DNA from: Candidatus Fermentibacteraceae bacterium
GTDB taxonomy: Bacteria > Fermentibacterota > Fermentibacteria > Fermentibacterales > JCC-6
Length of the DNA stretch: 39,026 nt
Assembly (NCBI GenBank): GCA_030592635.1
Contig: JAUVIS010000005.1
Location: 1-39,026 of the forward strand
Direction of reading: 5' to 3'
Shown: one piece after another, positions 1-39,026 of the stretch
Position numbering within the stretch: position 1 is the first letter of the stretch
How the letters are laid out: the number at the start of each line of letters is the position of its first letter
The notes under the pieces: model-generated
Databases searched by the model: none
The model's input: only the letters and a program-made list of their open reading frames with translations
Told to the model about the DNA's origin: nothing
Program-made: the position numbers and the translations under genes

Positions 1-1
1 A

Positions 2-100
2 CTGGCGGGACTTGCCCTGGGTGTTGATCCTCTGAATCAGCCCGGCGTTGAACGGGGTAAGATTTTGACATACAAGGCAATGGGGCGGGAGGGATATTGA
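2..100 (+). CDS. pgi: glucose-6-phosphate isomerase, C-terminal end (partial)
   Basis: Only the last 32 codons are in the window, read in frame from base 2 to the TGA at 98-100. They contain ALGVDPLNQPGVERGK and end in YKAMGREGY, which match the conserved C-terminal block of phosphoglucose isomerase (family pattern NPFDQPGVE followed by a Gly-Lys-rich end). The enzyme interconverts glucose-6-phosphate and fructose-6-phosphate in glycolysis and gluconeogenesis. The stop overlaps the TTG start of the next gene, so the two are probably co-transcribed. Identity rests on this short tail, but the QPGVE block is distinctive. Confidence 0.8.
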   Translation: MAGLALGVDPLNQPGVERGKILTYKAMGREGY

Positions 101-1338
101 TACTGATAATCGCCGCCTTTCTGGCAACGTTTCCAACTCCCGAGGCCGAAGGCTGGTACACGCTGCTTCAGGGAAGTTATCAACAAGGGTGTTCAGCTGA
201 TTTTCTGCTGTCAGGAGAAAATGACAGCGGTATTCTCGTGAAGGGTCTTCCACTGATTGCCACAGGGGTTATTCCATCTCTTCCGTGGCCTGACGCAAAA
301 ACAGTTGACCCTCTTGAAAGCGGGTTGTGGGGCGGCGGAAGGTGGAACACCTGTGTGGAAGAACGGTCTTTCCAGGATTCCCTGAGCATTTCCAGAATCG
401 GACTGATACAGAACACCAGAGATCACGGCAGATCTGTTATTCAACTTGACAGACCGCTGCCATGGGGCACATCGGGCAACTTTCAGATTCTCCGCGATGA
501 TTCTGTGAGCATGTATTCAGCAGCTATAGAAAGGGAACCGTTCAACATGCGAACCATGAGCTGGGAGGGAGACAGTTACGGCTGGGGTTCCTGGACCGGC
601 TGGAGTTCAAAGCACCTCTATGCAAGAGCGGGATTTGCGCGGTTGAGCGTTGGAGACAGACGACCGGAAGTGCTTGCCGGAGCGAGCGGGGATCTTTCTT
701 CACTGGGTTTTGAAATTGGAGCCGCCGGCGCATACATTGATTCTGTTGTTCAGGGAAGAGGAGTTGCGGGCATTTCAAGCTCTGTTGGGTCCGCAAAGGC
801 CTCAGGATATTTTGAATACAATAATGATGGCGAAGGTTTCTGGGGCGGGGTAATTCTTCCCGCGGGGGCTGTAGAACTTTCCACAGCTCTTTCCCGGCCG
901 GTGGGGGATGAATTGTTTCAGACTGTCGCGGTAAGACACCCGAACTTCAATCTGGTGGGCAGGTTTCTCAACGAAACAGCCGCGGCCGCGGATGCGGAAA
1001 TGGCAAGGGGCTTCTTCCGCGGGAAGGGTGCAGCCTGCTGGAACTTTGATCGGGATTCGCTGTCTGTGACCGCATGGACGCTTCTGGGAGTTGACTGGTA
1101 CAGGGGAAGATTTGAGGCGGGTCCCAGGGTAACTGCCGGTCTGGATTCCACAGGAGAATGGGACGAAACAGTGGATGTACTGCTGGGGTTTACACTGGCA
1201 TCGTTCTCCCTTGCCAGCGCAATTGAGAACATTACCAGCGAAACAGAACGAAGCTGGTCATTCGGGATTACATGGAATTTTACAGATCAGCCTCCGGTGA
1301 AGCCTGAAGGTGATGAGGAGAATAGAAGTGGAAACTAA
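97..1338 (+). CDS. secreted beta-rich protein, probable outer-membrane beta-barrel
   Basis: 413 residues. The first ~18 form a short hydrophobic leader (MILIIAAFLATFPTPEAEG) fitting a signal peptide, although it has no N-terminal Lys/Arg. The rest is rich in Gly, Ser, Trp and aromatics in alternating patterns, and the end (WSFGITWNF followed by a charged tail) resembles the last strand of a barrel. I recognise no named family. The start is TTG at 97, overlapping the pgi stop (TTGA) with GGGAGGG at 87-93 just upstream; the spacing is tight, so the exact start is uncertain. It sits between pgi and purN in a co-directional run. Localisation is inferred from composition, not from a domain. Confidence 0.6.
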   Translation: MILIIAAFLATFPTPEAEGWYTLLQGSYQQGCSADFLLSGENDSGILVKGLPLIATGVIPSLPWPDAKTVDPLESGLWGGGRWNTCVEERSFQDSLSISRIGLIQNTRDHGRSVIQLDRPLPWGTSGNFQILRDDSVSMYSAAIEREPFNMRTMSWEGDSYGWGSWTGWSSKHLYARAGFARLSVGDRRPEVLAGASGDLSSLGFEIGAAGAYIDSVVQGRGVAGISSSVGSAKASGYFEYNNDGEGFWGGVILPAGAVELSTALSRPVGDELFQTVAVRHPNFNLVGRFLNETAAAADAEMARGFFRGKGAACWNFDRDSLSVTAWTLLGVDWYRGRFEAGPRVTAGLDSTGEWDETVDVLLGFTLASFSLASAIENITSETERSWSFGITWNFTDQPPVKPEGDEENRSGN

Positions 1339-1921
1339 AATTGCCGTGCTTGCTTCAGGGGCCGGATCTAATTTTAAAGCTCTTGTCAATGGCGATACGG
1401 GGCCTGGAAAGGTTGATATTCTCCTGACGGATAATGAAAACGCGGGAGCTTTGGAACTGGCAGCGGAGCTGGGTGTAGAGTCAAAGTATTTGTACCCGGG
1501 AAAGTACAGAACAAGATTCGGAATCAGAGAAGAAGAACTCTGGGCGGAGTATCTGGCCGGCAGGGGTGTGGAACTGGTCTGTCTGGCGGGACTTATGAGA
1601 ATTATCAAAGGACCTCTTCTGGACGCGTTTCAGGGAAGAATAATGAATATTCATCCTTCACTGCTTCCTGCTTTTCCAGGTCTTGACGCTCAGGGGCAGG
1701 CGCTCAAATACGGTGTTAAGATAACCGGCTGCACAGTTCACTATGTTGATGGAGGCACAGATACAGGTCAGATTATTCTTCAGGAATCTGTTCCGGTACT
1801 TGAGTTTGATCAGAGGGATTCCCTGGCTGCAAGAATTCTGGTAAAAGAACATGAGATATACTCGAAAGCAGTAAAAGCCCATCTTGAAGGAAGAACTGTA
1901 TATTCCAGAGTTGCCCGGTAA
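1328..1921 (+). CDS. purN: phosphoribosylglycinamide formyltransferase (GART)
   Basis: Transfers a formyl group from 10-formyltetrahydrofolate to GAR in de novo purine synthesis. The folate-binding loop LASGAGSNF lies near the N terminus. The catalytic block NIHPSLLPAFPG carries the Asn and His equivalent to E. coli N106 and H108, and VDGGTDTGQ carries the Asp equivalent to D144. Length (~197 aa) fits the family. I chose GTG at 1328 because GAGGAG at 1315-1320 sits 7 nt upstream. In-frame GTG 1310 and ATG 1313 are alternatives that would lengthen the overlap with the previous gene. The family's GLHA segment reads GLDA here, a mild divergence. Confidence 0.9.
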   Translation: METKIAVLASGAGSNFKALVNGDTGPGKVDILLTDNENAGALELAAELGVESKYLYPGKYRTRFGIREEELWAEYLAGRGVELVCLAGLMRIIKGPLLDAFQGRIMNIHPSLLPAFPGLDAQGQALKYGVKITGCTVHYVDGGTDTGQIILQESVPVLEFDQRDSLAARILVKEHEIYSKAVKAHLEGRTVYSRVAR

Positions 1922-1944
1922 CACCGGAAAGGGAGATTGCTCGT

Positions 1945-2877
1945 ATGAATGCTGTAGTGATGGTGCTTGTTTTTCTTTTGTTCGGCGGAGCGGAGGACCC
2001 GGTTCCCCCTGATCCCGCTTTTGCTATTTCAGTGAACAATGTACCGCTGCAGGATCACATGATGGCTTTTATGGCATCTCCCGGTGAACTTGTAACACTT
2101 TCCTGCGCTGATTCACTGAGCTGGTCAATTCCCGCTCTTTCCCTGAATGAAACGGGCAGAGAATTCAGATTCACACTGCCCAGATCTCACGGAACCTGTA
2201 CAGTTATCGCTTCGGATTCAGCCTCCGTTCAGGAATGGATTATGATAGTTCCTCTGGACAAATCCCAATTTCGCACTGCCTCTATCAACTCGTTTCCAGT
2301 AGGGTTTTACGGAGACGGCAACAGTCGGGATCACCTGCCGGACAGGGGTTTTATTGAACTCTGGCCCGATGTTTTTTATGCAAGAATATCTACACATCTG
2401 AGCTTTTCCGACTTTCTGGGACACACCGAAGGCGGATGGCCTCAATACATGGTTCTTGATCTGAGACTTGTCCACAAACTGGAATGTGTTTTCGAAGAGG
2501 TGGCCTTATCGTATCCGGAAGCAAGAGATATTCACTGTATAAGCGGCTTCCGAACTCCTGCTTATAACGCTGCCATTGGAAACGATACGGGCTTCAGTCT
2601 GCATCTTTACGGCGGGGCATCAGACTTCTGGATAGAGAGCTGGCCTGCAAATAATCTTATTGACGATCTTGACAGAAACAAGCGGATTGATGTGTTTGAC
2701 GGTGAATTCATAGTCGATGCGGCAAGAAGACTGGAAGCTTCAGGCGAGGTCGTTGTTGGCGGAGCTTCAGCATACAGGTGGATTACTTCCCATGGTCCTT
2801 TTGTTCATCTGGATACAAGAGGAAGCGCGGCTGTCTGGCAGACCAGGCGCAGCCTGGTGGAAAACCCTGTCATCTAA
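1945..2877 (+). CDS. secreted M15-type peptidase (peptidoglycan peptidase-like)
   Basis: 310 aa with a signal peptide (residues 1-16). Residues ~25-110 look like an Ig-like or beta-rich domain of unknown function. The C-terminal half has the zinc peptidase signature of the M15 family (DD-carboxypeptidase/endopeptidase type): SGFRTPAYN (200-208), then H220 and D227 in the pattern SLHLYGGASD, and HLD (288-290), giving the two His and one Asp that bind zinc. Predicted to cut peptide bonds in periplasmic peptidoglycan. ATG 1945 is preceded by GGGAGA. It is followed 13 nt later by an L,D-transpeptidase, a sensible functional neighbour. The exact bond cut cannot be told from sequence. Confidence 0.75.
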   Translation: MNAVVMVLVFLLFGGAEDPVPPDPAFAISVNNVPLQDHMMAFMASPGELVTLSCADSLSWSIPALSLNETGREFRFTLPRSHGTCTVIASDSASVQEWIMIVPLDKSQFRTASINSFPVGFYGDGNSRDHLPDRGFIELWPDVFYARISTHLSFSDFLGHTEGGWPQYMVLDLRLVHKLECVFEEVALSYPEARDIHCISGFRTPAYNAAIGNDTGFSLHLYGGASDFWIESWPANNLIDDLDRNKRIDVFDGEFIVDAARRLEASGEVVVGGASAYRWITSHGPFVHLDTRGSAAVWQTRRSLVENPVI

Positions 2878-2890
2878 TGGGAGTATACAA

Positions 2891-3673
2891 ATGAAGAGTT
2901 CCCTGATTGTTCTGATTTCTGTTCTCATAATGGCATTGGCAATTAGTTTAACAACTGTATATCGTATGGATAAAGAAGTTAGCCATGTAAGAAACATAAT
3001 AGGCGAATACGGTGAGCAGGTGGAACTGATTTCAGCCCAGCGTGATACCCTGGCTCTTATAAACGCTGCTTTCGCCGCTAGAATGGACTCGGTACCATCC
3101 CTCCGACACACCGCTGATTCTCTGCGGGTCTGTCTTGATGAAGTTGAGCTGGTTCGTAATTATCTTGGCTACTATCTTATCATTGATACAGGTCAGAACA
3201 GATTCCATCTCAGGCGCGGCGGACTTCTTGTCCGTACCGGATACTGCGGCACCGGTAAGGGCTGGGCAGAGAACGACAGCGGGCTTGTGTGGAATTTCAG
3301 TACCCCCAGAGGCATCAGATATGTGGTGAAGAAGGGTGAGAATCCCTACTGGTTCAGACCTGACTGGTACTGGCTTGAGCAGAATCTTCGTCCGCCAAGA
3401 CCAGGCGAGGACATTCTCATTCCGGACAGCCTTTCCTGGGAAGAGCAGATTGTTTACTACAGGGACTCACTCACATCATCGGAGCGTGTCTGGGTTCGTG
3501 CTGTTCCCGGAGCACTGGGCAATTTCAAGCTTGATCTCGGCGGAGGAATCCTTCTGCACTATGGTGTTGGCAGGGGAAGAAATGTCAGTCACGGCTGCAT
3601 TCGTCTGGGCAATTCTGATCTTGACGCCATATACAGAGCTCTGCCTGTTGGCGCGCCTGTTTTAATCTACTGA
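2891..3673 (+). CDS. L,D-transpeptidase (YkuD domain), membrane-anchored
   Basis: 260 aa. Residues 5-24 form an N-terminal membrane anchor, residues ~25-90 are a heptad-like region that may be a coiled coil, and a YkuD catalytic domain occupies the rest. The active-site motif SHGCIRLGN is at 233-241 with catalytic Cys236, plus an upstream His in LLHYG. Such enzymes make 3-3 peptidoglycan crosslinks or attach proteins to peptidoglycan from the periplasmic side. The start at ATG 2891 is supported by GGGAG at 2879-2883; the same frame stays open upstream, but those codons overlap the M15 gene and lack a ribosome site. Pairs with the M15 peptidase as a likely cell-wall remodelling couple. Confidence 0.88.
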   Translation: MKSSLIVLISVLIMALAISLTTVYRMDKEVSHVRNIIGEYGEQVELISAQRDTLALINAAFAARMDSVPSLRHTADSLRVCLDEVELVRNYLGYYLIIDTGQNRFHLRRGGLLVRTGYCGTGKGWAENDSGLVWNFSTPRGIRYVVKKGENPYWFRPDWYWLEQNLRPPRPGEDILIPDSLSWEEQIVYYRDSLTSSERVWVRAVPGALGNFKLDLGGGILLHYGVGRGRNVSHGCIRLGNSDLDAIYRALPVGAPVLIY

Positions 3674-3686
3674 GAGAGAGGCTGAT

Positions 3687-4958
3687 ATGATATCCACATT
3701 CGCTGAAACTGCGGGAAAGCGATTACGGCTCAACATTGTTCTGATTGCCGGTACTCTTGCGGCAGTGCTGATTGTGATCTTTTTCCTGAATCGCTGGAAA
3801 ACAGATTCACCGGTGCTTCAGCAGGAGTTTGCGACGGAAGCGAATCAGGCGGTTCCACCGGTTGAAACAACTGCCGTTATTCCTGTTGAGCAGCCTCCCG
3901 TATTATGGCTCCAGGCTTATGGCTCTTCATCGGGTAACGCCGCATGGGGACACGCGATAGTTGCTCCTTTTGATACTCTGTGGAGCATTTCTACAGGAAG
4001 AGAGTTGTTTTCCCCTCCCGCAATTGTCGGTAATATGATTTTCATAGCAGGCAATGATAAGATTCTTCGGGGAATCAACAAAGATTCCGGACAGCAGATA
4101 TGGTCCAGAACCGTTACCTGCGGCTTGTCCGGGGGAGTTGCGGCGGATTCCACCACGGCTTATTTCAGTGGGCAGGACGGATACATGTATGCTTTGAATA
4201 CTGAAACAGGTTCAGAAAGATGGAAGACCGGCCTTGGCTACCACATTTTCACAGATGCCTGTGTTTTCTGTGACAGCCTTGTTCTGGCCGGGAACTCCAT
4301 GGGCTCTATCGCAGCTCTAAGCAGAAGAACGGGTGAGCTGGTCTGGAGCGACACAATGGACGGGCTTCTTCTGGGACCGGCCATTTCAGAGAGTACTGCG
4401 GTGTTTACTTCAGAAACAGGTGCTGCCGGCGCCTGGGATGTAGCGGGAAACTCGATCTGGTCCCGTGGATTCGCATCCCAGCCTTCAGCACCTTCAATCA
4501 AGTCTGATATGATTTTCATCGGGTTTTCAACCGGCAAGGTACTGGCTCTTTCACTTCAAACCGGGGAAACGCTGTGGGAAACTGCTCTGGAAGGCGTTCG
4601 CGGAAGAACTGTTGTTTCCCGTCCCGCACTTGCGGGGGAATCACTGCTGGTGGCCGGAACATGTGACGGAAGGGTTTTCTGTCTTGATTCAGGAAGTGGA
4701 GAACTTCTCTGGGAAACAGAGCTCGAGAACTGGGTTTCGGTAACTCCTGCCGTTTGCGACACCATCGTTTACGCAAGCTGTGATGACAGCAGGATACACC
4801 TTTTAAGCCTGAACACCGGACTTCCTGTTGACACAATCGAAACAGGATCATATTCAGGTACACCACCGGTTCTCATGGGAGGCGTTTTATACACGGGGAA
4901 TTCCGATGGTGATTTTACGGCAATCACCGGGGCTTTGCCGAACAGTCCTGTGGAATAA
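3687..4958 (+). CDS. membrane-anchored PQQ-like beta-propeller protein
   Basis: 423 aa. One N-terminal transmembrane segment (~residues 17-35) is followed by a Pro/Glu/Thr-rich linker and then repeated blades with the PQQ-repeat look: a Gly-Asn/Asp turn, ALNTETG or LDSGSGELLWE type motifs, and repeated (G)(E)xxW. It resembles BamB and other quinoprotein-fold scaffolds, but residues that would bind PQQ are not evident, so it is best read as a structural or binding propeller in the periplasm. ATG 3687 is preceded by GAGAGAGG. It sits directly after the L,D-transpeptidase and before era. A BamB role is possible but unproven, because it has a membrane anchor rather than a lipobox. Confidence 0.75.
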   Translation: MISTFAETAGKRLRLNIVLIAGTLAAVLIVIFFLNRWKTDSPVLQQEFATEANQAVPPVETTAVIPVEQPPVLWLQAYGSSSGNAAWGHAIVAPFDTLWSISTGRELFSPPAIVGNMIFIAGNDKILRGINKDSGQQIWSRTVTCGLSGGVAADSTTAYFSGQDGYMYALNTETGSERWKTGLGYHIFTDACVFCDSLVLAGNSMGSIAALSRRTGELVWSDTMDGLLLGPAISESTAVFTSETGAAGAWDVAGNSIWSRGFASQPSAPSIKSDMIFIGFSTGKVLALSLQTGETLWETALEGVRGRTVVSRPALAGESLLVAGTCDGRVFCLDSGSGELLWETELENWVSVTPAVCDTIVYASCDDSRIHLLSLNTGLPVDTIETGSYSGTPPVLMGGVLYTGNSDGDFTAITGALPNSPVE

Positions 4959-4972
4959 GAATAGGAGATAAA

Positions 4973-5842
4973 TTGCCAAGTGGAATGATACCAAGCGGAT
5001 ACGCTCTTGTAGCAGGATTGTCCAATACCGGCAAATCAAGTCTGCTGAATGCCTTTACTGAAAATAATATATCTCCGGTGGCTCTTCAACCTGCTTCCAC
5101 CAGAATGCCCATCACCGCAATATGTACTCCCGGGAATGCACAGATATGCTTTGTAGATACTCCGCCACTGGAGAACAGATATGCCTGGTCCATCATTGAC
5201 TGGGTGGATGTGATTGTTCTTGTTATTGACATCAGAACATTTGACAGGGATCTTGAGAACCCGCTTGTCAAGCATTTTTTAAGATGCGCAAACAGGAAAC
5301 CCGTCGTTCTGGCCCTCTGCAAAAGTGATTTTGTAAAATCGGAGCATCGTGCAGCCTTCGTTACAAGAGCAAGGTATACAAATCAGTTTACAGGAATTGT
5401 ACCGGTTACTCCAATGCTCGGTGAGGGAATCGCTGAGCTGATGGACGCTGTATTGCAGAATATTCCCATGAGAAACCGGTTGTTTCCCCGGAATATAAAC
5501 ACCCTGAATTCCAAAAGATTTCTTATATCCGAGCAGATTCGCACTCAACTGTTCAGTATTCTTCCGCTGGAGGTCGCGGGGGAAACGGCCGTGCAGGTGG
5601 AAGAAACATCTCAGAGAGACGGCAAACTTTATATCAGGGCGAACCTGATTGTCTCCCGGGCTTCCTCAAAGGGAATGCTTATAGGACGCAAGGGGCAGAC
5701 CCTTGAGCAGATAAACAAACTCTCTTCAAAAGCCATCGCGGAGTTCACCGGAGAGAAATGCAGACTTGACCTCTGGGTGAAGGTGCGGGAAGCATGGACA
5801 GAAAACAAAACCGATATGCTTGAGTTCGGATATGTCTGCTGA
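4973..5842 (+). CDS. era: Era-type GTPase (ribosome maturation), divergent
   Basis: 289 aa with the Era arrangement: GTPase domain (~10-170) then a C-terminal KH RNA-binding domain (~200-280). G1 is GLSNTGKSS (15-23); the KH motif is GMLIGRKGQTLEQI. Era binds 16S rRNA and helps 30S assembly. Two GTPase motifs are altered: G3 is DTPP (62-65) instead of DTPG, and G4 is CKSD (116-119) instead of NKxD. The start is TTG 4973 with AGGAG at 4963-4967, five nt upstream; the next in-frame ATG is only four codons further. Its stop overlaps the scpA start. Family assignment is firm; whether nucleotide specificity is normal is open. Confidence 0.85.
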   Translation: MPSGMIPSGYALVAGLSNTGKSSLLNAFTENNISPVALQPASTRMPITAICTPGNAQICFVDTPPLENRYAWSIIDWVDVIVLVIDIRTFDRDLENPLVKHFLRCANRKPVVLALCKSDFVKSEHRAAFVTRARYTNQFTGIVPVTPMLGEGIAELMDAVLQNIPMRNRLFPRNINTLNSKRFLISEQIRTQLFSILPLEVAGETAVQVEETSQRDGKLYIRANLIVSRASSKGMLIGRKGQTLEQINKLSSKAIAEFTGEKCRLDLWVKVREAWTENKTDMLEFGYVC

Positions 5843-6581
5843 TAACCAGAGGGCCTGTCGAATTGATATTGAAGACTTTGAGGGTCCCCTGGATCTTCTT
5901 CTGTTCCTGATCAGAAGAGATGAACTTGATGTTACAACCATACATCTGGCTGATGTGGCCGATCAGTATCTGGAATACATCAGGGACGCCGAAGATCTTA
6001 ACCTCGACATCGCCGGAGAGTATCTTGTTATGGCTGCGACACTTACCAGAATGAAGAGCAGGCTGCTTCTTCCGGTTGAAAGAGCTCTCATGGAAGAGAC
6101 TGAAGATCCCATGGAAACTCTTATGAGACATCTGGTTCTCTACAAAGCATTTAAGGAAGTAGCTTCAGAACTTCGTGAGAGTGAATCCGTCTGGAGGGAT
6201 GTATTTGCCCCGCCCGGAGAGCGTGAAAGATATGAGGAAAGCATACTGGATGCGGATTCAGGTCAGACATCACTGCTGGATCTGCTTCTCGCGCTTGAAA
6301 ATTTGACAGAGAAGAACGCTCCGCCACCACGGCACACGATACACAAGCCACTTATTTCCCTGACAGAGTGTGTACAAATACTTGACAAGCTTCTTCCGGT
6401 AAACGCCACAAGGGATTTCAGCGACGCGGTAGGGGAGAACGCAGACGAAGCCGTTGTAGTTTCTTTTTATGTCGCGATTCTTGAGCTTGTCAAGCGGGGA
6501 TGGCTTACTGCTGAACAAAGCTATCCTTTTGCGGATATCACCATGAAAAGAAAAGAGGAAAGGTGGGGAATGAATGCTTGA
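5832..6581 (+). CDS. scpA: segregation and condensation protein A
   Basis: About 250 aa. The kleisin N-terminal signature DFEGPLDLLLFLIRRDELDVTTI is readable just after the start, and the C-terminal winged-helix region follows. ScpA bridges the Smc heads and, with ScpB, forms the condensin-like complex that compacts and segregates the chromosome. The next gene is scpB, overlapping by 8 nt, as in most bacteria. I use ATG 5832, overlapping the era stop by 11 nt; TTG 5820 in the same frame is an alternative. Neither has a convincing ribosome site, consistent with translational coupling to era. Confidence 0.92.
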   Translation: MSADNQRACRIDIEDFEGPLDLLLFLIRRDELDVTTIHLADVADQYLEYIRDAEDLNLDIAGEYLVMAATLTRMKSRLLLPVERALMEETEDPMETLMRHLVLYKAFKEVASELRESESVWRDVFAPPGERERYEESILDADSGQTSLLDLLLALENLTEKNAPPPRHTIHKPLISLTECVQILDKLLPVNATRDFSDAVGENADEAVVVSFYVAILELVKRGWLTAEQSYPFADITMKRKEERWGMNA

Positions 6582-7170
6582 TCAGCTGGCAAGACAGATA
6601 GAAGCCCTTCTTGTTGCCACCGATTCACCCGTTACACTAAGCAGAATATGCGAACTTACAGGCTGCGGTACCGAGTCCGCGGAGCAGGCTGTTCTGCGTA
6701 TTGAAGCCGAGCTTTTATCAGGAGGGCACTCTATTGTGGTGGCCCGACTTGCCGGAGGATACCGGATTGTGACAGACCCGGATCTAGGCTTTATAGTCGG
6801 ACAGTTATTTGAAGGAAAAAGACACAGCAGGCTTTCAAGAGCATCTCTGGAAACACTGGCAGTTATTGCCTACAGACAGCCCACTACAAGGGCTCAGATT
6901 GAGGCAGTTCGCGGAGTGAACAGCGACAGTGCCATGAGAACTCTGCTGGAGAGGGATCTAATAAAAATAGCAGGACGACAGGAGACTCCGGGAAGACCGC
7001 TTCTTTACGGGACTACTTCACGATTCCTGGAGTACTTCGGTCTCAGCGATCTTGAGCATCTGCCCAGGATGGATGAGATGGAAAATCTTTTGAAGCTTTC
7101 GGCGGAAGATATTGAGCGAATGGCTTCTGAGCTATCGGGGGAAGAAAGTGACCAGATTACCCAGGAGTAA
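6574..7170 (+). CDS. scpB: segregation and condensation protein B
   Basis: 198 aa with two winged-helix domains. Diagnostic stretches are GGYRIVTDP, SRASLETLAVIAYRQP, the TRAQIEAVRGVNSD segment, and GRPLLYGTT near the end. ScpB dimers bind ScpA in the Smc complex. ATG 6574 lies inside the scpA end (8-nt overlap), preceded by GGTGGGG. The 3' end overlaps the proposed start of the pseudouridine synthase gene. Confidence 0.93.
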   Translation: MLDQLARQIEALLVATDSPVTLSRICELTGCGTESAEQAVLRIEAELLSGGHSIVVARLAGGYRIVTDPDLGFIVGQLFEGKRHSRLSRASLETLAVIAYRQPTTRAQIEAVRGVNSDSAMRTLLERDLIKIAGRQETPGRPLLYGTTSRFLEYFGLSDLEHLPRMDEMENLLKLSAEDIERMASELSGEESDQITQE

Positions 7171-7903
7171 AAAGACTGCATCAGCCGACGCTGATGGAAT
7201 GAGACTCAACCGCTACATAGCGAGATCCGGAGTTGCCAGCAGGAGAAACTGTGATACAGGTATCAGGAACGGTATGGTAACCGTTAACGGACGACTCATA
7301 ACAAATCCCGCAGAGAAAATATCAGAGGGGGATCTCGTTTTGTGGGATGGAGCTTCAGTAACCCTCCCGGAAATATTTGTCGCGGTGATGAATAAGCCAT
7401 CAGGTTATGAGACAACAATGAATGAGAGAGCCTCAAGACCGGTTTCTCAGCTCTCGGTCGGGATGCCGCGGGGTGCCGCGCCTGTGGGTCGTCTGGACAT
7501 CAGAACCGGTGGACTTCTTCTCTGGAGCAATGACGGTGAACTTGTTTACAGACTTACCCATCCAAAGTGGCGGATAGAGAGAGAATACTCTCTTATCCTT
7601 GCGAAACCTCCTGAGAGGGAAGCAATTGAAAAAATGCGAAAAGGTGTGTACATAGCTCCCCGGGAGTTCTCCAAGCCCGGATCCGTTGAGAAAACAGGGG
7701 CAAAAACTCTTAGTGTTGTTTTAACAACCGGGCGTAACAGGGAAGTCAGAAGACTGTCAAAGTTCTCCGGAATCCCTTTGATCGGACTTGAGAGAATCAG
7801 ATTCGGTCCGATTCAGCTTGGGGATCTGGAACGGGGAAAGTGGCGGAAACTCAATTCAGAAGAAACAGCATCACTCTGCAAAGCAGTCAGGCTGGACAGA
7901 TAG
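7148..7903 (+). CDS. rluB: RluB/RsuA-family pseudouridine synthase
   Basis: About 251 aa. An S4 RNA-binding domain lies at the N terminus (RLNRYIARSGVASRR), followed by the catalytic domain with GRLDIRTGGLLLWSNDGEL, whose Asp is the nucleophile, and the late NREVRRL motif. The family converts uridines of 23S or 16S rRNA to pseudouridine; RluB-like is the closest fit but RluE/RluF/RsuA cannot be excluded. GTG 7148 is chosen for the GGGGGAAG ribosome site at 7137-7144. ATG 7199, directly before the S4 domain, is the alternative. Overlaps the scpB end by 23 nt. Confidence 0.85.
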   Translation: MTRLPRSKKTASADADGMRLNRYIARSGVASRRNCDTGIRNGMVTVNGRLITNPAEKISEGDLVLWDGASVTLPEIFVAVMNKPSGYETTMNERASRPVSQLSVGMPRGAAPVGRLDIRTGGLLLWSNDGELVYRLTHPKWRIEREYSLILAKPPEREAIEKMRKGVYIAPREFSKPGSVEKTGAKTLSVVLTTGRNREVRRLSKFSGIPLIGLERIRFGPIQLGDLERGKWRKLNSEETASLCKAVRLDR

Positions 7904-7929
7904 CAGGGGTCAGGAAGTATAAGCAGGAC

Positions 7930-7958
7930 TTGACAAACGAGCCCGTTTTCGGGATATT
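7930..7958 (+). promoter_or_regulatory. probable sigma-70 type promoter ahead of cmk
   Basis: A perfect -35 box TTGACA (7930-7935) and a 17-nt spacer are followed by GATATT (7953-7958), 4 of 6 matching the -10 consensus. It lies in the 87-nt gap between the pseudouridine synthase gene and cmk, the widest gap in this part of the operon. The spacer contains CCCG-TTTT-CGGG, a small inverted repeat. A start here would drive cmk, the acyltransferase and rpsA, which needs high expression. Confidence 0.5.
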
Positions 7959-7990
7959 CGCCGCATCTGAAAGAGGGGATGTGAATTTGA

Positions 7991-8638
7991 CTGACTGAAA
8001 TAATAGCTGTAGATGGCCCTGCCGCTTCCGGTAAAAGTACTACCGCGAAGAAGATAGCGGCAGAGCTTAATTTTGAGTATCTTGACACCGGCGCAATGTA
8101 TCGAGCGTCGGCTTTTCTAGTTTCAGCTTCAGATATTAACCTTCAGGACGGACAGGCGGCAGCGGTATTCCTCCGTGATCATTCAATTGATGTTTCAAGC
8201 AGGGGAATTTATGTTGACGGAGAGGATGTCTCCGGAAACATAAGAACAGCTGCGGCAGGTGAAGCCGCAAGCATCATATCGGCTCATCGTCCGGTGAGAG
8301 AGTACATGGTCTCACTTCAGAGAGCCTTCGGCGAAAAGTACAACACTGTGGCAGAGGGAAGAGACATGGGAACTGTTGTTTTTCCCGATGCTGCGCTGAA
8401 AGTTTATGTGGTGGCTGATATTGCCATCAGGGCCTGGCGCAGACTGAGAGATCTGGATCACGGCGATATGGACAGCATGGTTCACTCAGTGTTCAGAAGA
8501 GATTACAGAGACAGAAACAGGTCTGAAAGTCCTTTGAGGCTCCCGCCTGGAGCTCTCTGGCTGGATGGCACCAGCATGTCTGTCAGTGAACAGGTTGATT
8601 TCGTTCTTAACCACTACAGAGGGAAGTGCGAAAAGTGA
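7991..8638 (+). CDS. cmk: cytidylate kinase (no canonical start codon)
   Basis: Phosphorylates CMP/dCMP with ATP. The frame contains the P-loop DGPAASGKST, then YLDTGAMYR, the EGRDMGTVVFPDA block and the RDYRDRNRSESPL lid region, all typical of Cmk, so P-loop codons upstream of the first ATG (8096) are clearly part of the gene. In that frame, however, there is no ATG, GTG or TTG between the preceding TGA (7988-7990) and the P-loop. I place the start at CTG 7991; ATA 8000 or 8003 are other candidates. AGAGGGG at 7972-7978 is ideally spaced for TTG 7987, which is out of frame because ACTG is duplicated just after it. The next gene overlaps by 4 nt. Confidence 0.85.
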   Translation: MTEIIAVDGPAASGKSTTAKKIAAELNFEYLDTGAMYRASAFLVSASDINLQDGQAAAVFLRDHSIDVSSRGIYVDGEDVSGNIRTAAAGEAASIISAHRPVREYMVSLQRAFGEKYNTVAEGRDMGTVVFPDAALKVYVVADIAIRAWRRLRDLDHGDMDSMVHSVFRRDYRDRNRSESPLRLPPGALWLDGTSMSVSEQVDFVLNHYRGKCEK

Positions 8639-9279
8639 AAAGATCTCCACTGGTGGACATTATTCTCAGACCCGTAATTATTACACTTGCGGCAGTATTT
8701 TTCAGGATGAAAGTTGAGAACAGGAAAAACTTTCCACGGGGCAGTCTTATTCTCGCCGGGAATCATATCTCAAACTGGGATCCTCCTTTCATTGCCGCGG
8801 CGGTTCCCAGAGCAGTACACTTTATGGCGAAATCCAGCTTATTCAAAACCCGCCTTCTCTCATGGTTCATGCACAAACTTGGTGCGTTTCCCATTAACAG
8901 GAGATCAGCGGTGAACTCGGGTGCGCTCAACAAGGCTATTGAGCTGGTCGACCGCGGAGCGGCAGTTATTATCTTTCCCGAGGGAACAAGAAGCAGAAAC
9001 GGGAAAATGCTTCCGGCAAAAGCAGGAGTTGGCTACGTTGCTCATGCTACGGGCGCGCCGGTACAGCCGTTTTTCATGGAAGGGATGGATGATCCCATAA
9101 GTACACTGCTATTTAAATCGCGATTCAAGGTTACATTTGGTCATGTTATTCTGCCGGAGGTGCTTGAAATACTGTATAAACAGGGTGGTGCTAAAAAATC
9201 AGCTGAATACATTCTGGAAAAAGTTAGAGAAATAAAAGCGAGGAAACAAATACAAGGTGAAGAAAGGAACATTGAATGA
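8635..9279 (+). CDS. plsC: 1-acyl-sn-glycerol-3-phosphate acyltransferase (PlsC-like)
   Basis: About 214 aa. Carries the acyltransferase motif HX4D as NHISNWD (H44, D49) and the FPEGTRSR substrate-binding motif (~114-121), with a hydrophobic N-terminal segment for membrane association. Predicted to acylate lysophosphatidate to phosphatidate in phospholipid synthesis; other PlsC-family substrates are possible. GTG 8635 overlaps the cmk stop (GTGA), with AGAGGGAAG at 8618-8626 at good spacing; GTG 8626 is an in-frame alternative. It lies between cmk and rpsA. Confidence 0.85.
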   Translation: MKRSPLVDIILRPVIITLAAVFFRMKVENRKNFPRGSLILAGNHISNWDPPFIAAAVPRAVHFMAKSSLFKTRLLSWFMHKLGAFPINRRSAVNSGALNKAIELVDRGAAVIIFPEGTRSRNGKMLPAKAGVGYVAHATGAPVQPFFMEGMDDPISTLLFKSRFKVTFGHVILPEVLEILYKQGGAKKSAEYILEKVREIKARKQIQGEERNIE

Positions 9280-11303
9280 GTGAATTGAAAGAGTTTGTTG
9301 TCGGTCTTACTCCCGAAGAGATTGAGACCATTGAAGGGCATGATTACACAGCCAGCGAGAGAAGTGATTTCGAGGCGGCCTACGCGGGCACAATCGCCAA
9401 CTTCACAGTCAGGGTTGGTACGATCATTTCAGGTACCATACTTAAGACAGCCAACAATGAGGTTATTGTTGATCTGGGGTACAAGAGCGAGGGAGTTATT
9501 CCCCTGCAGGAATTCCGTGATGATGACGCTCCTCAGCCAGGCGAAAAGGTTGATGTCTTTGTTGAAAGCCTTGAGGATACTGATGGCAGAGTTACAGTTT
9601 CCAAGGAGAAAGCGCATTTCCACACAGTATGGAATGACATCAAGGTAGCCTACGATGAGAATCTCATCCTCAAGGGCAAGGTTATCAAGCGTATCAAGGG
9701 CGGTCTTACCGTGAGGATCATGGGCGTTGATGCCTTCCTGCCCGGTTCTCAGGTAGCCCTTCGTCAGGTGCCCAATCTGGAGAAATTCTGCGGGGAAGAG
9801 CTGGACTTCAGAGTAATCAAGCTCAACAAGCGTCGCAGAAACATCGTGGTCAGTCGCAGACAGGTTCTCGAAGAGGCTAGAAGCGAACTGAAAGAAAACC
9901 TCATCAGGGAGCTGGAGGAGGAGCAGGTACGCAAGGGTATCGTGAAGAACATCACAGACTTCGGTGCCTTCGTGGATCTTGGCGGTATCGACGGTCTTCT
10001 TCACATCACCGATATGAGCTGGGGAAGAGTCCGTCATCCGTCTCAGCTTCTCACAATTGGTGAAGAGATCGATGTCAAAGTTCTTAAGTTTGACAAAGAG
10101 CGTGAGCGTATATCTCTGGGATTAAAGCAGTTGCAGCCATTCCCATGGGAGGGTGTCGGCGAGCGTTATTCCCAGGAAACAGTGGTTAAAGGTAAGGTCG
10201 CTTCCATTACCGACTATGGAGCATTTGTAGAAATTGAGCCGGGTGTAGAGGGTCTTATTCACATTTCCGAGATGTCCTGGACAAAGCATGTCCGTCATCC
10301 TTCAAAAATTCTTGCAGTTGGAGATGAGGTTGAGGCAGTAGTTCTCAGCGTGAATGAGGAAGAAAGAAAAATCTCCCTCGGTCTCAAGCAGACCATGGAG
10401 AACCCATGGAACTCCATTGAAGAAAGATACCCCATAGGCTCTTCCGTGGACGGCAAAGTTCGCAATCTGACCAATTTCGGCGCATTCGTGGAGATCGAGG
10501 ACGGCATTGACGGTCTCATTCATATTTCTGATATGAGCTGGACTAAGAGGATAAGTCATCCTTCCGAGATCGTTCAGAAGAACCAGCCGGTAAAGGTTGT
10601 CGTTCTCAGCATCGACAGAGAAAACCACAGGATTTCCCTCGGTCTCAAGCAGACAGGCGAAAATCCCTGGGATTCAATGAGTGAGCGTTATCCCGAGACC
10701 ACAGAGGTCAAGGGTAAGGTTACACAGATTCTTGACAGGGGTGTTGTTGTTGATCTCGAGGATGGGATTGAAGGCTTTGTACCCCTGAGCCAGCTTGGCT
10801 GGGATGAGCTTGAGAATCCGGCCGGTGTTCTTCGTGGAGGCGACGAGCTTCCACTGAGGGTTATTGAGGTTGTACCTTCAAGTCGCAGGATAGTGCTCAG
10901 CGTCAGAAGTTACTTCAACGGTCGTCCCATGGAGGAGTTGCAGGAATTCAGAACTTCTCTTGAAGGCCGTCCTGCAGAAGAGCTTCCCGCAGAAGAGCTT
11001 CCCGCAGAAGAAGAGATCGCTGTAAAAGAACCAGTAGCTGAAGAACCAGCAGCTGAAGAACCAGCAGCTGAAGAACCAGTAGCTGAGGAACCAGCAGCTG
11101 AGGAACCAGCAGCTGAAGAACCCGTAGCTGAGGAACCAGCAGCTGAAGAACCAGTAACTGAGGAACCAGTAACTGAGGAACCAGTAACTGAGGAACCAGT
11201 AACTGAGGAACCAGTAACTGAGGAACCAGTAACTGAGGAACCAGTAAAAGAAAAAGTTGTGGAAGAAGAACCAGAAGTTCTTGAAGAGTCCACAGAAGAG
11301 TAA
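9276..11303 (+). CDS. rpsA: 30S ribosomal protein S1 with acidic repeat tail
   Basis: 675 aa. Six S1 (OB-fold) RNA-binding domains are visible at about 46-112, 128-196, 215-285, 302-371, 387-457 and 475-545. Domains 3-5 are the most canonical, each with the TDFGAFV, TDYGAFV or TNFGAFV core and the GL(I/L)HI segment. S1 brings mRNA to the 30S subunit. After residue ~565 the sequence turns into a low-complexity tail of PAEEL then P(V/A)(A/T)EE units (~586-656), ending in an acidic stretch. The start ATG 9276 overlaps the acyltransferase stop (ATGA) and has GAAAGGA upstream. The tail is unusual compared with typical ~550-600 aa S1 proteins. Confidence 0.93.
   Translation: MSELKEFVVGLTPEEIETIEGHDYTASERSDFEAAYAGTIANFTVRVGTIISGTILKTANNEVIVDLGYKSEGVIPLQEFRDDDAPQPGEKVDVFVESLEDTDGRVTVSKEKAHFHTVWNDIKVAYDENLILKGKVIKRIKGGLTVRIMGVDAFLPGSQVALRQVPNLEKFCGEELDFRVIKLNKRRRNIVVSRRQVLEEARSELKENLIRELEEEQVRKGIVKNITDFGAFVDLGGIDGLLHITDMSWGRVRHPSQLLTIGEEIDVKVLKFDKERERISLGLKQLQPFPWEGVGERYSQETVVKGKVASITDYGAFVEIEPGVEGLIHISEMSWTKHVRHPSKILAVGDEVEAVVLSVNEEERKISLGLKQTMENPWNSIEERYPIGSSVDGKVRNLTNFGAFVEIEDGIDGLIHISDMSWTKRISHPSEIVQKNQPVKVVVLSIDRENHRISLGLKQTGENPWDSMSERYPETTEVKGKVTQILDRGVVVDLEDGIEGFVPLSQLGWDELENPAGVLRGGDELPLRVIEVVPSSRRIVLSVRSYFNGRPMEELQEFRTSLEGRPAEELPAEELPAEEEIAVKEPVAEEPAAEEPAAEEPVAEEPAAEEPAAEEPVAEEPAAEEPVTEEPVTEEPVTEEPVTEEPVTEEPVTEEPVKEKVVEEEPEVLEESTEE
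11030..11250 (+). repeat. 15-bp tandem repeats encoding the S1 tail
   Basis: In-frame 15-bp units encode P(V/A)(A/T)EE. The first block is degenerate (PAAEE/PVAEE). The second, 11151-11240, is six units coding PVTEE that are nearly identical at DNA level (CCAGTAACTGAGGAA). A unit length divisible by three keeps rpsA in frame when copy number changes. Confidence 0.9.
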
Positions 11304-11312
11304 ATAGAATAA

Positions 11313-11334
11313 GGGGCGGAGGAAACTCCGCCCC
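11313..11334 (+). terminator. strong GC hairpin between rpsA and mtaB
   Basis: A perfect 9-bp stem, GGGGCGGAG (11313-11321) and CTCCGCCCC (11326-11334), closes a GAAA tetraloop. No U tract follows (CATATC), so it is not a standard intrinsic terminator. It may stabilise the rpsA mRNA 3' end or attenuate readthrough. It includes a GGAGG (11318-11322) that would be hidden in the folded form, and ends 6 nt before the mtaB ATG. Confidence 0.7.
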
Positions 11335-11340
11335 CATATC

Positions 11341-12606
11341 ATGAATTTACCGGAAAACGCGGCAGTATTCGGATACACCCTCGGGTGCAGGCTGAACTCT
11401 TATGAGACGGAAGCGCTTGTGGGAGAACTCGTAGATAAGCTTTCAGGAAACAGGGTCAACTCCCCGGCGGAAGCTGATCTCATCCTGGTGAACACCTGTG
11501 CGGTCACAGGACGCAGTCAGGCTCGATCAAGGAAAACTGTACGGGCATACACAGCAAGGTATCCTGACGCAGTTATTGTCGTAACGGGATGCGTCGCTGT
11601 TGTGTCCCCTGAAGACTACAATGGTATGGACAGAGTGACTGTTGTGCCCAATGAGAAAAAGCACTTGATTGCTTCCATGATAAGCGGAGTGCAGAAAGAA
11701 TGCTCTGGTGAATATCTGTACCCTGTGTCTGCTCCGGTGACAACATCTAAAACAAGAGCATTTCTTAAGATACAGGACGGTTGCAGCAACAGATGTACTT
11801 ACTGCATTGTTCCTCTCGCCAGGGGTGATTCCAGGAGTCAGCCCAGGGAGCTGGTTCTGAGTCAGGCAAAAGAGATGGCGGAGGCGGGATACTGTGAGAT
11901 CTGCCTGACTGGAGTGGACATTGCCGATTACGGCAGAGGGCTTTACACAAACGGGTACGGCCTTCCGGAACTTGTAGAGGAACTTCTGGAAATTGGAGGC
12001 TTTCGTCTCAGGATTGGTTCTGTGGAGCCACAGTATCTTACGGTAAAGACACTTGAGAATCTTGTTATCCCGGGGTTGTGCAAACACTTCCATATTCCAT
12101 TTCAGAGTGGATCGGACAGAATACTGAAGAAAATGGGCAGACGATACGGCAGGGCAGAGGAGGATGAACTTCTTGACGCTGTAACAACCCTTTTCCCGGG
12201 AGCATGTGTGGGCAGCGATATCATCGCCGGTTTTCCCGGCGAGTCCGAAGAGGATTATCAGCAGAGTCTGGCTCTTGCAAAAGACCGGCGTATCAACTAC
12301 CTGCATGTGTTTCCCTTCTCTCCGAGGCCGGGAACTCCTGCTGCCGGGATGAAACCTCTTCACACTGAAAAGATAACAATGAGATCCCGGGAACTCAGAA
12401 GAGTATCCGCCGGATCCAGAAGAGAATTCAGGAAGAGCAATCTTTCCTCAACAAGGACAATGCTCGTGGAAAGTCGTACAATCAACGGAAGAATGATAGG
12501 GTTCACTGATAACTACATCCCGGTATTTGCTCCCGAGAAGGCACAGGAGGGAGAACTCACTGATGTGAGGCTCACGGAAGACAGCATCTGCTGGGAGCAG
12601 CGCTGA
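11341..12606 (+). CDS. mtaB: MtaB-like tRNA methylthiotransferase (radical SAM)
   Basis: 421 aa. N-terminal methylthiotransferase domain with cluster-binding Cys16 (TLGCRLNSYETE), Cys53 (NTCAVT) and Cys84 (VTGC). Radical SAM domain with CSNRCTYC (Cys148, 152, 155). The C-terminal ~60 residues look like a TRAM RNA-binding domain. The TLGCRLNSYE opening fits MtaB, which makes ms2t6A37 in tRNA, better than MiaB or RimO. ATG 11341 must be the start because the conserved domain begins ~10 residues later and no in-frame start lies between it and the TAG at 11305. It has no ribosome-binding site of its own; the sequence upstream is the 3' arm of a hairpin. Followed directly by coaE. Confidence 0.88.
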   Translation: MNLPENAAVFGYTLGCRLNSYETEALVGELVDKLSGNRVNSPAEADLILVNTCAVTGRSQARSRKTVRAYTARYPDAVIVVTGCVAVVSPEDYNGMDRVTVVPNEKKHLIASMISGVQKECSGEYLYPVSAPVTTSKTRAFLKIQDGCSNRCTYCIVPLARGDSRSQPRELVLSQAKEMAEAGYCEICLTGVDIADYGRGLYTNGYGLPELVEELLEIGGFRLRIGSVEPQYLTVKTLENLVIPGLCKHFHIPFQSGSDRILKKMGRRYGRAEEDELLDAVTTLFPGACVGSDIIAGFPGESEEDYQQSLALAKDRRINYLHVFPFSPRPGTPAAGMKPLHTEKITMRSRELRRVSAGSRREFRKSNLSSTRTMLVESRTINGRMIGFTDNYIPVFAPEKAQEGELTDVRLTEDSICWEQR

Positions 12607-13250
12607 TGATATGGGGATTAACGGGCTGCAGTGGTACAGGCGCGTCAACTGTGGCGGCAGTCTGGAACAGAATGGGTGCCAGTGTGTGTTCTCTGGACAC
12701 AGTGGGGCACAGGTTTCTTAACAAACCCTCAGTAAAAAGGGCCCTTGAAAAAGAACTTGCGATTAAGGAATTGTCAGGAATGTCGGGAGAAGGGATCAGA
12801 GAGCAGCTCCGGGAGAGAGCATTCGCTTTCCCGGAAGTTCTTGAGGGAATCAACAGGGTTATGCATCCGAGATTGAAGAGATGGGTTGCAAATTCCGCTG
12901 AAGGGCTGAAAAACAAGAAAGGCGTATTTGTTCTTGATGCTGCTCTTATATTTGAGCTTGGGCTGGACAATTACATGAGTTACACCGTTACCGTTACCGA
13001 TGAACTGGAGCGGGTTATAGACAGGCTTGCGGCACGGGATGGTATTTCCACTGATACTGTTACAGGAAGGTGGAATAATCAGATCAGCTTGAGGGAAAAG
13101 AGCATGAGATCCCATTTTGTAATTCGTAACGCCGGCACGGAAGAAATGCTGAAGAAGAATGCGGAAGAATTCTATAAAGAGGTAATAAAAAGGATGGAGG
13201 AGCCAGGTGGCACACAGAACAAGAAAGAAACTGACCAAAAAAGAAATTGA
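12606..13250 (+). CDS. coaE: dephospho-CoA kinase-like protein, Walker A Lys absent
   Basis: 214 aa, the family's length. CoaE phosphorylates dephospho-CoA in the last step of CoA synthesis. Recognisable parts are the N-terminal P-loop region, the VMHPRL motif, LDAALIFELG (family PLLFE), RLAARDGIS and RWNNQIS, and the C-terminal FVIRNAGT (family ViiNdGs). The P-loop reads GCSGTGAST (7-15): where GxxGxGK[ST] needs Lys13 there is Ala, encoded GCG at 12642-12644. Either the enzyme binds ATP differently or it has lost activity. ATG 12606 overlaps the mtaB stop; the 3' end overlaps the next gene by 44 nt. No second coaE is in this window. Confidence 0.8.
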   Translation: MIWGLTGCSGTGASTVAAVWNRMGASVCSLDTVGHRFLNKPSVKRALEKELAIKELSGMSGEGIREQLRERAFAFPEVLEGINRVMHPRLKRWVANSAEGLKNKKGVFVLDAALIFELGLDNYMSYTVTVTDELERVIDRLAARDGISTDTVTGRWNNQISLREKSMRSHFVIRNAGTEEMLKKNAEEFYKEVIKRMEEPGGTQNKKETDQKRN

Positions 13251-13938
13251 GCGGGATCCCATTGGCGAGAAGCTGGAAGCGACAGCTCTGTTTATTCAGA
13301 CTCACTACAGGGAAGTATTTGGCGGACTCGCCATTCTTCTTTTAGTTCTGCTTGTTGTCCAATACATGGGCGGCAAAAGGAATGCTGCTTCCGAGCAGGC
13401 AATGGCCGGGTTTATCACAGCCAGTCAGATCTACGATCAGGCTATGACTGCTGCTGCTACAAACCAGGCACAGCAGGCGTTTCAGGCACTGGATGCGGCA
13501 TACAACCTGTCCATGCAGACATGGAATGAGAATCCTCAAAATGACTGGGCGAGAAAGTCCGCGGTTCTTGCCGCGAAGATAGACATTATTCGAGGGAATT
13601 ATGATGGAGCTCTCAGCACACTTTCAACCGTTCTCGCGGCGAATCCGGATAAATCCATCAGGGTTCCGGCACTGCTTCACATGGGAATCGTTCTTGAAAA
13701 CCGCGGAAGTGAGCAGGATTTGGTCAATGCAATTTCGGCTTACAGGGAACTTCTTGAAATTGCTGAGGGTAACGCAGCCGTAGAAGCTGAAGCTCTTTTT
13801 GGAATCTCCAGAGCATATTTCGCACAGCAGAAATACACGGAGAGCGATGAGGCACTGAGCAGCGCGCTGGCGCTTTCATCGGACACCACAGCGTTTGAGA
13901 TCTTTCAGATCACAAGGCTGGCAGAGGTTGGCAACTAA
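13207..13938 (+). CDS. membrane-anchored TPR protein (YfgM-like)
   Basis: 243 aa. A basic N terminus (residues 1-20) and one transmembrane helix (~37-54) are followed by a periplasmic part with TPR-like helix pairs (for example LAAKIDIIRGNYDGALSTL and EALFGISRAYFAQQKYTESD). Layout matches YfgM-type ancillary proteins of the Sec translocon, often neighbours of BamB; a BamB-like propeller is present in this same run, though not adjacent. The function is inferred from architecture only. GTG 13207 has GGAGGAG a few nt upstream and lies within the end of coaE (44-nt overlap). It is the last gene before a strong terminator. Confidence 0.7.
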   Translation: MAHRTRKKLTKKEIERDPIGEKLEATALFIQTHYREVFGGLAILLLVLLVVQYMGGKRNAASEQAMAGFITASQIYDQAMTAAATNQAQQAFQALDAAYNLSMQTWNENPQNDWARKSAVLAAKIDIIRGNYDGALSTLSTVLAANPDKSIRVPALLHMGIVLENRGSEQDLVNAISAYRELLEIAEGNAAVEAEALFGISRAYFAQQKYTESDEALSSALALSSDTTAFEIFQITRLAEVGN

Positions 13939-13946
13939 GAGGGAAG

Positions 13947-13968
13947 CGGGCCCGGAAGGGCCCGTTTT
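13947..13968 (+). terminator. rho-independent terminator
   Basis: A 7-bp perfect GC stem CGGGCCC (13947-13953) / GGGCCCG (13958-13964) with GGAA loop, followed by TTTT (13965-13968). It begins 9 nt after the stop of the TPR gene and closes the long plus-strand run. Confidence 0.9.
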
Positions 13969-13992
13969 ACCGCACCTACAATGTCCGATAAT

Positions 13993-14200
13993 GGATATTA
14001 TGTAAAGTAGAAAACATTACATAATACCCGACAGGAAGAAAAGAAGCGTTAAGCATAGAAAACACTACATAATATCCGACAGGAAGAAAAGAAGCGTTAA
14101 GCATAGAAAACACTACATAATATCCGACAGGAAGAAAAGAAGCGTTAAGCATAGAAAACACTACATAATATCCGACAGGAAGAAAGGAAATGTAAAACAG
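13993..14200. repeat. 48-bp tandem repeat, four copies, with inverted flank
   Basis: Copies start at 14009, 14057, 14105 and 14153. Copies 2 and 3 are identical, copy 1 differs at a few bases, and copy 4 decays after about 34 bp. Each begins AGAAAACACTACATAATATC and continues CGACAGGAAG. Upstream, 13993-14003 reads GGATATTATGT, the reverse complement of ACATAATATCC inside each copy (10 of 11 in copy 1), so hairpins between flank and copies are possible. The 425-nt interval 13939-14363 holds only the terminator, this array and a putative promoter. It is AT-rich, with no gene I can support. Confidence 0.95.
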
Positions 14201-14223
14201 GAAGCTGTGCAATAAGTATTCTC

Positions 14224-14252
14224 TTGACAATACAAAACTCCTTGGGAATACT
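14224..14252 (+). promoter_or_regulatory. probable promoter for the GT-C glycosyltransferase
   Basis: A perfect -35 TTGACA (14224-14229), a 17-nt spacer and AATACT (14247-14252, 4 of 6 matches). Transcription would begin near 14259, where the open glycosyltransferase frame has an ATA codon (14259-14261), raising the possibility of a leaderless or very short-leader mRNA. Confidence 0.5.
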
Positions 14253-14363
14253 ATTCTCATAAGTTTATTTCATAGAAAGAAGCACAAAATCAGGAATAGA
14301 AAAGATACTCCAAAGGCATTCACATTTCTTATTCTTGTACTCCTGGGTATTTTTGCAGTCCAG

Positions 14364-15932
14364 TTGTTATTTCATTTCAAAGCCGCTTCCGTACAGGATG
14401 ACGCATACATGTTTGTAAGGTACGCCGACAATATCCTGGATACAGGAGTACCTTCATTCAACTCTGGTTGCGGAGCAACTTACGGACTCACTTCGCCTGC
14501 ATTTCTTGGAATAGTTCTTCCCATTAGAGCCGTATTAACAGCAGAGAATCCAGTACTGACTGTGTTGTATGCCAGTACACTGTCTGCACTTGTCTTTCTT
14601 GTATTGCTGATTCTAATGATAAATAGTTGCACAGATGAGGTAAGTGCATCAATAAGGCGTTTCATTATCGTTGTAACAGCATTCTCAATTCTGTATGACG
14701 CTGAAAATATATCAGTGCATTTCATGAGCGGTATGGACACAATGCTGGCCCTCGCATTTCTAACCGCATTTATTCTATTGACTATCCGGTCCCGGAAAAC
14801 TCTTACAGTATTCAGCGCGATAATCACAGGACTGCTTGGCGGGCTGGCTTTCTCATTCAGGCCTGATCTGCTGATATTCTCTTTTGCTGTTCCTATGGTA
14901 ATTCTTGTCTGTTCTTCCGGGAATAAAGCCGGAATACATGCCGGTGTTATTCTCACAGTTACGGCACTGGTAGTTATTCTGCAGATTCTCTTCTTCTGGA
15001 AATACTTGAACTCACCTCTGCCCCTCCCCTTCTACGCAAAGTCGATAGGCTATTATGGAGTATATCTTCAGGAAATGTACAAACTGTTTCCGATCAAGCG
15101 GTTGATTAAATTTATCTTTTCCTTCCCCTTCCTGTTTTCAGCTATGGGAATTGCTTTGTTCATTGATATAAAAGGATTGTGGCGAAGGATATCCGACATC
15201 GGGAAAGGATTATTCTTTGCCACCCTGCTCTTCATCGGATACCATCTGTTCTTTGTGACGCCGATAATGGATTATTTCCAGCGCTTTTACTACCCGGCTC
15301 TTCCAGCGATTCTATTTCTTTCCATACAATGCATGAAATTCATATGCGAGAGAACATCCTTTGTGGAGATTGTACGTGAGAAACCATTGGGGAAAATCAA
15401 TTCAAAGACAGTCAAGGCTCTTTTTGTTCTATTCCCTGTGTTCGCTTTCGGTCCCGCGGCTGCAGAAGAAGCATATGATCTCTTTTTTTCCTGTAAAGAT
15501 GAATACACCGGATTTGATGTTACAGAAGAATACAGAGCAAGGTGGACAGGTTACTGGTTCAGACTGGATGAATTCTCAGAGTTACCGGACAATCTGGTTA
15601 TTGCCGCTACGGAAGTTGGCCACCCCCTGGCAATGAATCCCTTTAAAACAGTTATAGATATGACCGGGCTGAATGAAACAAAGATCGCGCATTCCGGATT
15701 TTCAGCAGATAGCTTTTTCCACTACTATCAACCGGATCTGATCTTCATGCCGCATCCTGACTATCAGGATATGATACAGAGCATCAATGAAAACAGTTCT
15801 TTTATCAATCACTACGAAGTATATTCCGGTGTCGATTTGTCAACGACACTTGCCCTGGCTATTAGAAAAGACAGCGAATACTATCAGCAGATGAGGCAGA
15901 TAGTGTCAGAAAATATTCAGAGTTCTCAATGA
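14364..15932 (+). CDS. multi-pass GT-C type glycosyltransferase
   Basis: 522 aa from TTG 14364. Many hydrophobic helices in the first ~360 residues and a soluble C-terminal part. The motif VQDDAYMFVRYADNIL (10-25) with Asp-Asp in the first periplasmic loop, followed by GLTSPAF, is the hallmark of GT-C enzymes that use lipid-linked sugars (ArnT/AftB-like). Donor and acceptor are unknown. The frame remains open upstream, and codons 14316-14363 encode AFTFLILVLLGIFAVQ, the expected first membrane helix, so TTG 14364 probably truncates the protein. No ATG, GTG or TTG exists in that upstream frame back to the stop near 14200; ATA 14259 would give a full basic N terminus. AT-richer than the flanking operons, suggesting transfer. 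Confidence 0.75.
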   Translation: MLFHFKAASVQDDAYMFVRYADNILDTGVPSFNSGCGATYGLTSPAFLGIVLPIRAVLTAENPVLTVLYASTLSALVFLVLLILMINSCTDEVSASIRRFIIVVTAFSILYDAENISVHFMSGMDTMLALAFLTAFILLTIRSRKTLTVFSAIITGLLGGLAFSFRPDLLIFSFAVPMVILVCSSGNKAGIHAGVILTVTALVVILQILFFWKYLNSPLPLPFYAKSIGYYGVYLQEMYKLFPIKRLIKFIFSFPFLFSAMGIALFIDIKGLWRRISDIGKGLFFATLLFIGYHLFFVTPIMDYFQRFYYPALPAILFLSIQCMKFICERTSFVEIVREKPLGKINSKTVKALFVLFPVFAFGPAAAEEAYDLFFSCKDEYTGFDVTEEYRARWTGYWFRLDEFSELPDNLVIAATEVGHPLAMNPFKTVIDMTGLNETKIAHSGFSADSFFHYYQPDLIFMPHPDYQDMIQSINENSSFINHYEVYSGVDLSTTLALAIRKDSEYYQQMRQIVSENIQSSQ

Positions 15933-15943
15933 TCTGAATTAAA

Positions 15944-15960
15944 GAAAAGCTGCTCTTTTC
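15944..15960 (+). terminator. weak hairpin after the glycosyltransferase gene
   Basis: GAAAAG (15944-15949) and CTTTTC (15955-15960) form a 6-bp stem with a 5-nt loop, shortly after the stop at 15932. It is AT-rich and lacks a clear following U tract, so termination is only possible. Confidence 0.3.
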
Positions 15961-15988
15961 AGTTCACGGGTGTATATTTGCAACTTAC

Positions 15989-15994
15989 TATAAT
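15989..15994 (+). promoter_or_regulatory. -10 box for the lipoprotein gene
   Basis: A perfect TATAAT lies 21 nt upstream of ATG 16015. No good -35 is found at 17 nt; TTCACG (15963-15968) is 20 nt away. Gene-proximal AAAGGA provides the ribosome site. Confidence 0.45.
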
Positions 15995-16014
15995 AGACTG
16001 AGAAAGGACTTTTC

Positions 16015-16362
16015 ATGCGCAAAGCGTTAATCATGGCAGTACCGGCCATTCTCCTTATATTGACTGCCTGTACGAAAGATCCCCTTTCACCCTCGGTAGC
16101 AGTCGAATACAAAGTCACAGGAACAGCGGAGACAGTTGATATTGATTACATCGACGAGAATGGAAAACTTGCGATTATCAATGATGTAAAGTTACCGTGG
16201 TCACTTACATTCACTGCTGACAGAGGTGATGCTGTTTTTCTTTCGGCACAGAGAACCGGCGATACCGGGACAGTTACTGTAACTATTCACAGTGACGGCG
16301 ATGTGCTGGCGGAAGATACAAGTACAGGGTCCGCAGCCGCCGAAGCAGAAGGTACACTCTAA
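16015..16362 (+). CDS. small lipoprotein resembling MmpS-family proteins
   Basis: 115 aa. Signal peptide with lipobox LTAC (16-19), so Cys19 is the likely lipidated residue. The mature part contains VEYKVTGTAETVDIDYID, KLPWSLTFTADRGD and FLSAQRTGDTGTVTVTI, and ends with a DTSTG segment. This follows the order of MmpS-family domains (transport accessory proteins known best from mycobacteria): VxYxVTG, PW, SAQ, tVtC/I, DTSxG. Similar domains occur as secreted beta-sandwich proteins elsewhere, so a transport role is only a suggestion. ATG with AAAGGA upstream. Ends 25 nt from the convergent glucan synthase gene. Confidence 0.7.
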   Translation: MRKALIMAVPAILLILTACTKDPLSPSVAVEYKVTGTAETVDIDYIDENGKLAIINDVKLPWSLTFTADRGDAVFLSAQRTGDTGTVTVTIHSDGDVLAEDTSTGSAAAEAEGTL

Positions 16363-16387
16363 CTTACACTTCTTTTTACTCTCATTA

Positions 16388-19300
16388 TCAGGTGGTACCC
16401 ATAACTACTGCTACTGCATGATCCGATCCATCTTTGTCAAGAGGAATCAAACCGGATTTCAGCTGGACTCCGTCCAGAGTTACTGATGCCACCCCGGTGG
16501 AAACATCGTCCGGGTTGCTGACAGTAATCCGGAAAGTGGCGTCTCCCCTTTTGATTACTGCGCTGAATCCAGCCCAGCCGGCGGGGATACAGGGATTTAT
16601 CATAAGATTGCTCCCTGATGTTGTTAGTCCAAGTATTGCCTCAATCCCCAGACGGTAGAGCCATCCGGAGGATCCGGTGTACCATGTCCAGCCACCCTGT
16701 CCCCTGTGCTCTGCCGCGCTGTAAACATCAGCGGCGGCAACATACGGTTCCACACGATAGATGTCACGCTTTCCCGGAGAATCACTGTGATATACGGGAT
16801 TCAGTAATCTGAAAAGTGATTCCGCGATATCTCCCCTGCCCTGTTTTGCGAAAGCCCAGGCAACCCAGGCCGCAGCATGGGTGTACTGCCCGCCGTTTTC
16901 TCTGATTCCCGGAGGATATCCCATTATGTAGCCGGGATCATGATCTGACTTATCGAAAGGCGGGGCAAGCAGAAGCAGGAGATTGCTGTCGGAATCAAGA
17001 AGGTGTTTTAAAACAGAGTTCATAGCAATCTCTGTTCTTTCCCTTTCTCCCGCTCCGGAAAGAACAGCCCATGACTGGGCGATTGAATCAATTCTACACT
17101 CGTCATTTGCGGAAGAACCAAGCGGGGTTCCATCATCATAAAAACCTCTCAGGTACCACTCACCATCCCAGGTGTTCCCATTAAGGGTATGTTTAAGTGA
17201 CTCCGCATGACTGGTATAAATATCGAAGTTATGTAAGTCTGATAACAATAAGCACATACGAGAATACCTGATCAGGGTATCATAAAGAAACCAGCCCAAC
17301 CAGACACTTTCGCCCCGCCCCTTTATTCCTACTCTGTTCATACCGTCATTCCAGTCATGCGAGCCCATCAGCGGAAGGCCGTGGGGCCCGCTGGTGCTGC
17401 CCTTTGCCAGAGCGCGAAGGCAGTGCTCATGCAGCGCGGCCTTTTTGTCGGAGGGTACATATTCAGCATATCTTTCCACTTCATCATCTTCAAGGGGGTT
17501 TCCTTCAAGGAAAGGTATTACCTCAGACAGAATGGATTTGTCTCCGGTCTTCTCAACATAGAGGGAGGTTGCGTAGGGAAGCCAGAGAAGATCGTCTGAG
17601 CATCTTGTTCTCACACCCGTATATCCCGGGGGGTGCCACCAGTGAAGTACATCTCCCTCCGGGAATTGCATGGAAGCTGATTTGAGTATGTGCTCTCTGA
17701 GAATTTCCGGAGCAGCATTGCAGAGAGCCATACAGTCTTGAAGCTGATCACGGAAACCGAAGGCTCCGCTGGATTGATACAGAGCTGACCGTCCCCATAT
17801 TCTGCAGGACAGTGTCTGATAGAGCAGCCACCGATTCAGCATAATGTTCATTCCGGCGTCAGGTGTATCAACTGTGATGCTCTCCAGCAGATCATCCCAT
17901 GCTTCAGGAACGCGGTTCAGAACAGAACCGTCCTGCATTCCAACCATGTTATCGCCGATGAGAGTGAGAGCCTCTTCCCTGCTCTCCCCCTGCCCGAGCA
18001 GGAAAGTTACCTCTTTATTTTCTCCCGGACCTATCCAGATGATCACCTGCATGGCCATGCACGGATCAAGCCCTGTCCGAATGGTTCCTGAAAGACCTGT
18101 GCGATGCAGGCAGGCCGGATTCTCATAACTTCCTGATCGTCCGAGGAATTCTGTTCTGTCAGTGGTCAATCCGTTCGGTGTTCTGCTTGAAGCAAGAAAG
18201 AACACACCGGCAGGCGGTTTTCTGCCGGATGTGTTGCATGCCAGTATGGCGTTGGCCTGAGCGCTGAATTCAGAAACTATAAACTGTTGTGTCTGCGCTC
18301 TCCGCGCACCCAGAACCGGCTCAATGTAAAAGGTGATACTGATTCTTCTGTTGTGTTTTCCCGAATTCTGAAGAAATACATTGACTGCTTTCAGCGGATA
18401 TTCAGGTGAAGCATATGCGATCATTTTCTGAATCAGGCCGTGACTGTTGTGCTCCCATGATGTGTAGCCTGCTCCGTGTCTTATCAGGTAGGCTTCCTTT
18501 TCCCTCACAGGCAAGGGAGACGGAGACCAGAAATCACCAGTTTCCTCATCTCTGAGGTAGACAGCTTCTCCAGGGGTGTCAGCGACAGGATCGTTGTTCC
18601 AGGGACTCAGGCGGTTTTCGCCGCTGTTGACTGCCCAGCTGCATCCCAGCCCGGATTCCGAAGCAATGAATCCCAGAGAGGGATTTGATATCACATTTAT
18701 CCAGGGAGAAGGAGTCCACTCATTCCCCTGCAGGTATATGATGTACTCCCTGCCATCGCACGAGAAACCGCCGGAACCGTTAAAGAAAACAAGTTCATCG
18801 GGTTTCTTCAGGATTGGTGCCTGTTCATCGGCCTTTACCTGCACCGGAACAAACTCCGGCAGTCTTACCGGTCTTCGGGCAAGATTCTGCGTCTGCATTC
18901 CAAGATCTGACCCGCAGTTGAGGAAAACATGAGCCCGTGTTTTCAGAAGAATCAGTTCACTCTCACTGATCTGACCAGTCCGGATAAGGAATACCCCGCC
19001 CGCGCTGTTCTGGAATTTGTCCGCCCCGGTTCTGCTCAGAAGTCTGTTCAGCTTTCCCTGGAGTTCCAGTTCGTATCCTGATTCCTCTCCGTTGAGAATC
19101 ACAAGATCTGTAAGCAGACCTCTCTTCTTCCAGAAAGAGTGAACCCGGAGCAGCTCAATAAGCAGATCCGTGCTCTCATCCGGTTCAATCGAAAGCAGAA
19201 GAATGGGATTATCACCGGAGATACCGAAACGCCACAGTTCCCTCTGCCCCAGTGTATTTGCTTCCAGTATTTCCGGAAGAGCTCTCAGTGGTGCTGAGGG

Positions 19301-22300
19301 ATAAAACAGAGAGGAAAGAACCGGTTGTGTTTTTTCAAGATCAAGACAGGTTACTCTACCGGCTGCAAGCTCTCTCCTGCTGAAAACATCAGCTCTGGTA
19401 AACGAGGATTCAATTAAATCCGGATCACTGTATCTTTCTGCCAGATGCTCAATAGCCGCCCTGTCACCGGCACAGAAAGTTATGAAATGCAACACACTGC
19501 TGCCCTCGGGAGGAAGCTCCAGTTCTGTCCCCATGCACATGACAGGATCAAGAGTCTCTCCCGTGGTGCGGGAAAGCCCGGGAACTGTTCCGGAAAGAGC
19601 CGCCGGGCAGTCCGCTGAAGTTCCCCTGCCAAGAAACTTCATTCTGTCAGTTTCATAGCTCAATGATATCTTCGATGATCCGGAAATCATCTGTCCCAGA
19701 AAGACATCCCTTTCATCCGTTTTCCGCTTCCTTCTGTGAAACAGCAGCACCCCTGCCTTTTTAATAAACTCACTTGTTGTGAAGAGTTTATTGAAGGCCG
19801 GATGCCCGATGTCATCCTTTCGGAGAGCAAGTACAATCTCGGAGTAGCTGCATATAAAGAGCTTTCTCTGTCTGGAACTGTTGTTGACTATCTCTATGCG
19901 CCGAATTCCCGCGTCCTCTTCCGGATCAACGATAATCTCCATGCGTGTGGATATCTCGTGATTTCTGCTTGCAAACTCAACCTTGTGGGGAAGGAAATGT
20001 ATTCGATTATCCGGCGAATCAGCTCCTGCCGGTCTCAGGGTAACTGACCACAGGTTGCCTGAATCCATATCCTTCAGATAGATCCAGGTTCCCCGGTTAT
20101 CCAGAGTCGTGTCCGCCTGCCACCGGGTCAGATCCAGTCCCTTCCAGTTACTGAATCCACCTCCGGAATCAGTAATCAGCTCACCGAAACTGCCGTTTGA
20201 AAGGTAGTGTACCCGGGGTACCGGGAATTCTCCCGAAACTGACCACGGAAGCAGATCGGCCTTCTGTTTGCTTTCAGTATGCTGGATTCCCGGTTCAGGG
20301 CGGGAGTACACAATGGGAGCATTTACCGGTATCTGCTCCTGAAGCAGCAGTTTTACCACCTTCATCGCGGGCTCGGTGAAAAATCGATCCACCATGATAT
20401 CTCTGCAGAGGAAATTTGTAATTGAGAGCAGTATCATCGCTTGATGGTGTGCCATATAAGAGCGCACGATCATGAATTCTCTGCCTGCCGGAAGTCTTTG
20501 CGGAGTGAAGTCTGCAGCCTCGAAGAAACCGTATCTGCCCATCATTCCCATGGCAGTCATCTTATCGATATTCCTGATGACAGCCGCGGGTTCAATGGAA
20601 ATCGCAAGCAATGAAGCATAGGGTGTTACTACAGAATCATCCCCAAGCCCCCTCTTGTACCCCAGACCGGGCACACCGAATGCTTTGTACTGATAGTGAT
20701 TATCCGGATCAAACCTGTAGTAGCCTGATTCCGATACTCCCCAGGGGCGGCCTGATTTTTCGCCGTAGTTGATCTGGTGCCTCACAACAGTGCGGCAGCT
20801 CTGGCCGAGAAGAGTACCGGTCCTGTTTCCTGTTACAAGCAGAGGCATAAGGTATTCAAACATGGTTCCGCTCCAGGAGAGAAGTCCCATGGTTCCTGAT
20901 GCTGCCGTGAGCGGTCTGGACATGTGAATCCAGTGATCTCCGGGGACATCTCCCCGGGCAATGGCTATCAAACTTGCCAGCCGGGCTTCAGAGGCAAGAA
21001 GGTCGTAGTAGTTCCGATCCAGATGTTCCGACTCCATATTAAAGCCAATATGGAATACCTTTCGCTTCCTGCTGTAGAGAAAACCGAATCTCATCCTCCG
21101 AAGCTCTGATCTGATCTGTGATTCCAGCCTTTTCAGGGTTTCCTGTGTCTCAGTTGAGGTGCGTGTGCTCTCTTTAAGCAGCCTGCGAAGTTCATCGCAC
21201 CACTTTACAGCCGCGACGGTTTTTTCAGACGGAGCAATATCCCCAATTGCAGTACAGAGAGCGGTCAGATGCTGCTCTGCTCTTGCCGCAGAAGCTTTCA
21301 TTTCTTCCGGGGTCGGACATGACGGAAGCGATTGAAGAAGCATCTGCCAGGCAGACGCGACTGCCTTTGATGAGTTATCCGATGAAAGAATTTCCGGAGG
21401 TTTGGAAATATGAAACTTCCAGGGATAGAAATCCTCTATTTCTCTGAGCATTCCGGCCAGGTGAATGCGCATCCTTCCTGACCAGGTTCTAAGGTCACCA
21501 ATTGCATTCGCTGAACTGCTTTCCATGCTTCTGTTCACAACTTCAAGGAGAAGCGCATCTGTGGCTGAGAGTTCTGTGTTATACAGATCAACCAGAAGAT
21601 TCAGACAGGCGTCACTATCGTCCATGTTTAGCAGAGTTTGCTCTTTAACAGTCTTCAGATTTGCATCCAGCTCTGCTGTATCAGTTTTCATTGCCTCTGT
21701 TATATCCAGCAGGACATCAACTGTATCCACAAAGCCCTGCCACCTCTTCCGGCTGATTTGAGCGCAATCACCCAGCTCCCGACACCCGCAGGCAAGAGCG
21801 ATAAGACAGCCGGACAGGTTGCCGCTGTCCACAGTGGATACATATCCGGGCGGCAGAGGTTTCAGAGTGCGGGTATCGTACCAGTTGAGCAGATGTCCGC
21901 GATGTCTTTCCAGTAGACTCATTCCCGAGAGGGTATCTGAAATTCGAAGCACGAACTCCTGCAATCCAATGTATCCCATGTCCCTCGCGGAAAGAACCGT
22001 CAGAAGATAGAGCCCTATGTTGGTTGGGGAAGTTCTGTGAGCTGCTCTGGCAAGCGGGTCTTCCTGATAGTGATCCGGAGGCAGCCAGTGGTCTTCCGGG
22101 CCAACAAAAGTATCGAAGAAGCTCCATGTTCTTACGGCCGTCTTCCGCAGTTTTGTGATCTCATCTTTCCGGAGCTCCGGTTTTTCCCGAATGGGAGTGC
22201 GGCTGATTGCGTGTTCAACTTCCGGAGATACCAGCCACAGAAGAAGAAAGGGTATGGCCGGATAAATCCCGTTTGAATCGGAAAGCAGAAGCAGAATCAC

Positions 22301-24712
22301 AAAAAGAGGAACGATAATAAGAACGGCGTGCATTTGTCCCCAGGCCAGGCTTCGTTTTGTGTCACCGCCGAACATTCTTGAGGTGTTTGCCGCTGAGGTC
22401 CACTCCAGAAGGTTTTTCCCGGTGATTGTCAGCCTGAACAGAGTAACAGCGACAGCATGCAGTTTCATGAATGTTTCGTACGGAAGGAAGACCAGTCCGA
22501 AGAAAGCTCTGAGCCAGTGCTGCCCGTGAGATCTCCCTGACCGGCGACGGGGTTTTCGAATGGATTCCATCAAGGGACACCGGAATAGTATCACCAGGGA
22601 GATAACGGTCCACATAACGGGAGACCCCGGCAGGCAGAGCCATCCGGAAACGAGAAGAATCAGCAGTGCAGGGTCAGAAAGACTCCTCCTCATGTTGTCC
22701 AGAATCTTCCATTTATCCAGACCGGAGAAACTGTTCTTCAGTTTTCCTCCGGAGGCATCGGGAACCATTCGCCGGAGCCACGGCAGGAGCTGCCAGTCTC
22801 CCCTTACCCACCTGTGCAGACGATAGATCCACGCAATGTAGTTTGACGGGAAGTCCTCGTACAGCACTATGTCACTTACCAGCCCAGCCCTGCCCTGCAT
22901 GCCTTCAAACAGATCGTGACTGAGAAGCGAATTCGCTGGTACTTTCCCTTTCAGGCAGTTGTCAAATGCAACAGGATCATAAATCCCTTTTCCCACATAG
23001 CTGCCTTTACCAAAAAGATCCTGGTAGACATCAGATACAGCATTTGAGTAGAGATCCACGCTGAAGTCTCCCGGGAAGACCTTTGAGAAAACAGAACGCT
23101 TCCCCCCCCCTGATGCCGGAAGTACTCTGGGTTGAAGAACAGAGTAGCCGCAGTTCCTGCCGAATTGATTAAGCGGATGAGCCATTGTGGCTGCCAGTTT
23201 TGCGGCAGACCCTGAAGGCAATGCTGTATCGCTATCCAGCGTAATAACATAACGGATATTCTGCGGAATCTTCCCCGTTATGTATGAAGTTTCTCCTCCC
23301 TTTAGAAGCAATCTGTTGAATTCCATCAGTTTGCCCCTTTTTCTTTCCCATCCCATCCAGCAGTTTTCAGCCCCGTTCCAGAGCCTTTTTCTGTGGAAAA
23401 TGTGAAAAATATTCCCCGACCTGCGTTTGTACTTTGTGTTTAAATATTTTATCTCCTGCAGAGCGTCGTTGAGAAGGCTGCTGTCTTCAGGCATATCCTC
23501 AAAGGGTGCGTCTTTGTAGTCGGAAAGCAGGGCGAATACAAGATTTTTATCGGGATTTCCCAGGTAATGCTGTTCCAGCTGTTTTACAAGAATCCTCATC
23601 TCTTCTGTATTTCCGAGCAGTGTGGGAATCACCACAACAGTCCTGCACTCAACGGGAATTCCGCTGCTGAAATCCATTCTGGGTAATCGATCCGGAGATG
23701 TTGAGTGCAGAATGAGTTCATTGACAATATCTACACCCGCCGCCGACGCGGGAATAATGGAAAGGAGGATTACAGTAAGCACTCCCAGGGTGTCTGCTCC
23801 GCTGCCGGATGCATAGACGGCAAGCAGCCACAGCACAAGAATTGTGAGTACAGAAATCCCCCCGAGATAAAAAGTGAGTTTCCAGCGAAAAGATGTGAGA
23901 AAATTTCTGCGGGTACAGCCCACAGCGGATTTTAAAAGCGCGCGGCCTTCCGGGGTGTTGAAGAAGAATCCCACATGCGAGGAGCGCTGGTCACCGGAGA
24001 CAAGTCCTGCAAGTTCAACACACTTTGAAGCAATTTCAGTTTCAGAAATTCCAGCACATCTGGAAGTATCCTCAACAGTATTTCTGTAGCTGTCGCGGGT
24101 GGCGAAGTCCATCCTGGAGTAAATCCCAGCAGGATCCTGCCTCAGAATTTTCTCAACAAGGCTGACTTTCTCAAAAAATTCCTTCCAGTTCACCTCATCA
24201 AACAGGCGGAGATTCAGAATACAGAGTGATATATCTTCATCCGAATTTTCGCCTTTAAGAATGAGTTCCAGAGTTTCTGTAAGATTGAGGAGGATACAAA
24301 GTCGAAGCATGGATGGAATTGCCCACACCTCCCCTGTTGTCAGTGGGGTGCCCTTTTGATACTTTCTCAGAAAGCGAATCACTTTGGAGATTTCCAGCTG
24401 TTCACTCTGATGTTCAGTGATTTCAGAGCAGACAGAGAAAATCCTTGTTGGGTCACGGGAAGAGGAGGTTGTAAGAACAGGCAGTTGCCTGTAGTACTTG
24501 AAAGGAAGATCTTCTTTGACCTGCCGGATAGCCCGCTGGACGATATAGTAGTTATCCTGAAACCATTCTGAGGCACTGGTGCTTATCTCTTTATCGTTTC
24601 TGAAGTACTGGTACGCTGATCTGGCTGTTTCTCCGGATCTGCGGAGAATGGAAGGAAGTTTGTAAGAATATCTTCGGCGCGGGGATCGTACGCCGATTAA
24701 CGCTGAAAACAT
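16388..24712 (-). CDS. ndvB: cyclic beta-1,2-glucan synthase (GT84-glucoamylase-like-GH94)
   Basis: 2774 aa. N-terminal ~280 residues, membrane helices (~285-345), GT84 domain with LDSDTALP (~492-499) and the RLHRWVRGDW block (~632-641), further helices, a glucoamylase-like domain (WGVSESGYYRFDP near 1320, YMAHHQAM near 1424), two beta-sandwich GH94-N-like domains (~1540-1800 and ~2030-2300) and a C-terminal GH94 catalytic-type domain with GSHDWNDGMNRVG (~2450). This is the NdvB/Cgs layout: the GT84 part builds protein-linked beta-1,2-glucan in the inner membrane and the GH94 part sets length by phosphorolysis. The product is a periplasmic cyclic glucan. ATG 24712 has GGAGGGG upstream. 35 nt downstream of a stress-protein gene, so likely co-transcribed. 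Confidence 0.93.
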   Translation of the reverse strand: MFSALIGVRSPRRRYSYKLPSILRRSGETARSAYQYFRNDKEISTSASEWFQDNYYIVQRAIRQVKEDLPFKYYRQLPVLTTSSSRDPTRIFSVCSEITEHQSEQLEISKVIRFLRKYQKGTPLTTGEVWAIPSMLRLCILLNLTETLELILKGENSDEDISLCILNLRLFDEVNWKEFFEKVSLVEKILRQDPAGIYSRMDFATRDSYRNTVEDTSRCAGISETEIASKCVELAGLVSGDQRSSHVGFFFNTPEGRALLKSAVGCTRRNFLTSFRWKLTFYLGGISVLTILVLWLLAVYASGSGADTLGVLTVILLSIIPASAAGVDIVNELILHSTSPDRLPRMDFSSGIPVECRTVVVIPTLLGNTEEMRILVKQLEQHYLGNPDKNLVFALLSDYKDAPFEDMPEDSSLLNDALQEIKYLNTKYKRRSGNIFHIFHRKRLWNGAENCWMGWERKRGKLMEFNRLLLKGGETSYITGKIPQNIRYVITLDSDTALPSGSAAKLAATMAHPLNQFGRNCGYSVLQPRVLPASGGGKRSVFSKVFPGDFSVDLYSNAVSDVYQDLFGKGSYVGKGIYDPVAFDNCLKGKVPANSLLSHDLFEGMQGRAGLVSDIVLYEDFPSNYIAWIYRLHRWVRGDWQLLPWLRRMVPDASGGKLKNSFSGLDKWKILDNMRRSLSDPALLILLVSGWLCLPGSPVMWTVISLVILFRCPLMESIRKPRRRSGRSHGQHWLRAFFGLVFLPYETFMKLHAVAVTLFRLTITGKNLLEWTSAANTSRMFGGDTKRSLAWGQMHAVLIIVPLFVILLLLSDSNGIYPAIPFLLLWLVSPEVEHAISRTPIREKPELRKDEITKLRKTAVRTWSFFDTFVGPEDHWLPPDHYQEDPLARAAHRTSPTNIGLYLLTVLSARDMGYIGLQEFVLRISDTLSGMSLLERHRGHLLNWYDTRTLKPLPPGYVSTVDSGNLSGCLIALACGCRELGDCAQISRKRWQGFVDTVDVLLDITEAMKTDTAELDANLKTVKEQTLLNMDDSDACLNLLVDLYNTELSATDALLLEVVNRSMESSSANAIGDLRTWSGRMRIHLAGMLREIEDFYPWKFHISKPPEILSSDNSSKAVASAWQMLLQSLPSCPTPEEMKASAARAEQHLTALCTAIGDIAPSEKTVAAVKWCDELRRLLKESTRTSTETQETLKRLESQIRSELRRMRFGFLYSRKRKVFHIGFNMESEHLDRNYYDLLASEARLASLIAIARGDVPGDHWIHMSRPLTAASGTMGLLSWSGTMFEYLMPLLVTGNRTGTLLGQSCRTVVRHQINYGEKSGRPWGVSESGYYRFDPDNHYQYKAFGVPGLGYKRGLGDDSVVTPYASLLAISIEPAAVIRNIDKMTAMGMMGRYGFFEAADFTPQRLPAGREFMIVRSYMAHHQAMILLSITNFLCRDIMVDRFFTEPAMKVVKLLLQEQIPVNAPIVYSRPEPGIQHTESKQKADLLPWSVSGEFPVPRVHYLSNGSFGELITDSGGGFSNWKGLDLTRWQADTTLDNRGTWIYLKDMDSGNLWSVTLRPAGADSPDNRIHFLPHKVEFASRNHEISTRMEIIVDPEEDAGIRRIEIVNNSSRQRKLFICSYSEIVLALRKDDIGHPAFNKLFTTSEFIKKAGVLLFHRRKRKTDERDVFLGQMISGSSKISLSYETDRMKFLGRGTSADCPAALSGTVPGLSRTTGETLDPVMCMGTELELPPEGSSVLHFITFCAGDRAAIEHLAERYSDPDLIESSFTRADVFSRRELAAGRVTCLDLEKTQPVLSSLFYPSAPLRALPEILEANTLGQRELWRFGISGDNPILLLSIEPDESTDLLIELLRVHSFWKKRGLLTDLVILNGEESGYELELQGKLNRLLSRTGADKFQNSAGGVFLIRTGQISESELILLKTRAHVFLNCGSDLGMQTQNLARRPVRLPEFVPVQVKADEQAPILKKPDELVFFNGSGGFSCDGREYIIYLQGNEWTPSPWINVISNPSLGFIASESGLGCSWAVNSGENRLSPWNNDPVADTPGEAVYLRDEETGDFWSPSPLPVREKEAYLIRHGAGYTSWEHNSHGLIQKMIAYASPEYPLKAVNVFLQNSGKHNRRISITFYIEPVLGARRAQTQQFIVSEFSAQANAILACNTSGRKPPAGVFFLASSRTPNGLTTDRTEFLGRSGSYENPACLHRTGLSGTIRTGLDPCMAMQVIIWIGPGENKEVTFLLGQGESREEALTLIGDNMVGMQDGSVLNRVPEAWDDLLESITVDTPDAGMNIMLNRWLLYQTLSCRIWGRSALYQSSGAFGFRDQLQDCMALCNAAPEILREHILKSASMQFPEGDVLHWWHPPGYTGVRTRCSDDLLWLPYATSLYVEKTGDKSILSEVIPFLEGNPLEDDEVERYAEYVPSDKKAALHEHCLRALAKGSTSGPHGLPLMGSHDWNDGMNRVGIKGRGESVWLGWFLYDTLIRYSRMCLLLSDLHNFDIYTSHAESLKHTLNGNTWDGEWYLRGFYDDGTPLGSSANDECRIDSIAQSWAVLSGAGERERTEIAMNSVLKHLLDSDSNLLLLLAPPFDKSDHDPGYIMGYPPGIRENGGQYTHAAAWVAWAFAKQGRGDIAESLFRLLNPVYHSDSPGKRDIYRVEPYVAAADVYSAAEHRGQGGWTWYTGSSGWLYRLGIEAILGLTTSGSNLMINPCIPAGWAGFSAVIKRGDATFRITVSNPDDVSTGVASVTLDGVQLKSGLIPLDKDGSDHAVAVVMGTT
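23102..23110 (-). repeat. homopolymer G9 tract inside the glucan synthase gene
   Basis: Nine consecutive C on the plus strand (G on the coding strand) encode three Gly codons at residues 535-537, inside the GT84 domain. Gain or loss of one base would shift the frame within the first fifth of the protein. Confidence 0.9.
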
Positions 24713-24747
24713 TCCCCTCCCTTCCGCCTTCTTTCATAGGGAGAGGG

Positions 24748-25701
24748 TTAGTGACCGGCGTTCTCTCCCGCAGCCTTTTCGGCTCTTGTTCTCGCCGCTC
24801 TTCTGAAGGGTATATCCTGCATCACCAGCAGAGGAGTAGAACCGGAGGCGATGAAGCTTACTGCAACACTGCCGTATGGCCAGTTTGTATCACCCTCGTA
24901 TCCGTGCGCACTGAGGATGACCAGTTCAATCTCCTCGTTTTTTACCAGATTCTCAAGGGTTGCAGCCACATTTCTGCCCACCGTCAGTCTTGTGGCAGGC
25001 ACCACATTCTCCGACGCAAGTTGAGCGGTCAACTGCCTCAGGTAATCTTCCGCTACCGCCTGGTTCCTCTCTATCAACTGTTCTGACAGTTTAATGTCCT
25101 CTGACGAAGGAGGCAGCCTTCTTGGCATTTCCGGAGCTCTCAGAACATGGGCGAGAAGCAGTTCGGCATTCTGCGCGCCGGCAAGCATTACGCCCATTGA
25201 TACCGCAGTCTCGGCACGGCTTGAACAATCAAGAGCAACCATGATTCTGTTGTAACCGGTCACATTGTCCGCTCCGTAAGCCCGGACAATCAGCATTGAG
25301 GTGTAGGAACGCAGTATTATCTTCTGGACAACGCTGCTGATGTTCCAGCCACTCAGTCCGCTCCTGCCGTGGCTGGAAAGAATCATAAAGTCTACATCGT
25401 TACCGTGAGCATATTCTATGACGCTTTCTGCGGCAGATCCCTCCACAAGAACACAATTTACCTCAGAAAGAGTTTCTCTAAGCTTTTCAGCGATTCTGTC
25501 AAGGTAGAGTCTGGCCTCTGCCCGCAGCATATGCCAGTCCAGCGGGCTGACCGGATAAAGACCGGCAGTCTGGTGCGGGCGTTCAAGGGAATGGAAAAGA
25601 GTGACCCTGGCTCCCATGGCATCAGACATAATATTTACATGGGGCAGCACACACTCGGCAAGATCGGAGCCGTCAAGAGGAACCAGAATATGACTGAACA
25701 T
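24748..25701 (-). CDS. tandem universal stress protein (two UspA domains)
   Basis: 317 aa: two Usp domains in one chain (~1-145 and ~155-300), each starting with an ILVPLDGS- or IMVALDCS-type strand. The second keeps an ATP-binding-like pattern near HGYEGDTNWPYGSV. In the first the equivalent HGRSGLSGWNISSV has Ser in place of the last Gly, so it may not bind nucleotide. The role is general stress response; the target is unknown. I start at ATG 25701, where AGGGGAG lies just upstream and the chain begins directly with the first Usp strand (MFSHILVPLDGS); an upstream in-frame start at 25725 is less likely. It precedes the glucan synthase gene by 35 nt. Confidence 0.88.
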   Translation of the reverse strand: MFSHILVPLDGSDLAECVLPHVNIMSDAMGARVTLFHSLERPHQTAGLYPVSPLDWHMLRAEARLYLDRIAEKLRETLSEVNCVLVEGSAAESVIEYAHGNDVDFMILSSHGRSGLSGWNISSVVQKIILRSYTSMLIVRAYGADNVTGYNRIMVALDCSSRAETAVSMGVMLAGAQNAELLLAHVLRAPEMPRRLPPSSEDIKLSEQLIERNQAVAEDYLRQLTAQLASENVVPATRLTVGRNVAATLENLVKNEEIELVILSAHGYEGDTNWPYGSVAVSFIASGSTPLLVMQDIPFRRAARTRAEKAAGENAGH

Positions 25702-25801
25702 TTCGTCTCCCCTCACATAACCCATGTAAGATTACTAACAGAAGTGTGTCGAGATAGCAAGACCCCGGCCAAGTCGAGAATGTGGTTATATAGGCTGATA
25801 A

Positions 25802-26485
25802 CTATAAGATAGAGCAGTGCTCCCTGGTTACACAGGAAACACTCCAGTACCCGCCTGAATAAACTTTGTATTGAATGTTTTCAGCGAAGTGATTCAGATG
25901 TTCAAATAGCTGTTCTTTATCCGGTACATTTTTAATAATGGAGAATTCCTCTCCACAGGCTCTTCTCTGTGCTATCCTGTTTCCACACAGATCGGTGCAA
26001 TGTGTTTGCGAATCGCTGTCTTCAAGCTGATCGATAAAGACAACAGGTGCGCCAGGCGCAAGTTTCCGGTGGAGAAGGGTGAGAAATTCTCTGATGCGTT
26101 GTCTGGGTATATGACACCAGAACAGCACTGCGAAGGCACCGGTAAAGCCTTCAGGAACATTCTGTAAATCGTAAGCGTCAGAAACAGAAAAAGAAACATT
26201 GGGTAAATGGAACAACCTTGTCTTTGCCTCTGCAATCATTGACGGATTGACATCAGTGCCCAGCACGGAATTTGCGCTGTTCGCTGCAATTCCTGTCCAG
26301 AATCCGGTTCCGCACGCAATCTCAAGTACATCAAGCCCTCTGAATGTGCTCTGAAGCAGTTCTGCCTCAGGTTTGATGAGTATGTCCGACTCAGAATCTT
26401 TCGAGTAGTATTTATGATGATACTCAGTTGCCTGGAGTTTGTAATATTCGGCAACGGCTTTTTCCCTGCTCCCGGACGAGAACAT
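25802..26485 (-). CDS. class I SAM-dependent methyltransferase
   Basis: 227 aa. Rossmann-type methyltransferase with motif I VLEIACGTGFW (53-63), acidic residue at the end of strand 2 (LGTDVNPSM), motif post-II VSDAYDLQ, and FAVLFWCHIP in the usual motif IV position. It has the layout of methyltransferase families 11/25. The substrate cannot be told. ATG 26485-26483 overlaps the stop of the PIN remnant by one base (TGATG) and has no good ribosome site, so it may depend on coupling to that remnant or to readthrough from the toxin-antitoxin promoter. Composition is AT-richer than the housekeeping blocks. Confidence 0.8.
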   Translation of the reverse strand: MFSSGSREKAVAEYYKLQATEYHHKYYSKDSESDILIKPEAELLQSTFRGLDVLEIACGTGFWTGIAANSANSVLGTDVNPSMIAEAKTRLFHLPNVSFSVSDAYDLQNVPEGFTGAFAVLFWCHIPRQRIREFLTLLHRKLAPGAPVVFIDQLEDSDSQTHCTDLCGNRIAQRRACGEEFSIIKNVPDKEQLFEHLNHFAENIQYKVYSGGYWSVSCVTREHCSIL

Positions 26486-26706
26486 CAGTTGCTCTTTAGT
26501 ACTGGCATAGCAGCAACAAAATCCGCAGGAGCAAAAACGGGAAGAGTGGACTGTTTAAAATCAACAGTATTTCTCGTTACTATGCTTTCAATACCAGCAT
26601 GACAGGCAGCTTCGTGAAGAACTGCATCCTCAAAAACCCTGAAATTCAGCAACAATCCCGGAAAGAGATTTCCCGGTTCGCGATGAATACTCTTTCGCAT
26701 ACTCAA
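26485..26706 (-). pseudogene. PIN-domain toxin (VapC-like), C-terminal remnant
   Basis: The readable frame gives 73 aa. Only the last ~53 (NFRVFEDAVLHEAACHAG, IESIVTRNTVDF, LPVFAPADFV) resemble the C-terminal third of a PIN nuclease: the FEDA helix, the IVTRN-DF strand with its acidic residue, and the final P-x-F helix. The N-terminal PIN part, with the first catalytic Asp, is absent. The preceding ~20 codons are the shifted frame of the upstream antitoxin remnant. The deletion joint is near 26640-26650. Not expected to be an active nuclease. Confidence 0.7.
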
Positions 26707-26746
26707 TGAGAAACTCGTCCATTCATAAAGTTAACCTGGTATTCAT
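26630..26746 (-). pseudogene. antitoxin gene remnant (VapB/DUF6364-like) with nonsense codon
   Basis: From ATG 26746, which has a strong GGAGG site, the frame reads MNTRLTL, TGA (26725-26723), then MDEFLIEYAKEYSSRTGKSL and SGIVAEF before a second TGA at 26632-26630. Without the first stop this matches short antitoxins of pattern KLTLRLDE-LIEKAKEYAK-GKSLS. A single CGA-to-TGA change would explain codon 8. The C-terminal end is lost where the PIN remnant begins. ATG 26722, directly after the stop, could still restart a shortened peptide. Confidence 0.65.
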
Positions 26747-26764
26747 GGTTTCCTCCAGGAGAGA

Positions 26765-26789
26765 CGTACTAAACTAATATCATAGTACG
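26765..26789 (-). promoter_or_regulatory. palindromic operator of the toxin-antitoxin module
   Basis: Perfect 7-bp inverted repeat CGTACTA / TAGTACG with an 11-nt centre, about 20 nt upstream of the antitoxin ATG. It overlaps the -10 of the putative promoter, as expected for an autoregulated vapBC-type operator. Confidence 0.65.
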
Positions 26790-26810
26790 CCATGGCTCAT
26801 CAAGAGTCAA
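26782..26810 (-). promoter_or_regulatory. promoter of the toxin-antitoxin/methyltransferase unit
   Basis: On the minus strand, TTGACT (26810-26805, 5 of 6) lies 17 nt before TACTAT (26787-26782, 4 of 6). The -10 falls inside the operator palindrome. It lies in the gap after the membrane-protein gene. Confidence 0.5.
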
Positions 26811-26818
26811 TACCGGAC

Positions 26819-27352
26819 TTAACTTTTTCGTCTGGCGATTCCAAGGATAAGACCAAGCACCAGAGACCATGCGGCAGCCAGACCGATCTGGGCATCGTGA
26901 CTGGCAATGCTGAAGGTAAGTGTGTGAGCGGGAATCCAGAACCAGACAAGACTTTTGATTGCGATGTCCATTCCCCTGTATCCCTTTGTACCAAGCAGAA
27001 GATTGTCTTCCCAGCGGTGGAAGAACATCATCTGAGGTCCGAAAAGAAGGTTGGTGAATAGACTCATGCAGAAGGCGGACAGAAGAACATTTGCAGTCGG
27101 CCAGTGGAATTTTGTGAAGATTGCGGCGGTGAAGCCGTGCATGCCGATGAAACCGACCTTGATAACGAGCCCCAGGATTCCCCATCCCAGCATTTTCTTT
27201 GAGAATTGAAATGGTGTGTATTCAATCTTTTTCCTTGTTACTGCTGACGCTATCCAGTCTCCCGCCATTCCCAGGATGGCAAATTGAACAAACGCGGCCT
27301 GGAAGGGGTAGCATTCTACAGTTTTCAAATACCATTCAAAGATGTTGCCCAT
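26819..27352 (-). CDS. conserved multi-pass membrane protein of unknown function
   Basis: 177 aa with about five hydrophobic segments (near 18-36, 52-72, 87-108, 130-152, 157-173). Notable polar positions inside the membrane region include GDW, the FGPQMMFFHRWEDN loop and WIPAH. I do not recognise a named family. ATG 27352 is preceded by AAGGAA, which forms the last codons and stop of batD (gap 3 nt), so it is translated as the last gene of the Bat operon. Its place suggests an envelope role, but this is inference. Confidence 0.65.
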   Translation of the reverse strand: MGNIFEWYLKTVECYPFQAAFVQFAILGMAGDWIASAVTRKKIEYTPFQFSKKMLGWGILGLVIKVGFIGMHGFTAAIFTKFHWPTANVLLSAFCMSLFTNLLFGPQMMFFHRWEDNLLLGTKGYRGMDIAIKSLVWFWIPAHTLTFSIASHDAQIGLAAAWSLVLGLILGIARRKS

Positions 27353-27355
27353 AGT

Positions 27356-28945
27356 TTATTCCTTTTCATCGTTTGATTTAAGGTCTTTGCGAAGCTTATA
27401 CAGAAGCTCATCCGCGGTTGTTTTCAGCTTTTCGAAAGCGGGTCCCGTTATTTCCCTGTCTGACAGTGACTGTTCCAGATCTCTCCAGAATCGCAGGATC
27501 CGTCTGGCAAGGAAGCTGTCTGTGTTGCACTGATCAAGAAATTCATCAAGTTCTTCGTAGCCCAGATATTCTTTTCTGCCGGTGAGCATTTTCGATAACT
27601 CACCTTCCAGTCCGGAAAGAAGTTCATCAATATCGCCGGCACTTGTCACAGAAGCAAGTCTCTTGTCTCTTCGTCTTGCAGCTACTCCAAATACTACAGT
27701 CAGGGCAAGAACGCCAAGTATGCCCGTGAATACCCAGAGTAGCGGGGAGCCGCCACTCTCTACCGGATCCAGTTCAATTGCTTTGTCGGGCCATGGAATA
27801 ACTGTCACATATAATGAGCATGGTGCAACAAGGGCCGTATTGTAAGTGCTGGTTCTTCGGTTCAGCCAGACAACGGAATCCGGTCCCAGGACGCAATGTC
27901 CTGTCTCTTCCGGTTCGATAATGAAGTTCCACCATTTCTTGTTGTTCGAGGAGCCGTTGTCCGTCGGTATGAGGTTTGCGTTTCCTTGAAGGGTGAGAAC
28001 CGGAGGTTCATTCATGTAGATGCAGCCGGGACCAAGGCAGGTAATCCTGACTGCAAGCTCTCCCCCCTGCCCTGGAGGCGCGGGGAGCTGTTCAACTCGT
28101 ACGGCAACACTGTCAAGAAGAGTCTCATCCCAGCAGTCAGGCGGATTATCCGGGAAGGGATAAACAGGAAGTACTATTGGTGCGCTTTCTTCTGTCCACT
28201 GGGGTATTTTTCCCCAGCGGTCGTAGCCGGTTCCGGTTATGTCTGCCAGGAATGTCGGCGCAAGAAGACTGCCGGCAGCGGCAGGAGCCATCTCAACTAC
28301 AGCGAGAAGACTGCGTTTGGTGCTATTGTGCTTGGAATCCGCGATTTCCCAGTTGCTGTCAGGAATGGTCTTCACATGAGAAATAACGCCCAGCTCGGGT
28401 GCGCTCCACCAGTAAGTCACATTCTCGACATTAACGCGGCTGTATACATAATAGTCTATGAACAGCCTGGTTCCCGGATAAATGCGTCCTTCGGGATCAT
28501 GCAGAATACCTGCCAGCCAGACATCTTCTGCTGGTTCAGATACATCCTCTGCAGTGCTTCCCAGGGAGCCGTTTGTTCCGGCGGATCCGTTCACGGTGAC
28601 AGTTATCTGATCCAGTGTATAGGAACCGATGGAATGCAGTGTGAGATCAATCGGACCTATTGTATAATCACCTTCGCTTTCCGCGTAGAAGATCATATCA
28701 AGCACAACAACCTGTGTAAGCTGTCTGCCGGTGGGTGTTGTAACTGTTGAAATACTCGTTGAAGTAGAGCTGCCCCGCAGGGTAAGGGCCGATGATGAAG
28801 GAACGCGACCGGCGGAAATTCCGGAGCACCCCGGTTCGGAACAGGTTATGCGAAAAGAAAAAGTTTCGCCTGCTTCCACTGATTGCGGGCATTCCCAGTC
28901 AAATGGCTGAGATCCAAAGAGAAGAAGAATGAGTATTCCTACCAA
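27356..28945 (-). CDS. batD: BatD-like protein (large periplasmic part, one C-terminal TM)
   Basis: 529 aa. Signal peptide (1-10 or slightly longer), a long beta-rich periplasmic region (~20-390) of the BatD / oxygen-tolerance type starting with a domain like VEAGETFSFRI, one transmembrane segment at 401-423, and a cytoplasmic tail of ~105 residues with charged helices. It is part of the Bat (Bacteroides aerotolerance) set; molecular function unknown. The start is TTG 28945-28943, overlapping the TPR gene stop, with GGAG 8 nt before. Cys pairs (Cys35/Cys40, Cys303/Cys308) sit in parallel positions of two similar beta domains and may form disulfides. Confidence 0.8.
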   Translation of the reverse strand: MVGILILLLFGSQPFDWECPQSVEAGETFSFRITCSEPGCSGISAGRVPSSSALTLRGSSTSTSISTVTTPTGRQLTQVVVLDMIFYAESEGDYTIGPIDLTLHSIGSYTLDQITVTVNGSAGTNGSLGSTAEDVSEPAEDVWLAGILHDPEGRIYPGTRLFIDYYVYSRVNVENVTYWWSAPELGVISHVKTIPDSNWEIADSKHNSTKRSLLAVVEMAPAAAGSLLAPTFLADITGTGYDRWGKIPQWTEESAPIVLPVYPFPDNPPDCWDETLLDSVAVRVEQLPAPPGQGGELAVRITCLGPGCIYMNEPPVLTLQGNANLIPTDNGSSNNKKWWNFIIEPEETGHCVLGPDSVVWLNRRTSTYNTALVAPCSLYVTVIPWPDKAIELDPVESGGSPLLWVFTGILGVLALTVVFGVAARRRDKRLASVTSAGDIDELLSGLEGELSKMLTGRKEYLGYEELDEFLDQCNTDSFLARRILRFWRDLEQSLSDREITGPAFEKLKTTADELLYKLRKDLKSNDEKE

Positions 28946-29700
28946 TTTGGAACTCCAATAGCTCCACTCGCACTGCCGTCGGTTGACTCAGCCTCTGCTT
29001 CTTCAACCATATCAAGGATCATCTGCGCCACTTCAGGGGTCATCTCGGATTCCGCCGGAGGCGGAGGCTGGTTTTCTTCCTGATCCTCGTTGTCCTCAGG
29101 CTCTTCCTGATCCTCGTTGTCCTCAGGCTCTTCCTGATCCTCGTTGTCCTCAGGCTCTTCCTGATCCTCGTTGTCCTCGGGTTCTTCCTGATCCTCGTTG
29201 TCCTCGGGTTCTTCCTGATCCTCGTTGTCTTCAGGCTCTTCCTGATCTTCAGGGGGCGGAGGTTCGTTCTGCATCAGCCATTTGAGCGCGACTTCGTAGT
29301 TCTGGCGTACGCGTTCAGAGGATTCTCCAGAGGATAACCCGGGAAGGAGCATTTCAAGCACACTCTGTACTCCCGCATAATCACCGTTGGCCATAGCGTT
29401 GCCCAGCCGGGCGGAGGATTTTGCTTCAAGCAGGGTGTCTCCCCTGAATACATCTTCAGGAAAAATGGAGAAAAGACTGTCTGCCGTGAGAAGATCGTCC
29501 ATTGCAAAGCTCGAGACTGCATGGTTGTAGACGGCTCTGGGGTTATCAGGCATTCTTTTGAAAATCTCATTGAAGATTACAGTGGATTCTTCGTATCTGT
29601 CTTCCTCGACAAGCCCGGCTGCTTCAAGATAGAGGTCAAGGAGAGGTGTGCGATCCGGCGAGGAGACAGTGGTCATAATGAGCAGCGCTATTACCGTCAT
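28939..29700 (-). CDS. batC: BatC-like TPR protein with acidic repeats
   Basis: 253 aa. Signal-like hydrophobic N terminus, TPR helices (~20-145: YEESTVIFNEIFKRMPDNPRAVYNHAVS and following), then six perfect or near-perfect copies of EDQEEPEDN (151-204), a Pro-rich joint and a conserved C-terminal helix (MTPEVAQMILDMVEEAE). The TPR-plus-C-terminal-helix layout, with low-complexity linker, is that of BatC/BatE proteins of Bat operons. Likely periplasmic or membrane-bound adaptor for the VWA proteins. ATG overlaps the BatB stop by 4 nt and its own stop lies inside the batD start. Confidence 0.8.
   Translation of the reverse strand: MTVIALLIMTTVSSPDRTPLLDLYLEAAGLVEEDRYEESTVIFNEIFKRMPDNPRAVYNHAVSSFAMDDLLTADSLFSIFPEDVFRGDTLLEAKSSARLGNAMANGDYAGVQSVLEMLLPGLSSGESSERVRQNYEVALKWLMQNEPPPPEDQEEPEDNEDQEEPEDNEDQEEPEDNEDQEEPEDNEDQEEPEDNEDQEEPEDNEDQEENQPPPPAESEMTPEVAQMILDMVEEAEAESTDGSASGAIGVPNW
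29089..29250 (-). repeat. 27-bp tandem repeats within the BatC-like gene
   Basis: Six in-frame 27-bp units code for EDQEEPEDN (residues 151-204), nearly identical at DNA level (TCTTCCTGATCCTCGTTGTC on the plus strand) with a few synonymous changes, followed by a partial unit. Copy number changes would not shift the frame. Confidence 0.95.
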
Positions 29701-30674
29701 GACTGCTTCCTCTCAAGGGTGATGGCAGTCAATATGAGAAGAAGGGCGGCTCCAAGGAAATACTGGAATCTTCTCGCTCCGGAAGCTCCGGCTATGTTCG
29801 CGTCCGCCCGGGCGGAACTGCGGCGCAGAAGTTCGTTCACTGGTTCGGAGAGGTCTCCGGCTTCAGAAATTCTGGTGTAAAATCCCCCGGTTCTTTCAGC
29901 AAGTTCCTGCAGCCATTCCTCCTCAATAACCGTTTTTACTGTGTCTCCCTGCCAGACAAGAGGGCCGTTGTCGCCTGGAACCGTCACAGGAGTGTCACCG
30001 CCCGCTCCGACAGTGATAAGTGCCATTCTGTGCCGGCGAGCTTCATCAACAGCATCGTTCAGTGTGTAATCGTGAAATCCTCCATCGGAAAAAATTATTC
30101 CCACCTGCCCCTCCATGTCCATATCAGGCAGAGCTGTAGCCATAACATCAACAAGGTTGCTCAGTGCAGTTCCCTGTGGAAGTGAAACAGCATCTGAGGG
30201 GCTTGAGGGGATTCTGTCAAGAATGAAGTCGTTGTCAAGTGTAATAGGAACTGCAAGCCTGGCGTGACCGCTGAAGAGGACAAGACTGAATCTGGTACCC
30301 GGCATTGACCTGATAAGCCGTCTTATTTCCATAGCGGATCTGCCCAGGCGGGTAGGAGCCTCGTCATCGCTCCACATGGATCTGGATACATCAAGTGCAA
30401 TCACCACATTTTCGCCCCCGCTGGGAATATAGGCCGGGGAAGTGCCCCATACGGGACCGGCGGCAGAGAAGGCAAGAAGCACGACAGCAATGGAAATCAG
30501 CAGACGGGATATCTTATGCTGAGCCGGCGGCGTAATGCCCATTTTTTTCCAGAGTACGGGCCTGACAAATCTCCGAAGACGCTTTTCGTCATCTCTGAGC
30601 CATCGGAGTCTGAGCCACCAGTACAAGGGGCTTGCAAGAGCAAGAATAATCATCCATGGTCTCTGGAATTCCAT
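29697..30674 (-). CDS. batB: BatB-like VWA-domain membrane protein
   Basis: 325 aa from ATG 30674. Two N-terminal membrane segments (~6-20 and ~57-78), a von Willebrand A domain with metal-site motif DVSRS (95-99), a later TAL and FSDGG, and a C-terminal membrane helix (~RFQYFLGAALLLILTAI). Typical BatB layout. VWA domains bind partner proteins through a metal ion; here probably at the periplasmic side of the inner membrane. The start is chosen over upstream codons because AGGAGGG is well placed and ATG overlaps the BatA stop (TAATG). Confidence 0.88.
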   Translation of the reverse strand: MEFQRPWMIILALASPLYWWLRLRWLRDDEKRLRRFVRPVLWKKMGITPPAQHKISRLLISIAVVLLAFSAAGPVWGTSPAYIPSGGENVVIALDVSRSMWSDDEAPTRLGRSAMEIRRLIRSMPGTRFSLVLFSGHARLAVPITLDNDFILDRIPSSPSDAVSLPQGTALSNLVDVMATALPDMDMEGQVGIIFSDGGFHDYTLNDAVDEARRHRMALITVGAGGDTPVTVPGDNGPLVWQGDTVKTVIEEEWLQELAERTGGFYTRISEAGDLSEPVNELLRRSSARADANIAGASGARRFQYFLGAALLLILTAITLERKQS

Positions 30675-31618
30675 TACTGCCCCCCTCCTGTTATGCGGAA
30701 TGTTTTCCATCTGGAAAACTCACCGACCGCAAGCAGAAGAAGTCCCCAGATCAGCCAGCCAAGGTAGTGATCCCTGTAAATGAAAAGCCCGTGCTCCGGA
30801 AGAGTTGATGCTTCCAGAGAGTCTATGGAAGCATATACACTTTCAAGGTCATCTTTGTTGTAAACATTGAAAAGTCTGCCGTTGTTAAGCTCTGCTATGG
30901 AGGAAAGGGTTTCCCGATCAACCTCGTACCCGCTGTTTTCCATGCCGATGGCTACAGTATAAACTGCGATACTGTCCCCGTGCAGAATGCTGACTGCTTC
31001 CGCGACAGTTATGGGATCCACAACACCGGCGGTTTCCACTCCGTCAGAGAGAAGGACAATCACACGCCTGTCTGTGCTGGAAGAACCAAGTCCGCGGGCA
31101 GCAGTGGCAAGCCCGGATCCGATAGCGGTACCGTCGGTTAAAAAACCCAGTTCAGCACTGGTTATGAATCTGGTCAGTGTAGAGTGGTCAAATGTGGGAG
31201 GGCATATCGTGATTGGCTCTGCCGCATAGAGAACAAGCCCTATTCTGTCGTTGGGCCGGTCTTCAATAAATTCAAGAGCTGCGTCTTTTGCTGCTTCAAG
31301 TCTGTTGGGGTTGTAGTCTTCAGCCAGCATGCTTGTGGAAACATCCAGAGCTATAACAATGTCAACTCCCTCTCCCGCGTCGGGAAGTCTCTCAAACCCG
31401 CTTTGAGGTCTTGCCAGCGCTATGATCAGAAAAAGGAGACCGATCCACGGGATGAATACTGTAAAAAACCCTCCCGAGGTTACAGTTGGTGTGCCTGTGA
31501 AAGGACCTGTGAATACTGCCCCCCTTTTCCCGGAGGAAGTATTTTTCCTGATAATTAATGCAACAAAGGCTATCGCAGGATAGAGAAAGAGAATTGGCCA
31601 GAGGGCGAATCTTATCAT
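30674..31618 (-). CDS. batA: BatA-like VWA-domain membrane protein
   Basis: About 314 aa. Two N-terminal membrane segments (~5-22 and ~50-68), VWA domain with DVSTS metal motif (92-96), FLTDGTAIGSGL, LLSDGVE, and a C-terminal membrane helix (YLGWLIWGLLLLAVGEF). It is more canonical than its neighbour BatB. ATG 31618 overlaps the stop of the upstream gene (ATGA) and has GAGGAG ~10 nt before; GTG 31627 is in frame but its ribosome site would be too close. Predicted client or partner of the MoxR ATPase encoded upstream. Confidence 0.9.
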   Translation of the reverse strand: MIRFALWPILFLYPAIAFVALIIRKNTSSGKRGAVFTGPFTGTPTVTSGGFFTVFIPWIGLLFLIIALARPQSGFERLPDAGEGVDIVIALDVSTSMLAEDYNPNRLEAAKDAALEFIEDRPNDRIGLVLYAAEPITICPPTFDHSTLTRFITSAELGFLTDGTAIGSGLATAARGLGSSSTDRRVIVLLSDGVETAGVVDPITVAEAVSILHGDSIAVYTVAIGMENSGYEVDRETLSSIAELNNGRLFNVYNKDDLESVYASIDSLEASTLPEHGLFIYRDHYLGWLIWGLLLLAVGEFSRWKTFRITGGGQ

Positions 31619-32454
31619 CCGGACCACTCTCCTCTCAACTTTGCCAGTCTTCGGATAAAGCCTTCTGCCCGTTCCCGGGAACTGCCCCAGTCAGCGTATC
31701 GCTGAAGAGTTGTTTCCCTGATGACCGGTGATGCCTGCTCAAGAAACTTGCGTCCCTTTGCGGTTGATGAAAGAGTCCCTGCAATCTGATTAAGTGTGAG
31801 CGCTCTGTTCACCACGCCGAACTTCCCGGCGACTGTCGCTCTTAACTGTGCGTCAATCTCTGAGTACAGATATACCCAGTGGCCGTGTATGAAGTGTTCG
31901 GATTCAAGCAGGGCAAGCGCTTCGTTTTCCGCTGCTTTTCCAGAGGGAATATGAACTGCGGGCTCTGTATGGATGGAGTTCTTATTATTATTTCGCCTTA
32001 TCAGGAAGAATACAAGCGTTGCTGCAACAACAACTCCAGTTATGACCCACAGCCAGGGGAATCCGGGTGGTGTGCCCCAGACAAGCCAGAAAGATACACT
32101 TCTCGCGTAGTCTTCAGGAAGTCCCGGTGGAATGTTCATACAGCCCGGAAACGGGGGGAAAGACGGGATCATAACAGAATCCGGGAACCAGCCGGTGACA
32201 ACAGTCAGAGGAGGTTCCATGTAGAGAGTGTCTCCGGTATCGTTCCATGCGGTGAGAACCGGAAGCGGCAGGCTGTCGGAAAATGTCAGTGGCACAATTA
32301 CAAAGACACCGCAGTCGGCCTCAAGAACAGAAAACAGGGTATCGGATTTGAGTTCTTCACATGAAAAACCCTGTGGAATTGCGTAATCCACTTCAAAGGG
32401 CAGACCGGGATATGCATTTGAAACTGTTGAAAGAAGAAGAAGGATGTGAAGCAT
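31615..32454 (-). CDS. membrane protein of Bat operon (DUF4381-like)
   Basis: 279 aa. Signal peptide (1-14), a periplasmic domain to ~130, one transmembrane helix (132-153), and a cytoplasmic region whose helices (LALLESEHFIHGHWVYLYSEIDAQLRATV, then RYADWGSSRERAEGFIRRL) resemble the soluble tail of DUF4381-type proteins that sit between DUF58 and batA. Function unknown. ATG overlaps the DUF58 stop by one base (TGATG). Family assignment rests on layout and position more than on sharp motifs. Confidence 0.6.
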   Translation of the reverse strand: MLHILLLLSTVSNAYPGLPFEVDYAIPQGFSCEELKSDTLFSVLEADCGVFVIVPLTFSDSLPLPVLTAWNDTGDTLYMEPPLTVVTGWFPDSVMIPSFPPFPGCMNIPPGLPEDYARSVSFWLVWGTPPGFPWLWVITGVVVAATLVFFLIRRNNNKNSIHTEPAVHIPSGKAAENEALALLESEHFIHGHWVYLYSEIDAQLRATVAGKFGVVNRALTLNQIAGTLSSTAKGRKFLEQASPVIRETTLQRYADWGSSRERAEGFIRRLAKLRGEWSG

Positions 32455-33341
32455 CAGTGGGCTCTCCTTTTCTTTCTGAGATGAAAGAATCTTCTCAGTG
32501 GAAGAATCAGGTCATCAGCTGTAGATATGCTTACAACATCAAGTTTTGTGCGTTTGCAGAGCATTTCCCTTTTAGAAGTCTGCTCCTGTACCTGTGCGGT
32601 AAAGGCTCTCTGCCAGGCGGGTGAGGAAGTGTTAACCACCGATTCCTTCCCGGATTCCGGATCTCTGAATCTGATTCTTCCAATATCAGGTACCCGAAGT
32701 TCTCTGGGATCGAAAACATGAATCCCGACCATGTCGTGTTTGCGGGAGAAAACTTTAAGTTGCCTCTCTCCTTTTGATCCGAACATGAAGTCGCTTACCA
32801 GAAAAATCAGAGCCCGTTTCTTCAAGACTCTTCCAAGAAAGCGCAGAGCATTTTCTACATCTGCCCTTTCCTGATGGTCGCTGGCTTCAAGCACCCTGCG
32901 GATTATGGCCAGAGAGTGGGCTCTGCCTTTATCAGGCGGCATGTAATCGTGAACCTTGTCACCATAAGTGAGAAGCCCGACTCTGTCATTACTTCTTGCT
33001 GCGGAAAGAGCGAGCACAGCGGCTGTTTCAGCGACCCGGTCCGCCTTGGTGATGTTGACGGATCCGAAGTTGAGACTGCCGGAAACATCAACAACAAGCA
33101 TAACAAGAAGCTCGCGCTCCTCGGTGAGCAGCTTTATAAACGGGGAGTTGGATCTGGCTGTTACATTCCAGTCAATGAGCCTGGGATCATCGCCCTCCAC
33201 ATAGGGTCTGTAGTCGCTGAATTCCATACCCTGTCCGCGAAAAACTGAGCGGTAGTCTCCTCCCACCAGTTGATCAACAAGCTTTCTGGTATGGATCTCA
33301 ATTCTTTGTACCCTCCGGAAGAGGCTGTGAGCAGTTTCCAT
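32454..33341 (-). CDS. DUF58 protein (VWA-like) of MoxR/Bat operon
   Basis: 295 aa. The DUF58 signature GMEFSDYRPYVEGDDPRLIDWNVTAR spans ~38-63, followed by a VWA-like fold with VVDVSGSLNFG (83-93, metal-site DxSxS pattern) and a later LVSDF strand. DUF58 proteins almost always sit directly after MoxR ATPases and are thought to be their partners. Start ATG 33341 lies 5 nt after the moxR stop, with AAAAGG upstream. Confidence 0.9.
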   Translation of the reverse strand: METAHSLFRRVQRIEIHTRKLVDQLVGGDYRSVFRGQGMEFSDYRPYVEGDDPRLIDWNVTARSNSPFIKLLTEERELLVMLVVDVSGSLNFGSVNITKADRVAETAAVLALSAARSNDRVGLLTYGDKVHDYMPPDKGRAHSLAIIRRVLEASDHQERADVENALRFLGRVLKKRALIFLVSDFMFGSKGERQLKVFSRKHDMVGIHVFDPRELRVPDIGRIRFRDPESGKESVVNTSSPAWQRAFTAQVQEQTSKREMLCKRTKLDVVSISTADDLILPLRRFFHLRKKRRAH

Positions 33342-33346
33342 TGAAA

Positions 33347-34345
33347 TTACCTTTTTGTTACAGGAACCTTGTCAAGGATGCTCGTGAGCATTTCCTCGAC
33401 AGTAACTTCTTCAGCCTCCGCTTCGAAAGATCGGATAATCCGGTGACGAAGCACATCCATAGCCACTTCCTTTACGAGATCAGGAGTTACAAATGCCTGA
33501 CCCGTAAGCAGTGCTCTTGATCTGGCGGCGGCCAGAATTGAAAGAGATCCCCGGGGGCTGGCGCCAACTGTAATCAGATCCTCAAGGTCGCGAAGCCTGT
33601 GGAGTTTAGGATGCCTGGTAGCGTCAACCAGCCTGACCGCGTAATCCATAATGTTTTCTTCCACAAGTATCCGCTTTGAAAGATTCTGCAGTTCACAAAG
33701 CTTATCAGTAGTCAGAACAGGTGATGCTGATGGCTTGTCTATACCGCCCATGCGTTTCAGAATTTCAATCTCTTCGTCAGGAGTGGGGTAAGTAATGATC
33801 AACTTCATCATGAATCGATCAATCTGCGCCTCGGGAAGAGGGTAAGTTCCCTCCTGCTCTATGGGGTTCTGGGTAGCCATTACAAAGAAGGGTTTCGGGA
33901 GCGGGTGTGTAACACCTCCGAAAGTAACCTGTCTCTCCTCCATTGCTTCCAGAAGGGCACTCTGAACCTTGGCCGGGGCTCTGTTAATCTCATCCGCCAG
34001 TATCATCTGAGCAAATATCGGCCCCATTCTCTCCACAAATGTACCTTTGGCGGGCTGGTAGATCATGGTTCCTGTAATGTCAGCGGGGAGAATATCGGGA
34101 GTGAACTGGATACGGCTGAAATCAGCATTAAGGCATTTTGAAAGGGTGCTTGCGGCAAGGGTTTTGGCAAGACCGGGTACTCCCTCGATAAGCACATGTC
34201 CGTCTGAAAGAAGCGCAGTCATTAGACCAATCCTGAATTCCTCCTGACCTACAATAACTCCCGAGAACTGTTTTCTTATCTCTTCCAGTAAACCTGAAGC
34301 TTCAGCGACCTCTTTTTCTATCTGTTCAACTCTTTCCCTGGCCAT
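33347..34345 (-). CDS. moxR: MoxR-family AAA+ ATPase
   Basis: 332 aa. Walker A GVPGLAKT (55-62), Walker B ILADEINRAP (115-124), sensor-1 region FVMATQNPIEQEGTYPLPEAQIDRF, and a C-terminal helical lid. MoxR ATPases act as chaperone-like remodelers for VWA proteins; three VWA-type partners (DUF58, BatA, BatB) follow in the same operon. ATG overlaps the upstream stop (TAATG) with GGAGGA before it. Confidence 0.95.
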   Translation of the reverse strand: MARERVEQIEKEVAEASGLLEEIRKQFSGVIVGQEEFRIGLMTALLSDGHVLIEGVPGLAKTLAASTLSKCLNADFSRIQFTPDILPADITGTMIYQPAKGTFVERMGPIFAQMILADEINRAPAKVQSALLEAMEERQVTFGGVTHPLPKPFFVMATQNPIEQEGTYPLPEAQIDRFMMKLIITYPTPDEEIEILKRMGGIDKPSASPVLTTDKLCELQNLSKRILVEENIMDYAVRLVDATRHPKLHRLRDLEDLITVGASPRGSLSILAAARSRALLTGQAFVTPDLVKEVAMDVLRHRIIRSFEAEAEEVTVEEMLTSILDKVPVTKR

Positions 34346-35694
34346 TACAATTCCTCCCGGGCTGTCTGAAGTATGGTTCTCATTTTCTGCTCGTATTCTT
34401 TCAGCTGATCAAGAGTTCCAGCCTCGAAGCGCATTACAAGTACCGGCTGGGTGTTGGAAGCTCTGAGCAAACCCCATCCATTCCTGTATTCAACTCTTAC
34501 ACCGTCAATACCGTTAAATGTGCAGTTCCTCTTCCTCAGTATCTGCTTCACCTTCTCAACAAGAGCGAATTTTATTGAGTCATCGCATTCTTCCCTGATT
34601 TCCGGAGTGGCCATGACCGGCGGCAGATGTGAGGTAAGAGAGGAAACCGGACCGGCTGTTTTTTCCGCTATTTCAAGGAATCTAAGAGTTGCGTAAAGAG
34701 CATCATCATAGCCGTAATATCTGTCACGGAAGAATATATGACCACTCATCTCCCCGGCGAGGAGAGCGTTTTCTCTGACCATTCCCTCCTTGATTATGGA
34801 GTGGCCTGTGGGAAGCATAAGTGCTCTGCCGCCCCTGGCTTCAACATCGGAGAAAAAAACGCTGGAAGCTTTGACCTCACTGATAATTGTTGCTCCGGGA
34901 TTATCAATAAGTAGTGCGCCCGCAAGTACACAGAGAATCCTGTCACCGAAAATCACATCGCCGTTCTCATCAACAATCCCGAGTCGATCAGCATCACCGT
35001 CGAATGCGATACCCAGATCGCACTTCTCTCTGACAACGGTCGCTCTGAGAACTTCGAGATTTTTCATTACAGTTGGATCGGGATGGTGGTTTGGAAAAGT
35101 GCCGTCAGGGGCGCAGAAAAGAGGGACAACCCTGTGTCCAAGTTGCGTGAGCAGATCAACAGCGCAGTCTCCGCCGGTGCCATTACCCGCATCCACTGCT
35201 ATCTTCAGGGAAACCGGAGGGGCAAATTCAGATCGGAGCCTGTCCATGTATGCTTCCCGGACACTGGTTTTTTTCATTTCAGGTATTGAGTTTTTTACTT
35301 CCGCCGTTGTTTCTATCGTTGTCTGGATGTCTGCTATGGCATCTCCCCAGAGGGTGTGAAGCCCTCTCATGGTTTTGAAACCATTGTACTCTGCTGGATT
35401 ATGACTTCCGGTGATCATTACTGTAATGTCAGGCTTCAGAGTGTATGCCGCGAAATATGTCATTGGAGTGGTCTGCTCACCGAGATCCACCACTCTGCAG
35501 CCCGCTGCCGCAGCTCCCCGAGCCAGTTGATCCCTCAGTCGTATTCCGCTTGGCCTGCAGTCCCTTCCTATGGCCACTGTACCTCTGCCGGCCATTTCTC
35601 CGAGAACAAAGCCCAGCTTTGATACTGTATCATTGTCAAGATCCCGATCCGCCACTCCCCGTATATCGTATTTCCTGAAAATTTCCCTGTTCAT
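34345..35694 (-). CDS. manB: phosphomannomutase/phosphoglucomutase
   Basis: 449 aa of the alpha-D-phosphohexomutase family: catalytic TGSHNP (95-100, phospho-Ser97), metal loop DGDADR (232-237), sugar-binding GEMSGHIFF (~314-322) and C-terminal phosphate site RASNTQP. Interconverts hexose-1- and hexose-6-phosphates for nucleotide-sugar supply (AlgC/ManB type). The family does not allow mannose versus glucose preference to be read from sequence alone. ATG overlaps the upstream stop (ATGA), with GGGAGAAA as ribosome site. Its product could feed the surface and periplasmic glycan enzymes found elsewhere in the window. Confidence 0.9.
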   Translation of the reverse strand: MNREIFRKYDIRGVADRDLDNDTVSKLGFVLGEMAGRGTVAIGRDCRPSGIRLRDQLARGAAAAGCRVVDLGEQTTPMTYFAAYTLKPDITVMITGSHNPAEYNGFKTMRGLHTLWGDAIADIQTTIETTAEVKNSIPEMKKTSVREAYMDRLRSEFAPPVSLKIAVDAGNGTGGDCAVDLLTQLGHRVVPLFCAPDGTFPNHHPDPTVMKNLEVLRATVVREKCDLGIAFDGDADRLGIVDENGDVIFGDRILCVLAGALLIDNPGATIISEVKASSVFFSDVEARGGRALMLPTGHSIIKEGMVRENALLAGEMSGHIFFRDRYYGYDDALYATLRFLEIAEKTAGPVSSLTSHLPPVMATPEIREECDDSIKFALVEKVKQILRKRNCTFNGIDGVRVEYRNGWGLLRASNTQPVLVMRFEAGTLDQLKEYEQKMRTILQTAREEL

Positions 35695-36476
35695 GAATTT
35701 TCTCCCGCAAGGGGCAGAATCAGAGTGATACGCCCGTTTTCCATATCTGCGCTCAACCAGCCTCCGTGTGAGGATGCTACGAGCCTGATAAATCCCGCTC
35801 CCAGAAGATCCTGATCTTCCGGTACATGTTGTTTTACGCTTTCCCAGCGTGTTTCCAGTTCCATGTTGTTTTGCGCTCTCAGCTCAACGCTCATTACTGT
35901 TCCCGGATCTGCCCTTTTAAGTGTCTCCCTGAGAATTGATGAAACTGTTTCATGAAGCTGTGGTTTATTTCCGATGACATCTGCGCTTCCGCAAATTGCT
36001 ACAGAAAGGGAGACCAGCTTGTCCGCCGCGTTCTCGGAAATATCCATGGCTGCCTCTGAAATGATCTCATCCATATGAACTGTTTCAGTTCCGGCGGGTA
36101 CATCAGTTTCCCGGATGGAATCATCACTCATTAATGATATTTCTTCAAAAACACCAAGAACCCTGATCAGCGACCTGACTTCATCGGAGAGCGTTGTTAA
36201 ATCATTGAGAATATTATCCGGAATCCCGCCATCAATACTGGTCAGTCTGCTGGATGATGCCTCAATTGCCTTTAGTGGAGCTGCGAGTACATCACTTATT
36301 CGGCTGAGAAAGCGTGTTTTCAGGATTTCAAGAGAGGCCAGTTCACGGCTTGAATCAGCCAGCAGTTTTTCAAGCCTTTTCACTGCTTTTACCTGTTTAT
36401 CAAGCTTGTAATGAATGATTCCGATAGAGATAATCAGAATGGTAAAGATTCCTGCGGCCAGCGGCAGAGGCATCAT
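35691..36476 (-). CDS. histidine-kinase-like protein lacking the phospho-acceptor His
   Basis: 261 aa. One N-terminal membrane helix (~5-22), a coiled linker, then a dimerisation helix FLSRISDVLAAPLKAIE (56-72) that matches the HisKA H-box (F-x-x-x-I-SHELRTPL) with Asp62 where the His should be. The C-terminal region (KPQLHETVSSILRETL, DLLGAGFIRLVASSHGG, GRITLILPL) follows an HATPase-like order, but the N-box Asn and the clear DxGxG motif are missing. It therefore looks like a pseudo-kinase or sensor/scaffold. ATGA overlap with the upstream gene and the downstream mutase gene shows coupled translation. No response regulator is adjacent. Confidence 0.65.
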   Translation of the reverse strand: MMPLPLAAGIFTILIISIGIIHYKLDKQVKAVKRLEKLLADSSRELASLEILKTRFLSRISDVLAAPLKAIEASSSRLTSIDGGIPDNILNDLTTLSDEVRSLIRVLGVFEEISLMSDDSIRETDVPAGTETVHMDEIISEAAMDISENAADKLVSLSVAICGSADVIGNKPQLHETVSSILRETLKRADPGTVMSVELRAQNNMELETRWESVKQHVPEDQDLLGAGFIRLVASSHGGWLSADMENGRITLILPLAGENS

Positions 36477-37699
36477 GGCAATTCCCCGATTGAAGATAAG
36501 GAAGTAACTTTCGCGCCGGTTATTTCTCTAATTGTATTGAGAGCGTATTCATCCAGTGTAACGCCATTGTGATTAAACATCACAGAAGGGAGGAACACTG
36601 TTTCACCGCGTGCATGGTGTTGTTTTGCAGCATTCAGAACATCTTCTCCGGATAAAAGGCCCGCAACGCTCACCAGAGAACCCATCAGGGTGTTTTCAAC
36701 TGGAATTACGCGGTAGTCGGAACCTGTCACTGTTTTCCTGATAAATGGAGCAGCCATGGTGCCGGTGATTATCATACCGCTTCCAGAGAACTTCCGGCTG
36801 CGGCAGTCACTTATCATTTCTGCAAGAAGACCGATTCCGTTGGCGGTAAGGGAACAGTCATTGTAAAAACTCACAGGAGGAATTTTCTTTTCTGTAATTG
36901 CATAGTATTCATCGGCGGGATACACCCAGGGTGTTCCTTTTTCTTCGAGCGCCTTTCTCTGCCACTTTTCAATCAGCATGAGGGTTCGTTCAGCCTGTTC
37001 TCTGCCGGGTCGGGCAAGCGGTTCAAGGTCCTTTCGCCATTTCGTGAGACCGACAGGAACAATTCCAAGGATTTTTACATTCGGACAATCGAAAAGGTCA
37101 GCAATGGTGTTTTCCAGTCTCCGGTCATCGTTCCAGCCGGGAACTTCAACTATCTGGGCCTGTATCTCAATTCCACTTTCAGCAAGGATGTCGATTTGAG
37201 GAAGAATCTCAACCGGCCCCGGTAACCCCAGCATTTTACCTCTGAGAACAGGGTCAGTTGTCTGTACTGAAACATGAAGAGAAGAAAACCCTCTGGCTAC
37301 GGCTTCATCAGTTTGTCGGGGGGTCAGTGTAATGTATGTCCCCTTGAGAAAAGAATATCTTACATCATCATCTTTCAAAAGAAGAGATTTTCTCAATCCG
37401 GGGGGCTGCTGGTCAACGAAGCAGAAAATGCACCTGTTTCCGCACTTTCTTGCCTGTGAACCCTCAAGTTCAATTCCCCATTGCACTCCCGGTCTTCGTT
37501 TAAGATTGATTCTTCTGCGAAGCGGGCCCCGGCTGAAATACAAAGAAACAGCTGATCCGGACGATGTCGCAAGAAGATCCACCCAGTCTCTTACCTGTGA
37601 ATTATTACATGATATCAATCTGTCCCCGGGCCGGAGACCGGCTCTTGAAGCAGGTGAAACGGGTTGTACTCTGAGGATTGATGTTCCCTGGAAAGTCAT
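36473..37699 (-). CDS. DUF512 radical-SAM-like protein with N-terminal PDZ domain
   Basis: 408 aa. A PDZ-like domain (1-~70: ILRVQPVSPASRAGLRPGDRLI) is followed by a radical-SAM-type cluster motif CGNRCIFCFVDQ (Cys86, 90, 93) and the DUF512 C-terminal region (ITGTMAAPFI, GSLVSVAGLLSGEDVL, LPSVMFNHNGVTLDEY). The family is widespread in anaerobes and has no settled function. Its motif is CxxxCxxC, as in other radical SAM enzymes. ATG 37699 directly abuts the upstream stop. Confidence 0.9.
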   Translation of the reverse strand: MTFQGTSILRVQPVSPASRAGLRPGDRLISCNNSQVRDWVDLLATSSGSAVSLYFSRGPLRRRINLKRRPGVQWGIELEGSQARKCGNRCIFCFVDQQPPGLRKSLLLKDDDVRYSFLKGTYITLTPRQTDEAVARGFSSLHVSVQTTDPVLRGKMLGLPGPVEILPQIDILAESGIEIQAQIVEVPGWNDDRRLENTIADLFDCPNVKILGIVPVGLTKWRKDLEPLARPGREQAERTLMLIEKWQRKALEEKGTPWVYPADEYYAITEKKIPPVSFYNDCSLTANGIGLLAEMISDCRSRKFSGSGMIITGTMAAPFIRKTVTGSDYRVIPVENTLMGSLVSVAGLLSGEDVLNAAKQHHARGETVFLPSVMFNHNGVTLDEYALNTIREITGAKVTSLSSIGELP

Positions 37700-39026
37700 C
37701 TATTCCAGCTGAAGCGCCTTTGCCATAACCGGATCCATCTCCACTGCGAGTTTTTTCTCGGCTTCGGCGTGACCGCTTCTTCCAGTGAATTCATATACTC
37801 TGTACAGATTAACATGGAAACCAATAATAGCGCTTCTGTCCTCGAGAGCAGAAGCAAGAACAAGACCTTTACGGAAGTGATCCTCTGCTTCATCATATCT
37901 CTTCATGTCAAAGGTGCATCGACCAAGCATCTCTCTTGCCTTGATTCTGTGATCAGGGCTGACCAGTACTCTCTCGAACTCCTGTGTCGCCTCTCTTAAA
38001 AGCCCCATTTCCCGATAAGCAATGCCCAGATCAAAGTGAGTCGAGTAATCTTCTCTGGAAATGCTTGAATCCACACCACTTTTGAACTCCATAATAATGT
38101 CGGCAAGGGCTTTCCTTGATGTGTCTATTTTCATGTTGTCAATATCATCAAGAATATCCGCAACGCCGGTTACGCCGGATTCCCTGTGCTCTTCCGGTCG
38201 TAATCCGTTCATGAGTTCTTTTGCGTCCTTGTAATCGGGGCAGACTTCCACCGCTGCCTCAAGGGACGCGATTGCCTCGTACTGACTGTCATTCAGAAGA
38301 TAGGCGACCGCAAGTCTGTAGAAAGCTCTGGACTGCCCCTCCTCGTCAATTGTGTGTCGAATTCTGACAATTTCCTTGGCGGCGGAAAGGGATTCAGGGC
38401 AGATATCAAGAACTCCTTCCAGAAGTTCAAAGACCATGTAATCCCGTTCATCGCTGCGGTAAATCTCGGCGGCTCTGAGATAAGCTCCGACTGCCCCGTA
38501 AAAATCTCCCACATCAAGAAGAAGATTCGCCATTTCAATGTAGCCGAGGGCATCCCCCGGATCTCTGCCAAGACGGTTACGCATGCCGGCCACCTGCTTG
38601 GACAGAGCCTCCCGAACCTGTCTGACTGATACAAGATTCATTGAAACAAGGACATCGCCAAGCCTTGTATCTTCCGGTGCGGAGGATTGTTGTTCGAGAG
38701 CTCTGAGGACATCTCCAGCTTTAAGAAGACCACAAGCCACGAAGTACTCACCGATTCTCTGGGGACCGGTGTTCTCTATCTCCGCGATGCTCCAGTCCTC
38801 GTCGTCGTCACCGGTGATATCCTTCAGAATGTCTTCAGAGGATTCACTTCTGCCCTCCTGAATGTCACTCTTGTCAAAAGAAAGATCGTTTTGTTTCGTC
38901 TTTTGTCTGGAAGCGATATGAGGCTCTCCGCTGATTTCGTCCCGGATATCCAGCTGAATGCCTTCAGGGAGTTCCTCTTCGTCTTTAAGAACATCGCCCT
39001 GGCCAAACGAAAGACCGGTGAGGAGC
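37700..39026 (-). CDS. TPR protein with MshEN-like N-terminal part (partial)
   Basis: The frame is open to the window edge (442 codons visible), so the start is outside. Visible order: an acidic low-complexity stretch (ending DDDEDWSIAEIENTG), then RIGEYFVACGLLKAGDVLRALEQQ and RLGDVLVSMNLVSVRQVREAL, two copies of a helical unit like the N-terminal domain of type II/IV secretion ATPases (MshEN), then TPR pairs to the C terminus (FDLGIAYREMGLLREATQEF, MLGRCTFDMKRYDEAEDHF). No catalytic motif is seen. It may be a scaffold. A GTG at 38740 inside this frame is not the start, because the MshEN-like unit begins before it. It is the first visible gene of the minus-strand operon. Confidence 0.75.
   Translation of the reverse strand, partial: LLTGLSFGQGDVLKDEEELPEGIQLDIRDEISGEPHIASRQKTKQNDLSFDKSDIQEGRSESSEDILKDITGDDDEDWSIAEIENTGPQRIGEYFVACGLLKAGDVLRALEQQSSAPEDTRLGDVLVSMNLVSVRQVREALSKQVAGMRNRLGRDPGDALGYIEMANLLLDVGDFYGAVGAYLRAAEIYRSDERDYMVFELLEGVLDICPESLSAAKEIVRIRHTIDEEGQSRAFYRLAVAYLLNDSQYEAIASLEAAVEVCPDYKDAKELMNGLRPEEHRESGVTGVADILDDIDNMKIDTSRKALADIIMEFKSGVDSSISREDYSTHFDLGIAYREMGLLREATQEFERVLVSPDHRIKAREMLGRCTFDMKRYDEAEDHFRKGLVLASALEDRSAIIGFHVNLYRVYEFTGRSGHAEAEKKLAVEMDPVMAKALQLE

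What the first reader, a model, noticed from the sequence alone, without database searches (positions are those of the whole stretch)
26485..26810. Fossil toxin-antitoxin module with intact promoter-operator
The antitoxin frame has a good ribosome site but a TGA at codon 8 (one base from CGA), and loses its end where a PIN-domain C-terminal piece begins in another frame. Upstream a 25-bp palindrome overlaps the -10 box, as in vapBC autoregulation. The methyltransferase start overlaps the PIN stop, so the dead module may now serve as leader and promoter for that gene.
Basis: partly seen in the sequence, partly recalled or inferred. Interest (0 to 1): 0.55.

Follow-up and report, generated by a model that had tools for sequence, protein, structure and literature searches.

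The report
Gutted toxin-antitoxin pair, operator kept
A bacterial toxin-antitoxin gene pair has been wrecked by a deletion and a stop codon, while its promoter and the DNA site its repressor would bind are still in place in front of a healthy methyltransferase gene; this is mostly ordinary gene decay, but it exposes a widely conserved control site of a little-studied antitoxin family.

Summary
Two congeneric genomes carry the intact pair at the same locus: an 80-aa DUF6364 (PF19891) antitoxin, a 141-aa PIN_3 (PF13470) toxin, then the methyltransferase, whose ATG overlaps the PIN stop. Against them the window has one 403-bp deletion between two TGCTGA repeats, which fuses antitoxin codon ~33 to the last ~53 PIN codons in another frame. 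It also has a TGA at antitoxin codon 8 and has lost a PIN aspartate invariant in 70 of 70 full-length relatives. The palindrome alone is weak evidence (70 comparable inverted repeats in the window). Comparison makes it real: 62 of 71 non-redundant DUF6364-PIN loci from several phyla have the site TGACGTAY-N15/16-RTACGTCA overlapping the -10 box (12 of 1420 shuffles do). The window keeps this site. Neither another DUF6364 gene nor a second such site was found in its ~89%-complete genome, so the operator appears to have lost its repressor. The methyltransferase was already third gene before decay and remains under purifying selection. That the leftover promoter now drives it, derepressed, is plausible but untested. 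Verdict: a genuine fossil of a VapBC-like module.

The parts
26805..26810 (-). -35 hexamer TTGACT
   Evidence: the same hexamer in G003 and G007; TTGACA-like (<=1 mismatch) at this distance in 43 of 62 family operators against 2.8% of 3100 shuffles
26782..26787 (-). -10 hexamer TACTAT, overlapping the left operator arm
   Evidence: TATTAT in G007, TATTGT in G003
26762..26792 (-). operator, TGGCGTAC-N15-GTACGTCT, 2 of 16 positions off the family consensus TGACGTAY-N15/16-RTACGTCA
   Evidence: 62 of 71 relatives; only match of GACGTAYN{12,18}RTACGYC in the window's own genome
26752..26756 (-). ribosome-binding site GGAGG of the antitoxin frame
   Evidence: kept in both intact relatives
26646..26746 (-). 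antitoxin remnant (DUF6364, codons 1 to about 33), TGA at codon 8 (26725-26723); the frame closes at TGA 26632-26630 past the junction
   Evidence: (PF19891 1.1e-9, TGA read as X)
26646..26651 (-). deletion junction: TGCTGA, the 6-nt direct repeat that bounds the missing 403 bp in both intact copies
26485..26651 (-). C-terminal remnant of the PIN_3 toxin, different frame; invariant Asp92 replaced by Val
25802..26485 (-). intact class I SAM methyltransferase; its ATG overlaps the PIN stop
   Evidence: PF13649 1.3e-14; orthologues in the genus; dN 0.19, dS 0.97 against G007
26819..27352 (-). upstream 177-aa gene (no Pfam match; membrane protein by its sequence), the fixed left flank of the locus in the congeners compared

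Best explanation
A decayed type II toxin-antitoxin module of the RHH-antitoxin / PIN-toxin (VapBC-like) kind. SHOWN by comparison: the ancestor was DUF6364 antitoxin - PIN_3 toxin (4-nt overlap) - methyltransferase (1-nt overlap), behind a TTGACT/TAYTAT-like promoter whose -10 box overlaps a 31-bp operator-like site. In this genome a 403-bp deletion between short repeats removed the antitoxin C-terminus and most of the PIN domain, and a stop codon interrupts the antitoxin start. INFERRED: in the intact operons the antitoxin, with or without toxin, binds the site and represses the whole operon including the methyltransferase. Here no repressor is left, so the promoter fires unrepressed and its transcript reads through a short relic into the methyltransferase. 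My confidence is about 0.95 for the fossil, 0.85 for the operator identity and 0.5 for present-day use of the promoter by the methyltransferase; the number below is for the first two together.
For: Antitoxin remnant over Pfam's cut-off, the only DUF6364 match at E<=1 in the genome. Intact modules at the same place in G003 and G007. Single 403-bp gap with a 6-nt repeat at its ends. 70 of 80 DUF6364 loci from several phyla carry a full PIN gene directly behind, 69 with the same 4-nt overlap and one (L092) with a longer one. Operator in 62 of 71 non-redundant relatives (<=3 of 16 mismatches) against 12 of 1420 dinucleotide shuffles, 1 of 69 and 0 of 71 position controls; the window scores 2. Antitoxin model resembles RHH DNA-binding domains (best Z 7.2 to CopASO, 6.6 TacA1, 5.8 CopG). 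PIN Asp92 invariant in 70 of 70 but Val here. Changes private to the window 9 nonsynonymous (one a stop): 5 synonymous, against 13:32 between the two intact gene pairs, Fisher p=0.026. Methyltransferase constrained, dN/dS about 0.19.
Against: No transcript or protein data. The promoter scan alone is at chance level and the palindrome alone is common in the window. Restricted to the same codons, the excess of nonsynonymous changes is not significant (9:5 against 5:9, p=0.26). The genome is about 89% complete, so a repressor acting in trans could lie in the missing part. The methyltransferase could be served by read-through from the upstream gene. Congeners G002, G005, G009 and G012 keep the methyltransferase without an intact module in front, so it does not depend on this promoter in general. 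9 of 71 family loci lack the operator by the computed criterion. Foldseek's best E for the antitoxin model is only 0.35.
Confidence: 0.86

Rival explanations
1. Same fossil, but promoter and operator are just as idle as the genes: the methyltransferase is transcribed by read-through from the upstream BatD-like/membrane-protein operon or by a promoter of its own, and the leader is neutral debris kept only because decay is recent.
For: Four congeners have the methyltransferase downstream of the same gene without an intact module: close behind in G005 and G009 (roughly 70 nt in G009; the start in G005 is unclear), 251 nt behind in G002, and with another gene between in G012. The leader is hardly better preserved than the dead coding parts: against G007, 3 substitutions and 1 gap in 72 columns (counted by eye), against 94 of 102 and 141 of 153 nt identical in the coding relics, so no clear sign of extra constraint.
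Against: -35, -10 and both operator arms are all still within the range of the family; the methyltransferase is still joined to the leader by the TGATG overlap.
Confidence: 0.45
2. Assembly or sequencing error in a draft genome: the pair is really intact.
For: The window belongs to a 235-contig draft and no reads are available.
Against: Several independent lesions (403-bp deletion, nonsense codon, loss of an invariant Asp, private changes that are mostly nonsynonymous) point the same way; the junction shows the repeat expected of a real deletion.
Confidence: 0.04
3. The relic is still a working short module: re-initiation at the ATG just behind the stop, or read-through, makes a truncated antitoxin that still represses.
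For: Codon 9 is ATG directly after the TGA, and the frame stays open for 30 codons, to 26630.
Against: Re-initiation would drop residues 1-8, the segment that by analogy with RHH proteins forms the DNA-binding strand (strand assignment recalled; helices start at residue 11 in the model). The deletion then ends the frame and removes the C-terminal, probably toxin-binding half (inferred).
Confidence: 0.03
4. Chance: two short frames that only look like an antitoxin and a PIN end.
For: The PIN piece alone is below Pfam's cut-off.
Against: Gap-free nucleotide alignment to syntenic intact genes in two congeners.
Confidence: 0.005

Closest known systems
   Same: Same locus, gene order, overlaps, promoter, operator and ribosome site
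   Different: Window lacks 403 bp, has a stop at antitoxin codon 8 and Val for PIN Asp92
VapBC type II toxin-antitoxin systems with RHH antitoxins (FitAB; PMC3384007, passages seen)
   Same: PIN toxin behind a small DNA-binding antitoxin; the passages describe VapBC complexes regulating their own promoter through operators, and FitAB binding DNA by two RHH motifs
   Different: DUF6364 is a separate Pfam family with its own TGACGTAY site; no activity has been tested; the window copy is dead
PIN_3 - RHH_6 pairs of Tn3-family transposons (PMC7157771, passages seen)
   Same: Same toxin family (PF13470) with an RHH antitoxin upstream
   Different: Another antitoxin family (PF16762); those travel in transposons, and I did not look for a transposon here
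BCG Moreau vapBC47 with deletion RD16 (PMC10453824, abstract and outline seen)
   Same: A deletion that inactivates a repressor raises expression of the genes behind it
   Different: There the TA genes are the ones turned up; here the TA module is the thing deleted and a methyltransferase would be turned up

Membership tests
DUF6364-PIN_3 (VapBC-like) module, as ancestor | antitoxin of family PF19891 | tested here: met
   remnant 1.1e-9; intact relatives 5.9e-24 and 2.6e-24
DUF6364-PIN_3 (VapBC-like) module, as ancestor | PIN-domain toxin gene directly behind, overlapping | tested here: met
   in G003 and G007 at this locus; PIN_3 1e-22 and 2.3e-24; 70 of 80 relatives
DUF6364-PIN_3 (VapBC-like) module, as ancestor | palindromic operator-like site at the promoter, conserved with the family | tested here: met
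   2 of 16 mismatches; 62 of 71 relatives within 3; binding itself not tested
Working type II toxin-antitoxin module, window copy | intact antitoxin and toxin frames | tested here: not met
   stop at codon 8, 403-bp deletion, frame change
Working type II toxin-antitoxin module, window copy | conserved acidic PIN residues | tested here: not met
   Asp6 and Asp12 lie in the deleted part, Asp92 is replaced; all three invariant in 70 of 70 full PINs
Ribbon-helix-helix antitoxin | RHH fold of the N-terminal about 45 residues | tested here: inconclusive
   Model pLDDT 79.7, pTM 0.41; listed matches are mostly RHH proteins, best Z 7.2, but the best Foldseek E is 0.35; weak sequence match to CopG, E 0.32, among unrelated ones
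Type II toxin-antitoxin system | toxicity, neutralisation and autoregulation | not testable with these tools
   needs bench work
Methyltransferase as third member of the module | constant company of the module | tested here: not met
   Of 68 loci (of 80) with a full PIN and enough DNA behind it, 10 have a frame of 60 aa or more starting within 30 nt, and only L065 and L066 (the two congeners) of these begin like the methyltransferase; four congeners have the methyltransferase without an intact module in front

The most novel reading that the evidence does not exclude
The module plugs into an operon by overlapping the start codon of the next gene, so decay hands that gene the module's promoter. 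The genus shows the stages: intact and autoregulated (G003, G007), gutted with the operator kept and repressor gone (window), and in G002 only a right operator arm, ribosome site and ATGAATACCAA left, read in frame into the methyltransferase. Loss of a toxin-antitoxin module would thus convert a conditionally repressed gene into a constitutive one.
Probability: 0.28. Interest if true: 0.5.

Novelty: new member of a known kind. Interest (0 to 1): 0.34.

Why it matters
Decayed toxin-antitoxin modules are no rarity. What is useful here is a mapped case with intact sister copies, and a cross-phylum operator motif that gives the uncharacterised family DUF6364 a concrete likely role (repressor of its own PIN operon) and a simple test. 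The term DUF6364 occurs in no paper of the held library, nor does PF19891. If the orphan operator does drive the methyltransferase, it would show how module loss rewires the host gene next door.

Tried and rejected
Consensus promoter scan: 2 sites found, 2.3 expected, so no evidence on its own. Generic palindrome scoring picked the operator in only some loci and was replaced by the two-arm motif test. Palindrome alone rejected as evidence: 70 comparable repeats in the window.

Sec or TGA recoding at codon 8 considered and rejected: an arginine codon stands there in both relatives, and their PIN genes end in TGA.

Mobility: the antitoxin had no match in the plasmid or phage collections at E<=1e-5. 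PADLOC gave only a weak match (JetB, 0.008) for the antitoxin and none for the PIN; NCBIfam had no family over its cut-off for either. Pfam also gave the antitoxin a sub-cut-off match to DUF6290 in two of three intact proteins. Profile search of the PDB with the PIN alignment found nothing at E<=0.01. Paper searches gave general toxin-antitoxin listings (seen as listings; three of those papers opened, one of them); (Sabulitectum) gave none.

The first look at the G002 spacer used a slice ending six bases too early and was negative: 459 and 441 of 500 shuffles reached the score for the two whole modules, 305 of 500 for the promoter-and-start stretch. With the right slice 22 of 1000 shuffles reached the score against the whole module and 0 of 1000 against the 50-nt start region, a test chosen after seeing the match. 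The G002 methyltransferase slices likewise carried two extra in-frame codons, which changes identities little. The spacer slices for G005 and G009 were rough; they gave no match.

In the operator count, 5 of 76 near-duplicate loci were dropped, and 2 of the 78 non-congener loci had too little upstream DNA. Four of the nine misses (L139-L142) appear, by eye, to carry the site abutting the ATG, where the search frame cut it.

Full report
WHAT IS THERE. Everything in the finding lies on the minus strand. From 5' to 3' on that strand: the stop of a 177-aa gene (26819; membrane protein by its sequence), TTGACT (26810-26805), a 31-bp inverted repeat (26792-26762) whose left arm runs into the -10 hexamer TACTAT (26787-26782), GGAGG, ATG at 26746, a TGA at codon 8, a junction at 26651-26646, a PIN C-terminal piece in another frame ending in TGA at 26487-26485, and the methyltransferase ATG at 26485. 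With X at the stop the first frame matches DUF6364 at 1.1e-9, over the curated cut-off; the PIN piece alone matches PIN_3 only weakly, 0.014.

INTACT COPIES. Of 60 genomes searched, the window's own included, 17 gave a DUF6364 match at E<=0.01 and 5 were over the family cut-off: the relic itself and full-length ones in G003, G007, G042 and G027. G003 and G007, of the same genus, carry it at this very locus: membrane protein, 80-aa antitoxin, 141-aa PIN overlapping by 4 nt, methyltransferase overlapping by 1 nt. Their contigs match in length records named Candidatus Sabulitectum sp. and Candidatus Fermentibacteraceae bacterium. Aligned to them, the window has one gap of 403 bp whose ends in both intact copies carry TGCTGA; one copy of the repeat remains. 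403 is not a multiple of three. Codon 8 is arginine in both intact copies, and the PIN Asp92, invariant in 70 of 70 full PINs, is Val in the window. Changes private to the window are 9 nonsynonymous to 5 synonymous. The two intact gene pairs differ from each other by 13 to 32 over whole genes (Fisher p=0.026), but over the same codons by 5 to 9 (p=0.26, not significant).

THE FAMILY. One scan of the genome collection gave 150 relatives, of which the best 80 were kept; they come from several phyla. 70 of 80 have a full PIN gene of at least 130 aa directly behind, 69 of them with the 4-nt overlap. Of the other ten, four stop at a contig end (L068, L090, L095, L116), one is shorter (L120) and five look broken (L084, L086, L094, L132, L135). 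So decay of this module is not rare, although sequencing errors in draft genomes cannot be excluded. By eye, four of these five keep the operator-like site (not L135). The antitoxin model (pLDDT 79.7, pTM 0.41) resembles RHH DNA-binding domains, best Z 7.2 over 48 residues to CopASO; the best Foldseek E is 0.35, so this is suggestive only.

THE OPERATOR. Alone, palindrome and promoter say little. In the family the same element recurs: TGACGTAY-N15/16-RTACGTCA with at most 3 of 16 mismatches in 62 of 71 non-redundant upstream regions (the two congeners and the window left out; spacing 15 in 42, 16 in 17, 14 in 2, 17 in 1), against 12 of 1420 dinucleotide shuffles, 1 of 69 regions 200-300 nt upstream and 0 of 71 regions inside the genes. 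The window, G007 and G003 each have 2 mismatches, spacing 15, 15 nt before the ATG. A TTGACA-like hexamer (at most 1 mismatch) stands 15-19 nt before the -10 position in 43 of 62, against 2.8% of 3100 shuffles. The window's genome holds one site of the pattern GACGTAYN{12,18}RTACGYC, this one; the stricter pattern has none. Its only DUF6364 match at E<=1 is the relic. The genome is 89% complete, so 'no repressor' is likely, not certain.

THE METHYLTRANSFERASE. It is intact and constrained (dN 0.19, dS 0.97 against G007). Of 60 genomes, own included, 15 have a match at E<=1e-10. G002, G005, G009 and G012 have it downstream of the same membrane-protein gene without an intact module; in G012 another gene lies between. 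So it looks like a bystander of the module, not a member. The module is younger at this site than its flanks: dS between G003 and G007 is 0.20 and 0.25 for antitoxin and PIN, and fourfold sites match at 87% and 83% in antitoxin and PIN but 56% and 36% in membrane protein and methyltransferase. The first 60 nt of the methyltransferase are 88% identical between G003 and G007, later 60-nt blocks 47-70%. This suggests that the module spread between species by recombination at a fixed place, taking the methyltransferase start with it (inference; no tree was built).

A POSSIBLE LATER STAGE. In G002 the methyltransferase frame begins MNTN-MFSS, and the DNA before it (a TACGGC arm, ribosome site, ATGAATACCAA) resembles the module's right arm and start. 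0 of 1000 shuffles reach the score against the 50-nt start region and 22 of 1000 against the whole module; among 231 ribosome-site-plus-ATG places in the seven sequences scanned only four carry at least 7 of 8 of AATACCAA, the three antitoxin starts and this one. The comparison was made after seeing the match, and a mis-sliced first try was negative, so I hold it as suggestive.

MECHANISM. In the intact operons the antitoxin most likely represses the operon through the operator. In the window the repressor is gone and the promoter parts are in place, so the likeliest state is an unrepressed promoter reading through a 262-nt relic into the methyltransferase. Read-through from upstream is nearly as likely, and no tool here can tell them apart.

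LITERATURE. 'DUF6364' and 'PF19891' occur in no paper of the held library; 'TGACGTA' with antitoxin and operator gave one listing, a paper on Photorhabdus XRE-like regulators, seen as a listing only. PIN_3 with another RHH antitoxin is known from Tn3 transposons (PMC7157771, passages). VapBC complexes bind operators at their promoters (PMC3384007, passages). In BCG Moreau a deletion that inactivates a repressor raises vapBC47 expression (PMC10453824, abstract). These searches cover open-licence papers only.

Noticed in passing
L065 (G007), PIN residue 95: G007's PIN has Asn where 69 of 70 relatives have Asp, near the invariant Asp92; its toxin may be weakened although the frame is intact.
   Followed up: no
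L129 = G042:C47, 3240-3695: The PIN of this KSB1 genome departs from the family after IVTR, as after a frameshift; possibly another decaying copy.
   Followed up: no
L086 (Delta proteobacterium NaphS2), 3001-5489: Antitoxin and PIN are separated by about 1.8 kb, with a second partial antitoxin copy directly before the PIN; looks like an insertion or duplication inside the module.
   Followed up: partly
L091, behind the PIN; L141, behind the PIN: A long frame starts overlapping the PIN stop in these too (344 aa at -3, looks like TsaD; 393 aa at 0, looks like ComM; names recalled), so start-codon overlap with the next gene is not unique to the methyltransferase.
   Followed up: no
window 24748-25725 and L053: In G011 a gene that looks like the universal stress protein gene found behind the methyltransferase in the window follows the membrane-protein gene directly; module plus methyltransferase may be a variable insert between the two.
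   Followed up: partly
window 16388-24712: A 2774-aa protein with GH94 and glucoamylase-like domains, like cyclic beta-glucan synthases (function recalled).
   Followed up: no
window 27356-35694: MoxR-type ATPase, VWA protein and BatD-like protein in one stretch, like a Bat-type operon (name recalled), beside a phosphoglucomutase-family gene.
   Followed up: no
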